The translations under genes and the position numbers were made by a program. From the NCBI GenBank assembly GCA_963575745.1, contig CAUYUJ010015684.1, forward strand, positions 207,304 to 271,303: a stretch of 64,000 bases of DNA, read 5' to 3'. Shown here one piece after another: positions 1 through 64,000 of this stretch. The notes beneath the pieces are model-generated. The model was not told the origin of the DNA. It did not search any database and saw only the letters and a program-made list of their open reading frames with translations. Source of the stretch: Prorocentrum cordatum (taxonomy: Eukaryota; Sar; Dinophyceae; Prorocentrales; Prorocentraceae). The number at the start of each line of letters is the position of its first letter. Position 1 is the first letter of the stretch.

Positions 1-118
1 CCGCCCTCGCTGCTGAAGGACAAGATCCCAAAGAAGTTTAGCCAGACTTCTGGAACACTCCGCTCAGAAGGGCGTACGTGCTGTCGCATACGAAAATGTT
101 TTCCTGAACCATTTCCTG

Positions 119-1114
119 TTACAAGTTCACTGCATACTGAAGGCGCTGGAGCTCGATGCAAGCACGGATCGCATGGTGGTAGGCAAACTGAGAGGCACTC
201 GGGTACCTGTGCCGCATTTTTTCGAAGAGGGCAATAGCCTCTGCCGGCTCGTTGTTGTACGAGTAAACCCGGATCAGGATGCTGTAAGACTTTATGTTGG
301 GCTCCAGCTTGCGGTGGGCCATCTGCATAAACAGGTGCCGGGCCTCTGCGTACAATCCAAGCTCAGAGCAAGCGCCCATCACTGCGTTGTATGCAGCCAG
401 GTCGGTTTTAAGCCCCAACTCCTCCATTTCGTCGTAAAGCTTTAGCGCGAAGACTGGGTCGGAGCGCTCGTGGGCCACCACGATGAGGCGGTACGCATAT
501 TGGCTGAGAATCCCTCCATTCGCCTTCATCTTCAAGAAGCACTGCACAAGGCTCTCGGGAAGATGCTTACGGTTTTTCCACACACGCAGCACCTGGTTTT
601 GGGAAAAACGCGACGGTGAAAGCCCATGAGCTTGAACTAGATCAAGAAACTGAGATCCAACTTCCCGAATGCGGTTAGTATTGAGGGTGTCTACGACCAG
701 ATTGAAGAAAATGCTGGATACGGCCCTAGGAATGAGATGTGCATCTGGACACGTGCCCTTATCCAACATCTGTTCGAACAAATGCACGGCTGTGTCATGG
801 TCTCCGAGCCTGATGCAATCACGCATCACTTTCAAAACATTTGGGTGACTGTAGGTCACACTCTCCGTCTGCACACCTTCCATCGTACGCATGTCAAACG
901 TGATTCGCTGGTTGTTTTCCCCGAGCGGGCACCCGGAACCGATGGCGTTGGCATGGCAAACGCGCACTTTCTCGGGCGACGATGGTTCCTTGGTGGTGAC
1001 TGCGGGGTTGAATTGGCGCCACCCATCGTAAGCGATCTTGTCGGTCATCGAACTCATCACTTTGGCGGTCCATCCCAGGATCCTCGCACTATCGCGACTG
1101 AGGAGGTCCGCCAC
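119..1114 (-). CDS. Pentatricopeptide repeat (PPR) protein
   Basis: A 331-residue frame with degenerate 35-residue helical-hairpin repeats: about residues 87-124 (HPNVLKVMRDC...FEQMLDKGTCPD), 203-238, 239-273 (AYNAVMGACSELGLYAEA), 274-306 (SYSILIRVYSYNNEPAEA) and a partial last one to the C terminus. PPR proteins bind RNA base by base and in protists usually act in organelle RNA processing; that role is family knowledge, not read here. The frame opens at a GTG, so the true start is uncertain. A possible 3' splice site (TCCGTGCAG before GCACGG) lies just upstream at about 1120, so this may be a 3' exon; the first ATG pair in frame falls near residue 20. No targeting peptide can be judged. It is the only intact-looking host gene in the window and has no identifiable partner beside it. 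Confidence 0.8.
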   Translation of the reverse strand: MADLLSRDSARILGWTAKVMSSMTDKIAYDGWRQFNPAVTTKEPSSPEKVRVCHANAIGSGCPLGENNQRITFDMRTMEGVQTESVTYSHPNVLKVMRDCIRLGDHDTAVHLFEQMLDKGTCPDAHLIPRAVSSIFFNLVVDTLNTNRIREVGSQFLDLVQAHGLSPSRFSQNQVLRVWKNRKHLPESLVQCFLKMKANGGILSQYAYRLIVVAHERSDPVFALKLYDEMEELGLKTDLAAYNAVMGACSELGLYAEARHLFMQMAHRKLEPNIKSYSILIRVYSYNNEPAEAIALFEKMRHRYPSASQFAYHHAIRACIELQRLQYAVNL

Positions 1115-1149
1115 CGTGCCTGCACGGAGTGGGCGTACTAGAATGCTCG

Positions 1150-1800
1150 TTTGTTGTCTGGAAGGTTTCAGTGTGTTCTAAGGCCGCCACCCGCCCCCCC
1201 TCGAAGCGCGAACCCCAAGAAAAACGCCCCCCTGAATTTGCTCTCTGGCCCCTTTTCAGACTCCATCCAGGCAGCCAACATGGCCTCCAAGAGGGCTGCC
1301 AAGACAACCAAGATGACACCAAGGTGGCCTCCGTGGCCCAAGATGGCACAAGGGGCTCCCAAACGGCCTCAGGACGGCTCGAGAGGCTTCCAAAACAGCC
1401 GAAAGGGGCTTCAAGAGGCCCTCTTTGACTGTCCAAGTGTTTTGACGTTCTTCAGACCATCCAAGACGGCCCAAGGGGTCTCCAAGATAGCTCCAAGACA
1501 GCCTCAGAAGGCCCCGCCCCCAAAAGAGCGCCCCGAATCAACCCAAAAAAGACCCGAACAGGGCCCGAAGACAGCCCTAAAGCAATCCAAGGAGGGCACC
1601 AAGACGGCCCAGGAGGCCCCCGAGGCGGTCCCCGAAGGCGTTAGACGGGCCAAGAGCCCCACAAGACAGCCCAACGAGCCTCAAGAGTTGCACGAGAGGC
1701 CCCAAGAGGACCCGCTGAGGCCCCCAACAGGCCCCCAGGAGGCTCCCTGGAGGCCCCCAGGAGGCCCCAAGAGAGTCCTTAAGATGCTTGTTCCTCCTTG
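1150..1800. repeat. Dispersed CAAGAGGCCCC-type repeat, plus orientation
   Basis: A GC-rich stretch built from degenerate 12-15 bp units around CAAGA(G/C)GGCCC. The long open frames through it (proline, arginine and lysine rich) are by-products of the missing stops. The same family recurs at 5.1-6.05, 6.2-6.86, 32.0-32.7, 33.6-34.0, 38.95-39.55, 50.46-50.6 and 51.65-51.85 kb in either orientation, with a small AT-richer core (here near 1430-1460). Confidence 0.75.
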
Positions 1801-1814
1801 TCCTCATGTTCTCC

Positions 1815-1995
1815 CCTCACCTCCTCCTCCTCCTCCTCCTCCTCCTCCTCCTCCTCCTCCTCCTCCTCCTCCTCCTCCCTCCTCCTCCTCCTCCTCCTCC
1901 TCCTCCTCCCCCTCCTCCTCCTCCTCCTCCTCCTCCTCCTCCTCCTCCTCCTCCTCCTCCTCCTCCTCCTCCTCCTCCTCCTCCTCCTCCTCCTC

Positions 1996-2030
<35 letters not shown>

Positions 2031-2092
2031 TCCCTCCTCCTCCTCCTCCTCCTCTGCCTCTTCGTCCTCCTCCTCCTCTGCCGCATCCTCCT
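1815..2092. repeat. CTC trinucleotide microsatellite
   Basis: Almost pure CTC/CCT repeats with a few interruptions. All six frames are open as poly-Ser, Pro, Leu, Glu, Gly or Arg, so no coding is inferred. Confidence 0.97.
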
Positions 2093-2107
2093 CCTGCTGG
2101 ACCTTGA

Positions 2108-2640
2108 ATTATTAATGTATGGATTAGCCTTAGCCTTAACATGTGTATTATACTTCTGATTAGTAGCATGATTAGTCTTAATTTGGCGCGTATGTCTAGT
2201 ATTAATCAGATGTGTGCTAGTATCAGTAATAACGGTATGACTAGCCACCTTAATACTAGTAGTATGAATAATATGACCCATATTTGTGGTAGTATACGTA
2301 GGATTAAAATTAATATGACTAGTAGCCTCAGTTGTATGAATACTGATACAAATAATAATACTGGTAATACGAATAATGGCAATGAGAATATTAAGAATAA
2401 TAACAATGCGAATAGTAATGATAATAGAAATAATGATAGTAGCAGTATTATGAATCTCAATGTTCCTAGCATTACAAGTAATAGTATGTTTCCATGCGTT
2501 TATACGTCTGCTCGCTCTCTCTCATTGATACTAGTGATAGTATGGTTGTTATGTGTAGTATGGTATTATGGTTTGTAATACCTTCCTTGTTGCCCTTCTT
2601 ATTATTAACAGTATTCGCATTATCATTATGATTATTCCTC
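2108..2640. repeat. AT-rich TAGTAT/AATAAT module between CTC tracts
   Basis: Composition changes abruptly from pyrimidine-only repeats to an AT-rich text dominated by TAGTAT, ATTAGTAG, AATAAT and GTATGA words. A module of the same wording sits between CTC tracts at 34.12-34.53 kb and again at about 35.24-35.30 kb. No coding signal. Confidence 0.6.
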
Positions 2641-3205
2641 CTCCTCCAACTGCTCTTCCTCCGCATCTTCGTCCTCGTCGTCCTCGTCGCTCTCCTCCTC
2701 CTCGTCCCCCTCCTCCTACTCCTGCTCCTGCTCCTCCTCCTCCTCCTCCTCCTCCTCCTCCTCCTCCTCCTCCGCCTCCTCCTCCTCCTCCTCCTCCTCC
2801 TCCTCCTCCTCCTCCTCCTCCTCCTCCTCCTCCTCCTCCTCCTCCTCCTCCTCCTCCTCCTCCTCCTCCTCCTCCTCCTCCTCCTCCTCCTCCTCCTCCT
2901 CCTCCTCCTCCTCCTCCTCCTCCTCCTCCTCCTCCTCCTCCTCCTCCTCCTCCTCCTCCTCCTCCTCCTCCTCTCCTCCTCCTCCTCTCCTCCTCCTCCC
3001 CTCCTCCTCCTCCTCCTCCTCCTCCTCCTCCTCCTCCTCCTCCTCCTCCTCCTCCTCCTCCTCCTCCTCCTCCTCCTCCTCCTACTTTTTGCTTGTCCTC
3101 CTCCTCCTCCTCCTCGTCATCCTCCTCCTCCCCCTCCTCTTCCTCCTCCTCCTCCAACTGGTTCTCCTCCTCGTCATCCTCCTCCTCATCCTCCTCCTTC
3201 TCCTG
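2641..3205. repeat. Long CTC trinucleotide microsatellite
   Basis: About 560 bp of CTC/CCT with sparse interruptions, the longest such tract in the window. It abuts the 3' end of the RNase H remnant to its right. Confidence 0.97.
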
Positions 3206-3519
3206 GGAAGGGACCCCAGAGCAGTCTGAACGCAGGAACCCCTCAAAGCCTCCTCCGTCCTTTGAAAGGCACACCTTGCACGGCCGCGGGCCCTGGGAGC
3301 TTCGCTCAACCTAGTGCTGACTTTGGGTGGCTGATTGGTCAAGCCATTTCTGTTTGGCTTGACGGGCCTGGTGCACTCGAATTGTAGTTTCCTCCTGCCT
3401 GTGTCCTTTGGCGGCGGTCCCATACCAGGCTGGAGCCTGCTTGACAAGAAAGATACAGCCAGGAGGGAAGTTAAGACCCTGGACGTTTTATTGTCAAGCT
3501 CAGCTACCTTGCGGCGGTC

Positions 3520-4194
3520 CTCGAATGAGATCTGGGCGATCCTGGCTCCTTCCTCCGCCGCCTTGTCAGATAGCCGTTTTGCTTGCCAATGTATTTGATC
3601 ATACCCTGGGGTCAGGGCATCATCGAGCGAAAGGTGGGACCGAATTTGATGAACAAAAATGGGGCGGACTCCAACTGCCTGCCAAAACACCTACCCCTGG
3701 GCCACCATTTTCTTCTGTTGAGACTGAAGTCCCGCTCGAATGCCATTGACTACACCTTCGGTATCTATGACACACGTAATCAGACCTACTGTCAGCTGTG
3801 CCGCACGGGCGATGGCGAACAGCTCTACTGCTGGAACTGTCTGCCTGTCCGCGTCTAGGCGCCCAAGGCCCCAGCCGACATGCTGGGTGCCTCGAAGGAC
3901 GGCGAAACCCCAGCCACGGCGTCGCAGGCCAGGATCAGCATCGTCTTCGCCCCCAGCCCCAGCCCCGTCCGACCCGACCACGCACCCCGCATCGAGCTCG
4001 TAAGGTTCCACCCTCAAACTTGGATTCGATACGTCGGCTCTCTGAATCGGCACCCAGCAACGAGGCTCAATCCAGGGCCTGGGAGGAAGGCCTCTGAGCC
4101 AGAAGCTTCGGGCTTCAACCGTGCCTTCCTGGGCCTGCCACACCAACTCACGACTGCAGCCGTAGATTTCGAGAGTCGCTGGGCAGGTCCGCAA
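3520..4194 (-). pseudogene. RNase H domain of a decayed non-LTR retrotransposon
   Basis: Reading leftwards, the frame shows SDGAG (first Asp), VPAVELFAIARAAQ (Glu), CVIDTEGVVNGI (Asp), then IRSHLSLDDAL and QAKRLSDKAAEEGA (the SH...N..AD.AA..GA end of type I RNase H, with the usual Asn read as Lys). The frame is continuous from 4194 to the CTC tract except for one TAG at about 3691 between VAQG and VFWQAVG. RNase H removes the RNA strand after reverse transcription. It is probably the 3' end of an element whose other parts lie at 4.2-4.7 and 7.3-12.1 kb on the same strand. The intact motif spacing with a single stop suggests modest age. Confidence 0.72.
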
Positions 4195-4690
4195 CTGCTG
4201 CAGGAGGGTCTCCTCTGGCGCTCCTCACCAGGGACAGCTCCGCGTTGTCCATGGCGGGCGTATGCCTAAAAGCGGTCCCTCGTCACAAGGCACGCACAAA
4301 AAGTCCGCCTCATGAGCGTCCTCCGACTGAATGAGCTGATCGACCAGCTGGTCGAAATCATCCGACGCATGCTGCACAAGGAGAGGAGGAGGCGAGGAGG
4401 ACAAGGAAGAGCCCAGGGAGGGCTGAAAGGGCATGCGGGCTCCCTCTCCAAAACGCCTGGAAATTGGCCAGAGAGCCCCAGAGAGGACAATTTCCAAAAC
4501 CCCAGCCTGATCGTGGGCGCCCTTGGCACGCAGTTCATTCAAACTTCGCAAAAGAACAAACGCGTCAGCTCCGTCTCTGGGACTGCTTCCATGAGATTGC
4601 TTGATGGCTGCCGGCAAGACCAGCTCATCAAGGGCCAAGGGGAGCCAGCAACCCGAAATCGAACAATCGCTCTTGATGAAAAAAACACAA
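4195..4690 (-). pseudogene. Probable upstream remnant of the same non-LTR element
   Basis: Minus-strand frames here (for example the acidic stretch around DDFDQLVDQLIQSEDAHEADFL and a CVPC motif) lie where the linker or zinc region before an RNase H would be. I could not match them firmly to a domain. The assignment rests on position and strand. Confidence 0.35.
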
Positions 4691-4699
4691 TTTAAAAAG

Positions 4700-4844
4700 C
4701 TTAACCGTCTGTATATATATATATATATGTATATATACACATATATATATATGAATATATATATATATATACACACAGATATACACATATACATATACAT
4801 GTACATATACATATGCATATATCTATACATATACATATACATGC

Positions 4845-4902
<58 letters not shown>

Positions 4903-5060
4903 GTACATATACATGTACATATGCATATACATATACATATACACATACATATACATATACATATACGTATACATATACATATATACATATATATATATAT
5001 ATGTTTATACACCTACATGCATACATACATAAACATACATATATGTATAATGGTACACAA
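4700..5060. repeat. ATACAT/ATAT microsatellite
   Basis: A tract of (CATATA)n grading into (TA)n and CATACA at both ends. It interrupts the presumed retroelement remnant. Confidence 0.95.
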
Positions 5061-5107
5061 ATATACTAGAACCATCGCGCGCTCTTCGCGCGCGCTCAGG
5101 TTCTAGC

Positions 5108-6060
5108 CGAGGCCGGGAGGGCGCTGGACGATCTTGGACAACGCTATCAAGCACAGGCGCGCGACGGCATCTGAGGAGCTTCTGGGGTGTTCCGCATGCT
5201 TCGTCAACTGGCTGTTGGAGGCACCTATTGGGTGCCTCCTGGGGGGGCGTCTGAGGGTCCCTTGGGGGCATCGGCTCTGCAATCTGAAGCCGTCATTGGC
5301 CGTCTCGGCTGCGTGGAGGCCGGACTTGAGGCCACCTGCGGCCAGATTGAGGCAATCCGGAAGCCTCCCGGGGGCCTCCTGGAAGCAGTTTTGACGCATC
5401 GAGGGCACTCTTGGGCTATTTTTAAACCTCTTGGACGTCTCCTAGAGGCCTTTTGGGCCCTCGGGAAGCGTTTGGGGTCCTCTTGCGGCCTCCTGTGGGC
5501 CTTTTGGGGGGAACGCTCTGCTGTTGGGTCGCGTTCCCCTTCTTGGGCCTCCCTTTGGGGCTCGTGGGGCCCTCTCGGGCCGTCTCGGGCGCCTCAAGCA
5601 CCGTCTTGGGGCCCTCGCGGGCCGTCTTGGGGCCCTCTTGGAGGCCTCTTCCTCTATATTGGAGCGGTATTGGAAGCCTCTTGGGCCGTCTTGGAGCATC
5701 GGGATGCCAAAAGGCAGAAAACATTAAAACCCGTCAAAGCCCAATCGTAAAACGATGAGTTGTGCCTCTTGGAGCCACCTTGGGAGATCTCTTGGAACCT
5801 CGTCGGCACTCTTGGGAACTTCTTGGGGGCCTCTTGGATCCGATTGGGGGCCTCTTGGGACTTCCCGAGAATCTCTCGGGGTAGAAAGCTCGGACTCTCA
5901 GTGAGTATTTCCCTTCTTGGGCCTCTCTTGGGGCCGTCTTGGGGCCCTCTCGGGCCCTCTTGGGCGCCTCAGGCACCGCCTTGGGGCCCTCGTGGGCCGC
6001 CCAGAGCCCTCTTGGAAGCCGCTTCGGCTATCTTGGAGCTGTCTTGGAGGCCTCTTCCTC
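5108..6060. repeat. Dispersed GGCCTCTTGGGG-type repeat, two copies
   Basis: Degenerate 12-15 bp units around CTTGGGGCC, here in the opposite orientation to the 1.15 kb copy. An AT-richer core at 5702-5755 (GATGCCAAAAGGCAGAAAAC...) separates two arrays and corresponds to cores near 6550, 39370 and, inverted, 33630. A short CTC/TCTC tract follows at 6055-6135. Confidence 0.75.
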
Positions 6061-6220
6061 CTCCTCCTCCCCCTCCTCCTCCACCCACTCCAGCTCTCTC
6101 TCTCTCTCTTTCTCTCTTTCTCCTCCTGATCTTCCTCCTCCTGTAGCGTGTTCCTGAAGGCTCCCGCCGAACATGCTGTGCACAAGTGCAGTCACTGCTC
6201 CCGCCACAGTGCCCTGGGTG

Positions 6221-6860
6221 GTGGGTCAGAGGCCTCATGGGTGTTGGTTTGGATCTCGTGGTTGGCCTGTCGGGGACGTCGTGAAGGCAGTTTCGCAGCT
6301 TCTCGGCAGCCGTTTTGGGACCGTTGTGGGGCCTCCTCGGGTGCCTTTTGGGGGCCTCCTGGGGCCTCTTGGGGGCTCCTTGGGGCCTCCTGGGGCACTC
6401 TTCAAGCGGGAGGGTCGAATTTTGGAGTCGTGGTCCCCCTCTTGGGCGCGTCTTGGGCCGTCTTGGGGCCCTCCAGAGCCGTCTTGAGCCCCTCTTGGAG
6501 GCCTCTTAGGGCTGTCTTGGGGCGTCCGCGGGGGGCCTGTGAGCCGTCGTGGAGCGTTGGAAAGCTGAAAAGGCGGGAAAGGCAAAATGTATCCAAAACC
6601 GTCGTAAATTTATCGACGTTGGCCTCTTGGGGCCCTCTGGGGGGGCCTCTTGGAGGCCTCTTGGAGCGTCTTGGGGGCCTCTTTGGCCGTCTTGGGCTTA
6701 TATTGGGCATCTTGGGGCCCTCTTGGCGCCCTCTTGGGCCTCTTGGAGCCTGCTGGGCCTGTCGTGGAGCGCTCTTGGGGCACTCTTGGGCCGCCTAGGC
6801 TGCTCCAGGGAGGCTCCAGGCCCCCCCCCCGTCCCCCCATGGGGGGTCGGGGCACCTGTC
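6221..6860. repeat. Dispersed repeat copy matching 38.95 kb
   Basis: The left edge (GTGGGTCAGAGGCCTCATGG, then ...TCTCGTGGTTGGCCT) and the internal core (GAAAGCTGAAAAGGCGGGAAAG) match in order and spacing the copy at 38952-39440. This defines a repeat of roughly 400-450 bp with its own non-simple ends. A further GGCCTCTTGG array continues to 6860. Confidence 0.8.
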
Positions 6861-6883
6861 CTGGGGCCCCCAGCCTCGCCGGA

Positions 6884-6929
6884 TATCCATATATATATAT
6901 ATATACATATATGCATACATACATACATA

Positions 6930-6963
<34 letters not shown>

Positions 6964-7283
6964 TATACACGTGCATACATACATACAGACGTACATACAT
7001 ACATACATACATACATACATACATACATACATACATACATACATACATACATACATACATACATACATACAAACATACAAGCATACAAACCTATAAACAT
7101 ACAAACATACAAACATCCATACATATATACACACATACATACATACATACATACAAACATACAAACATACAAACATGCAAACATACAAACATACATACAT
7201 ACATACATACATACATACATACATACATACATGCATACATACATACGTGCGTACATACATACATACATACATGCATGCATGCA

Positions 7284-7317
<34 letters not shown>

Positions 7318-7325
7318 CACACATG
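6884..7325. repeat. ACAT tetranucleotide microsatellite
   Basis: About 440 bp of (CATA)n/(ACAT)n with CAAACATA variants. The right edge meets retroelement-like sequence directly. Confidence 0.97.
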
Positions 7326-7339
7326 TGTTGGGTTGTTCA

Positions 7340-7560
7340 GGATTCCATCCCGCTTCAAACAAGCAGGCGGCCGTGGCGGCTACGAAGCCACTAGCCCGTT
7401 CCCAGCGGGTTTCCGCCTCTTCCAATCGGCCTCGAACTTGGCCCCAAGCTACTCGGAGTGCATGCTCGCTGACATGCAAGAGAGAAGGACATAAAAAGGC
7501 CATCTGCCTCAAAACTCTAAACCGGGTTGAAATCATAGGGTCACGGCTGGGGCCCTGAAA
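7340..7560 (-). pseudogene. Fragment of non-LTR ORF2 downstream of the RT
   Basis: The minus frame reads ...RGRLEEAETRWERASG, then FVAATAACLFEAGWNP. This resembles the conserved helix-GW-P linker between reverse transcriptase and RNase H in dinoflagellate non-LTR elements. It ends abruptly at the ACAT tract. Assignment is by family resemblance only. Confidence 0.45.
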
Positions 7561-8198
7561 CGCACACCTCAACAGTCGTGGCGCACCCACCTTCTTTACG
7601 CCCCACATTGCTTGCCATGGCCGAGATGGCCTGCATCGGCATCGTCGGACTAGTTAGCATCCGATGCTTCACATCCTATGCTTCACAACCCCAGCCCAGA
7701 GGGCCTGTGGATACCAGCCAGTCCTGACTAGGGATCCGTTTTGACCACGCGTTTGATATAGGCAGCGCGATGGGAGGCCTTGGAGAAACGCTCCCGTGGA
7801 GCACCCTTCCCACCGCGCCCATGCCGAATTCCTTTCCAGCGCGGTCCCCCCGCAGGATGCGACCTGCCGAGGCCAGATCAGCCAAAAGCTGGGAAGCCTG
7901 AGCACTAGAATTCGATGGGACCTGACTCTTGCTGGCAAGGCTAAAACCACCAGTCTTCAGCAGGTCAGCTAAGCCACCGCCGTTTCACGACCGTTTCAGC
8001 CTCGCCCACGCGTCTATGGTTCAGGTCGCCCACCCAGGACTCCAAGGCCAAGGGCACATTGGCAGCACGCGGTGTCTCCAGGATATCCCAGAGGGCCATT
8101 TTGGAGATGTCGACGCCCTGCGGGCACTCCGCCAGGAGATTGCGCCGCGGGAGACCGCTGTCCGAAATCGCACCCGAAGCTCCGAGCCTGCGCGGAGC
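7561..8198. other. Unassigned sequence inside the retroelement remnant
   Basis: No domain is recognised. Minus-strand frames are short and broken. A piece near 8040-8070 (PLALESWVGDLNHR) may be decayed ORF2. Confidence 0.4.
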
Positions 8199-8904
8199 TC
8201 AGCTCACGTCAACGGCAAGAAGAGGAGGCATAAGCGGATAGCCAACTCGCTGAGCCACGCTGGCTACTGACTCCCACTGAACATGGCCACGCAATCTCCA
8301 GACCCCACAGAACTGAATCCAGCTGACGCCCAGTGCTGCGGCCACCTCGCAATGGGTCTGGCGGAGTGAAGACGCCCGCAGAGCTGAGGGGCCCCACACG
8401 GCTCGGCCCCAGTGCAACGTTCGCTCCCGAGACCTATTTGGGATTATACATCGTCGCGCTCGCCCTCAGACGCGATGCAAACCCGGGTAAATACACGCGG
8501 ACGGTCAGCCTCGCCTGGGGAGGCCAGGTCAAGCCTGCTTCAACTGCGCGCAACAGGCCAAGTAATTCCTGGAGGGCGTCGGAGGGCAGCTTGAACCAAT
8601 CGCGAGGATTCTGGGGGTCCGCCCCATGGCCGACCCAGGGCCCACAGCTCGCGAAGGCGTCCGGAACTTGGCCCCCTGCGTGCTCGCCCCTATCAGCTTG
8701 GCACCTGCTGGCTAGCCGCCGAAGCCCCCCCCCGCCACGCGGGGCAGGGCATCTGAGGTCCTGCTCGCCACAGTTCCCCCCGACGCCGGCACGCCGCGCC
8801 CGCGGCCCCATCAGGACCGAGGCCCCCACCCCCCACGTCTCACAATGAAAATGTAAAGCACAGCCCCCTCCAGCCAGAGACCGGCACATCCGGCCTTTAA
8901 ACAT
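8199..8904 (-). pseudogene. Decayed reverse transcriptase region of a non-LTR element
   Basis: At 8434-8904 the minus frame ends with NPRDWFKLPSDALQELLGLL, then RAVEAGLTWPPQ, a pattern typical of the N-terminal RT region of dinoflagellate non-LTR elements (the stretch before the lysine-proline motif). The 8199-8417 frame, in another phase, continues with an ALR...GYPL pattern like the later palm. No intact catalytic Asp pair is visible. It lies in order after the endonuclease pieces at 9.6-10.55 kb. Confidence 0.5.
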
Positions 8905-9595
8905 GCTGAAGATGCTCGCGAGAAGAATGCCTCAAGTGATCGAACTGCAAGGCAGTTCCACCCGCAAGCCTTGCCCCCAAGCGAGAGGGCTTCCTCGCGG
9001 AGGGCGCCATCGCGCCCGTCGCCGAGAAGACGAGGGGGGAGAGAAACTCGACCCAGGAGGGCAGTCGCGCGAGTTGCGTTCCCTAGCGCTTGCTCGCCCA
9101 TTCCTGTAAACGCCCCCCCACCACCGGACTGAGACTGGAATGAAGCGCAAGCCAAACTGAAAGATTAGACGCTTCTGCCAGCCAGCCGCCCTACTCGGCG
9201 GCAACCAGCGGCGCCCGCCGGACCTGGGCGCGCCAGCCGCGGCGCGCGCTGGAACGATCACAACTGCGCGCGGCATCGCGATTTAACTGGAGGGGCTCCG
9301 AGGCAAGACCCAAATTCACGCAGGCTCTCTCCGAAGCTCGCTGGGCTTCACTGGCGCCTTCCATCGGGGGTCTCCCTCGCCTCTCCCGAGGAGGGGAGCC
9401 GCGCGAGACCGGCGAAAATCCCCGGGCCCGCCGGGCCCCGCGCCCCGAAGACAGCGGGGGGAGGGCCGAGAGAGGACAGCGCGTCACTGTGCCAGTCTGG
9501 AGACCTCCGGGGCGCCCGCGAAGCCGGCACGGGGCTGGGCCCAAGCCGACCGGGGGCCCCAATGGGGCCAGATGGCCGGGCCAAGGCCTTCCGAT
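8905..9595. other. GC-rich unassigned sequence between endonuclease and RT remnants
   Basis: Very GC-rich, with open frames on both strands that look compositional. No motif recognised. It may be eroded ORF2 sequence or an insertion. Confidence 0.4.
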
Positions 9596-9599
9596 ACAA

Positions 9600-9790
9600 G
9601 CTAAAATCGTTCGGGCGTGGACCTCGCCAATGAGATAGCGGAAGCTCGCTTGAAGATACGCGCGCGCACCGCCCGCCGCTGTCTCGTCGATCTTCATGCC
9701 CCAGTCGCCAGCGACGACGAACTGCTCGCCCCTGGTCTTGACATAGCCCGCGACTTCAGCCAACAACGCGACACTTTCGCTCCGAAACAC
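9600..9790 (-). pseudogene. C-terminal part of an APE-type endonuclease (non-LTR)
   Basis: The minus frame begins SVALLAEVAGYVKTRGEQF, then VVAGDWGMKIDET. This is the GDxN strand of endonuclease/exonuclease/phosphatase folds, with GDWG in place of GDFN or GDWN. The endonuclease nicks target DNA to prime reverse transcription. The N-terminal half lies at 10225-10551, separated by satellite DNA. Confidence 0.55.
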
Positions 9791-9822
9791 GACGCAAAAA
9801 AATATAAAAACCCAATCAGGGC

Positions 9823-10115
9823 TATAAGGCTATAGGGCTATAGGGCTATAGGGCTATTGAGCTATAGGGCTAAAGAGCTATAGGGCTATAGAATTGCAGG
9901 GCTATCGGGCGATTGGGCTATTGGGCTATTGGGCTATAGGGCTACACGGCTTAGGGCTATAACGCTATAGGGCGATAGGGCGCCCGCGGGCACTCCCGGG
10001 CACCCCCGGGCACGCCCGGGCACCTGGGCACCCGGGCACCCGGGCACCCCCGGGCACCCCCCGGGCACCCAGGCCCCGGGCACCCCCGGGCACCCAGGCA
10101 CCTGGGCGTGCAGCG
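9823..10115. repeat. GGGCTATA and GGGCACCC minisatellites
   Basis: At 9823-9980 about fifteen units of GGGCTATA with variants; at 9981-10110 units of GGGCACCC/CCGGGCAC. They split the endonuclease frame of the surrounding retroelement remnant, so they expanded or arrived after it. Confidence 0.95.
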
Positions 10116-10224
10116 AAAATCGGCGACAAACCTAACCTAATCGTATGAATCCGCTAGGACCCCTACAGAGACAAGCTCTGGTTGGGGAAATATCGATCTC
10201 CACCATTCGCATGACCTGGCTGGC

Positions 10225-10551
10225 TCAGTGAGTGCCACCTGCAGCATGCCCTGCTTTGACCGCCTGCTTGACCTCAGGATGGAGTGGCCTGCGCCGAGGA
10301 AGATTGCGGACAAGTGCCCATACTCCACCATGAAAGCGCCCGCGCGATGTGCCAACTGCTTGATGCGAAGCCGTGGCCCAGTCCAACTTCCTCAACCGCT
10401 TGACGGCATCCACGTGCTGTGGCGCGCGCAAATGATGCTCCGCAATCCTGATGAGGTCAGCACGCTGGAAACCGCTCTCTTGCCGGTCATAGTCCCACGC
10501 CTTCTGCCCCCACGAAGTTCCCATGTGGGTCGCGAGGCTGAGCCAGCTCAA
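10225..10551 (-). pseudogene. N-terminal part of an APE-type endonuclease (non-LTR)
   Basis: The minus frame reads TSWGQKAWDYDRQESGFQRA, then DLIRIAEHHL...LDWATASHQA...GGVWALVRN. This is the N-terminal endonuclease pattern of dinoflagellate non-LTR elements, with a catalytic-type Glu in IAEHH and the GGV strand. The frame stops near the GGGCTATA tract. It belongs with the pieces at 9.6-9.79 and 8.2-8.9 kb. Confidence 0.55.
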
Positions 10552-10862
10552 CCCGTCTAGCTCGTCCTGAAACCCATGTCAAACCAATTCCCCTCCCTGC
10601 TCCTATCCCCCTCCCTGCTCCCGCCCCCGTTCCAAAGGCCTCAAATGGTGGCCTGGGCCGCCCCACTGGGCCCGAAATCCTCAGGGACGGCGCAGGGAAT
10701 GAGCGCAGCGGCGGCGCCCACGTCGTCTGCGCCAGGGGCGCCGGTGCTCGCCGCGGGGCTGCTAAAGGCACGCTGAGGATGGCCTCAACGAGCTTGGCGC
10801 CCCCTTTGAGTTGTTCGCGAACGTTAACGCGGCCAGGAGGAGCAGCAGCAGGATCCACAGCA
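10552..10862. other. Linker between ORF1 and ORF2 remnants
   Basis: GC-rich. The ORF1-like frame appears to run into it, with proline and alanine rich composition. No domain seen. Confidence 0.35.
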
Positions 10863-12030
10863 CTAGGCCGGACAACGGGGGCAACGCCATCGCGGGGCGC
10901 CGATGCCGCGGGGGGCCTGCCCGGCGGCGCCGCCTGGGGTAACGGCGGCGGCGGCGTCCTCTTCGCCGACATTCCTCTTCTTGCCTTCCAGGCGCGCCAG
11001 ATATTTCGAATGCTCCTGCATCGCCTGCTTAGACTTGTCAGCCGCGCCCTGGAAGAGGCTGGCCAGCGCTGTCTGGATATCCGGCGCAGCGGCGTTTTTG
11101 CGCTTGCGGAGCTCTCCTTTGTCGGACTCTTCAAGCTCATATCGCGCCGCAACCACCGAAGTGCCCATGAAGTCGTCGATGGTGAAGACCTTCGCCAAGT
11201 CGATGTGTCCATCGACGATCTCGCGGATGCTTACGCCCGTAGGTGGGGCGGGAGCCGCGGGTGTCTGCGGGGCGTTTTGGGCGTGGGTGGCGGCGAGCGT
11301 GTGCGAGACTTCCTGGTTGGCAGCGTCGAGCTCCTTCGCCGTGGCCACGATGCTCTCCACCAGGCCGTCCACGCGCTCCCGCCAGCCGTCCAGCTTGGAG
11401 CACTGGCCGTGGAGCTCGGCCTCGAGGTCCGCCTGGCGCTGCTCAGCCTGCTGCCGCTTGTCGCGCAGCGAAGGCTCCGCGGCAGGCGGCGGAGTGTGCG
11501 CCGCAAGGAGCTGGTAGCGCCGTGCTCTTTCCGCGTCGCCTGCTGCTTCCGCCAGGCTGGCGAGTTGCTGAGCCTGCTCTGTTTTGATGGCCGGGAGCGG
11601 CCCGGGCGGGAGGGCGACCAAAAGGCCGTCGTTGCCCTTGCCGCCCTTGCCCTTCCCCTTGCTCCCGTCGAAATGCGCGCCCTTCCCGCCTCCCTTTGTC
11701 GCTCTTGCCACTCGGCGACATGCGTGCCGCCTTGGCGCCGCCGCCACTGTTAAGATTGTCGCGGGAACCGCTGGCCGTGAGCAAAGCGCCGCAATGTCTG
11801 CAGCAAAACAATCCTTGCACGTTCTTCTCGCAGCCGCAGGCGAGGCACGCCACGAGCTGACTCCTCCTCCTGCTCCTCCTCCTCCTCCTCCTCCTCCTCC
11901 TCCCCCTCCTCCCCCTCCCCCCTCCCCCTCCTCCCCCTCCCCCCTCCTCCTCCTCCTCCTCCTCCTCCTCCTCCTCCTCCTCCTCCTCCTCCTCCTCCTC
12001 CTCCATCTTATCCTTGTAAACCACTCCTCA
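10863..12030 (-). pseudogene. ORF1-like region of a non-LTR retrotransposon
   Basis: An overlapping minus frame (about 11443-12024) carries CLACGCEKNVQGLFCCRHCG, a C-x2-C...C-x2-C zinc ribbon. The main frame follows with a basic glycine-lysine stretch (GGGKGAHFDGSKGKGKGG), then a charged heptad region of about 70 residues (DKRQQAEQRQADLEAELHGQ...ELDAANQEVS) that looks like a coiled coil, then KVFTIDDFMG. Zinc finger plus coiled coil is the usual ORF1 design; ORF1 proteins coat the element RNA. The two pieces are in different phases. The 5' side is lost in the CTC tract at 11866-12005. It lies directly upstream of the endonuclease remnant in sense direction. Confidence 0.5.
11866..12005. repeat. 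CTC microsatellite
   Basis: CTC/CCT and CCCCTC tract embedded beside the zinc-ribbon coding of the ORF1 remnant; it gives poly-Arg and poly-Gly frames with no meaning. Confidence 0.95.
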
Positions 12031-12136
12031 CTGTCGCCCTCCCCCCAGGCGTGTCGGTACGGCGGGCCGGGCGTTCCGCCTGAGACTTCGTCACCACCTA
12101 TCTCCCTGAAGCTTGGAATTTGCAACAGGTATGGAT

Positions 12137-12465
12137 GGAGGGCGGGTCCTTCGTAGGAAAATGCGGCGCTCGCCTCAGCGGCGCGCACACTCGTGCTACG
12201 AGTCTGCAGCAGCCTCACGGATGGAGGGCGGGCCGCGTTCAAAATGCCGCTCTCGCCTTCGCGGCGCACGCCTTCGGCCCAAAAGGTGGCAGCAGTTCCA
12301 CCGACGGGAGGCGGGTGGCGTGCAAAATTGCCATCGCCACAGCGCCGCACGCCCTCGCCCCGAGAGTCTGCAAGAGCTCCCCGGGCGGAGGGCGGCTCCT
12401 CCACGACACGCGGCTCTCGCGCCGAAGCGCCGCGCACCCTCGCCCCGAGAGTGCTAGGAGGGCAC
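12137..12465. repeat. Four-copy tandem repeat, about 82 bp
   Basis: Units start at about 12137, 12223, 12307 and 12387, each opening with GGAGGGCGG and carrying a GCGGCGC...CTCGCC...GCGCACGC body. Lengths are about 86, 84, 80 and 78 bp. Confidence 0.75.
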
Positions 12466-12617
12466 CACCTATACACCAACACCGATCCTGGCCAGGATCA
12501 CCCTGGGCCCAGGGTCGGTGTATACGCCCTCCTGCCTTGCGCGTGTGAAGGCATATACACCGGTCCTGGGCCCCGGGTGATCCTGGGCCAGGATGGGTGC
12601 TGGAGTATAGTTGGTGC
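12466..12617. repeat. Fold-back element with about 67-bp arms
   Basis: The left arm (about 12465-12530) and right arm (about 12549-12617) are imperfect inverted copies. Both contain CACCAAC, TATAC, CACCxATCCTGGCC, GGATCACCC and GGTGTATA. The loop is about 20 nt. Each arm also holds internal palindromes (CCTGGCCAGG, CTGGGCCCAG). MITE-like; no terminal duplication was verified. Confidence 0.75.
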
Positions 12618-12879
12618 CCTCCGAGAGTGTGCAATGCCAGGAGTTCGTCCGGTCGACATCCCAGGAGCTGTGCCTCTCCCGCGGTGTCGAAGTACCAGGG
12701 GTGGTGCTCCAGCACGGGCGCAACGGCCACGGTGACTCGCGGCACTGAAGTCCGAGGAATCGTGTTTCGGCGCGATTGGCAACTACCCGACGGCCGTCTT
12801 CCAGTGTAGGGCGACGAAATCTTTACATACCCAATGCCCCCTGGCCAGGCCCATCCTGAACCAAGCAGCAGTGCATACA

Positions 12880-13070
12880 GTAGGGGCCCGACCACAAGAA
12901 ACCTTCCCCAAGAAACCCAACTCTGAGACCCCAGGACGTCCACTAATGTTTGGTGTGGGAACGACACGCTTCAATCACAAAACCATCGAGACCCAAGAAA
13001 CCCAGGGCACCCTGGAGGCAAGCAGGGTGTTTCTTGGCATGGGTCTCCACTGTACACAGCTCCTGGGCCC
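12880..13070. repeat. Dispersed repeat, copy A (paired with 15.63 kb)
   Basis: Shared wording in order with 15628-15800: CCACAAGAAA...CAAGAAACCCAAC, a GGACGT word, CGAxACCCxAGAAACCCAGG, GGCAAGCAGG, then TGGGTCTCCACTGTAC. About 180 bp of homology with no coding sense. Sequence on either side differs, so this is a mobile or duplicated short element. Confidence 0.8.
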
Positions 13071-13224
13071 AAAAGGGCCTGGCCAGGGGGCAGCGAATCT
13101 GTACGGATGTCGTCGCCTGGCAATGGCAACACTTCACGACATGAGAACAGTTGCTGGAAAGTCCTGCAGAGGAAACTTGAAGGGAGGGTTTAATGCAACA
13201 TCGATGATGCGTCCTGGGAATACC

Positions 13225-13975
<751 letters not shown>

Positions 13976-13979
13976 CTCC

Positions 13980-14715
13980 CCACCACCACCGCGCGAACGA
14001 AGATCAGGTTTTTATCCCGCCTCGCCTCAGTTCAGACCACTCGCAGAACTGCAGCGGGACGTGAGCTCGACCTCCCCCCATACCGCGCAGTTGAAGACGA
14101 AATCGAGCTCGCGACCCGTCCGAACTCAGACCAGACGTCGGAACTTCGCTGCTCCTGCGCTGAGTCTCTTTCCTGCTGCGCTGCTGCACGGGCACAGTGG
14201 CGGCGCTCGCCGCAGTCAGCTGGATAAGTAGCTGCTCCAACCCACAGAAGGCATTCCACACACAACTCTGCCTTACCCCCGCTGTTGGCCGGAATAACGA
14301 GAACCTGCTGCATCGCGAAGGCATCAACGCAGAACACGATGGCGCACATGAACGAAACGTGGGCCACAAGCCCCATCGCTCCCGTGTTAGAGGCCATGAT
14401 CCGTTTGCGGTGCAGCTGCTGATTGGTCCGAATGCTTGAGATGATATGATACAGCGACGGAGGGGAGTTGACAGAAGGTCTAACGGCCCCACTCATCGAC
14501 TTGGTGGGACTGTCGACTGGACAAAAATAAGTGACACAACTCAGGGATATACGATGGGGCACGCCCATCCTCGAGAAGGGGGGGCGTCCGAACCGCCCCC
14601 CGCTGGGGGGGTATGCCCGAGATTCCCAAGCTTTACCTGAACGGCCAGTTTGAGGGGTTCGGCGGCTGGGCAAGAGAGAAGAAATGCTCAAATGCAAATG
14701 CTCAGATAGACTTGT
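13980..14715. other. Unassigned unique sequence
   Basis: Open frames exist on both strands (for example a 239-residue minus frame) but none matches a family I recognise, and the longest overlap one another. No repeat structure is obvious. Confidence 0.4.
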
Positions 14716-14719
14716 AGGT

Positions 14720-14863
14720 GGCCACATGTGAACCCTACCCCTACCCCCCACGATTTCTGAGGGGGAGGGTGGGGCTCACTTCGCTCGGGAGCTCCCAAAC
14801 GAAGTGAACCTCACCCTCCCCCTCAGAAATCGTGGGGGGTAGGGGTAGGGTTCACATGTGGCC
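14720..14863. repeat. Long perfect-ended fold-back (MITE-like)
   Basis: The left arm (14720-14783) and right arm (14800-14863) are inverted copies of about 64 nt with only a few mismatches near the loop (GGGGCTCACTTCG against CGAAGTGAACCTC). The outer end is GGCCACATGTG, containing the palindrome CACATGTG. The loop is about 16 nt. Confidence 0.85.
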
Positions 14864-14929
14864 CCCCAAACTTGCGGATGCCACGACAAAGGACACTCTA
14901 ACAGTCCTATCATTGAATTAAAAATGTGC

Positions 14930-15010
14930 TTGACATGTGTAAACCATGTTGTCAAAATGTTTCAAGCATGTTTTTTCACATGTGTAAAACATGTTTGAAA
15001 CATGTCTTGG
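14930..15010. repeat. ACATGT-rich short repeats
   Basis: Repeated words ACATGTGTAAA, CATGTTT and AAACATGT, several of them self-complementary. It lies just right of the CACATGTG-ended fold-back and shares its end word. Confidence 0.6.
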
Positions 15011-15600
15011 ACATCTGGGAAATATTTGGCAGCATGCTTCCTCTCCGTTAATCGACTTCCACAAAGATGGAGGCACGGACTTCTTGGATCAGCGCTGGGC
15101 CCCACTCCCTGGCGCGCGGGAGAGGGCCAGGCCAGGCCCGGGACGTCCGGCGCCGCCATGTATGTAAAGGAACGCGCTCGCGGGGCGCGCGGCCGCAGAG
15201 TGCCCTGAGCGGGAACTCCCGGATTGGGGCGAGACTCGGCGATGCGGACGAGCTCGCGTCGAGGCGCCGATGCCCTCGAGTCCCGACCGTCCGGGCGGGC
15301 ACCAGGGCCGTCTTAGACTCTCTGGGGCCGTCTGGGGGCCATCTTGGAGGGTCCCCGGTGCCCCGGTCCACCCATAAAGGTTTGGGGCGGCTGGTGTGGG
15401 CCCCTGGAACGCCTACAGTCAACCCGTAGAAGAAGGACTCACGATAGGGATGCAAGGGCCTTGGAAGGCAATGTCGACACTTTGCGAACCGGGCGCGGCC
15501 AGCGACAGCGACCAAGGATGGGTCGAAGGGGAAGCATGCAAAGGCAACCTTGGAAAATGCTCCTCCTTGCTAAGCGGGCTGAATATGCGCAGTTACATAT
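15011..15600. other. Unassigned GC-rich sequence
   Basis: No recognised gene or repeat; open frames on both strands are compositional. Confidence 0.4.
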
Positions 15601-15627
15601 ATGTATATATACACAGAGAGAGAGTCC

Positions 15628-15800
15628 AGTCCACAAGAAATCTTTCACAAGAAACCCAACCCTGAGCATCTAGGACGTACATTGATTTTCGCTGTGAGAA
15701 CGTCATGCTCTCCTCAGCAGAACCATCGAAACCCGAGAAACCCAGGGCACCCTGCAGGCAAGCAGGCTGTCTCTTGGAATGGGTCTCCACTGTACGAGTT
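15628..15800. repeat. Dispersed repeat, copy B (paired with 12.88 kb)
   Basis: Direct-orientation partner of copy A; the shared block begins CCACAAGAAA and ends TGGGTCTCCACTGTAC. A short CGGCGGTCTTCGGCGG array follows at 15820-15950. Confidence 0.8.
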
Positions 15801-15964
15801 CGACTGGTGACCCCCCGATACCCTTCGGCCTTCGGCGGTCTGCAGAGGCCTCCGGCCGCCTCCCGGCGGTCCCCGGCGGTCTTCGGCGGAACTCGGGCGG
15901 TCTCCTGCGGTGCCCCTCGGCGGTCTTCCGCGGCCTTCGGCGTGCGAGGTGTGCGGTTGCGTCC

Positions 15965-15996
15965 CACGATGGGCTCATGACCGAACTCCTCCTCTT

Positions 15997-16035
<39 letters not shown>

Positions 16036-16130
16036 TCTGCTCCTGCTCCTGCCCCTCCTTCTCCTCTTCCTCCTCCTCCTCCTCCTCCTCCAGCTCCTAC
16101 TCCTCCTCCTCCTCCTCATCCTCCCTGGCC
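15965..16130. repeat. CTCCTG/CTC repeat
   Basis: Hexamer CTCCTG repeats grading into CTC. Confidence 0.95.
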
Positions 16131-17225
16131 GCCTGCAGCAGCAGAGGAGGCCCCTTCCCGTCAACTGGGAGGCCAGCGATTCTCACGCACAGACTCGCCG
16201 CGCAGAGCCAGAATCCCCTTGCCCGCCCCCGCATCCTTCGACGCCCCCGCCCGGGGTGACTTCTGCGAACGGCCCGGCGGGGGCTCTCTGGGCACTCCTG
16301 GACTTCACAATAACAGGGGGGTGATCTGATCGGATGGGGGGTCTGAATTGAGCTATCGTGGAGGGCTCCAGTGTGCCAAAGGCCGCCCTTTCATGGCTGG
16401 TCTGGGGGGGGGTCTAAAACGGCTCGCCTGGGAGGGCAGTGACCCCCTCCTTTTTTATCACGAAAATTGGAATGCACGCCGCGGACGCTGGGGGGGGGGC
16501 GGCAGCGGCGGCGCCTGTTCAGGCGGAGCTCGGTGTCGCTCATGCAGTCCCTTGCAAAGAGGAAGGCAGGCAGGAGTGAGAGGCGGTAGGGAGGGAAAGA
16601 ATGAGGGAGGAAGAGGGAGGAGGGAGGAGCAACAGGAGGGAGAGGAGAGAGAGGAGGGACGGGAAGGAGGAGGGAGGAGGAGAAGGGAGGAGAAAGGAGG
16701 AGAAGAAGCAGGAGGCGCGCAACCCAGTGAGGGAGGGGGAGGGAGAAGGAGAGGTCCAGTTCTGAGACAGAGAAAGGAAAAGGAAAAGGAAAATGGGGTG
16801 TCGGCGTCCGTCCGACGAGGTGGTTTCGGCTTGGTACTCGAAGGCTTATCTGTCCCACGAAGGTGACATTGGGTCTATCAGGAGGGGCATCGGAAAACTG
16901 TTCGGTCACAGGCGCCCGTCGTTCAGATCCGTCGTGTGGGCTACGTCGCATTCGGACTCTGATCAGAGCCTGAAAAGGTTGGCTTTTCGCCGTCTTGGGG
17001 AATGCAGTTGCAGACACCGTTGCTGGGAAGGCGGCGGAGAAGGCACGAGTCCCTGAGATGCGGAAGGCACGTGTCTACGAGGCGAAGCGAAAGGATGCTG
17101 GTATGAGAAAAGACTGATGCGAGTCCAACTCGAAGCCACGGCGGCGATTTCGGAAGGGCTTGATCGTCGGAACCCACAGGGGTCAGATGGATGAGGGCGC
17201 GCCGCTGGGTGTCCCCAAGGGGGAG
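16131..17225. other. GC-rich region with purine-only GGGAGG tract
   Basis: 16560-16795 is almost purely purine (GGGAGGAGAGAGG...). The flanks (16131-16550, 16800-17225) contain no gene I recognise. Confidence 0.6.
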
Positions 17226-17515
17226 AGGGTTGGGACTCCCCCCCCCCTTTCCCCGATCCGTCTTCGGGCACCCCCCCCTCCCCCCTTTCCCGATCCGTCG
17301 TCGGAGACCCCCCCCCCCCCTCCCCCCCTTTCCCGGTCCGTCGTCGGAGAACCCCCCCCCCTTCCTTCCCCCCCTTTCAAAAGGGGGGGGAGGGGGTTCC
17401 GACCCCCCTCCCCCCTCCCCCCCCTTTGGCCGCCAAATTCGACCCCCCCCCGCCTCCCCCTCTTTCGCCACGGCGCCCCTGGTTTTTGGAAACCGACCCC
17501 GACCACCCCCAACAC
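17226..17515. repeat. C-rich homopolymer-like repeat
   Basis: Repeated CCGATCCGTCGTCGGAGACC blocks separated by runs of C and CCCCTTTCC, about 60-70 bp period, with at least three blocks. Confidence 0.8.
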
Positions 17516-17750
17516 TAATCCTCACCGTTACCCTAACCCCCAACCTTAACCCCAAACCCAAACCCTAGCCCCAAACATAACTCACTACTCATTACGCACT
17601 ACTCACTACCCACAAGTCACTACTCGCTACCGCCTACTCACTTCTCACTACCCACTACTCACTACTCACGACTCACTACTCACTACCCACGACTCACTAC
17701 CCACTACCCACTACTCCCTAGTCCCTACTCCCCACACACTGCGAACTACC
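17516..17750. repeat. Telomere-like block and CTCACTA heptamer satellite, left array
   Basis: 17516-17575 reads as degenerate CCCTAA/CCCAAACCCTAG words, resembling interstitial telomeric repeat. It passes directly into about 175 bp of CTCACTA heptamers. The same heptamer array resumes at 19.26-20.55 kb. Confidence 0.75.
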
Positions 17751-17799
17751 TATACGACCACCCTTCGGGTGATAAGGAGGTTCGGGGGGGAGGAGCCAA

Positions 17800-18055
17800 C
17801 GTCTCACTCGATCGGTTTCACTATCGATATCACAATCAATCTCACGATCGGTCTCGCTCGATCAACATCACCCGATCGATCTCACAATCGATCTCACTCG
17901 ATCTATTTCATTCGATCGATGTCACAATAGATCTGACTATCGATCTCACAATCGATCGCACGATCGATCTCAATATCGATCCCACAATCGATCTCACATC
18001 CGGTCCCACCATCGATCTCATTATCGATATCACAACCGATATCACAACCAACGTC
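17800..18055. repeat. ATCGATCTCACA minisatellite
   Basis: About eighteen degenerate units of roughly 12-16 bp around ATCGATCTCACA. It contains many GATC and ATCGAT sites. Confidence 0.85.
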
Positions 18056-18970
18056 ATCATCATCAACAACAACAACATCACCGTCTCCAACGTCATCAAC
18101 CTCATCAACACCATCAGAATCATCATCGGGACACCATCATCATCATCACCACCTCATCACCATCACCATCAACATCATCATCACCAACACCATCCTTGGG
18201 ACACCATCATCGTCACCGTCATCATCAACAACATCATAATCACTGGGACACCATCATCATCACCATTACCATCATCATCGGACCACACAACCATGTCCCT
18301 CACCACCATCATCCGCAAATCACCATGATCATGAAACACGTCATCAACATCATCATCGGGACACCGTTATCATCATCAGCAACATCACCACCTTCAACAT
18401 CAGCATCGGGGCACCATAATCATCGAAACACCATCATCATCAACAACATCATCGTCACGGGGACACCATCATCACCAACATCCGAATCATCATCACCATC
18501 ATCGCGCCACCATCACCAAAATCACCATCATCATCTCATCATCATCATCATCATCTTCATCAGCAACCTCATCATCATCATGGGGACACCGTCATCATCA
18601 TCAGCAACAACATCATCATCATCATCATCGGGACACCATCATCATCACCATCATCATCAACATTATGGGCAGCATCCGCAACCTCATTTTCTTCATCACC
18701 ATCGGGACACCATCATCCGGATCTCTTCATCATCGCATCATCATCAACATCATCAAGGTCATCAACCTCATCATCATCATCCGGACACCATCATCATCAG
18801 CAATATCATCATCAACACCATCATCATCGGGACACAATCACCATCAACACCATCATCACCATCATCATCCACATCGTCAACAGCATCATCATCATCGGAA
18901 CACCATCATCATCACCACCATCACCATCATCATCACCATCATCAACATCATCGACATCACCATCATCATC
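18056..18970. repeat. CATCAT satellite with recurrent GGGACACC marker
   Basis: CAT/CAA/CAC trinucleotide repeats punctuated about a dozen times by CGGGACACCATCATC at irregular 40-120 bp spacing. This gives a loose higher-order structure. Confidence 0.9.
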
Positions 18971-18982
18971 GGGACACCGACG

Positions 18983-19130
18983 GGACACCGGCGGGACACC
19001 GCGCGGCACCGTACGCCAGAAGAAAATCATTTGGTCCGGCCGCGCCTGAGCCACAGCGGACACCGGCGGGACACCGCGTGGCACCAGTTGCCGGAAGGGA
19101 ATCATTTGGCCCGGCCGCGCCACAACCACG
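18983..19130. repeat. Two-copy tandem repeat, about 75 bp
   Basis: Both units open ACACCGGCGGGACACCGCG and contain AATCATTTGG(C/T)CCGGCCGCGCC. It looks as though the GGGACACC marker of the adjoining satellite expanded into a longer unit. Confidence 0.75.
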
Positions 19131-19254
19131 ACTTTCCTTTCGCCCGCCCACGCAGTTTCGCCTCGCCAGCACGCACGGCACGCACGAACACGAAACCGAA
19201 ACCGATTTCCCGGTAGGGGGGCTCCCCGTTCCACTTCGATTTCACCCCCTCACG

Positions 19255-20545
19255 TCCGACTCACTACATACTACTCACTCCTCACTACTCACTACCCACT
19301 ACTCAATACTCACTACTCACTAAGCACAACTCACAACCCACTACGCACTAATCACAAATCACTACTCACTGCCCACTTACCAGTATCGACTACTCACTAC
19401 TCACATTTCACAATGCACTACCCACTGCCCACAACTCACTATTCACTATCCACTCCCTCGCTACTCGCTACCCCCTATTCCCTACTCCCTACACAATACT
19501 CAGTACTCACTACTCGCTACTCCCAACGACCTACGCGCAACCCAATACGCACTATTCACTACAAACTACTCACTATTTACTACGCTCCCACTACTCACTA
19601 CTCACTACTTCCTACTCCCTACTCACTACTCCCAACGCACTACTCACTACACCCTACCCAGTACTCAGTACTCACTACTCACGAAAAACTACTCACTGCC
19701 CACTACTCATTACCCATCAAGCACCACTCACTACCCACTAACCACGATGCACTACTTAATACTGGGCACTCACAATTCACTACTCCCTACGCACTGGAGA
19801 CAACTCACTACTCAATATCCATTACTCGCTACCCAATACGAAACATGCACTGACCACTACGCACTTCTCGCTACACACGACTCACTACTCCCTACTCACT
19901 AGTCACTCGTCGCAAGTCGCTACTCACTATTCACTACTCACTACTCACGACTCACTACTCACTACTCACTAATTTCTACTCGCTACTCCCTATTTACTAC
20001 CCACTACTCAATACCCACTTCTCGCTTCCCACTACTCACTATTCACTACTCACTACTCGTTACTCCCTACTCGCTACGCACTACTCCCTACTCGCTACTC
20101 ACTACTGACTCCTGACTACTCCCTCCTCACAACCCAATGCTCACAAGGCCCTACTCGGTACTCACTACTCGCAACTCGCTACTCACCACTCACTACTCAC
20201 TACTCTCTACTCACTGCGCACAACTCACTAGTCAATACTCACTACTCAATCCTCGCTATTCGCTACTGTCTACTCCCTCATCCCTACTCCCTGCTTACTA
20301 CTCACCATCCACGACTCACTACACACTACTCACTTCTCACCACTCGCTACTCATATCATTACTCTCTACTTCCGTGCCACTACTCACTGCCCACTACTCA
20401 CTACTCACTACTCACAAAAACTCTACGCACTACTCACTACTACCACTACCCATTACCCACTACTCACTACTTACTACTCACGACTCACTGCGCACTACTC
20501 ACTGTCAAATACCCACTACTCACCAACCGTTACTCAAAACACTCT
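19255..20545. repeat. CTCACTA heptamer satellite, main array
   Basis: About 1.3 kb of degenerate CTCACTA/CACTACT units with frequent TACCCACTA, TCGCTA and TCCCTA variants, predominantly in a 7-bp register. Confidence 0.92.
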
Positions 20546-21225
20546 AGTTTCTACTCACTACCCGAGAGGCCCCCTCCCCAGCGGTCTGCGAGCACACACC
20601 CCCTTTTGTGTATTCAGGGGTATCCACTGGCGCGCTTTCCAGATGGATCGCCTCGTCCTCGTCGCAGGCAGGCTGCGAGGCGATGATGACCTGAAGCGTC
20701 AGCAGGCCTGTATGCTGCAACATGCGGCATTACTGTGAAGAGCAGGTGTAGTAAGGCGCCTTACTGTTCTGTGCAGGTGTGGTAAGGCGTCTCCTCCGCC
20801 TCCTGCGTCTCCTCCTCCTCATCCTCCTCCCCCCCGCGCCCCCCCCCCCGCCGCAGCCGCCATTTCCTCCCAGCGCTCATTGGACGACACAGGCGAGCGC
20901 TGCTCTCGCTGATTCTCTTCGTCCAGTTGGGCGGCCAAGACTGGTTGGTTGCAATCGAGGTGCTATCTCTCCGTCACTGTACTTCTGATATTCTGCATTT
21001 TCAACCCGAGGGCCGTGGGGGGGCATGTCGGCGGGGGGTAGGCCGAGGACACTCACACTGCGAATTACTCCCACTCCGTTCAAGCATGGTCGTTCAGGAA
21101 GTGTGGAGCATGTGGCAAGGATCAACGCAGATCTTTGGTCAAAGATCTTATGTGGTAAAGCCCGATTGAATCTCCCGCATGCGGCGGTGTTCGAGAGGTC
21201 TCCCACCCAAGGCTCAAGGGCGTAA
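20546..21225. other. Unassigned unique sequence with small CTC tract
   Basis: No gene recognised. 20710-20790 has two copies of a GTGTxGTAAGGCG word. A CTC/CCCCCC tract lies at 20785-20870. Confidence 0.4.
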
Positions 21226-21289
21226 GTGAGCCAGGTCTCTCTCTGTTCTTGGATGTTGATTTGAAACTGATGTTGATTTGAAAGTGTTA

Positions 21290-21377
21290 TCCATCCTAAC
21301 TCCTGGTTCCTGACTCCTCCGTCCTCCCTCCTCCTCCCTCCCTCCTCCTCCCTCCTCCTCCTCCTCCTCCTCCTCCT

Positions 21378-21421
<44 letters not shown>

Positions 21422-21600
21422 TCCCGCTCCCCCTCCTGCTCCTCCACGTCCTCCTCCTCCTCCTCCTCCTCGTCCTCCTCCTCCTCCGCCTCCTCCTCCT
21501 TCCTTATCCACCATCCTCCCTTCCTCGTTGCTTCCATCCTTCCTTCTTACCTTCCTTCCTTCCTTTCCTCCTACCTACTTCTTCCTCCCCTCTCATTTTA
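21290..21600. repeat. CTC, CTCCTG and CTTCC repeats
   Basis: CTC passing into a CTCCTG hexamer run, back to CTC with GTC variants, then a CCTTCCTTCC tail. Confidence 0.93.
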
Positions 21601-21684
21601 GGCGCAAGTCTTAGGCAAGCACTTTTGGATCCTCATGGGTGGGATGTGGCCTCACGCCGCCGCCGTGGTGAGGTCGAGGTGCAG

Positions 21685-22015
<331 letters not shown>

Positions 22016-22513
22016 CCCCCGCGTATACCAAGCGTGGATTGATGGCCTGCCAGTCTGGAAATTCGGCTGCCCCCGACGACTGGGCCGTTCGCGGGGGGGG
22101 GGGGGGGGGCGCCAGTCGCAGCAACACCCCCCCCTCTTTGTCCCTCTCCCCCTCCGTACCTACTCCCGGCCCCATGTCCCCCTTCCTCCTCCCTCGCGGC
22201 CCCTGTCCCTCGCCCTTTCCACGCACCTGTCGTTTCCCCCCTCCTGCCCCCCCTCTGCCTACCCGCAGTCCCTTGTTCCTCCCCCTCCTTCTCCTCCCCT
22301 GGCACCCCTGGGGGGCGGGATCCACTTCTCCTCACTGGGGGGGTCGCAAGGTCCCCGCCCGCCCCCCGGCGACCCCAGGGGGGCAGGACAGCGCGCCCTC
22401 GCCCGACGCCTTTTCACGGGGCGGTCGGCCCGTCATCCCGACGAGCCCCCCAGCCACAGCGATCCAACACAGCGGTCCCTACCCTCTCCTCCCTCCCCCC
22501 TTCAATTTCCCCC

Positions 22514-22787
22514 TGTAAGAATATCCGGGGCACTGTCGGGTTTTATCGTCGTAGACGTTCCTTATCAGTGCTGCCGTCTTTTTACAAGCGTCCAGCGTGA
22601 CGAGCAATAACAAGCTATGAATCCACATGAAGAGGGCGCCTCCCACGCCCGAAAGAAGAGGGGCGCCTTCCGCGCCGAGTCCTGAAAAGGAGAAGCCCGC
22701 AAACCATCGGCACAACCCTCGCTGATGCACCTGTCCATGTTCACTGCTGTCCTCTCTCCCTCCGTTGGTGCTGAGATGTCCTCCTGT
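22514..22787 (-). repeat. 3' LTR of the copia-like element
   Basis: Matches 30974-31293 across its whole length, e.g. ATCGTCGTAGACGTTCCTTA, CAAGCGTCCAGCGTGAC, GAGTCCTGAAAAGG, CTGATGCACCTGTCCATG and CTGTCCTCTCTCCCTCCG. The plus-strand left end is TGTAA, giving ...TTACA at the sense end. The right boundary is approximate because the copies part after ATGTCCTCCTG. Confidence 0.88.
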
Positions 22788-22792
22788 GAAGA

Positions 22793-23377
22793 TTACGCAT
22801 CTCGGAACTGAAGATTCTGAATCCCCGAAACAAAACCAGCGCACGTTTGGGCCTTCAGGTCAGACTCGAAAACACCCTTGCCAGCCTCCTGGCGTTTGCG
22901 CGAAGTGATAAACTCAGGATCGCGAGCCAGCTTCCACCTGCCAGAGAGGATTACGCCCATCAGGGGCTCGAAATACTTCGCATCAATATTCGTGAAACCG
23001 TCCGCTGGGCTGGCTTCGGAGCGAACCCATCGTACCAAAGTTCCTCCGTCTTGGATATCTTGGCGGCAAGCAGTAGCTTCGATCGCCACATGTTTGTCCG
23101 TGAGACCGAGGGCGCTACTCTCGCTCGTGGTCATCGCGTCGTAGGTCGGCTTGCAATCGACAAACCACAACGGCCTCGATCTCGCGTAAGAGCTGACATG
23201 TTCGCTGGGGGTCATGATCGGGCCCCTTCTCAAACTCGTACATTGCCAACCGTGCGTAATCCAGTTATCCGACCATCTCGCTGAGAGCTCGGGTCTCGGC
23301 CGACGGCGTAGATCTCGCCACTTGCGGTAGCTTCTTACTGCCCCGCGAAATTCAAAATACTGCGCTGAATTTCTCAT
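22793..23377 (-). pseudogene. RNase H domain, copia-like element
   Basis: The frame shows VDCKPTYDAMTTSESSALGL, then TDKHVAIEATACRQDIQDGG, then LVRWVRSEASPADGFTN. This is the copia RNase H pattern of a D-rich helix, a connection strand and the final W-V-x-S-x-x-x-x-AD-x-x-T motif. It ends about 6 bp from the 3' LTR, the normal place for the end of pol. A C-terminal extension of about 50 residues (RRQEAGKGVFESDLKAQ...) follows the AD motif. It overlaps the RT frame in a different phase, so a frameshift separates them. The first catalytic Asp of the fold is not evident in this frame and may lie across the shift. Confidence 0.7.
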
Positions 23378-24400
23378 CCAAATACTCCGCGCTGACGGCG
23401 AAAATCAGCCTTCCACTTCGACTGGAACCATCTGCTCGGTTTGCCCAAAAAGCGTCTGCCAAAACCTGCCACCGTAGCTGTCGCGCGGGTGTAAGATACC
23501 AGAGGAATATGGGCATGCTGATGAGCGCGTCGGACCAACTTTTTGATATCCAGCAAAGGTTGCCCGCACGCCATGCCCCGTCGACCCTTCGCGAGGGGGA
23601 TCTCTGCACATAGCCATGGCGCCGGTTTCTGCCCAAGCCAAGATGGAGCTCCAAGAACCCCACGGACCTTCGATATTTCTCCGTCTGAGAGAGCATCAGA
23701 TAATCGGGCTCGCCGCTCCGTGGGGGCGACCATGCACTCGATCGCCAAGGAGCACTCTGTCTGTGCAATAGAAATACGTCTGTCTGCATGCTGTGATACC
23801 TGTACTCCACAGTTCACGTATGTCCTGGCTTCCCATCTGCCGAAGTCGTCGAGCTTCTCGATGGCCTTGAGCGCGTCGTAGGATTCCTCGTAGGACTCGC
23901 TGAAAGCCAGCCAGAAATCGCCCACGTGGACCAGGGCCGCACCGATCAGCCCCCAGTTCTGTCGTAGACTCCATGCGCATGGCTCGCAGCGCTGCGCAAA
24001 CCATCCAAGCCCCTTGAGGTCGCGGCATATCCTTTGCCACCACTGGCACGGGGCGGTCGCCAGGCCGCACGCCGCCTGCTTGAGCTTCAGCACATCACCA
24101 GGCCGCATGCCGAGGGCTTCGACTAGCCCCTTGACTGGCTCAACGAACACCTCGTCGTCGGCATCCATCGGGTCGCCCTGGACGAGGGCGGCCCCGACGC
24201 CCCCCCCGATCAGGCGCATTGCGTGGCGGGCGACCTTCCAGCGGAAGAGATTACGAGCCCGTCGATGGCGTCGGACTCTCCGTCTTCTGTTCCAGCAATT
24301 TGGGATGCGTGAAACCCAAAACCACTAGGCGCGCCTTCGCACTCCCGTCATCTTTCCAGGTCAGTACCCACCGCACCGTCATCAGCAAATCGCGGTTACT
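23374..24400 (-). pseudogene. Reverse transcriptase, copia-like element (dead)
   Basis: Minus-strand reading near 24320-24400 gives VRWVLTWKDDGSAKARLVVL, then GFTHPKL, the copia RT opening. After a frameshift the 23374-24219 frame gives VQGDPMDADDEVFVEPVKGL, LKQAACGLATAPCQWW and LIGAALVHVGDFWLAF. The last should be the catalytic (Y/H)VDD; here the codon is GGC, so the first Asp is Gly and polymerase activity is not expected. After the palm come YVNCGVQVSQHADRRISIAQ and the thumb-like SDGEISKVRGVLGAPSWLGQ. The order after the integrase confirms copia organisation. A CTC-encoded poly-Glu linker lies upstream. Confidence 0.8.
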
Positions 24401-25289
24401 TGACGGATGCCCCCGCGCGCTCACCTCGATGGTCTCGTGCCAGAGCCACTGTGATATTACTGTGCTTCGCCTGGCTGAACAACTTCAGCCCGTCCCTGTT
24501 CAGATCTCGTGGGCGCGCCTCCAAACGATCTCGTCGAAACGGGTTCGCCGCGCAGATGCCGGGCCCCCGTAAGAAGTGCTCGACGTTGTCGAGCGCGCAC
24601 GCCACTTCTATGTGCAGCAGCCCCCGCAGCAGCGATTCGGAGATTGTGGCGTTCCCCACTGCAGACTGCGCCACGTAGTCCGCCTCGGACACGTCCAACA
24701 TTGGACTTTTCTCCTCCGACGGCAAGAGGGACCCATCACTCCTCTGATTTCGTTGCCACAGGTGCTGGCGATGGCCCGGCGGGGGGGGGCGAGTCGACCA
24801 GGGGCCTGACTCGCGCCTTCGTCTCCAGGTGCCTGCCGCGCCTGAGACTCGGGCCCCAGAGTCTGAGGGGGCCCTTCTGGCGATGGCAACTCGTCCAAGA
24901 TCGGGGGCAACTCCTTCTGTTGGCTCTCATCTGCACTCGTCTTGCCACGAGCGCGACGCCCTGGCTTGACTATGGCCATATGGACAGGAACCTTCGGTCA
25001 CCGCGATCTCCTCGGTCGGTCCGGTCGCAGGCGCTGCGCCTGACAAAGCCGGCTGAGTCTCCTGCCCCAGGTCAGAGAAGAGGTCCAGCAGCGTCAGCGA
25101 GCCAGGATGCCACGGGTCAATGACACCACATCGCTCCTCCTGCTCCTCCTCCTCCTCCTCCTCCTCCTCCTCCTCCTCCTCCTCCTCCTCCTCTGGTGCT
25201 GGATCCACCTGCCCAGTGAGATCCTCTGCCTCGTTCGGGTAGACGCGTCGTAGACTATCGGGGAGGTTTCGCGCTGGACGGTCGACCAT
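24396..25289 (-). pseudogene. Integrase-RT linker with poly-Glu (CTC) tract
   Basis: The 24927-25289 frame contains an uninterrupted run of about 17 Glu from a CTC tract (25138-25192), flanked by acidic sequence. The 24396-24725 frame (EADYVAQSAVGNATISESLL...) lies just upstream of the RT opening and may be its N-terminal part. No domain is named. Acidic linkers between integrase and RT are common in copia polyproteins. Confidence 0.45.
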
Positions 25290-25298
25290 CTCGAAACA

Positions 25299-26400
25299 TC
25301 ATCGGTCTGCCCCCGACGCCAACTTCAGCTCCTCAGGAGCGATCCTGAGAAGCCGTCTGCCAGAGATAACCCACACGATGCCCGTCGGAGATGTCGACCC
25401 ATCGCGCCTGTCCAGCTGCTTCTGGTGAGCAGCAATGCCTGGGCCTCTCCAACTTCCGGTAAACTGGCCACGTCTCTGGTTGGAAGTACCCTTGCTGCGT
25501 CTCCAGTACCGCACATGCTCGGCCGTGTCGCACCCCTTCGTCGATCTCGTCTTGCGCAGGACAGCTGCGCGCATGCGCGCGCTCGCCTGGGTCTCCTCGT
25601 AGACCCGCCTGCGCGTTCGGCGTCGTTCTTGATCCGCTGCGATCCGCTCGCTCGGGCTGAGCAGCGGTACCTCTGGCCCGTTGGCCAGCAAGACGGCATC
25701 CAGGAGCTTGGGCGCCCGGCCGAGCATCATCTCGAAGGGGCCGTGGCCTTCGCATCGACGGAGGTCGTTGCGCGCCTCGGCGACGAGCGCACAAAGCACC
25801 TCGGAGGGAACGCCCGCGTCCAGGAGCTGGGCCGCACGAGTAGCCGCGGCCCTCGGCGCCTGGATGGCCCGCGGAACTCCGCCAATCTGCCAGCGAGCAT
25901 CGCCAGCACATGGCCATATGAGGACCTTCAGTTCTGCGAAGAAGAGGCCGCCTCCTCGCTGATGAAGACGCCGTCGGGGTCCGCCCCGACGCTGCTGGGT
26001 CGGCCGCAGTGGGGAAACCACCTCTCGACGATGCTGTTGCAGAACATGTTTCCGCTCACGTTGCCTGCAGGCGCGTCGCTGTCGACGCGCTGGTAGATCA
26101 CCGGCAGGATGAGATGCGTAGCCTCGTTCATGCACAGCTCTCCGAGCATCTTCTTGTGCGTCACAGGGTGCTACCACGTGGAGGCGTCCGTCAGGACTGC
26201 CTCACCCCTACCCGGGAGCTGGCGATGCGTCGCTACGGGCCCGCGTTCGGGTCTTCGCGTTCGTAGACACGCATGGCACTTGAGGTGCAGCGCCGCCATC
26301 CAAATCTCCCCTCGGGCGCCAGCATCCTTCAGCATGAGGCTGCGCGCCCCATTGTGGTGGTGCCCGAGGCCGTTGTGAACCTTGTCGTCGCCCAGCACGT
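25299..26400 (-). pseudogene. Integrase, copia-like element
   Basis: 26171-26398 reads VHNGLGHHHNGARSLMLKDA, then GEIWMAALHLKCHACLRTRR, an HH-CC zinc-binding N domain (H-x-x-x-H...C-x2-C). 25928-26164 continues with NEATHLILPVIYQRVDS and WFPHCGRPSSVGADPDGVF, the core strand with the second catalytic-type Asp (ADPDG). 25299-26177 then gives GDARWQIGGVPRAIQA, where the catalytic Glu is expected in G-x-V-E-R, but the codon is CCG (Pro). C-terminal sequence RNDLRRCEGHGPFEMMLGRA and a GIVWVISGRRLLRIAPEELK end resemble the integrase tail that carries a small barrel. Integrase joins the cDNA ends to the chromosome. Phase changes between blocks show frameshifts. Confidence 0.72.
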
Positions 26401-28450
26401 CCTTCGCGTCTACGCCGGGGGCGTCGTCCTATTAGACCTCGGGGTCGCCTGTCGCGATGTCCGGCGCTGACCTCACGCCAGCTGCCGGTAGCGGTGGCCC
26501 GTCCAGTCCACGCGCCGCGCCGTCGAAGATCTTGGCGTCGCACCCCTCCATGGCCAGGATCTGGTCCAGTTTCTGCACCCACTGAACACTTGCAGCACTT
26601 CAGTGGGTAGCCAGCTGAGAAAGGTGCGACCTCCCAACTGATCTCGATGCAGCGGTGGTCTCCAGAACAGAGGCGCGCAGGGTATTTTCTCAGGCGAAGG
26701 CCGGTAGTCACGATGTGCCACGATTTCAGCAAGAACAGACCGCTGTCAGGATCGAAGACCGAACGCGCAGCCGCGTAGCTTGATCACGTGCAGCCGCTCC
26801 TTCACGTCGGCCCATGCATCCCGCCAGCTGCCTCAGGACCCAGGCAGCCCCCCGGCGACGTGGCCGTCGTGATTCAGGATCTCCTTCACGCTGATCCTGC
26901 AGCTGTTGAGCATGATGCGAGAAGCGCCGGTTTAATCCGTAGAGCGCGTCGTTGCTGCTCCGCCCCCCGGACGTCGTTCCGAGCGATTGAGAAGGTTCGG
27001 CGAAAAACATCCGAGGCGCGGTCGCTTCTCTCGGATCAGGATCAAGACATTCTCGAGCTGTTTTCGTCTCGCGAGGTCGCAGCCGTCATACAAGCCACAT
27101 CCCCCACCGCACCTCCGTTCTTGATGACCGTCTCGGAAAGAAGGCTGTCGACTGGAGCGCGCACCTTCAGAAGGTCGAGTCCGTCACAGATGCTCGGCAC
27201 GTCCTCGGCGACGTTGACTTCTGTGCCTTTCGCCTCGCGCTGGAGCTGGCTGAGGCATCTCGCCGAGACTTGAAAATTGGAGGCGCCGTCATCCCCGGGT
27301 AGCTCCTCTCCGCCTTGGGCTCGCCAAGCGGCCTTCCAACCAACCACTGCCACGAGCGCGCCCGGGCCCCCGCGGAGCCCCTGCCAGGCCTTCCCCTCGC
27401 ACCGAGCCAGGAAAGCAAAACCGTCACAGAAACGGGACCGAAAGGACTGGAGGGCTGCAAAAGACGGCTTGCCCCACTGGCGCCACCTTTCCTTTTGGCC
27501 TCGCCGGCTGCCAGTCCCAGTAGGTCGGGCGGTGCCACATTCGCTGGAACTCGCTGGTCTCTGGCAGCACAGGCGGCTTGAAGACGCCCCTGGCTTGGCG
27601 AGGGCCGGGGCCGCAGGGCTGGCTTAGCCGCCGGACTCGACGATGGCCTGGCCGTCGGACTCGAGGGCGGCTCAGGCGTCGGACTCGAAGATGGCTCGAC
27701 CGTCGGATTCGAATATGGCTCGGCTTCGGCCTCGAGGTCAAAGCTGACGCGTCGGCTCCTGGAGCTGCCGTCTTGAAGATCCACCTGGCCCCCACGAGCT
27801 TCATTCAGGTTGTCGCAATACGGCTGGAGCTTCTTCCTGATGTCTTGGAAACTCATGTCATCGGCCTTCTTCCCCCCAGGTCGCGTTGGCAGATCGGGGC
27901 CAGCCCCCTCGCTCAAGCCTGGCCAACTCGTCGGAACCTTCTCCTGGCCCAGCATCTCCCGAGCTTGGTCTAGCTGCATCTCCCACCCTGGCGCCATTTC
28001 GATGTAGGCCGCCTCTGCCGTCTGTCGTGCTGCTGAGGGCTTCGCCAGCGCAGCTGAAGGTGAGGTCGGAGCCGCCCCGCCCTCTTCGACGTCCAGGCCG
28101 GCCACCACCTGGCCGCGCCCAGCGCGCCTCAGGTTCTCGACGCCGTCAATCCTCCCGCGCACCTGGCAGGGGCCTGACTGCGCCGCGTCATCGCGCATTC
28201 GCGGCGCTGCCAGTCGCCCCACGGGTTCTGCAGCATCCACTCGCCCGCCGAGATGGTTTTCTGGCACTACTCGCAGTCGGTGGGGGCGTTGCACTTCTTG
28301 GCAAGGCTGCCTGCACCCCTCGTCGATCGACTGCCGGTAGAGCCCGCTGGCAGCGAGAATCGTCGCGAGGCCGAAGAGCCCTCCGAGGGCGCAGCTCGCC
28401 CGTCGCACCTCATCCAACCCTGGGACCGCGCATGACATGGAAAGGCCCAA
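26401..28450 (-). pseudogene. Gag-pol upstream region, unassigned
   Basis: A 428-residue frame (27167-28450) has a segment around SWPGLSEGAGPDLPTRPGGK and DDMSFQDIRKKLQPYCDNLN, then a proline-serine repeat region (PSSSPTPEPPSSPTARPSSS), then GASGASRLLQPSSPFG. Position between the leader and integrase, and its low-complexity composition, suit a gag-like or linker region. 26401-27160 has shorter broken frames. No protease or nucleocapsid motif was found with confidence. Confidence 0.4.
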
Positions 28451-29870
28451 GGGCCGAACAACTTAGATGAAACCGCCGAGTCCACCTGCGGGCTCAACCT
28501 CTGAGCCAAGAACGGCGCCGAGAAACTGTAGGCATAACTGAGACGTTTCCGCTTCAGTGTAAGATGTGATTGCGAACTTGCACCCTGGAGTGCACCGCGT
28601 AGCAACTTTGACAGTTTGTCAGCGTCGGTGGCCCAGGGATTGCATACTTTTGCTGTGCGATTCAGCTGTCGCAGGTGCTGATGATGCTGAACGCGAGGCG
28701 AACGCTAAGAAGACAAACTGATTTGCCATGTAATATCCGCCGGCTTGCTCTGGCTTGCTGCGCAAGCGATGCTTCACGGATAACGCGGTGATAACAGCAT
28801 GGCAAGAGGTAACGAAAGCAATCACCACGCCCATAGCCACGATCATCGCTGCGAAACTGAAGCCTGGGATGTCTGTTTGGATGGCGCCGTTTCCTGCTGC
28901 CCCTTTCTCGGTCACTGGCGGCACCGCTGCCGAGTCAAGGCGCTGTCCCTATTGCGAGGCAGCAGGGGCAGAGGAGAGAGCCCTCGCTCCCTTGCGCGCA
29001 GGATGTCACCCCAGTCAGGTGCTTCGGAATGTCTAACACTAAGCAACCGTTCCCCAGCCACGGTGGTACAAAATCCTCCGCCAGGCCCTTGACCACGCAT
29101 CTGCCAGTCTCGACATCCACGCAACGTCCAAGCGACTGTAGGTGGTCCATTCCAAATAGTACCGGGCCAGGCCTTGTTGATGCCCGCGAAGGTCAACACC
29201 CCCGGGACGTTCGACATGACAGCTGGGATCGCGATGCGCCCCATGCTCGCGTCTTCGGCACCGCTCGCAAACGTGAGCTCTGCTTGGTAGGTCGGGCCGA
29301 CTGAGACGAGGTCCTCGCCGCACTGGGAGGCAAGCTCCACCTGCACGGCAGCCAAGAAAAGAAGCCCAGCCATGCTCTGAGACGCCTCGCAACCGCGGCC
29401 ACAATCCAGCAGCCTGGGCTGGTAGCCTCCCTGGTAGCTGCCGCCCATTGCACCGCCGTCGCGGTGGGCCGCGATCTCGCTGAAATCCATCAGCACGCGG
29501 ATGTCGAGGTACTCGCTGCTGTCCGCACTGATCGTCGCCTCGACGGGACGGTGGCCGGGCTCCTCGGTCTTGTCGCTGCGGTCCCGTAGGATCATACCAT
29601 CGGTTCACCTTGTTCTGCATCGGTAGCTTGCGAGCCTCCTTGGACGTCCCCTGAGCTTGCCTCGTCCTCATGATAACTTCCTGCTGCGGGTCGGCCTCGT
29701 AGGACTCCTCGCTGGCGTCGCCCAGGCCCGCCTCGTCCGCGCCCTCGTACTCGTGGAAGCCGTCGGCGGCGTCCTCCCGGCAGTCGGGGCCGCGCGGCGA
29801 CACCTCGTCGCCCTCGAAGCGTGGGCCGCACGAGTCCCCGATCGGATGTCGTCTCGCCGTCGTGGCTCAT
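28451..29870 (-). pseudogene. 5' polyprotein region, unassigned
   Basis: The 28912-29595 frame includes SSEYLDIRVLMDFSEIAAHR, LLFLAAVQVELASQCGEDLV and IPAVMSNVPGVLTFAGINKA. Hydrophobic strands of this kind could be capsid or protease-like, but I cannot name the fold. It lies in sense order upstream of the low-complexity gag-like frame. Confidence 0.35.
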
Positions 29871-29877
29871 CCTCTAA

Positions 29878-30458
29878 GGATTGCAAAAAAAAACCTTCGT
29901 TTTGCAATCCTACGTTTTGTTGCAATCCTCCTTTTTTTGCAAAGCCACTTCCCGATCAGAGCCTCCAGGATGCTGTCGCACGTGTACGTGTGGCCGCTCG
30001 CCGAGAGAGCTCCAGCTCGCTCTGTCGGGTCAGGCCCGCTGCTGCAGAGAATCAGCACGCCACGCAGCTGGGCCTCGAAGCGCTCCTGCTGGACCTCTCT
30101 TCCTTTGTGCTGCGAACTCGCTTGAACGTCCGCTGCAGCTTGTGGTCGAGCTCGTGGTCGCGATCGCCGAGGGCCGCCGTGCTCTCGCCCCTCTTGCGCC
30201 TGAGATGGCAGATGTGCTGCACGAAGGATTGCAAAAGAAGGATTGCAAAAAAAAACCGAAGGATTGCAAAAAAACGAAGGATTGCAAAAAAACCTAGGAT
30301 TGCAAAAAAAAACCTTTTTGAACGAAGGATTGCAAAAAACCCTGGATTGCAAAAAAAACCTGGGTGAAGGATTGCAAAAAAAACCCTGGGTGTTTTTTGC
30401 AATCCTGGGTTTTTTTGCAATCCTTTTTTTTGCAATCCTTCGGTTTTTTTTGCAATCC
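29878..30458. repeat. Array of GGATTGC-plus-A-run units in both orientations
   Basis: Fifteen copies of GGATTGC followed by 4-9 A. Plus-oriented copies start at 29878, 30226, 30240, 30261, 30279, 30297, 30327, 30344 and 30369. Inverted copies (GCAATCC preceded by T) start at 29904, 29922, 30399, 30417, 30432 and 30452. Short spacers (CCGAA, ACGAA, CCTA, CCTGGGTGAA) recur. The right-hand block folds back on the left-hand block. It lies in the 5' part of the copia-like element. Confidence 0.92.
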
Positions 30459-30958
30459 TGCGTCTTCATAAGGTCGATCGGCGCCCGGTCTCCGAGCCTG
30501 CCCCTGAGAAATCCCACCGACAGCTGTCCGCGCCCCTCTAAACGGGGACTCCACCAACGGGCACTCTGGCCAGTGACTCTGCGAACCTAACCCTCCCCGA
30601 TGTGGGCAGCGCTGCAATGCCACAAAGAGGCCCTAAAGTGGCAACTTTCGGCAATTTTCAAAAGTACCCGTTGGTGAATACCCGTCACGGCGCCGCTGAA
30701 GCTGTGCACCATCTGCTTTGCTGAGGGCCGCGGAGCGGAAAGCCAGCTCCGTCGCTCCTGGGCGGCGCCGGCAATCCTCGCGCCGAGGAGGCGTGTCCCG
30801 CACGGCTGCCCGTCGTCTCCCTTCGGGCCTGACGCGTCGATCATTACGTTCTATGCGTGGTCGTTAGACTCCAGCCTCCCGCTCCATCGCGGTACGATGC
30901 CACGGTCATCTTGCTCGGTCATTCCAAAGCCGTACTCAAACCATGCTCCTTGGAAGAA
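30459..30958. other. 5' leader of the copia-like element
   Basis: Sequence between the primer-binding-like site and the GGATTGC array. No convincing frame. It probably holds the untranslated leader. Confidence 0.45.
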
Positions 30959-30973
30959 GCTCCGCTGTACCAG
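30959..30973 (-). promoter_or_regulatory. tRNA primer-binding-like site
   Basis: The minus strand immediately downstream of the 5' LTR reads CTGGTACAGCGGAGC. It resembles the initiator-Met tRNA 3'-end complement used by many copia elements, apart from internal differences. Its position against the LTR end (TTACA) is what a primer site requires. Confidence 0.6.
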
Positions 30974-31293
30974 TGTAATCGTATCGGGGATCATGTCGGA
31001 TTTATCGTCGTAGACGTTCCTTATCAGTGCCGCCGTCCTTTTGCAAGCGTCCAGCGTGACAAGCAAAATCCAGGTATCTGTATATGTCCATATGAAACGG
31101 GCGCCTCCCGCGCCTGAAAGATGAAAGCGGGCGCCTTCCAAGCCGAGTCCTGAAAAGGAAAGGGCCGACAAACCGTCGGCTCAAGAGCCGGCTCTGAACA
31201 CAGAGCCACAACGTCAGCAGAACCCTCACTGATGCACCTGTCCATGCTCACTGATGTCCTCTCTCCCTCCGCTGGTGCTGAAATGTCCTCCTG
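30974..31293 (-). repeat. 5' LTR of the copia-like element
   Basis: Pairs with 22514-22787. It is longer because of an extra block of about 38 bp around 31178-31216 (GAGCCGGCTCTGAACACAGAGC). The plus-strand left end is TGTAA. Confidence 0.88.
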
Positions 31294-31309
31294 GTCTACA
31301 TACAGCAAC

Positions 31310-31640
31310 ACCTCCCTCCTCCCTCCTCCCCCATCTTCCCTCCTCCCTCTTGACTACCTACCAGACCACCCCAATCTAACTCGAAGACCCAAATTCCGGG
31401 CTGGGAGGGTACGAATTCCACATGTGCTTTTCAATGTTCCCCGAAGCCCCCCCCACCGTGAATGGAGAGCGAGTTGGGGCCTTCGGGTTAGGTTGGGATG
31501 GTTTGTTGGGTGGTGACCTCCTCCATCCTCCCTCATCCCTCCGCCCCTTTCCATCCTCCACCCTTCCTCCACCATCCGCCATCCGCCTCCCTCCTCCCTC
31601 CCGCCTCATCCCGCACATGTGATAGGAACCTGTCTCCCGG
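31310..31640. repeat. CCTCC-rich flank with a 30-bp inverted repeat
   Basis: 31367-31397 (CCCCAATCTAACTCGAAGACC) and 31469-31499 (GGCCTTCGGGTTAGGTTGGG) are imperfect inverted copies about 70 nt apart, flanked by TCCCTCCTCC-type tracts on both sides. Confidence 0.6.
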
Positions 31641-31995
31641 CAGGCAAATCTGGCGACCCTGTCGGCGTGTGTGAGGGGTTTGTCCGTTCGACTCGTCCTT
31701 TTTGTCATTCGTTAGTCGCCGTCTCCGCCGGCTCCTTTTCCCTGCGGCCCCCATTTCCCTGGGCCCGTCGCCGCCCCTCCTTTTCCTGAGCCTTCTTCCC
31801 CAAGCGCGCCAGCCAAAGCGAAATTGAGTAATGTCCTAATTCAATCGAAGGGATGCCCCCTCCCTTTGATCCCTCCCACACCGGGTTGAGGGGGTCACGT
31901 GGGGGGTCCCGCGGGAGATACGACTCGGTCCCAGGGGTCGCCATCCAGATACGCATCCCTCCCGGGGGAGCCTGGGTCCAACAAAAAAAACCAGG
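31641..31995. other. Unassigned sequence
   Basis: Nothing recognised on either strand. Confidence 0.4.
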
Positions 31996-32695
31996 ACGGG
32001 CCAAGAGTGCCCGAAGAGGCCCCCAAAGACGGTCCAAGAAGGCCCCGCGTCGCCGAACGCTCTGTCCAAGACGGCTTCACGGCCTCCTGAAGGCCCATGA
32101 GGCCCGCAAAACACCCCAAAAGGCCTCCAGGAGCACCCCCGAGAAAGCCCTCATGAGGCAAAATCCCACCAGCCCTCTGGGCGACAGGTGGTCTAAGGAG
32201 GATTTCTTCACTTTTCAAAGACCCCTTCTGCCCTTCGGGAAGGGGAACCCTCCCCCTCCCCTCCCTGTTGTTTTTTTGTTTAAGGGAGGGGGCCCGATGT
32301 GTCAGAGGGTCCTTTTTCAACCCCTGGGAGGGTCACTTTTGACACCCCATCCCGAGGATCGTGGCCCCCGAGGGGGGAACTACATTTAGGACCCCCCTCT
32401 TTTGACCGACCGCCTCCAAGATGGCCCTCAGAGGCCCCTCCCAAGGCTCCCAAGAGGCCTCCAAGAGGGCTCCAAGAGCGCCGCAAGAGGCCCCAAGAGG
32501 CCTCCAAGAGGCACCCGAGAAGCACCCAGGAGGCTCCCGAGCGGCCTCAGAGGGCCAAAGATGACCTCCAAGATGGCTCCAGACAGTTCAAACTGGAGCA
32601 AGATGGCTCCAAGATGCTACAAGAAGCCCCAAGACCACTCCAAGACGGCTCGAGACGGCCACGAAGCCTCCCCAGGAGGCCACCTCGCTGTTTGA
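31996..32695. repeat. Dispersed CAAGAGGCCCC-type repeat, plus orientation
   Basis: Same degenerate 12-15 bp units as at 1.15 kb (CCAAGAGGCCTCCAAGAGG...), interrupted by a less repetitive stretch at 32150-32400. Confidence 0.7.
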
Positions 32696-33595
32696 CTATG
32701 CGTGTCTCTTCCTCTCTCCCCCCGTCAACTCTCATGGGCATCGTTCCTGGATGGGGATACTGTTCTGGTCGCGGGCAGATGCGTAAAGCTGTCGCCGAGA
32801 GGGGGTCTGGGGCACGGGCCAGCCTAATTAGCTTCTGAGCGACGCGCAAGACGGCTGGGCTGGCGCTCAGAAGCGGCGGCTGAGGGGCTGCTGCTGGGGG
32901 AACTGGCTGGGTGGTCTGCAACGCCCAGGGAAGCTGATGCAACGTGCAAGTCTGAGGCTGACAGACGCCAAAGATGGAATTAGGTCCCGCACGCCAGGAA
33001 CGCCTGATCGGCTCTGTACCTGCGACCACGCATCACACTGGCGAGGGCGCTTCCACTGCTGGGCAGCCCAGAAAGCGGCGCGCCACCAGGAACGGAGAGC
33101 TGGAAGCCACGCATTCAAGCTCAGGTACCGTGGACAGGAGTGACCAGGTACATATTGACCATGTCGCCACAGGGCGCCAAGGGCCAGAGCCGCGGCTGCG
33201 GTGCGGAACATGCCAAGTAGGCCAGGACAAGGCGCCGGGGAAGCACGGTGTCTGCTGGAAGGCTGCACCACTCCGCGACACATCTCGCAAACCCCGAAGT
33301 CGACGCCAGACCCGGGCAGCGAGGCGAGTATGGACCAGGCCCCAGGGGGCGACTGCACCAGGGAGCCTGGCCAGGGGTAACGTCGTGGACGCCGCACTGA
33401 AGACCGCGTATTGCGCGGGAGGGCGGGCCGGGCAGGTGGGAACTGACATCACCAGGCCGGCGGGAGAGAGGCGTCCACCAGGGGACTCCAGCGTCAGGGG
33501 GCGGCTAGCCACACAACGATGCGAGGCAGCAGGGTCATGTGGCAACTGGCCGCCCTGTCCTCATGGGACCCTCGCGAGGCGTAAAGAATTCACTC
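32696..33595. other. Unassigned unique sequence with open frames on both strands
   Basis: Frames of 160-336 residues overlap on opposite strands. Neither shows a recognised domain, so I make no coding call. Confidence 0.4.
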
Positions 33596-34000
33596 CACTC
33601 CCTTGGGCGTTTGAAGGATGCTGGCGTTCTCGCACTTCCTCCTCCCAGCGCTCCAAGACGGCCAAAGAGGCCCCCAGGATCGCCCCGAGGCGGCCCAAAG
33701 TCCTCCAAGAGGCCCTCAACTCGGCCCGAGAGGGCCCCAAGACGGCCCGAGACGCCTCCAACCCAGGCCAGAAGCACCCAAGACGGCTCCAAGGAGGGTG
33801 CCCGGACGGGGGACCCGAACGGACATCTCGAGCCACCGACCCCGAGAAGCTCCCAGGAGCCCCCAGGGCCTCGAAGACGCCCCCAAGAAGCCTCCAGGAA
33901 GCCCCTGGAGGCCCCAAGAAGCTCCCAAGAGGCCACCCAAGAATCTCTCGAAACGCTCCCAAACTGCCCACCCGAGGCTCTTAAGAGCGCTCCGAAAAGA
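33596..34000. repeat. Dispersed repeat, inverted relative to 38.95 kb
   Basis: The core GGCGTTCTCGCACTTCC...CCCAGCGCTCCAAGACGGC at about 33627-33665 is the reverse complement of the core near 39355-39400, and CAAGACGGCC units continue to the right. Confidence 0.75.
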
Positions 34001-34013
34001 CCCCGACAAACAT

Positions 34014-35150
34014 CCCCTCCTCCTCCTCCTCCCCCTCCTCCTCCTCCTCCTCCGACTCCTCCGACTCCCCATCCTCCTCCTCCTCCTCCTACTCCCCCTC
34101 CCCCTCCCCCTCCGTCTTAGTATTCGTGATATGTTCGTATTATTAATCGAATTAGACGTATTATGTGATATGTTCGTATGTTCGTATATTCGTGATATGT
34201 TCGTATTATCGTCCGTCTTAGTACTCCCCCTCCCCCTCCCCCTCCCCCTCCGTCTTAGTATTCGTGATGGTTCGTAGTGTTCTTGTTCGTAGTATTAATC
34301 GAATTAGACGTCGCTTTACGATTAATGATAGTAGCCATGGTATTAGTCTTACTAGTGTAAGTATTAACCATACTCGCCAAATACATGCGTGGTATTCTTA
34401 GTACTAGTCGTACGGCTTATCCGTAGTATTAGTATTAGTAGCATGGCATTCCTAGTAGTATTCGTCTTCGTCTTATCAGTAATCGTATTGTTCGCCTTCG
34501 TGTTAGTCCTCGTGTTCCTCGTCATCTTCCCCGTCCTCTTCCTCCTCTTCCTCCTCCTCCTCCTCCTCCTCAGCCTCCTCAGCCTCCTCCTCCTCCCTCC
34601 TCCTCCTCCCTCCTCCCTCCCTCCTCCCTCCCCTCCCTTCCGCCCGCCCTCCCTCCCTCCCTCCCCCCTTCCCCCCATCCCTCCCTCCCCTCCCTCATTT
34701 CCCCCCTCTCTCCACCCCTCCCTCCCTCTCCCCCATCCTTCCTCCCTCACTCCTTCCGTCCCTTCCCCCTCCCTCCTCCCCCCCCCCCCCCAAACAAAAA
34801 AAAACACACTCCCCCCTTCCCTCCCTCCTCCTCATCCCTCCCCCTCTCCCTTCCCCCCCCCCCCTCCATCCCTCCCCCCCTTTCCCCCTCCGTCCATCCC
34901 TCCGTCGCTCCCACCACCCTCCCCCCCTTCCCTCTCTACCCCCCTCCCTATCCCCCTCCCCCCCACCCACCCTCCCTCACCCCCTCACCCCTCCCCTCCC
35001 TCCCTCCCTCCCCCCGCCCGCCCGTCCTCCCCCCCCCTTCAGCAGCCCTCCCTCCCTCCCCACCGCCCTCACCCCCCCTCCCCCCTTTCCTCCCCTCATC
35101 CTCTCCCTCCCTCCCCCCCATCTCCAGGGTGCTTTCCCCCCCCCTCGCGC
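34014..35150. repeat. CTC tract, AT-rich TAGTAT module, then CCCTCC tract
   Basis: 34014-34118 CTC/CCCCCT; 34119-34535 AT-rich with ATTCGTGATATGTTCGTA units (several copies) and TAGTATTAATCGAATTAG words; 34536-35130 pyrimidine-only CCCTCC/CTCCCT. It parallels the 2.1 kb arrangement. A proline-rich plus frame through the pyrimidine tract is compositional. Confidence 0.85.
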
Positions 35151-35229
35151 GGTCTACAACAGTGGAAACTGGGAACTGGAACTGGCGCAGGGAACAGCAA
35201 ACCCTGGTCCTTCAGCTGAGTGGCCCCAC

Positions 35230-36110
35230 AAGGGGGCGGCGGATGATTAGTAGTCTTAATAGCAATGCTAGTATGAATATTGCGCTGTTAAGTATTATTC
35301 CTCTTCCTCCTCATCCTCCTCATCATCTTCCTCATACTCATCCCCATCCTCATCAGCATCAGCATCAGCATCAGCATCAGCAGCAGCAGCATCAGCATCA
35401 GCATCAGCAGCATCATCATGATCAGCATCAGCGTCAGCATCAGCAGCAGCATCCTCCTCATCATCATCACCATCATCGGCATCATCAGCGGCAGTCTCGT
35501 CATCAGCATCAGCATCATCAGCATCAGCATCATCATCATCAGCATCATCATCATCATCATCATCAGCATCTGAAACAGCATCATCATCAGCATCATCAGC
35601 ATCGTCGTCATCATCATCAGCAGCAGCATCATCCCCATCCTCCTCCTCCTCCTCCACCGCCTCCTCCTCCTCCACCGCCTCCTCCTCATCTTCCTCTGCA
35701 TCCTCTTCCTCATCATCATCATCCTCCTCATCCTCCTCCTTCTCCTCATCCTCCTCCTCCTTCTCTCCCTCCTCCTCCTCCTCCTCCTCCTCCTCCTCCT
35801 CCTCCCCCTCCTCCTCCTCCTCCTCCGCCTCCTCCTCCTCCACCTCCTCCTCCTTCTCCTCCTCCTCCTCCTCCTCCTCCTGTTCCTCCGCCTCGTCTAC
35901 ATCGTCATGCTCATTGCCCTTCTCGACCTCCTTGTGCCCCAACTCCCCTCCTCATCCTGCTCCGCATGCTCTTCCAATCCTGCTTCACGGCGTCCTGCTC
36001 CACGGCGTCCTGCTCCGCCTCCTCCTTCTCTTCCTCCTCCTCCTCCTCCTCCTCCTCCTCCTCCTCCTCCTCCTCCTCCTCCTCCTCCTCCTCCTCTTCC
36101 TCCTCTAGAG
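35230..36110. repeat. TAGTAT word block, CATCAG satellite and CTC tracts
   Basis: 35240-35300 repeats the AT-rich TAGTAT wording; 35300-35640 is CAGCAT/CATCAT; 35640-35890 and 36010-36105 are CTC tracts. Confidence 0.9.
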
Positions 36111-36289
36111 GGAGGCTGCTTCTTAAAAGGCGCCAGCCCTACATCTACAGAGAAGGCACGCGCCTTCTGAGAAGCAGGGGCGCTTCTAAGAAGCCTTCCC
36201 CCCCCTACCCCCCTCTGCGCGTGGCTGAGGAAGGCCTGGGAGGCAAAACGCCGCCAGGCTCACAGCAAGAGTTCTTCTCGTCTGCGGAA

Positions 36290-36800
36290 TGCTGGACTTA
36301 CTTTTCTTGTGGCTTCCGCTCTAACGCCACAGAATCCGATGTAGAAGCACATGGCCTTCAGCTCCCAGGCCATGGAACGCTGTACAAAACACACGGTTTC
36401 GGCACCTAGGTCATCAGACCCTATGTGAAAAACACATGGTTTCAGCTCCAAGGCATTTGAATACCGCGGGAGTCCAGATCCTTGTCATTGTCGCATTCAG
36501 GATGTTGGGGAATCCACAGGAAATTTCAGGGCCCAAACAAGCTGGTTTCCCACCAGGAATCCGTTACGTTTGCAAGGCCCACATTTTCTGGTTGCTTCAG
36601 CTCTCACGCCATATTGGATTCTGCGTAAAAAAAAAACACATGGCTTCAGCTCCCAGTTCATGGGATCAAGTGTAAAACACAGGGTTTCGGCTCCTGGGCA
36701 ACGGCGGAATCCAGATTATGGTTGCTGTCGCGTCCTAGACCGCTGGGATGTGGGGGACCCCACCGGAAACACCCAGCGACCAAAACAAGCCCAGACGTGT
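36290..36800. repeat. Degenerate tandem repeat around ACACATGG(C/T)TTCAGCTCC
   Basis: Words TGTAxAAxACACATGGxTTCA, GCTCCCAGGCCATGGAA and GGAATCCAGAT recur about five times between 36320 and 36700. A larger duplication pairs 36475-36545 with 36705-36790 (GTCCAGAT...CAAACAAGC against ATCCAGAT...CAAAACAAGC). Confidence 0.7.
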
Positions 36801-36949
36801 CCCCAGGGGCACTCTGACAATAACTTCGAGGTGGACTCAGCCGTGGCAACGAGGACGCACCAGGAGGCCAAAAAAAACTCACGGAATACCCAGGAACCTC
36901 GATCGACGACGAAGCCCAACAACGGCGACTGCGATGACGTCGGTGGCGG

Positions 36950-36958
36950 CAGCGGCAG

Positions 36959-36994
<36 letters not shown>

Positions 36995-36998
36995 AGAA

Positions 36999-37048
<50 letters not shown>

Positions 37049-37200
37049 CAGGGGCGGCGGCAGCAGCGCCGACGATGGCGGCGGCGACGGCGACGACGCT
37101 GGTGGCCATGACGCCGGCGCAGGCAGTGACGGCGGCGGCGACGGTGGCGATGCCGACGGCGGCGGCGGTGACGGCGGCGGCGATGTTGCCGCGCCTCCTG
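36950..37200. repeat. GAC/GGC trinucleotide satellite
   Basis: GAC repeats (36960-37050) followed by mixed GGC/GAC. Frames through it (poly-Asp, Thr, Val, Arg) are compositional. Confidence 0.92.
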
Positions 37201-38190
37201 ACGACCTGCGCGGCGTTCTTGGCCTGCTGGCGAGGGTGGAGCGGGCGAGCGCGATCGGCGCGTGGGCTCACCCGCCGCAGTCGTCGACGCGGACGCCGCC
37301 GCCGTCGCCTTCCAAGGACATCTCCGGCGTCGTCTCCTTCGACACCGTCGTCGGGTAGGGAGGGAAGGGGCGGTGGCGGAGGAGAATGAGAAAGAACCCA
37401 ACGTTCAAAGAAACATCACCTTCTATCCGCGTGGTTGGTGCACTCCTCTACCCGATCGGTGTCGGGTACGAGTTCTGAGGACATCTACGGCGCCATCTTC
37501 ATCGTCGTCGCAGAGGGGAGGTGGAGGAAAGAGAAGGCGAAGCAGCAAGAAGGGACCCGATCAAATCGTGGACGTCTTCTTATTCGGCGTTTCGACATTG
37601 GGCGGAAAAGGGAGGGGGGGTCAAGCTCCAGACCTCTGCTTCGTGCGATGGTTTGCAGCAGGGCGTCCATCATGGGGGAGACTCCACCTGCTCGAAATAC
37701 GCGCCCAAAACCGCCAAGATCTACTCCATATGGTACACCCTGCGAAATGCTTAAGAAATCATGGGTTAAGAAATTCATAGTCTCAGAACTCGAATAAAAA
37801 CCCAAAAGTTCCATTAAAATCTTAGGATTTACATTGAAACGTTAAGAATAATCGAGACTCTGGCCGAAAATTTAAGTTTTCTTAAGCATCGCCTAAGGTG
37901 TATGGGGGGGGAGGGGAGGTGCGAGGGCCCGCGCCGATCGGCAGAACAATCATAAGAAAACGATCACGATCCAGAGTGCACCAGCTATGCTTCAGACGAC
38001 CCTCCCATTCCGAGGCCCCTCTTCATCAGGCCCCTCGAGCGTGCTGTTTCTCACTGCGGGGGCGACGCCTTGGAAGACGAGCGCCCCGTGGGCGCAATCT
38101 TTGGACCATCGACCCTGCTCTCCCTTCGGGGAGGGGTCGATCACTGCTGCTTCAATGAAAAAACAAAAACTCCCCAGAACAGAACCCAGA
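37201..38190. other. Unassigned sequence
   Basis: 37770-37900 is AT-rich with TTAAG words and includes a near-palindromic CTTAAGAAATCATGGGTTAAG. No gene recognised. Confidence 0.4.
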
Positions 38191-38195
38191 ACAGC

Positions 38196-38490
38196 GCCAA
38201 CACCCTCCCACAGTCTCTTGCGAAAAGCATCACAAAGTGCATGCTGCATCGAAACCTGGATCATGCGCGGACGCACCGCGATCACGTTGCATTGGCTTTT
38301 TACGGGTACGGCGGAGGGGCTGACAACATTGCCTGCTGTGTGCAATGCCAACACCCCCCACAATCCTCGGCAAAAAACATCACAGAGTGGACTTTGCACA
38401 AATTTCTGGATCATGCGTGGGCGCCCCGCGATCACTCTGCACTGTTTTTTTTTTCCAGGGACGGCGGAAGGGACCAGCATATTGTCTGCT
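38196..38490. repeat. Two-copy tandem repeat, about 146 bp
   Basis: Unit 1 (38196-38343) and unit 2 (38344-38490) share CAACACCC...CACA, GCAAAA(A/G)CATCACA, TGGATCATGCG, CGCGATCAC, ACGGCGGA(G/A)GGG and TGCCTGCTGTGTGCA/GTCTGCTGCGTGCA in order. The 267-residue minus frame that covers it is probably incidental. Confidence 0.75.
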
Positions 38491-38951
38491 GCGTGCAGGC
38501 CCACCATCTCTGTCAAGGGAAGAATACAAAGGACACCCTGCCAGGGAGGGTTGGAGTGTCGGCATTTTGCCAACTGTGTGCAGTTGGCCAGGCGTCGGAG
38601 TGCTGCACTCTGTCGTGTTGTTGCGCATCCTACTGCTGGGACCTGCCGTGCGACTGAGTGTTGCACTGCTGGCAGACACCATCGTGACAACCATCGGCTC
38701 CTGATCATGCTGTGTGGGCGCGCGATGCCAGGGGAAACACGCTTTGTCAGTCGGTGCCAGTGCTTTGCGCTTCCTGGTGGAGCCACTCTCTTCACTGAAT
38801 GATTGGCACTTCGCTTGACGGGGGATCACACCACATGAAACTATGGAATCGCTTCGCTCATTCCGCTGACTCATATTGCCTCGCCTCTGTCGTATGTCGG
38901 GGAAGGGTTGTCAATGCGGTGCGGTTGGGCGGCTGACAGTTTCCGGAGGCA

Positions 38952-39545
38952 GTGGGTGGCGGGTCAGAGGCCTCACGGATGTTGGTTGGGCTCTCGTGGT
39001 TGGCCTCTCAGGGGCCTTTGGGAGGCTTTTTTGATGCCTCTTGGGGGCCGTGTTGGGGCCTCTTGGGGCCTCCTGAAAGCCTCTTGGGGTTTCTTGGGGT
39101 GCCTCTTGGGGGCCCCTTGGGGCCTCTTGGGGGCCTCTTGGGGCCTCATGGGGACCTCTTGGGGGCCTCTTGGGGCTGAAGACTGGACTTTTCGGTTCCT
39201 GATCCCCTTCTTGGGCCCCTCTTGGGGCCGTTTTGGGGCTCTGTTGGGCCGTCTTGGGCGCCTCTTGGGCTGCCTTGGGGCCATCTTGGGCCGTCTTGGG
39301 GCCCTCTTGGAGGCTACGTGGGCCGTCTTGGGGCGGTCTTTCAAGCCTCTTGGGCCGTCTTGGAGCGCTGGTAAGCCGAAAAGGCAAGAACGCCAAAAAC
39401 CGCCAGAAACTGTAGGAAAATCACTAATTTCTGCCGCTGTGGCCCCTCTTGGAAGGTCTCTTGGAGACCTCTTGGGGCGTCTTGAAGGCGCTTTGGGCCG
39501 TCTGGAGGCCATATTTGGCGTCTTGGATCGCCGTCTCGGACCATG
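38952..39545. repeat. Dispersed repeat copy matching 6.22 kb
   Basis: Left edge GGCGGGTCAGAGGCCTCACGG...CTCTCGTGGTTGGCCT, GGCCTCTTGGGG arrays, then core AAGCCGAAAAGGCAAGAACG. It matches 6221-6620 in order and direction. Confidence 0.8.
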
Positions 39546-39719
39546 TTGAGCTTTTTTTTTTATTTTTTCTTTTTTGTTTCACGCCGGGCGCTGTCGCTTG
39601 GCTTCCGGTCGGGGCGCAAGAGACGGCGAAACTTGATGGATCCTGCAGAGCCAAGGGCGCATTGACCAGGGCTTGGTTGCAAGATCCTGCCAGGGGCCTT
39701 GACTGACCCGGATTCGGAT

Positions 39720-39885
39720 TGCCCCCAGTGAGATTCGCCCCCACCTGGGCGCAGAGAGATTCGCCCCCCACCTGGGCGCAAGAGCTGGGCAGGGCTGGGG
39801 GGGCCGGTGAGATTCGCAGGCCCAGGGGCCCAGTGAGATGCGCCCCCACCTGGGCGCAGGAGCTGGGCAGGGCTGCAGCGCGGGC
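39720..39885. repeat. GAGATTCGCCCCCACCTGGGCGCAG tandem repeat
   Basis: Three near-full units and two partial ones, with the longer word GCGCA(A/G)GAGCTGGGCAGGGCTG repeated twice. Confidence 0.8.
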
Positions 39886-40320
39886 TGGCCTTGGGCGGCG
39901 TAGATAGAGAGGAGTCCGAGGTGCAACAGAGAATCATGAGCCCAGGGAGCGAGGCTCAAGCCTGGATGTCTCACCCGAACCCTTCCAGCCGCTCTCGGAA
40001 AGGCACCCCGACAACGAACGAATCAAACATACGTGGCTCAATTGAGGTCGGCGGCAGAGGCTGTTGCGGACGTCGCCACGAGGGCACAAAACGCGCTCGA
40101 GGCACCCGAGCCGACCCCCAGAGGAGTATAGGCCAAAGGCTGCAGAGTGCAAACCAAGATAGCACCGTCGTTGCCCTCTTCGGGGCACTCGGGTATCAAA
40201 AGCAGCGCGAAGAACATGCACAAACGGTGGCTTGGTATATTGCAGAAAGCGAAAACCCGAAAACGGCCATTAGAGCCCATTCCCCCGGCCTAACCCCCTC
40301 CCCTGGAACCCCTCCCTCCT

Positions 40321-40341
40321 CTGTAGCCATTTTGGCCCAAC
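40321..40341 (+). other. Relict dinoflagellate spliced leader
   Basis: The plus strand reads CTGTAGCCATTTTGGCCCAA followed by C. It matches the conserved dinoflagellate trans-spliced leader at 18 of 21 positions, including an unbroken 14-base run (GTAGCCATTTTGGC). Such genomic copies are understood as traces of mRNAs that were trans-spliced, reverse transcribed and reinserted. No recognisable coding sequence follows on the plus strand, so any retrogene body is unidentified or truncated. Confidence 0.8.
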
Positions 40342-40659
40342 CGCCCCGCTGTATCGGAGGCGTTGCTGTGCCCTTCCGCTGAAGCGGCGCCGCTTGCGTC
40401 GCGCCTGTCGCCCTCCTGCAGTCGGCCGGGTGTCGACGCTATATAATCACCGGCGCCGCCGCCGCGCGCTGCAACTTGGCGGGCGCCCCCCCCCCAAGAG
40501 ATTCGCCCGAGCAGAAGAACCATTTGTTTAATCACGCGCCCCCCCATACCTCCGTTAATCACAAGCTGACATTCGTGCGGCTGAGATCCGCCACCGTGCC
40601 TCTGGAACGAAGTGGAGCGCCCAAGGCTCATAGCTGTGCGGCTGATGCATCGGCCCTTA

Positions 40660-40735
40660 AATACCACCCTTCAAAACGGGTGACTGTAAATGGGTGCATC
40701 TAAACGGGTGAACTTAAACGGGTGAAAAAGCATGA
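40660..40735 (+). repeat. Short TAAACGGGTGAA repeats
   Basis: Four spaced units: AAAACGGGTGACTG, AAATGGGTGCATC, AAACGGGTGAAC and AAACGGGTGAAA. Confidence 0.7.
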
Positions 40736-41010
40736 TCCCCCAAAGGCGCTCCTGGCGCCAATCGACGGGGCCAGATGGTCTCCAGTCGGAGGAGCGCCAA
40801 GTGAGACAACCGCGGCCCTCCCCCCCTCAAAATCCGCCCCCAAAGGCCGGGGGGCGGGGGTCCCAAGGTGCCCCATGGCGCCAGGTGCCCCCAAGATGCC
40901 ACCAGCCGCGAAGCGCTCTCCGCGAGCGCCCCGGCACGCTCTGCGCCCAGCGAGCGCCCCGCGAGCGCCAGCGTGGCTCGCGCGCGCCCGTGGGAAAATG
41001 AAAGGCCAAC

Positions 41011-41384
41011 TCACCCGGCGAGCGTGCTGCGTCGGTTCGGGCGCATGGGAACGCGGACGAACTGCCCGAACGAGCCGCGAACCTTGGTGGTCCCTGGACA
41101 AGTCGACGAGCTCTTGAGCATCACTCTGGACTCCGAGGTCGCGCGCGGGAGCGGGATCTGCCGACCATGGTGGAACACAGCGGGCCTGCAATGATCTGGC
41201 ACGTCCTGCTTGTGCATGATGGCCTTGTTGTGATGTCGCGCAACGTTCGCCCAGAATCCCTGCACTTCTGCCCAACTCATTGCACGCACATTGTGGCATC
41301 CAGGTGCTGGCCACGATGCGAAACCGTCGAAGACTTTTTGAAAGCGCACTGCGTGCTGATGAGTCAGCAAATTCACAAACGCAT
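41011..41384 (-). pseudogene. Mei2-like RRM gene, 3' half beyond a retrotransposon insertion
   Basis: The minus frame reads HAFVNLLTHQHAVRFQKVFD, GFASWPAPGCHNVRAMSWAE, VQGFWANVARHHNKAIMHKQ, then DVPDHCRPAVFHHGRQIPLP. This is the second half of the RRM_2 (Mei2-type C-terminal RNA-recognition) domain and its usual tail: GYAFVNF..., F..GF..W, ...V.WA..QG...N..R..N..VMH..VP...RP..F..G...P.P. The first half lies at 49834-50344 on the same strand, 8.45 kb away. The two halves share a 15-bp target duplication at the break and are in compatible phase across it. Stop at about 41011. Mei2-like proteins bind RNA and form large families in dinoflagellates; the exact role is unknown. Confidence 0.85.
41370..41384 (-). 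repeat. Target-site duplication, 3' copy
   Basis: Plus-strand AATTCACAAACGCAT, identical to 49834-49848. It lies exactly at the junction of the RRM gene with the non-LTR element. Confidence 0.9.
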
Positions 41385-41426
41385 GGCTGGAAATGATCAG
41401 GGGCTGCCTGATCTCGAAGACAAAAA

Positions 41427-42158
41427 TCAAGTAGACAGAGCGGCCCACCGTGCCACGGCGGCCTCCTGCACAGTAATACCAGCAGCTCCACATGCAGCAA
41501 GCTGGTCAGCACGCTCATTCTGAAATTGTCCAGTATGAGAGTTGATCTTCTTCCAGACAATAATCGAATGAACACGATCAAGGATTCGCCGAGATCTCAA
41601 GACCAGGGTGAGATTACGACGTGGCCGCGCTCGGCGGCGAATCACATCAGCAGCATACTCAGAGCCATATTCAAGTACAAATGATATGCCACCAGCTGGA
41701 GCACGAGCACGCTCATATTCATAGATCCAGCAGAGTGCAAAATAGATGCCAGCAAGTTCCCCCGCGTTGTTGGAATGGTGCGAGGCACCCACAAACCCAG
41801 GAACATGCTGAGATAGAATCGACGGCCCACAAAAGTCGAGTAGAGCAGGCCATCCTTCACATGCAATACAAAAGCCCCAGCCCGACGCGACATCGTGCAC
41901 GTCGCTGTGGAAAAAAACCGTCCGAGGATAATGTGATCTGAGCAGGCGCACGGAATGCTCCAGGGCCTGGCTGCTGGAGAAGCTCATCACGCCGAGGAGC
42001 AGGCCCAGGACGAGGAACATGCAGAACTCGCGGCCGAGGCAGCGGTGGAAGAGCATGACGATAAAGATCAGAAGCGGGCTGCGAGCGGGGGACATCCAGG
42101 GACAAGGATATTGGACGCCCTGCACGTCGGTCAACCAAAGCTTGCGTAGCAATTGCAT
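41427..42158 (-). pseudogene. RNase H of the non-LTR element
   Basis: The frame shows VFFHSDVHDVASGWGFCIAC, SNNAGELAGIYFAL (catalytic Glu), LEYGSEYAADVI and INSHTGQFQNERADQLAACG (the H...N..AD motif). The third acidic residue is expected in the D-S-E-Y-A strand; here it is GGC, so Asp reads Gly. The frame is +1 to the RT frame. The RT frame reads ITLSSDG just before a run of seven T, so one extra T would explain the shift and place the first catalytic Asp upstream of it. RNase H removes template RNA. The hydrophobic 5' part of this frame (about 42158-41960) is a shadow of the RT frame. Confidence 0.82.
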
Positions 42159-43857
42159 TCACACGTAGGAGGTATTGTGAAACAGCAACAGCATCAGCCA
42201 GTGAGACGTTGCCAGGTAGGTGCTCAGGAACAAGGCCGCAGCGAGCAAGACAGGCAGGTAGTTGCACAGGGAACATGTCACCAGGAACCATACCATCAAG
42301 GTGAGCGCGTTCAGCTGCATTGCGAGGGCAATCCCACAATCTGTGCATGGTCGTCTCGACTTCCGAGCCGCATCTCGGGCAGAAGCCATCAGAGTCACTG
42401 AACGGGATCCGTGAGATAGCCAGCGATGTCCACAGGCCCGCCGACAGCAGAGCAGGCCCACCAAAGTACAGGGTCATACTATGATGGTGAAGGCGGACAT
42501 CAGCTTGCTCACAAAGCCCGCATTCAAGTCCAGCAAAGTCCTCAGGCCGACGCAGGGCCTCTCCACGAGCCACAACATACCGTAAGAATGCACATAAGTC
42601 GTGGAGGTGCTTCTTTACCTTCGCCGCACGGCTGAGGGTGCGAGCTGTAGAGCGGTGAGCCTGAGCAAGAAGACCAGGCCTCAGGCTGAAACGAAATACA
42701 CGCCCATTGCAGGAAAACGAAGTAGCAGACACCCAGGCGATGTCGAGGTGACGACAGGCACGCAACAGCTGTACCGCAGGACCTGCACGCAGGGAAAGGC
42801 GATGCTGATACATGAAGGCCCAGTCGGCATGCGAGATGATACCTGCAAGTAACATATGATAAACCTGGCGGACAACTGTATGAACAGAGGCACAAGCCAT
42901 ATCAGTACGATGAAGTCCAGGACCGAGCACGTGCGTCAGGGCACGAGAGTGCCTGCTGACAGTCCCAGCACGAGCACGGCCCATCAGGGAAACAGCAGCA
43001 TGATGGCCTAGCGTCATGAGCTGTGCCTGGGTCAGTGCGTAGCCTCCTTCAGCCCAAAGGGCAGCAACTGCGTCAGCAACGGCAGCACCACGTTGGACCA
43101 CAGGGAGGTGTTGAACAATGCTCGCACGAGCCGGGAATGCGCCAACTCGTCGAGGAGCGACCGTCACGGTAGTACTGCAGCCACTCACAAGATCAATCCC
43201 AAGATATCTGAAGGATTTCTTCGCAGGAATCTGAGCCAACTCAGGAAAAGTGCATCGCGCCGGCTTCCGACCGCGAGTCTGAACCAATCCGCGAGCACAC
43301 TTAGGCAGGTTGAGTATGGGGCCCAGAGCACACTCCAGGTCCATAGTAGCAAGGAGAACCTCGTTGAGCGCCGCCCACGAGTCAGTGAAAATCAGCCGAT
43401 CGTCAAGGTACGAGTAGTGTAGTGCCCCAGGGACTCGACGTTGAAGCTGAAGATGCCATAACGTCGAACCAAGATTACAAAAGAAACAGGCCAGCGGGCA
43501 ACCTTGAGGGACACCAAGTAGGTTCGGGCCAGCCAACCAGACATCTGAAGGTTGATTATCTACAAAGAGTAATCGGGTGAGACCACGATAGTTCTGAAGA
43601 ACCGCCGCACAGACATGGAGGCCCAGGTGGGCCGCAATCAACTCCAGGTTCGGCAAGTCCAGCCTGTCGAAGCACTTCTCGAGATCCATAGAAGGAATAT
43701 GGCGTGGCGGCAATGAGCCGAACCTTGCCTTCGCGAGCTCCGTCTGCACGTGCCAGAGGATCTCGGGACAGCTGCGGTTGGGCATGGCGCCCGCAAGACC
43801 AGCAGGTTTCCAACTCATCAGCCATGTATTCAGGGAACGGAATGACGTTTCGCCCAC
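41857..43857 (-). pseudogene. Reverse transcriptase C-terminal part of the non-LTR element
   Basis: A 667-residue frame. Residues about 45-60 read PRHIPSMDLEKCFDRL (palm Asp), then PNLLGVPQGCPLACFFCNLG (the QG motif) and VPGALHYSYLDDRLIFTDSW (catalytic pair as YLDD, which retains both Asp). FRYLGIDLVSG is the post-palm strand. Around residue 480 a finger CPRCGSEVETTMHRLWDCPR (C-x2-C...H-x4-C) precedes the RNase H, as in the zf-RVT arrangement. The opening codon is an internal GTG; the real frame enters from 43830-44813 across a one-base shift near 43840. The motifs needed for polymerisation are present in this part. Confidence 0.9.
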
Positions 43858-44813
43858 AGCCTATATGTGATAGCCATGACCGTAAGAGGACGTCGATCAC
43901 CAGGAGGCGATCCAGGTCCTTTTGGAATGAGCGCAACACGAGCATGCCGCCAAAAAGAGGGCAGCCGTCCACGATCAGCTTCATTAAGTAGCATAGCAAG
44001 ACGCTCGAGCGAATGACGGCGAAGATGATCGAGCCACTCAGTACGATGACCGTCGAGGCCAGGCGCCCCGCCAGGCATATATTCCAGGATGTGCCCGGGA
44101 GTCCAAGGACCAGGCGGAATATAGTCAGGAAACCCTTGCAGCAGCGATAGATCCACCGGCGGGCGGACCACACGTGGAGGAGCAGGACAATGAGGACGGA
44201 GAATATCCATATCTAGAGCATGTCGAGCAAATTCAACAGACCAGCCAGGGAGATGCATAACTTGATACACGCCAGCGTTCCACCGCCGAGCCAATGATTC
44301 GCCTAGCCGCCGAGCAAGCTCACGCGATGAAAACGTGACTTCATCAATAGACGGCAACGTGGCCTCTTGGAGCGCAGCAACTTTGGACTTGACCCAGCGA
44401 GCGGCACCACTGCGAGTCGAAATACGTTCACGCCAAGACCTCAACCGCATAGTAGTAGCGTCGTCGATAAGCGAGGTAATATAGCCGAGGGTACACTCAG
44501 CTGCCTCCCGCCGATCATCATGAAGTTGCCTGCGAAATGTTTTCCAGAGCCCGTCAAGCTCCGCCGCGCGCGGGCCCGCCAGCCAACCCCCGCGAGAGGG
44601 TTGCCGACGGATCTGCACCTGTGGAGCACCAGCTGCATCTTGCCAAATCCGCCAGGCCAGATCAATATCATGAGGTAGAGCACGTTCGAAGGAGGAGACC
44701 GCGGCAGCAGACCACTCGCCCATAGCCACAGGCTCGTCTATAACCCATCTGAGCGGATCATGTAAATCTGGCCGCAGCCCCATGGGATACAACCACAGGG
44801 CGACGTTGAGCAC
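43830..44813 (-). pseudogene. Reverse transcriptase N-terminal part of the non-LTR element
   Basis: A 327-residue frame leading from the endonuclease into the RT. It contains EYMPGGAPGLDGHRTEWLDH (the K/P-G-x-D-G motif), then HARVALIPKGPGSPPGDRRP and LTVMAITYRLWAKRHSV (the fingers strand L-x-P-K-x-x...RP-I-x...YR-x-W-A). It is cut by a stop two codons after RHSV, where the 41857-43857 frame takes over with SLNTWLMSWKP. The upstream boundary overlaps the endonuclease frame by about 55 bp in another phase. Confidence 0.85.
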
Positions 44814-45408
44814 CCTCGACTGGCGGCAGCACGGTAGCAGACGCCGAACCAGCCAACAACGTTGAGATCACCGCGCCATCGATCGTCGTCACCCACTCGG
44901 AGGTGGCGGGATTAGCACGGAAGGTAGCACACGATGGAAAGACAGCAACATGATCACACCCGTCTTCTAGGTAAGGCCTTTCGTTAAAGTCACCAATATC
45001 CCAGGTCAAGGTGTGCTGCGACTCAAGCGCGAGGGAACCGTCGAACCTACGCCTCTCAGCAGCACTGCCAGAATGCGCATGACGGTGGCGGATCAAAATA
45101 CGATGAGCACCCAATTGCATGGCAAGTCGTTGCACTCGAAAATCTGCGTCAGCATCTGTCGCAGCAATCGGAGCTACATTAAGCCCATGGCGCGCCACGG
45201 TACAAAGCCCACGCTTTCCCACCAGCACATAGTAGCCGAGGGAAGCGAGGTCAGCACGTAAGGTATGCACCTGCCCATGAGGAAGAGCGCACTCTTGAAG
45301 AAACAGAAAGTGAGGGAGATGCTCGCCCAGCAGGGCGAGGAGTGCAGTACGTCGGTAAGTATAGCTGCCAACGTTGAAGGTGACAGCCGCGAGCGTGATC
45401 GCGACCAT
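44758..45408 (-). pseudogene. APE-type endonuclease of the non-LTR element
   Basis: A 216-residue frame with TFNVGSYTYRRTALLALLGE (Asn strand), PHFLFLQECALPHGQVHTLR (catalytic Glu in QEC), LASLGYYVLVGKRG, TWDIGDFNERPYLEDGC (GDFN) and WVTTIDGAVISTLLAGS (the D-x-x-x-x-S strand). The final SDH that should precede RPVVV reads AQR here, so the catalytic His is missing. The domain nicks target DNA. The 15-bp duplication shows that the element did integrate by a staggered cut. The frame is then lost one base before the RT linker (RFT-stop against LRPDLHDPL). Confidence 0.85.
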
Positions 45409-46016
45409 GGCGATTACTTCTGGATCTCCGTCAACCTCGTCGTCCGACGCAGGTTGTTGGCAGTGCGAACGCGCGCTCGGCGGCGCTCAGCATCATCCCG
45501 AAGAACACGGTGGACAGCCTGCTGCAGAAGAGCCGCGCGCTCCGAGGGGCGCAGCTTCTCACCCGCAGCCTTCAGAGTCGCAGAAGCCGCGGAGCAGCAG
45601 CCATGGTGGTTGCGATACCAAGAAATCAAAGAACGAGTCGAAGTCTAGCATCCTGTACATCGTAACCGAGGAGCACGCCAGATTCCCGCAGGGGCGTCGG
45701 CGGGGTCGACTTCGAAGCGACACGTCCAGCCAGGCACTCGCTGTCCAAGGGCAGCAACACGCGCCAGATGATCAGCACGGCGCGTGGCATAGATCTTGGC
45801 ACGTACCCCAGGGGACTTGCTGATAGCAGAGAGGCGAGAGCGATGAGCAGCACCAGTGGAGCGGCAAGCCTCTAAGAGCTTACGCACGTCATCGCCATGA
45901 GACAGCAGATGAGCTCGTCGCGACGCTTCAGGGGCACGCCTGTCACACGAGAGCACGCACGGGCAGAGCGGGCACTTCCAATCCTTGAGCGTAAGACCCC
46001 AAATACCCAGATTATA
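45409..46016 (-). pseudogene. Zinc-finger C terminus of the ORF1/OTU frame and inter-ORF region
   Basis: After one TAA at 46017 the same reading frame continues as YNLGIWGLTLKDWKCPLCPC, then VLSCDRRAPEASRRAHLLSH (C-x2-C...H-x4-H), and ends at about 45645. A possible small frame (45414-45629) precedes the endonuclease start at 45408. The finger probably belongs to the protein encoded upstream, and the TAA is probably a nonsense mutation. Confidence 0.65.
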
Positions 46017-48025
46017 TTATTGAGTTCGCTGGTGTCGAGCTTCGCGCCGAGAGGCCCAGGACCGCATGATGCCCAGAGCACGAAGCTCAGCGACTCGCTC
46101 AGTACGTGTATTCGAACCCGCCGTGCCTGCCCATGTCGCGCACGAGGCAGCTACGCAGAAACGCTCAGGAGCACACGTGGCCCCATCTCCCAACCAGTAG
46201 CGCGGGCACCGAGAACACTTGACGCCGTGAGGGAGGAGCTCAGGAGAGCAACACCACGGAGTCGTACGTGCGATCCCACGGAGCTGAGTAGCCTTCTGGA
46301 GTCTGGCGGGGCCCCAGTCGATCGGCTGTGACTTCTGTAGTTCAGAATAATAAGCAGCAGGACGTTTGCGAGGGCATATGGCACGAGCACGTTGGACCTT
46401 GCTGTTGGTGAAGGTCGATGCAGCACCTGCCTGTTCGCCCTGAGCGAGCCGAACAGCCTCAGCGTTAGCACGAAGACACTGCAGTGCAAGGCCTGGCGCC
46501 TGCCGCCAAGAGACGGGGGGCCGAGGCGCGAGCGTAGCAGACCGCGTCGTCACCGCCCTCGCCCGCAACGTAGCAGTAGGGGCTCCACCCGAGCCCAAGG
46601 CGACCTGAGGTAGAGTCGCCACAGAAGGAGCGCCACGGGAAGCCGCCCCCAAGGTGCGCGCGGACGCTGGCCGAGCAGGAGGCGTCGGCGCGACTCGTGA
46701 GGATCTCGTCGTTGAAGGTGCTCCGCTGGAAGCCGCTCTCAACGTGCAGGCAGGAGCAGAGCCCGACGAGCGGCCACCGCCCTTGAAGGACCAGTCACGC
46801 AGGTGCTTGCCAGAGTCCAAGGCGCACTGATGACAAGGATCAACTTTTTCGATGTGCTGCCTGCGAGCAGGAGAGCAGGCAGGATCGGCATTATATTCAA
46901 AAGGTTCGTAATGTTTGTCACGGAATAGCATCCATATCAGTCCCTTCCCCTTCCCAATCACAACGGTAGGCTGGCTGGGACGAATGACCACAATCTTCAG
47001 AGCCCACTTGTCAGCAGCAGCAAGGAGATCAAGCTCTCCCATCCACGCGTCGGGCTTCCCAAAGGCGGCTAGGTAGGCCGTCCAGGACGCGCACGGCTTA
47101 CCTTTGGGGTCCATGCGGTCCCAGAGCGGCTCGAGGATAGCGGACTTCTTTTCCATGTGAGCAACAAGTTGAGCACGCAGAGCACCAGGTTCATGGGTAC
47201 TTTTCCAAGCCCGCTTGAACCAGCAACTCAAAGTATGAAAGCCACAAGCTCCATCAGTCGGAACGCTGACGCCCTTGAGGCCCAGAGCATCAAAGGCTTC
47301 CACACTCTTGGTACGATCATCGGCGGCAGGCGCACCAGCGCCCGCTTCAGAAGGAGCAGCAGCTGCATCAGGACTCATCTTCTGGCGCTTCGCAGTCGAA
47401 ACTTCCGTAGCAGTAAGGTCACTGGCAGCAATTGGCGCAGTCTTGTCCGTAGACGTCGCAGGAGGGCCCCAACGCATATCACTCGGCTTGAGATTTCTGG
47501 AACTCTTCGCCTTCGGAGGGGGGCGGAAGGGCTCGAAATTCACGTAATAGTCATGATCGTCACATGATGCACGTACCGTGGCCGCCACATTCGCACCTCC
47601 AGGGTTACAGCCACAGAAGATAAAGGAAGCCTGCCGGGAAGTTGCACGCCGCCGAACGGTGTTCAAGTCAATCTCAGGCCAGCCATTCTCTTTCAGCCAT
47701 TCACTGAAACCGGGGATCGTGATTGAGGGAGGCAAGCCAGAGACCTTCCAGGAAGTCGCATTCGTGCCGCCCACAGAAGCGGCATTGGAAAACGCCAAGC
47801 CCACACATGGTGAAGCCTGCTCTGCCAGCCCACGAGCGCGGGCAAGAAGATCAGGACCAGCTTCCCCGTCGAGACGCTTGACCCACTTGATTTGCCCAAC
47901 TGGGGGCGGAGGAGCACCATCTTGAGGAAGAAGGCGACAGAGAATACCAGCGAGGCCGGTGCCGCCTCCACAGTAGAGACATGCTGCGCTAACATGCGGA
48001 CATTGATAGAGATGATCTCCCCGTC
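46017..48025 (-). pseudogene. OTU-type cysteine protease domain of the non-LTR element
   Basis: The frame is open from about 48025; its first ATG-type start is at 47804. N-terminal part: CGGGTGLAGILCRLLPQDGA and WKVSGLPPSITIPGFSEWLK, the second resembling an RNA-binding segment found in dinoflagellate ORF1 proteins. The central OTU domain reads VSVPTDGACGFHTLSCWFKR (Asp-Gly-Ala-Cys, the OTU Asp and nucleophilic Cys), then ALKIVVIRPSQPTVVIGKGK and MLFRDKHYEPFEY (the late catalytic His). OTU domains cleave ubiquitin-type linkages; in mobile elements they may process the polyprotein, which is inference here. The C-terminal third has CHQC, CCSPELL and HGVKCSRCPRYW clusters, likely zinc binding. 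The frame is -1 to ORF1, with no canonical slippery heptamer that I could see. Confidence 0.75.
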
Positions 48026-49237
48026 TTCAGAACGTCGCGGGCTGAAGAGATCAACAGCTGCATCCTGAGGTAGGTGTAGCGTCCGTAGCCAATCCGTCGC
48101 CGCAACTTTAAAATTGGAGCTGTGCTTCTTCCACGTGGCACGTGTGACGAGGTCCTGGAAGCAAGCCAACCGCAGCACCTTCGTAGCCTGTGCCGTCGGC
48201 AGGGCCTTCCCCGCCTGAGGCTCCCACTTGAGATGGGGAGTCGTGGCACCAAACTGTCGGACAAAAAGGGGCGTCACCCGTAGGACTGCTTTCGAGCCCA
48301 GAGCAGGTGCACGAATTGGGACTGATCCATCAAGCTGCCTGTTCAGGACCACAGTGACCGCTGCGCCCTCAGGGAGCTGATAGCCCAAAAGTCCATCAGG
48401 ATAATGACTGACTACACCCACGACAAAATGTTGTTTCTTCTTAATCGTGAACAACTCATTGAATGCATCCGTCAAGAGCTTGCCGTGCCAGTGGTCATCC
48501 ACCAGCGTCGTGGGCGTGAAGGCGGACGCCTTGCGCACCACTGCCGCATAGTCTGTCTGGTCACCCAATTCAGTAGCTTGAGTTTTCTTAGCAGGAGAAG
48601 CCGATGCCTTAGCTTTAGCCTTCTTAGCAGGAGGAGCTTGAGCTTTCTTAGCAGGAGGAGCCGACTCAGAAAGCTTCCATGCAGCAGCAGCGGCAACAAG
48701 ACGTTGAAGTTGGTCTAATAACTGCGATGCTGTGATGGGAGGCTTGTCCACCTTCGGTGCCATAGCACGGTGAACAGTACGTTGAAGAGCGCCAAGCAGT
48801 CCATCCTCCTTCTTGCGCTCACGCTGGGCCCTCTTGCGCTTGGCCTTAGAGGGGCGCGACGCCGATGGAGCAGCCGAGGGAAGGGTAGCCGATGGCGTTG
48901 ACGAGGAATGGGCACCAAACTTCTCCAACAGGGCCTGCAAGCCCTGCAGCAGCTCCTTTTCCTTGGCCTTGGCGGCCCTGGAGTGTTGACCACCATCACC
49001 CCCACCACCACGCATCAAGGACCCGAGCCGTCGGCTAGATCCCAGAGAGCGTGACGGACGGCCCCACGAACGAGGCCAGGCCAGGTAGAACAGCACGACG
49101 GTCGTCATCACGACGAACACCCAGCACAGGATCTGCAGAGGCTCCAGAGACACCACTGCCGAGGCCCAGTCACAATACTCATATTGAGAGACTGCTGCCA
49201 GCCGTAGAATCCGATAGTACACAGACTCAGAAGACAT
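47960..49237 (-). pseudogene. ORF1 of the non-LTR element with a predicted membrane segment
   Basis: The first plausible ATG is at 49237 (MSSESVYYRILRLAAV). Residues about 30-55 (PLQILCWVFVVMTTVVLFYL) form a strongly hydrophobic helix, followed by a basic Arg/Ser stretch, an Ala-Lys-Glu helix (AAKAKEKELLQGLQALLEKF), KRKRAQRERKKEDG (nuclear-signal-like) and repeated (A/S)PPAKKA(Q/K)A units. The C-terminal part (HWHGKLLTDAFNELFTIKKK...VVLNRQLDGS...WLRTLHLPQDAAVDLFSPRR) is the ORF1 core and continues in the OTU frame after a -1 shift between about 48025 and 47950. ORF1 proteins bind element RNA; a transmembrane segment would be unusual. Confidence 0.65.
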
Positions 49238-49833
49238 AGCCACACCATCCCAGACCAGGAAGGGAGATGAGCACAGGCCTCCGCATAGCAGACATGCAGA
49301 GACACGCTGAGGTAGAAGTCCTCGGAGCAGGAGCTTACGAGGGCGGAGCCGCCACCGACGACGCAGGTCGGGAGCCCGTCCACCACGCACACGCCGAGCA
49401 GCAAGAATGCGCCGCCCGCTCTTCAAGAGATAGCCTCGCCGAAGACGAGATGAATCTGCATATCGATGAGCTGGCACCTGGAAGGTTGGAACCAGTCGTG
49501 CTCGCCATCTGCGAAAGAGCCCCATGCAGACGATGATGAGCACGCTCACGAGGAGGATATTAGGAGAGCTGTTTCCCCTCAAGCCACTCTCAAGCATGGA
49601 TACGAACATAATATGTATCCAACCCCAGACGGCATCCACAGATGGCCGCATAGTAGTAGATGTTGAAGATGTCATGAGCCCACTTGTGCAGGGAAGCAGG
49701 CTCATAATCACGAGGCTCCAGGCCAGGCTCGCAATCCCAGAAGTACGTGTAGTCGAGACTCTTGGCGTCCTCGTCAGACGAGGCCCCGCACTGCGCGTGT
49801 CCCTGAACGGGTCGGACGCGGTCTCCAGCAGGC
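49238..49833 (-). other. 5' region of the non-LTR element
   Basis: Lies between the target duplication and the proposed ORF1 start. Open frames exist but carry no recognised domain. It probably holds the 5' untranslated region and internal promoter, inferred from position. Confidence 0.5.
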
Positions 49834-49848
49834 AATTCACAAACGCAT
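49834..49848 (-). repeat. Target-site duplication, 5' copy
   Basis: AATTCACAAACGCAT on the plus strand, identical to 41370-41384, encoding the AFVN strand of the interrupted RRM. Confidence 0.9.
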
Positions 49849-50344
49849 ATCCGAAATTGCTCGCAGATGCGAAGTTCGTGGGAGGATACAAGAAGTCGAA
49901 CTGCTCCGCGAAGCCCTTGCTGTTAACCAGATCGACCAGCTCGTCACGGATGAGAGTGGTGGGCAGATTGCGCATCAATACCGTGGTCCGCTGGTCGGCG
50001 CTCGAGCCCATTTGATCGTACACCACTCTTGGGACAAAGGCAGCCGCCTTCGCGTTCAAGGGCGTGCGCAGACTGCCCGACTCCTGCCCAAAGAGCGCTA
50101 CATCCAGCTGTAAAGTCTGCACCTGCACGGGACACGTCGCTCCGCTGGAAAGCTCCGCAACGTCCCTGGCATCCTCGCAGATCCGGATCTCCTTTCTGAC
50201 CGATACACTGGAAAACAAGCACGACGAATCGATGCAATCGCTTGGCGTAGGTACATCACCAGGCGCGGTTGCCTTTATCATGAAGGACGCGTCTCGAGAC
50301 ATCGTGGCGTTCGAACAGGCGCACACCACGTTGTTCGGTACCGG
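49834..50344 (-). pseudogene. Mei2-like RRM gene, 5' part before the retrotransposon insertion
   Basis: The minus frame reads DQRTTVLMRNLPTTLIRDEL, VDLVNSKGFAEQFDFLYPPT, then NFASASNFGYAFVN, the first half of an RRM_2 domain (RTT-V-x-R-N-x-P...D-x-L...GF...YDF-x-Y-x-P-x-x-F...N-x-GYAF-x-N). It breaks exactly at the 15-bp duplication. Upstream, RC sequence CTCCTTTTTCAG followed by CCGGTACC is a good 3' splice site, so this is an internal exon starting at about 50344 and 5' exons are elsewhere. N-terminal exon residues (PNNVVCACSNATMSRDASF...) match no domain. The second half of the domain is at 41011-41384. Confidence 0.85.
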
Positions 50345-50449
50345 CTGAAAAAGGAGTTACCAAGCCGTGTGTTATGCTGTCGAGTGGGAAATGTGAGGTA
50401 TCACAGTGCACACGATTTGGACGTCGGGCCCAGCTGGTTGGAGCTAAAC

Positions 50450-50640
50450 TTGAGCCGAAATGGCTACGGAGACCTGTCGAGCTCTCTTGGAGGCCACTTG
50501 AAGCGCTCTTGGGAGCCTGCTGGGACCTGGGCGGAACCCCGGGAGCGGCCAAGAGGGGGGTGTCCAAGAAGGGGGGGTGCAGATCATGACCGGCGGCATG
50601 TGCGCGGCCCAGCGGGGGGGCCTGGGACGTAATGAAACAA
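50450..50640. repeat. Small dispersed GGCCACTTGGAG-type repeat
   Basis: Short stretch of the CTTGGxGGCC family; partly decayed. Confidence 0.5.
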
Positions 50641-50922
50641 GAAGAGGCGCCATAAAATCTGGGGAAATATCATGGCCCGCTCCATGATATCCACCCCCCC
50701 CTAGTCATCACCCCCCTCTTTTCCGCTCCCAGCGGGAACTGCCCGGGATCCTGCCGGGACCTTGCCGGGACTTGCGGGGGTGCTTCTCGTCCCGAGGCCC
50801 CCGGGGGCGGGCCCGCGCGCGCGAGCTAGAGATGTTGTGAACCACTTACCGGGGATCTCAGCACGCCCTTGGCCCGCTGGGCCAGCGAACTGAGACTCGG
50901 GTCCTCCGCTCGGGTGCTGCCT

Positions 50923-50974
50923 TGTATGTTGGGAGGGCGGGTGGGAGTGAGCCCACCCGCCCTCCCAACATACA
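50923..50974. repeat. Perfect 23-bp inverted repeat
   Basis: Arms 50923-50945 and 50952-50974 are exact reverse complements (TGTATGTTGGGAGGG...) around a 6-nt loop AGTGAG. Flanked on the right by a GATCGAGGA array. Confidence 0.95.
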
Positions 50975-51100
50975 TGGATCGAGAAGGATCGAAGATGGAC
51001 GAGGGTGGAGGATCGAGGAGAATCGAGGATCGAGGAGGATCGAAGATCGAGGAGGATCGAGGATCGAGGAGGATCGAAGAGGATCGAGGCCTGGACGAGA
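50975..51100. repeat. GGATCGAGGA minisatellite
   Basis: About ten units of GAGGATCGA(G/A) with register changes. Confidence 0.9.
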
Positions 51101-51234
51101 AGCCCACGGTGGCAAAACTGCACGTTCCTGGATGGGGCGGGCTGTCAGGCCCCCGTCGGCCTCCGCGGGCGATGGGTGGTCGATGCGTCCCACTCGGAGC
51201 CTGTCCCCAGCGTTGAGGCGGCCAGGGGGGCCGA

Positions 51235-51660
51235 ATCGAACTGAGAACCGATAGCCGTGACCGAACCGAACCGAGCCAGAACAAAACAGGAAGGAAAAGA
51301 AGCGAACCGACTTCTCTCAGAACCGAACCAGGGGGAACCGAACCGAACCAAAACCTGAACCGAATCGGAACCGGGTGGCCCTCGAACCGAACCGACATGA
51401 ACCGAACCGGACGTCCCAACCAAGCCCACACAGGACCGCAGACCGACGACCCCCCGTACCCAACCACCGTGGAAGACGACGAGGCGTGAGGCAGCCAGTG
51501 CCGAAGCTTGTGCCAATAACACGAAACGTTTGAACCGAACTGGCAACCGAACCGCCCAAACTGGACCATCTGAAACTGAACCGGCCGGTACGAACCGAAC
51601 TGGCCGATCGAAAGCGGCCCGAACGGCCAACCTGAACCGGTGGAACCGAACCGGTCCCCA
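51235..51660. repeat. Degenerate AACCGAACCG repeats
   Basis: Pentamer GAACC/AACCG clusters interspersed with less repetitive sequence. The 297-301 residue minus frames that cross this region (Arg, Phe, Gly, Ser rich) are compositional. Confidence 0.75.
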
Positions 51661-51900
51661 GGTGCCGCACTCGGAGACCCTGACGCCGCTCTAAGGGACC
51701 CCACGAAACGGCCCAAGAGGGCTCCAGGGCGGCGCAGGAGGGTTCAAGATGGCCCGAAGAAGGCCCCCAACAGGCTCCCCAAAGAGCTTCGCGACGCCCC
51801 CAAGAGACTCCCCAAAGAGCTTCGTTTCGCGACGCCCCCCGACAGAGGAGAGAGGAGTGAGGAGGCAGGGAGGAGGGAGGAGTCTGAAATGACTCTGGTA
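51661..51900. repeat. Dispersed CAAGAGGGCTCC repeat with CCCCAAAGAGCTTCG units
   Basis: CAAGAGGGC-family units, then two copies of CTCCCCAAAGAGCTTCGxxxCGACGCCCCC, and a GGAGGGAGG tract. Confidence 0.7.
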
Positions 51901-52124
51901 GGTCATATTGCATTAAATACCATGTCGAAGGACTACGATATGGGGTGTGGATGAATAAGATAGGATAGGATAAGATCGATGTAGTGATCTTTCCAGCACA
52001 TAGCGAATACCAAGTCAGGTATCCGGGCAAATAGGGCGCGCGTGCCTTGAGCCATAAGGCAGCGACGCGCAGGCTATACTCCCGATTCTCTATCACATCT
52101 CCCAAAGAGCTACCCTTAAAGTCG

Positions 52125-52150
52125 AAAAAAAAAAAAAAAAAAAAAAAAAA
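52125..52150 (+). repeat. A26 homopolymer
   Basis: Twenty-six A on the plus strand between a GATAGGATAGGATAAG-containing AT-richer block and GC-rich element sequence. It could be a retroposition tail on the plus strand, or simply a tract. Confidence 0.9.
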
Positions 52151-52280
52151 CGGAGAGTAAAGCCGCGCGGTCGCTAGGCTCTCGACAGGCGCGCAATTCT
52201 GTTTGCAAGGAAAACAATACACGCAGTCTGGTCAACCACCAGACTGAAGGGCGAGATTATTCGCCGGCGAGTTTCCTCGC

Positions 52281-52515
52281 AAAACTTTTCCACGCGCGCG
52301 CAGGATAGCCCCTCGGATATACAAGGGCTATCGGCCCGGCTAGAGGTAAGCCAAACAGGCTATCCCCCTCCGGGCAAAAGGGTATTAAGGCAAAGAGCCT
52401 GAACCAATCTGAGCAGGCTCGCTGCCAAGCGTGAAAGCATGGCTCGTTTTCGAGCAAGACAGAGGGCGCCCCCGCATTAGGCGCCCGTGCTGGCAAACTG
52501 GACCGCAGGGGCAAC
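52281..52515 (-). other. 3' untranslated/LTR-like region of the large copia-order element
   Basis: Follows the last pol codons. Besides family hairpins it has GATAGCCC...GGGCTATC (52303-52330) and GGGCGCC...GGCGCCC (52464-52486). Whether it is LTR is undetermined. Confidence 0.5.
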
Positions 52516-53160
52516 AAGGACAGACTAAAATTGATTCGACTTAGGTTTGATTTTGTCCTCGGGGCCCCGAAAGGGAACAAACTGCTTCACGTCATACTTA
52601 AATGACTGAGTGCCTGACATCACTTCCAAAAGCAGCTCCCGATCGATACTCCTTCGTATGCCCTTCTGCGGTCATGTCTCTTGTGTCACACCACTGTACG
52701 TTATGCACTATACCTATATCCATGAGCTCACGTAACCAGCTGATATGTCCCAGCAAAGAACGTTCCGTCGGTATCATAAGGTCTTTGCTGGATAACGATT
52801 TGTATACAGACTCAGCGTCTATAGTAAGGGATACTTTGATAGCTAGGCCTCCAACTTCACGCATATCTCGTAGCTGTCGCGGGGTAAGTGCTCCGGCCTT
52901 GAGCTCGTGGAGAGTGATGAGCGTGGGGTAGCATGCATCAAGATTATGTGCAGCTGCAAGTGCCTCAGCGGCATAACTGGACCTCACTTGCGGTCGGTGT
53001 GACTTGCATAGTCCGTCGCAAAGGTGGACGACGGATTTGCCTTGGGGCGAGTTTCCTCGCCGTAATACGTGAGCCCCACGAAGACCGTAGCCCTTGGTTT
53101 CATCGTCCTCCTCCCCGGTGAAATTCCGATACCCCGAATCACTATGTATGTCTACTTCAT
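52516..53160 (-). pseudogene. RNase H and pol C terminus, large copia-order element
   Basis: The open frame begins before its first ATG-like codon at 52987: it reads DIHSDSGYRNFTGEEDDETK (first Asp in HSDSGY), GLRGAHVLRRGNSPQGKSVV (a hairpin-encoded RGNSP), SHRPQVRSSYAAEALAAAHN (catalytic Glu), KVSLTIDAESVYKSL (Asp) and WCDTRDMTAEGHTK (last Asp strand). All four acidic positions are present. After RHSV the frame shifts and ends as KYDVKQFVPFRGPEDKIKPK, a conserved pol tail. It removes RNA from the RNA-DNA hybrid. Confidence 0.85.
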
Positions 53161-54592
53161 GCGTTTCGGGCTGCTGATCAGCTTTCGCGTCACAGCATTC
53201 AGTCGCCTGACTTGTAAGTTAGTGGGCTCTTGGATGTTCTGGAGAGATACCACATACACCATGAGCCAGACTTGAGTAGGAGGGGCATAGGCGAGAGCTC
53301 CTCGCAGGCTAACGAACATGTCGGTGATGAGTTTGGTAGCTTTGGCGTCTGCCGCTGCTCCCGTAAGCTCAGGATGCGTGATAGGACGTAGTTGTTTAAT
53401 AGACTCGTCCTGGTCCATGATCACATCCCCTTGTTCATTCTGCGTGTAGCGAACGGCGCAGTTCGCGTAAGAATGTTGAGCTTACATTTACCAAACACCT
53501 CCTCGACACGTTGTACATAGTCGTCTACGTTTTTTTCTCGAGGCCTGTCATAGTGATGTCGTCGACATGGTTTGCTGTTAACAGATCCTGACTGAATTCA
53601 AACTCAGGATCGTAGCTTGTCGGTGTAAGGCCTATAGCTCGCGTAGTCGCACGAAGCTCGAGGGAGAACGCTCTTGGGGCGTCCTTTGCACCCGTTCCTG
53701 GCTTGAGGCACCTGAGGCAGTGTCGGCTTTCATCATAAGAAGAGAAGCCTGGTAGGGTGCGAAGCACCTGGGCACTTCCTGGTGGAAGTGCGAAGCAAAC
53801 CATGCGAGCTTCCTCGCCGGTGGCATGAGCAAGTTCCTCATTTGTCAGTCCTTTGAGGAACGCTTTGTCGATGTCCATAAATGCTAAGATCCATTCTGGA
53901 TGACATGCCGCCTCACTTGCCAGAAGCCTCTGGGACTGTCTGCGGGCAGTCCCCGAGAAGGTTTCTACATCGAAAGCCTCCGTGTCCACGAATCCGCGGA
54001 GGACAAGTCTAAGACGGATAGTTTTAACATTCTCGGTGCCGATTTTCACAAACTTCGACTTGTATACATATCTGGATGTCATGATGTTGGAAGCTTTTGA
54101 TAGGTCATACATCTCAAAGCATCGGTTGTCAAGCCAGATCTTGAATTCGGTGTACAAGGCTTCACTAACCTCTTTAGGATGTGCTGCTATGTCGGCTTTG
54201 GTGAGTAGGTCGTCTTCCTTGACTACCACAGCACGTTTAGCAGCCGATGATACGTATACTCTCATCGTTGCGACCATGTTTGGTTCGAGCTGTGCAAGTT
54301 GGGTCTGGATCCAACACGATGTTTGACATTTCTGGCGTGAAACATAGCTCGACATAGGGACCGTGTTCATCACTGCCAAGAGAATAGCCCTCGTCAGGTG
54401 TAGTCGATCATAAAGAGACAAGACAGGGCTCTTGTAGTTCAGGCTCGTCCCCGAGCATCTCCGACACAACGGTATCTTCCTCGTCCACAGATGCTGAGAC
54501 CAAGACACATTGGTCGGGCAGCATGGTCGTTGGGACGCAGTAGAGATAGTCGTCGATAACCGTTGTGGGATGAAGGCCCATACGTAACTCAT
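53152..54592 (-). pseudogene. Reverse transcriptase, large copia-order element
   Basis: The 53525-54592 frame gives RVYVSSAAKRAVVVKEDDLL, ALYTEFKIWLDNRCFEM, RYVYKSKFVKIGTENVKTIR, then LRLVLRGFVDTEAFD (the copia RT opening), AFMDIDKAFLKGLTNEEL (palm Asp), CLKPGTGAKDAPRAFSLELR and LLTANHVDDITMTG (catalytic HVDD, both Asp kept). The first 90 or so residues of this frame are a shadow of an acidic linker read in another phase (54408-54746, MDTPSGGPDQPGDRPP...). After a shift at 53525 the thumb/connection continues at 53152-53424 (SIKQLRPITHPELTGAAADA...APPTQVWLMVYVVSLQNIQE). The polymerase motifs look intact although the frame is broken. Confidence 0.87.
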
Positions 54593-54828
54593 CGTACCAC
54601 TCCTCCATCATCATAGCCTCGATGTCGGGTTCCTCGCTTTCTTCGCAGATTGTAGACAGGCGACCTTCACTTGGTGATGAAACACCTGGGGTGTCTGGAG
54701 GAGGCCTGTCTCCAGGCTGGTCGGGCCCTCCAGACGGTGTGTCCAAGTGTTGATACTTGGCAAGGTCGTCATGAAATCCTAGGGAAGGAACTTGCGACGT
54801 CAGGCACTGGATGAGTCTGGAGCGAGTG

Positions 54829-57284
54829 CTACCACTGATTTGAGAGATGTTTCAGGCCGGTGCCTACACACTCAGCATAGTGGAAGGCTGGGTGCACATC
54901 GTTGTCGTAGTGGATCAGTGTAGACCCGGTGGCGTACTTCACTGCAGGTAGATCGAGCACGCTCTTGGCCAATCTCACGGCTACTACGCGCTCAACTCGA
55001 AAAAATAATTTCGTACGAGATACTGCAGTGCAAGGTGCATGCGCGGGTGAAATTTGCTGTCGTCGGAAAGATTGAGGTTTCCCTTGTAGTCTGGAATATA
55101 GCCAAAGACTTGGGCAGGTTTCCCTGCACCAAGGTGTGCCACATATGTAAGGACGGTTTGCAAGGACATGTTGTCCGTGCCAAGCTCCCTGGTGAGAAGG
55201 CATTCAACGTATAGCGTGTGGCGAGCCTCAGGATGCATTACAGTTACCTCACGCGATCCTGCCTTGACGACGACGTGTCCCCGTTGAAGCACGTTACGAA
55301 TCACAGGAAACGGGCCATTCCAGCCTCCATGGTCGTCCTTAGTGGCCGTAGGTCGGCGATAATCGACCAAGTCCCCAGCTGAGTATAGGCAAGCACCATC
55401 TGGGGCCGTTTTAGCCCTGAGGGCACGATTCGTCTTCGCTACCGCCGTGGCTTGAATTATTGCTTCCAGGCTGACTTCCCTCACACGGCGTTCGCGTTCG
55501 TGGCCTGACGTCTCGGGTCCCTTGGGGAAGTCATGGGTGTCGAGGTCAGGAAGGAAAGAGGGCTGTCGCCCAGTGTGTGCTTGGTACGGCGATACTCCGT
55601 TGTAAAACGTGAAAGCGTTGGTGGCGAAGATGCCTTCGGCCAGTACTCTAGTAAATACAATGGGGATGTTGTGTCTGTTCAGCTCTTCCTCAATCATGTG
55701 GAGAGTGCCCCTAAGAATGCCATTGCGTGACTCGATCGAGGTCGCGTGCTGGCCAGGCGCTCGGATACGAAGTGTCGTACCTTTATTCGCCATCATGGCC
55801 TTGGCAGTTTCATTATCGAGGGCACCTTCTCCATCTGAATACGAGACTTTGAAGGGCCCATGATAGGCGATCCAGCAGCAGTGGTAAGCGTCGAGTATGG
55901 TGTCACGTTCTCTATCGGGAATTTCTTGGCCTGCTGTCAGGCGAATACATCGGTCCATAATATGGAATATGGTCCGTTTCTTGTAAAACATGAGATATAC
56001 TTCGCCTTCGGCAAGCCAATTTCCAGGAAGGTTTACGGGAGGTAACGTAGAGTTACCTGGGCGCTCCCATGCTCTACATTCCCGACAAAGGTCGCAGATT
56101 TCTTTGCTCATATTTAGTCGAACGCTATCCAGTCCCACTTTATCTAGGATCAGCCTCATCTTGGGTTCCTTCGCATGATACCACCGTAAGTGCAGTTTGC
56201 GGAGTTCCGTTTGGACTACGTGAGGTTCATGACTACAGAGGTTTTGCAAACTGCGTTGCATGTCAAATCTCGTCCAGTCGGGCAGTCGTGGAACCCCCGA
56301 GCTGGTTGAGGCAAGAGGGTTCCTCGTAGCTCTCCGCAGTCGGTCTCCTTCATCAACTGCATCTGGTGGTGGAGGTATGCCTCGTAAGCGGCCGCGGCGG
56401 GCCGCTACCTGTGGTGGTTCGCCCGAAGACGCGGAAGGCGTGTTTCCACGCTCGGGCGCGTCTCGCAGTATGTCATAACTGCTAGCGCCAGATGTGGGAT
56501 CAATGTTCCCAGAGGCGCGTGGTCGCGGTGGCCTGGCATGAGCACCCTGACGGCCACCCGATGCCGAAGCTTGGCCCTCACCAGGCTTGGGTAAGGGTTC
56601 CCACCGAGCTGGCACACTGCGACCCTCGGGATCATGATCATCTGGGAGTTTGAATGGCTCGGCAACACGGCATTTGCCGGGCTCCGCGTCGAGGTGGTTA
56701 TTAACCCCCTTGCTTCTCGTAAGATCCCTCTGGCATGCAGGGCATGGCCAGTATACAGAGATGGAGTCATGATATGTACACTGTGTAGGATCTCTGTTGT
56801 GGCTGGGACTGTCCTTTCGGACATTGTCGATACATGCTGGGCATGTAGCCACTTTTGGGATGATACGGTCGCCGATGCGTCTCATACCTTCTCCTGGTTC
56901 AGCTTGATCAGGGAGGTCGGCAGGATACGCGTGAGCAGTTCGTGCAGGCGCGTTTCCGCGCGTATTATCGATGGCTTTCGCCGGAAAGACGGCTTCCACC
57001 AAGGCAGACTGCAGTCGTCGAGTGTACTTTTGTGCCAGTGAAAGCTCCTTGTTGCACGGCTGTCCATGCACATGCTGACCGTTGCACTTGAGTCGCTCAA
57101 AAGGTTTAAGAATTGCCTCGTCGTTGCTGGTGATAGTTGTCGGCTTCTTGATATAGTCACCAGACGTATCCTTAAGTCCCGTCGCACATTGGTCGATGCG
57201 TACGGTCGTGATGCGTGGTCGGTCGGCCATTTCTTTCCATGGGGGAATATCGTGCACCCATGTGCCTGTGGGTTGTTCGAGCAT
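54829..57284 (-). pseudogene. Integrase with upstream methyltransferase-like C-terminal part
   Basis: A 767-residue frame (54984-57284). The first 110 residues (WFMLEQPTGTWVHDIPPWKE, TVRIDQCATGLKDTSGDYIK, KPTTITSNDEAILKPFERLK) complete the methyltransferase-like module. CPACID and CPACQRDLTRSKGVNNH form Cys pairs. Integrase follows: LRKLHLRWYHAKEPKMRLIL, ICDLCRECRAWERPG (H-H-C-C type zinc end), AEGEVYLMFYKKRTIFHIMD, VSYSDGEGALDNETAKAMM (second Asp) and RAPGQHATSIESRNGILRGT (catalytic Glu). The first catalytic Asp belongs in E-V-D-x-x-F-Y; here it is TAT (Tyr), one base from Asp. The tail (WNGPFPVIRNVLQRGHVVVK) is the usual C-terminal barrel. At a T6 run near 55010 the phase changes to a frame that continues VERVVAVRLAKSVLDLPAVK and ends at 54829. 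Confidence 0.85.
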
Positions 57285-57397
57285 AAACCACCTCCGTGCA
57301 TTGTCTTGTGTGCCAGCTATTTTACCACAGTACGTTATGTGTGGCTAATGTCTTTGTGGTGTTGTTCCCAAGTGTTATAGTTGGCTTTGCAGTTGTA

Positions 57398-58420
57398 CTA
57401 GGATGGTGGTCCTGTGGTGCGGCAGTTGGGCTGTAGCATGGCTACTCGCACATAGCATACTGCAAAGTAGTGGTCTACAGCTCGCTGCACCGAGGGATCT
57501 CCCAGGTCGACACATGTGGTCTTGTCTAGATTGCCTCCTGAGGAGAGACCCCTAGAGAAGGCAAGCTCTGAAATGCCACCCTCGCCTCCACACAGCTCCA
57601 ACATATCCACGCAATTGTTGTTGCCATAGCATAGAGTAGCCACTATGCTGTATATGTCAGCGTGTGTGTCGGGCATAGATGTGGGGAGGGTAAGGAACAG
57701 GTCATCTTCCTCGTCAGAGCTAATCAGCTCGACAGGGACGTCAGTGCTCCAGGTCGCCATAAGATCCTGTCCGAGTCCTGACAAGTCGTCGCCGCAATCA
57801 TCGTTTCCATCTTCAACGTGCTTTTTGATGCGGCGAGGCTTGATGCCTGCTTCCTTTTCGGCTTTGAGCCTTTCCTTCTGTTTGATACGCGACTCCGTAG
57901 GTAAGACTTGCTCGTCCTGTTCACCGGTCTGTGTGCCCATCGTCGTTGATGAGTGGGTACCTGCAGCAATCGCCAGAGTCGGGAGGGGGGAAGGACAGTC
58001 ATCTATTATGACGCGTCTAGGTTTCTGCGGTGATTGAGCAGGCTCGTTGCCGAGCATGACCGGTTCCTCGGGCTGCCAGTAAATCCGTGTACTGATGTTG
58101 GCAGTCCCTGCAGGTAGTGGCGCATGCCAATCATATCCCGTTGGTTGATCGGCTACTGCGATATCCTGAATAACCGCATTGGTATCCAGGTTAACCGTTA
58201 CACGTCGGATGACATCGGACAAAGTCGGTCCTCCTTTATTGGTCGTCACATAATGATGTATGTTGTGATCCGTACGTGTGTAGGTATTCAAGTATACCGG
58301 CACGTTTCTGTGCGTAGTGTTGCGTTTCCCCAGGATCTTACAATTGAGGTGACGAATGAGTGTGATGCGTGTCTGTGCTCTCCATTCGGCATGTCGTACC
58401 GTTTGGCCGTACCAATCCAA
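57398..58420 (-). pseudogene. Methyltransferase-like module of the large copia-order element
   Basis: The second half of this frame reads SDEEDDLFLTLPTSMPDTHA, then CVDMLELCGGEGGISELAFS (a class-I SAM-binding glycine loop), SSGGNLDKTTCVDLGDPSVQ and RVAMLQPNCRTTGPPS (in the place of the PPC/PC catalytic loop of cytosine methyltransferases). After a TAG at 57398 the same frame continues YNCKANYNTWEQHHKDISHT, and a further shift joins TYCGKIAGTQDNARRWFMLE and EQPTGTW (the place of the E-N-P/ENV strand). Layout resembles C5-cytosine methyltransferases, and such genes have been reported captured by retrotransposons including dinoflagellate ones, but activity is not shown. The first half of the frame is charged and low complexity. 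Confidence 0.6.
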
Positions 58421-58586
58421 GACATGTTGTGGTATCGCCAGTTTGCAAGTACATGTTCATAACTTAGAGCTAATCGGTATTAATGTGGCTACCTGCATAT
58501 ATGTACCACTTGGTGTATTGTCTTGCATATTAACGAAATGACACAGCCGCATCCGTACTACCGTCAACTTAAGATCCTCCAGAGTA

Positions 58587-60535
58587 TCACGTATTGGAGA
58601 CAACTGCCAAACGTATCCTGGGGGGGCCAAACACTAGAATTGTCATGCGGAGCTTCTTGGCCTTCGCGAGAAGGTTCTGAATGCGCGACCAGTGTGGGGC
58701 TACTCTTTTACCTGGTGTCCGCACGTACCAGTCACCCAGGGTACTGACCCATATTAGAGCATAGCCCCCACAACTCACCGCACCCAGATATTCTGCGCCC
58801 ACAGTTGTCATCAGCTCGTTTTTGGAAATACGATCACAAGTATATCCTCGGGTGCGGAGGTCAGCGCAAGCTTCTCTCGTATCTTCGATAACGAAAGCTT
58901 TTTTCTTATGGCAGGTTGCCCTGCTGTCCTTGTTACCCCCTGGCCTCTCGGCCATCAGGCAAGGCGACGAGGGGGCAGCGTCGCCCTGCCATCTTCGGGA
59001 TAAAGAAGATGCGCCTGCCACATCTGCCAGCATCTGAGCTTCTCTCAAGTGCTGGAGCTCTGCACTGCAGCGCGCGGTAGCCTCAGAGGCGGATTGCTCC
59101 GCAAACGCGGCCAGCATGGATGGATTATCCATCAGCTGCTTCAGGAGGCTCTCGACCCTGCGTCGTTGACCGTCTGCAGCTCGTGATTGATTCGTGCACC
59201 CCATCACTATCTTCCGGCGTGTCCTCACAGCATCCGTGGGTACAAGTCCGCCATGCTGGGCCAGTGTCCTGGCTACGAAACAATCAAACGTTTCCAGATC
59301 GTCGATGCTGTCACCTTTCATCGTCGCCTTGGCGAGTATCGCGAGCAGCCCCTGAGGCAGGTTTCCCTGCAGTTGTTGGCGCTCTTGCGCTAGAGGTGGC
59401 TCGCCTGTCAGCACCGTCTGGAACGATGGTGTACCCGTACTTGAGGCGGGTTGCCCCGCGGCTCCAAATCGATCACACCTGATTGACAGATGTCCTGATG
59501 GCAGCTTAGTTGTCGGCATGATCTTGGAGCCCTCGGGGAGTTCCATCTTGACCTGTCCCTTCCCAGGGAATACCAGCTTCTCCTGGCCTCGCTCGAGCAC
59601 AATAATGGCGCGCTTGTCCTGCATACTGTCGAGGCCCAGGATAGCAGGCAGGTCCTTGCCGCAGCCTGACACAATATTAGTCTTGTACGAGTCGAGCTGG
59701 GTCGAGCCCTGGTACTCACAGGCAATGCCGATGGTGCCCACGGTATCAGCTGGGGCCGACCCCTCGCCTACCCCGTTGATGTTCAATCGAGAACGGGGTT
59801 CAGACGTACAAGGACGATTGTGTGCCTCAGCAGCCTGGACGAATTTGCGGCTCGTGTTTCTCCCATTATATTGATATTCGAGCCCACGTCTATGAGGATA
59901 GAATTTCCACCGTCCCCCAGAAACGTCCTGCTCGGCTGCTTTATGTGCACCGCCTCTGACATGCCGGCTGCGCTGTCTGGCGGGTTTCCCCGCATCTCGG
60001 TCGTACCTCCTGGCGGGTTTCCCCGCATCGTGCTGGCACTTGGCCTTCCTGCGGCCATGCGTGCCAGGTCGATGTACTGGAAGTACGACACGTCCTGGGC
60101 GTGGGCGCCCTGTTCCCCCCGCCAGTTAGCATACTCATCGCGTATGCTGGTGTACTGTTCACGAGTGGTGCGTCGCGTCAGCGTGAGATATGAATGAAGG
60201 GCGATGTCTTGTAATCCCTCATTTGTAAGGTGACCCCTGTACTGCAACCACTCGTCGAACTCAGCATTCGTGGCTGAGAATTCAACGGCCCTGACTGCCG
60301 TTGCCGCTGTCGCCACTGAAGAATCTGAGAGGTCAAACGACTCGCTCTCAGGATTATCGGCGTCCAACATGAACGTGGTGTACGCAGTGTCCATCTGGGT
60401 CTGGAAGTGGCGAACACGCAGCTCACGCAGCTGTTCAGGGTCCAGTGGCAGCTCGGCCCCACCTCCACTCTGGGGTGACATCGGAGGAGCCACCTGCCCG
60501 ACTCCAGGCTCGTAGTGAGTTGGAAGGATCGGCAC
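58587..60535 (-). pseudogene. Retropepsin-like protease region
   Basis: The 59783-60535 frame ends RTFLGDGGNSILIDVGSNIN, then IMGETRAAN, an aspartic-protease flap strand with D-V-G where D-(S/T)-G is usual. The 58587-59786 frame continues in another phase: NINGVGEGSAPADTVGTIGI, QLDSYKTNIVSGCGKDLPAI, LGLDSMQDKRAIIVLERGQE, with the second-half pattern PAILGLDSM. The frames overlap by 4 bp, and restoring one phase joins LNINGVGEG. Retropepsins cut the polyprotein into working parts. DVG may be this family's own variant, so I do not count it as damage. The rest of the downstream frame (GRRRVESLLKQLMDNPSMLA...GWYVRT-like) is unassigned. Three or four family hairpins interrupt it. Confidence 0.7.
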
Positions 60536-60708
60536 AGGTGGAGCATTGGGCAGGTACCCTGCTGAGGCGCTGTCATCGGGATAAGCTGTTCGAAGTATCC
60601 CGTCTCCATCGGCGCCCTCACCTCCTCCGGCGGGCTTCCCCGCTGCTGGGGCAGTGCTGCCTGCCTGGCTAGCATACTGGCCGTCATTTCCTCCACCATG
60701 CCCCTCAA
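60178..60708 (-). pseudogene. Linker between RING and protease regions
   Basis: In phase with the RING frame after a single TAA at 60709: LRGMVEEMTASMLARQAALP, QQRGSPPEEVRAPMETGYFE, QLIPMTAPQQG. It then shifts one base into YLPNAPPVPILPTHYEPGVG of the protease frame. The remaining residues of this frame are a shadow. No domain; proline rich with predicted helix. Confidence 0.55.
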
Positions 60709-62541
60709 TTATCGCAGCTCCCTCGCTGCCTGCTCAGGAGCCTGAGTGACGGAGCCGGTCCATGGGAACGACGACGCTACGATGCCTGGCGCTCGGCAGG
60801 TAGCACATACTGGTTGCTGAGGATCTCCTCTTCGCTGATTCGCAACATGGCCCACCACATTCGAGTTCCAGCACTCCTCGTGGAACGGATGGTTGCACCT
60901 CAATCGGTAGATACTCTCCCTCGGCATCAGCTCCTCGAGACATACCGCACAGGCGTCTTCCATCCCAATATAGATTTCCACGTCTGCCGCCCGAGGGCAC
61001 ACTCGCCGCTGCCGCTCCAGAACTGTTTCAGAGCCTAGGAAGGCAGCTGGAGGATCTCCTGCGGGCGTCTGCACCTCCGGCGCTGCGGCGGCCACTACTG
61101 GAGCAGCTGCCGCTGCGGAGGCTGCGGGCGGCACGGCTGGCGAGTTTCCTCGCACGGGTGAGCCTCTGCTCCTCGCGACTTCAAGTGCTGCTGCGCGTGC
61201 TTGGTCACGTACACTCTGCACCGCCTGCCTGCGTCTGAAACGCGCCTGTTGAGTGTGGTACGTCTGCCTGATGTAATCTGGCACTCCCCTACTGCCTGAT
61301 GATATCGAATGGGCAGTAGGCTGGACGGCCACCGCTGGCGTCGTCGGCACAGGCATGAAGGCCATGCGCGGGTACATGGACTGATCGCTGCAGCGCACGT
61401 TCGTGAAGCCATGGAACTGATCCGCCGTCTCGCGAACATATCTGTTCGGGACTCTAGACCCGTCTGGGTACAGTGGCGGATCCATTGGAGCAGGTGCTGG
61501 CCTCTGGCCTTGAGCCATGCTCGGATGAGCATTGAAGGCCGGGATAAAGGCTCGTTGCCGAGCAGGGTCGAGTGGATTCGGACCCTCTGGCTCCCAAGAC
61601 CAGGCTGGTCTCCACCTCTGACCGCTCGGGTGGGGCAGGTTGTGACTCTGCACCTGTTGTACTGCAGCCGCCACCCGTATGCGGTAGTCATCAGGCACCC
61701 CAGTGACGATGTTCTGGTCGGATAGAGGTCGGTGGTGAACTGGAGCACCAGGCGGGTTTTCCCGCAAACTCGTTGGCGTGCCCGGTGGCATCATGCCCAA
61801 AAGAGCTGTACCATGTTCAGCCCTGGCCGCAGCAATTCGCTCCATGAGAGTGCCATTCGTGGCAGACCGACCAGGAGTCCCAAATGGAGACTGTACTGGT
61901 GTTGTCGCCACTGGGGTCATGCCCCTCGGTGTGTGCATGCTGTGCGAGGGGCTCCCTGGCATCTGCTCAAATCGAGCGGGCTCTCCGAAGATGCGGCCGA
62001 ACGTTTGCGGGTCTCCCTGCGGCTCGGGCATGTCGCTCCTGAGTCCGTTAAAGGGCAGGTTTCCCTGCGCGGCCTGGCGGTTGCGTGTCACCATGGCGGA
62101 CATAGCTCCCCGGCCTGCGGCCCAGGGGTCTTGTTGGCACAGTCTGTCCGCTAGCTCTTCCACCTGCTCAGGGTTATGAGCAGCCGCAATCTGATGCAGA
62201 TCTGAGGTGCTGAGGACCTGCCAAGATATGGCACTAGGCCCTTGGCTTGGAGCACGGCTTGGAGCCGCGCTCCCCGCCTCACTCTCGTTGACCATGAGGA
62301 TCTGGTGGGTCTCGGGCAGGTTTCCCAGCACTGTTGGGTCATAGTGGTCCCCCAACTCTCTCTGACAACAAGCCGTAGGAGGCCCATCATCACGACCGAG
62401 AGACATTCTGTGCCCAATACTCGCATTGCCCACCGTTTTCCACCTGCTTGGTGTCGTCATCATGGTAGTGGAACAGCGTGCACGGCGACTACCCAAGTAG
62501 TATGGGTTCCGCCACTGTTTACCTGTGGAGATCTCCTCCAC
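60709..62541 (-). pseudogene. RING-H2 finger in a retroelement polyprotein frame
   Basis: A 610-residue frame, in phase with the KptA-like frame upstream and separated from it by one TAG. The first 500 residues are proline, glutamine and alanine rich with no domain. Near the C terminus it reads MEDACAVCLEELMPRESIYR, LRCNHPFHEECWNSNVVGHV and QQPVCATCRAPG: C-x2-C, C-x-H-x2-H-x2-C and C-x2-C spacing, a RING-H2 finger. RING fingers usually recruit ubiquitin-conjugating enzymes; in a retroelement this could act on host ubiquitination or on polyprotein turnover, which is inference. Six family hairpins fall in this frame, four of them encoding (R/Q/L)GN(P/L/S)P-type peptides and one in another phase (PARQRAF). 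Confidence 0.75.
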
Positions 62542-62553
62542 GTAGTTGATATA

Positions 62554-63762
62554 CTACGGCTCAATAATGCCGTCGACCCCTTCCGATAGCAGCACCCCGT
62601 TGTCGGGCCAGCGGAACTCGATTCCGCCCTTCAAGGCCTGGCGCCAGTCCACCGAGATGATGATCTCGGAATCGGGGTCCCATCCACTCTGCACGTCACG
62701 ACGCCGAAGCGTTGGAACAAAGTGGATGCGTGAAAGGCCAGTCCCTTTCTTCTTGGCGTTGTGTTCTCTGCGGCAGGAAAGGCCCATCCACATGATGCCC
62801 TCAAAGGCTGACCACCTTGTGCCGTGAATGGCAACATCGGGATACGGGGCTGGTCTCCCGGCAGGACTGTCGCGCAGTACAATGTACTTGTACAGCGACC
62901 AAGGGGCCTTGAGCGCCCACGGGTGCCCCTGCGAAGCACGGATGAACAAATCGGCTGCGCCAGAATCACGCATCAGGACCTTGAACTGCAGACGCTGCTT
63001 CTCCTCACCGTCCGCCTCGCGGACGTGGACGATCGCCATCATGATGGCAGCCATCTGGTCGACCGCACTGTCGTAAAAAGTCTCGACGATGATCTTGGCA
63101 TCGTCGCACTTCGGGTCGTACCCGTCATGCCGCGCACCGTCGTTCCAGGGGAACTCGTTTACGAGCTCGTGGAGGTCGATCCATCCATCGTGGTCGTCGA
63201 ACGTCCTCAGCCTCCACACTGGATTGTTCGGTCTGTCAGGCGCGTGCCTACAGATCTTGCTAAGGCACTTACTGAGCTGCTTTAGCTTGTAGTTAGTGCT
63301 AGGAATGATGTTCTTCTGCCTGCAGCTCTCCATAAGCGCCTCGTCAACCGAACGTATCGGTGGAAACTTCCGTAGAGCACGACGATCGTTGATCAACGCC
63401 TGGCTCCCGCTGGTGAAGGAGGCATCGCCTGGGCGGCGCAGCTTGTCCTCTGGCGGGTTCCCCCGCAATTGAGCCTCTGCCCCTGACGAGGCTGCAGCTC
63501 CTGATGATGAGGATGCTGCGGCTGCAGCGCCTGGCGGGTTTCCCCGAGGCGTCTCTCGGCTGGCCCTGCCCTTAAACTTAGGCACCCAGGTACCCCGAGA
63601 CAGAGCGCCCTCCTCGGACGCCTTGGAGCGCGTCGCCACTGGCGAGGCCGGCGCAGGGGTATACCCTGCACGCTCGAACGCCTTGGCCTTGCCGGCGATA
63701 GAGCCACTACGGCTAGGCTGTCGCCTGAGATCTCCAGGGAATCCTGAGGCTGTTGCCTGGGG
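62554..63762 (-). pseudogene. KptA/Tpt1-like RNA 2'-phosphotransferase domain
   Basis: Frame open from 63762; the first start-like codon (GTG) is at 63639. After a low-complexity Ala/Ser stretch with two hairpin-encoded RGNPP peptides it reads LKQLSKCLSKICRHAPDRPN (the LSKxLSxxxRH motif), FDDHDGWIDLHELVNEF (DGW), LFIRASQGHPWALKAPWSLY (R-x-x-QGH), VAIHGTRWSAFEGIMWMGLS (HGT...GL) and GTGLSRIHFVP (the place of R-x-H-(I/V)-H). This is the order and spacing of Tpt1/KptA enzymes, which transfer a splice-junction 2'-phosphate to NAD. The first Arg-His and second Arg are present; the last Arg is uncertain because GLSRIHF aligns with Leu there. It ends at TAG 62554, beyond which the same frame continues as YINYVEEISTGKQW. 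Confidence 0.78.
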
Positions 63763-64000
63763 TCAGGTCTCTGCGCAGGCATTGCTCGAGTCGGTGACTG
63801 CGGCACTTCGGAGAGGGGCCTCCCCATCTGCACATCGAACCCGTGCTCCTCTGAGCGGGTAGAAACTTTCTGTCTTTCACCCGAAGGCGCCCTAGGTTCA
63901 CGGGTCTCGCTTATGGCCTTCGAGATCGTTGGGGGCTTCTTTCCTTCAGCATGTGACTCCAGCAGCATTCGGCGAGTTGCCTCGCGGGCGCGCTCTTCTG
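63763..64000 (-). pseudogene. N-terminal polyprotein segment, different phase
   Basis: The 63393-63968 frame begins MLLESHAEGKKPPTISKAIS and is Ser, Pro and Arg rich. It probably precedes the KptA-like frame after a one-base shift. The hairpin at 63972-63985 lies just outside it. The element runs off the window. Confidence 0.45.

Follow-up and report, generated by a model that had tools for sequence, protein, structure and literature searches.

One family of Ty1/copia-type retrotransposons carries an array of about 35 perfect copies of a small hairpin, extending from just past the 5′ LTR to right before the 3′ LTR. The consensus is a 5-bp GCNNG/CNNGC stem with a G-C closing pair and a GNRA (more widely GNNA) loop, and the next base is usually a C left unpaired. 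These hairpins almost certainly function at the RNA level, and the array looks like a strand-specific and family-specific RNA signal rather than a mobile hairpin, a reading drawn from the kept sites, the constraint on them, the compensation in their stems and the separate array of a sister family.

In the window, the whole 64-kb stretch of DNA analysed, 26 perfect GCNNG-NNNN-CNNGC hairpins were found, 24 of them in 52267-63985 and two outside (22880 and 25567). The earlier note had placed about 26 hairpins in 52267..63985, 21 of 26 having GNRA loops; the corrected figures are 24 perfect copies with 18 GNRA loops, or 23 of 29 when five further one-mismatch hairpins with GNRA loops are included. 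The six perfect non-GNRA loops are GAAG (twice), AAAA (twice), ACAG and GACA. Within 52001-64000, the 24 perfect hairpins compare with 0.39 expected from 100 dinucleotide shuffles, and the 18 whose loop reads GNRA on the minus (coding) strand compare with 0.02 (shuffle maximum 1). The plus strand of this interval has no perfect hairpin with a GNRA loop, and neither strand of the other five stretches of the window (the remaining 52 kb) has a GNRA-loop hairpin; Rfam gave no match in 52001-64000 at gathering score. The hairpins were rightly described as confined to one retroelement as far as the window goes, but not genome-wide, since the element belongs to a many-copy family and a sister family carries hairpins with another loop.

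The window hairpins sit in a decayed copy of an element of about 16 kb, read on the minus strand. Its 3′ LTR was recognised at 51883..52122 by an 81% match to the 5′ LTR of C15 (the two LTRs of the C15 copy, of about 235 bp, match at 95.7%, and those of the sister copy, of 289 bp, at 98.96%). No 5′ LTR of the window copy was seen; about 100 nt past its first hairpin, a stretch of 2500 N starts. Pfam identified a reverse transcriptase piece at 53525..54607 (RVT_2, Ty1/copia type), a polyprotein piece with a RING finger at 60709..62553 and one with a Tpt1/KptA RNA 2′-phosphotransferase domain at 62554..63762. The piece preceding the reverse transcriptase (54984..57344) is a putative integrase region by position alone, Pfam at 1e-3 giving no match, and the piece at 57398..58456 had no match in the Pfam scan. 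The piece at 58587..60125 holds the protease region by eye and matches P0003 at 43% identity (278 aligned positions), and the 614-aa RING piece had no protein homologue at E <= 0.001 among 8000 candidates scored. The C2 copy and the sister family, like the window copy, have an RVT_2-type reverse transcriptase (PF07727). The Gag proteins of both families have an arginine-rich tract and a CCHC motif, alike by eye; the motif of the C2 copy scored 19.4 bits against Pfam zf-CCHC, below the cut-off of 20.8, and that of the sister family was identified by eye. A paralogue search with the polyprotein piece 54984..57344 (minus strand) as query scored at least 57 copies, and the family probably numbers about a thousand, as estimated from the pattern count.

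All sites of the window copy lie on the minus strand and, as the earlier note had stated, they extend beyond pol, take at least seven inner-pair values in their stems and occupy all three codon phases (xGNyP, AGKPA and GEEAR/GEETR). Beyond pol, GCGAG-GAAA-CTCGC (52267..52280, pattern scan) lies in the 3′ untranslated region. Scan and alignment together place GCTCG-AAAA-CGAGC at 52442..52455, with the loop GAAA in the C2, C15 and C56 copies, and GCGAG-GAAA-CTCGC at 53047..53060, where the sister family has GCGTG-GCCA-CACGC. In the reverse transcriptase, GCGAG-GAAG-CTCGC (53804..53817) is read in the GEEAR phase and has a GAAA loop in 26 of 29 perfect-stem copies; scan and copies gave GCTCG-GGGA-CGAGC (54443..54456) and GCCTG-GAGA-CAGGC (54704..54717). 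At 55114..55127, GCAGG-GAAA-CCTGC is in the AGKPA phase, and the sister family has GCGGG-GAAA-CCCGC at this site; the non-GNRA loop of GCCTG-ACAG-CAGGC (55929..55942) is GCAG in 22 of 27 perfect-stem copies. Three sites are in the xGNyP phase, namely GCGTG-GAAA-CACGC (56438..56451, RGNTP), GCGCG-GAAA-CGCGC (56948..56961, RGNAP) and GCTCG-GCAA-CGAGC (58042..58055, LGNEP), and the damaged GCACA-GAAA-CGTGC (58300..58313) is perfect in 26 of 30 copies. Beyond GCAGG-GCAA-CCTGC (58911..58924) comes GCCAG-GACA-CTGGC (59260..59273), whose GACA loop is kept in the C2, C15 and C56 copies, then GCAGG-GAAA-CCTGC (59357..59370; QGNLP, HGNVP in P0003) and GCGGG-GCAA-CCCGC (59446..59459; AGQPA, AGKPA in P0003). 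GCGGG-GAAA-CCCGC occurs at both 59980..59993 and 60013..60026, followed by GCGGG-GAAG-CCCGC (60630..60643), GCGAG-GAAA-CTCGC (61140..61153), GCTCG-GCAA-CGAGC (61550..61563) and GCGGG-AAAA-CCCGC (61752..61765), which in the C2 copy is GCAGG-GAAA-CCTGC. The remaining sites are GCAGG-GAAA-CCTGC (62055..62068), GCGGG-GGAA-CCCGC (63453..63466, RGNPP), GCGAG-GCAA-CTCGC (63972..63985) and the one-mismatch copies GCAGG-GAGA-CCCGC (62007..62020), GCTGG-GAAA-CCTGC (62316..62329), GCCGG-GAGA-CCAGC (62849..62862) and TCGGG-GAAA-CCCGC (63534..63547, RGNPP); more hairpins follow past the window end.

Genome-wide, GCNNGGAAACNNGCC occurs 12103+12590 times versus 829+834 times for the pattern reversed, and the equal density outside the element that would have spoken against a specific array was not found. 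Of the first 100 matches listed, 78 were clustered, 10 lay in groups of 2-4 and 12 stood alone; the match is paired in 75, 6 and 1 of these, respectively. GCNNG hairpins with GNRA loops were restricted to one strand in all 30 loci L003-L032, and in the stretches scanned the C15, C2 and C56 copies have 35, 34 and 33 sense hairpins (perfect stems, GNN[AG] loop) and the sister copy C1 has 26, with no antisense hairpin in any of them. In the C2 copy the hairpins are spaced more evenly than at random (CV 0.60 vs 0.98) and no period was detected (best resultant 0.37, where random placement gave a mean maximum of 0.42). Exchange of the G-C closing pair hardly altered the predicted energy (-8.6 vs -8.5 kcal/mol), so this pair is not accounted for by stability in that model.

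Comparison of copies revealed strong constraint on the hairpins. Nine sites aligned in 30 copies were each perfect in 26-30 of them, with no missing segments seen, and their diversity was 0.011 in stems, 0.048 in loops and 0.116 in flanks; at codon third positions it was 0.020 within hairpins (20 columns) and 0.185 outside (761 columns). Between C2 and C15, whose flanks are 82% identical, 29 of 32 hairpins align, with 24 stems kept, three changed as pairs on both arms and two broken, whereas the ten corresponding positions of random 14-mers were kept in 18 of 121. When C2 was compared with C15, C56 and the window copy, 14 stem pairs had changed, five of them (at four sites) on both sides and all to Watson-Crick pairs, against 36 of 488 two-sided changes in random pseudo-pairs. 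On uncompensated drift, which the earlier note had named as telling against an RNA structure, the outcome is divided: the stems hardly drift, and five of the 14 changed pairs are compensated and nine are not. A wobble strand test (G-U/U-G vs A-C) gave 5 vs 4 cells and so does not tell the strands apart.

The array of the sister family, likewise on the sense strand, consists mostly of GCGGG-GNCA-CCCGC hairpins. In the stretch of it that was read (L118), 19 of 21 AGxPA peptides are perfect hairpins; their first codon is GCG in 21 of 21 (84 of 310 elsewhere) and their fourth is CCC in 19 of 21 (41 of 284 elsewhere), and the third base of the fifth codon, outside the stem, is free. Sister hairpins lie 30, 24 and 18 nt apart in what looks like local tandem duplication. 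Local folding gave them a mean probability of 0.32, above 0.5 in 5 of 20, perhaps because adjacent identical arms cross-pair. Automatic flank alignment of 32 sites to the sister family left 30 unalignable, one broken and one with a gap, so the comparison of sites rests on a MAFFT alignment read by eye. At column 2092 of that alignment the sister family lacks the hairpin and its sequence is ungapped; at column 1183 it also lacks the hairpin, and a 12-base gap lies immediately upstream.

Taken together, the single strand, the kept sites, the stem and synonymous constraint, some compensation and the loop class of the sister family support the earlier suggestion of an RNA element used by the retroelement. 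We predict that every hairpin binds one and the same RNA-binding protein of the element, the likeliest being the nucleocapsid part of Gag, in which a CCHC zinc knuckle adjoins an arginine-rich tract. Instead of a single packaging region, Gag would use many sites to recognise, coat and package the genomic RNA that encodes it, and the difference in loop class would allow the Gag of either family to select its own RNA. To the view that the hairpins are dispersed Gag binding sites for coating or packaging the element RNA we give about an even chance, judging from sequence and mainly from the strand restriction in L003-L032, the diversity figures and the sister AGxPA codon bias; that the reader is Gag and not another element or host protein is something we infer. 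The basic tract and knuckle look similar in both families despite the different loops, and so do not by themselves explain the loop switch. Also counting against the Gag mechanism are the nine uncompensated stem pairs, the sub-threshold zinc-knuckle score, the low folding probability of the sister hairpins and the six related proteins from other sources with no peptide fitting an xGNyP-type hairpin. A wider proposal, which we put forward tentatively and hold to be somewhat short of an even bet, is that sister families in one genome each carry a tetraloop code of their own along the genomic RNA (GCNNG-GNRA-CNNGC-C for the window family and GCGGG-GNCA-CCCGC for its sister), kept through coding sequence and multiplied by tandem duplication, and that each Gag packages only its own RNA.

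The strand restriction, constraint, codon bias and compensation would fit equally well if a host RNA-binding protein, or action without protein, controlled stability, export, translation or silencing escape of the element RNA. PMC12027372 describes the GNRA fold as a target of many RNA-binding proteins, and the hairpins span coding and non-coding parts alike. We nevertheless consider this unlikely, since different loop classes in two sister families of one genome are unexpected for a single host reader, and the lone paired match among the 12 isolated ones of the first 100 listed, a small sample, gives no sign of sharing with host genes. More doubtful still is a role in RNA cleavage and repair, for example with the Tpt1/KptA of the element helping to re-join its cut RNA, or in reverse transcriptase pausing or strand transfer. 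The KptA domain does occur in the polyproteins of both hairpin-bearing families (3.1e-20 and 9.3e-15), but no enzyme of this pathway is known to us to act on a tetraloop hairpin of this kind, the constraints on the outer pairs, the loop and the next base resemble recognition more than a generic block, and the nine sites lack no segments across the 30 copies. For KptA domains in RNA-virus polyproteins, a part in processing or repairing RNA has been suggested (PMC9503650).

A selfish mini-hairpin inserting in frame, the other possibility raised by the earlier note, is very improbable, even though the unit is short and uniform and its tandem number varies (four copies of the sister element have 2, 3, 3 and 4 hairpins at a spacing of 30 nt, and in the 3′ untranslated region a 16-nt unit occurs once or twice, in what looks like a local tandem duplication). 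The nine sites are common to the 30 copies, 11 of the 12 isolated matches listed are unpaired, and, a few C2/C15 pairwise gaps aside, neither the nine-site 30-copy alignment nor the MAFFT alignment with the sister family showed a clean dispersed insertion. A repeated peptide might be suspected from the sister GCGGG hairpins, which lie mostly in AGxPA, and from the commonness of the xGNyP phase in the window family. Chance, codon bias or a peptide in place of nucleic-acid structure has practically no probability left, being ruled out by the shuffle counts, the three phases together with untranslated sites, and third codon positions nine times less variable within hairpins than elsewhere; the codon bias, moreover, falls on stem positions and is absent from the base just outside.

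Beyond this genome, the putative integrase region had no match among viral contigs, where its query alignment yielded 33 pattern matches, none confirmed, and the exact 15-mer GCACGGAAACGTGCC was found at 78 loci, with one hairpin in 77 and three in one, about as expected by chance. In related proteins from other sources, 9 of 10 [RQHLP]G[NDHY]xP peptides fit a complementary stem (8 of 9 when P0009 and P0012 are counted as near-duplicates), a fit inferred from protein and not DNA; the exception is HGNLP of P0011. This count omits six.G[ND].P peptides whose first residue is not codable by CNN (DGNMP, NGDVP and GGNLP in P0008, AGDAP in P0009 and P0012, DGDQP in P0016). P0013-P0015 have no.G[ND].P-type peptide, and 6 of the 11 proteins (P0008, P0011, P0013-P0016) have none fitting an xGNyP-type hairpin. 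No description of such a hairpin array was found in one open-access library, and to our knowledge no multi-site packaging code is known for any retroelement. The family supplies about 35 natural replicate sites per RNA and many copies in one genome, and the different loop of the sister family is a built-in specificity control, so the choice by Gag of its own RNA is directly testable by a short binding assay. The array is a nucleotide code laid over a protein code in three phases and, if our reading is true, extends the idea of dispersed packaging signals from RNA viruses to retroelements.

Short palindromic units tolerated within genes include the mobile GC-rich hairpins of mitochondria and the in-frame palindromic elements of Rickettsia; those are dispersed and mobile, whereas the hairpins here occupy fixed sites on one strand. 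Retroviral packaging tetraloop hairpins are few and lie within a defined region. The GACG-loop packaging and dimerisation hairpins of gamma- and alpharetroviruses, as outlined in PMC516450, are also tetraloops of genomic RNA, presumably read by Gag; here the loops are GNRA or GNCA, and about 35 hairpins are spread over the RNA. Lambda boxB and N, in the account of PMC12027372, combine a short stem, a GNRA-fold loop and an arginine-rich reader, for which Gag offers a candidate here; boxB has a pentaloop, a U-A closing pair and another function, and the likeness drawn is one of form. For LTR retrotransposons, in which the choice by Gag of its own RNA is ill defined, the relevant passages of PMC4974528 describe cis-acting packaging sequences as not clearly defined; Gag of Ty1 and Ty3 reads cis-acting RNA sites, the contribution of scattered ones being an open suggestion, and those passages mention no repeated hairpin family. 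Alike in layout are the dispersed packaging signals of MS2 and other single-stranded RNA viruses (PMC6281560), which are likewise many stem-loops with one shared recognition feature in a protein-coding genomic RNA; the motif here is more demanding in its outer and closing pairs, its loop class and the base that follows, it belongs to an LTR retrotransposon, and its binding by the capsid protein is a prediction.

The hairpin-bearing stretch is most of a decayed Ty1/copia-type LTR retrotransposon copy, whose polyprotein contains RVT_2, RING finger and Tpt1/KptA RNA 2'-phosphotransferase domains. The Tpt1/KptA piece (62554-63762, minus strand), an unusual component of a copia-type polyprotein, is followed by the RING finger, and this order within the polyprotein was found in both sister families (also at L118:1-6813, a locus of the sister family). 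The 3' LTR match of the window copy lies at 51883-52122, and its 5' part adjoins a run of 2500 N (gap or withheld sequence) starting upstream of the window at about position 67501 of the extended contig. Other copies of the family supply further parts: the copy on contig C2 has a protease-like piece, LIDVGSKINIMG, recognized by eye, and a Gag carrying a long arginine-rich tract and a CCHC motif whose zf-CCHC score falls just below the cut-off, and an element of 16.1 kb on contig C15 (C15:570740-586840) is bounded by an LTR match of ~235 bp with 95.7% identity. No hairpins of the GCNNG type occur within this LTR match, the first being located ~220 nt downstream of its 5' copy.

Scanning of 52001-64000 revealed 24 perfect GCNNG-4-CNNGC hairpins versus 0.39 expected from 100 dinucleotide shuffles, confirming the array proposed in the earlier note; about 26 were counted there for 52267-63985, and the scan places 26 perfect ones in the whole 64-kb window, 24 of which lie in that interval. 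On the minus strand, which is the coding strand of the retroelement, 18 of the hairpins in 52001-64000 have GNRA loops (0.02 expected from the same number of shuffles), versus none on the plus strand of this stretch and none on either strand of the other 52 kb. Five further copies with a GNRA loop and one mismatch were found in the array, and hairpins continue beyond the window end as far as 67399 on the extended contig. The adjoining 40001-52000 (minus strand) is occupied by a different, LINE-like element on the same strand as the array (RVT_1, endonuclease/exonuclease/phosphatase and RRM_2 domains, and a weak OTU match below the cut-off), in which the window scan detected no hairpin array. 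Elsewhere in the window, 1-12000 holds 84 hairpins of five base pairs and a four-base loop versus 13.8 expected, none of them of the GCNNG type, an excess that perhaps comes from tandem repeats; GC skew is very strong at 18001-20000 (-0.58) and 34001-36000 (-0.64).

Thirty copies of the family were aligned (pairwise identity 0.83-1.00 within the 29 that remain when the window copy is set aside), and nine hairpin sites were common to them, the stem of each being perfect in 26-30 copies. Watson-Crick pairs fill 1330 of the 1345 pair cells, and the loops include GAAA (190), GAGA (39) and GCAG (25), with a small number of other types. Diversity rises from 0.011 in stems to 0.048 in loops and 0.116 in flanks, and at codon third positions it is 0.020 within hairpins (20 columns) versus 0.185 outside (761 columns). 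As the nine sites had been identified by their hairpins, the hairpins of the C2 copy were additionally followed into other copies as a directional test. Of its 32 hairpins, 29 could be aligned to C15 (two gave no alignment and one fell in a gap), with the stem unchanged in 24, both arms of a pair changed in three (GCTCG/CGAGC to GCTGG/CCAGC, GCGAG/CTCGC to GCGGG/CCCGC and GCAGG/CCTGC to GCGGG/CCCGC) and broken in two. The ten corresponding positions of random 14-mers were unchanged in 18 of 121 cases, versus 24 of 29 for hairpins (Fisher p 5e-12). Comparison of all 32 with the copy on contig C56 gave 28 the same, one compensated and three broken, and with the decayed window copy 19 the same, one compensated, four mismatched, three in gaps and five without alignment.

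Pooling the three comparisons, which include decayed copies, yielded 14 changed stem pairs. In five of them, at four distinct sites, both bases differ, always giving a Watson-Crick pair; two-sided change was found in 36 of 488 changed random pseudo-pairs. Compensation is therefore present and in excess, but most stem changes observed (9/14) are one-sided, and the chief evidence for hairpin function is constraint and strand rather than within-site covariation. In 32 of the 35 hairpins of the C15 element a C directly follows the stem, and in only four of the 35 a G precedes it, indicating that the stem is mostly limited to five pairs and leaves the 3' C unpaired. In local folding, the C2 hairpins had mean probabilities of 0.83 and 0.95 when read as sense RNA and 0.64 and 0.76 as antisense. 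Their spacing is even, with a CV of 0.60 versus 0.98 for random placement, matched in a fraction of 0.0002 of 5000 trials. In the 3' untranslated region (L033-L038; window 52251-52280), 16-nt hairpin-like units occur as two adjacent units in C15 and the window copy and as one in C2 and C56.

The genome searched comprises 4.13 Gb in 21,875 contigs, in which a 786-aa piece used as query gave at least 57 scored matches, picked from 34,801 first-look candidates. Genome-wide counts were 24,693 for the pattern GCNNGGAAACNNGCC and 1,663 for the reversed control; among the first 100 matches listed, 78 were clustered (75 paired), 10 were in groups of 2-4 (6 paired) and 12 were isolated (1 paired). Given this excess and ~20 sites per element (19-21 in four clusters among the matches listed), the window's family would amount to about a thousand element equivalents.

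The sister element (C1:2045383-2061818; LTR match of 289 bp, 98.96% identical) shares 66-68% DNA identity with the window's family across 1.7 kb of pol, the same unusual set of KptA (9.3e-15), RING and RVT_2 domains and, by eye, a similar Gag basic tract and CCHC motif. It bears its own array, confined to the sense strand, of 26 hairpins in the 13.7 kb scanned, with GCGGG stems in 21 and GNCA loops in 22 (GCCA 12, GTCA 7, GACA 2, GGCA 1); four additional GCGGG-stem hairpins lie in an upstream stretch. Local folding gave these sister hairpins a mean probability of 0.32. Of the 21 AGxPA peptides in L118, 19 are encoded as perfect hairpins. GCG is the first codon in 21/21 (84/310 elsewhere) and CCC the fourth in 19/21 (41/284 elsewhere), with the third base of the fifth codon, one position beyond the stem, free to vary. 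Both arms differ between the families at two homologous sites (sister GCGGG-GAAA-CCCGC versus GCAGG-GAAA-CCTGC, and GCGTG-GCCA-CACGC versus GCGAG-GAAA-CTCGC); at a third, column 2092, the sister sequence runs through ungapped but forms no hairpin. The hairpin at column 1183 is missing from the sister as well, and the alignment there is not clean. Genome-wide, GCGGGGNCACCCGC counts were 16,925 versus 995, and among the matches listed four elements carry tandem hairpins of 2, 3, 3 and 4 copies at 30-nt spacing, with similar arrays at 24- and 18-nt spacing. Copy number in these arrays varies among sister copies (L118; C1, C2, C83, C159).

When [RQHLP]G[NDHY]xP peptides in 11 related proteins from other sources (P0003, P0008-P0017) were back-read as hairpins, 9/10 fitted complementary stems (8/9 without a near-duplicate). 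Fitting peptides are spread over five of the proteins and absent from the other six by this reading, suggesting that the feature probably extends beyond this genome, yet is not universal. One fitting peptide, HGNVP in P0003, corresponds to QGNLP in the window copy, where the two proteins are 43% identical, a difference that would be expected from a two-sided stem change.

We conclude that the array is real, strand-specific, family-specific and under nucleotide-level selection; chance, a peptide repeat and the mobile mini-hairpin of the earlier note are excluded or disfavoured. A protein that would travel with the element and recognize each hairpin is suggested by the strand restriction, the loop class, the closing pair, the following base, the even spacing and the loops specific to each family; predicted stability gives no explanation for the G-C closing pair preference. 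It is also possible that a host protein reads the hairpins, that they act in reverse transcription, or that they have an RNA-repair role linked to the KptA domain (compare PMC9503650). For a protein travelling with the element, the reader, an unproven candidate, would most likely be the nucleocapsid part of Gag, and the purpose most likely selective coating and packaging of element RNA. Among the papers listed by searches of an open-access library, none has a title or abstract opening that mentions a comparable retrotransposon hairpin array, a weak sign of novelty. Work on lambda N/boxB describes a GNRA fold bound by an arginine-rich motif (PMC12027372), and work on Ty1/Ty3 leaves scattered packaging sites open (PMC4974528). 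For RNA viruses, dispersed packaging signals have been proposed to serve selective packaging (PMC6281560), the same purpose as that proposed here for the element hairpins.
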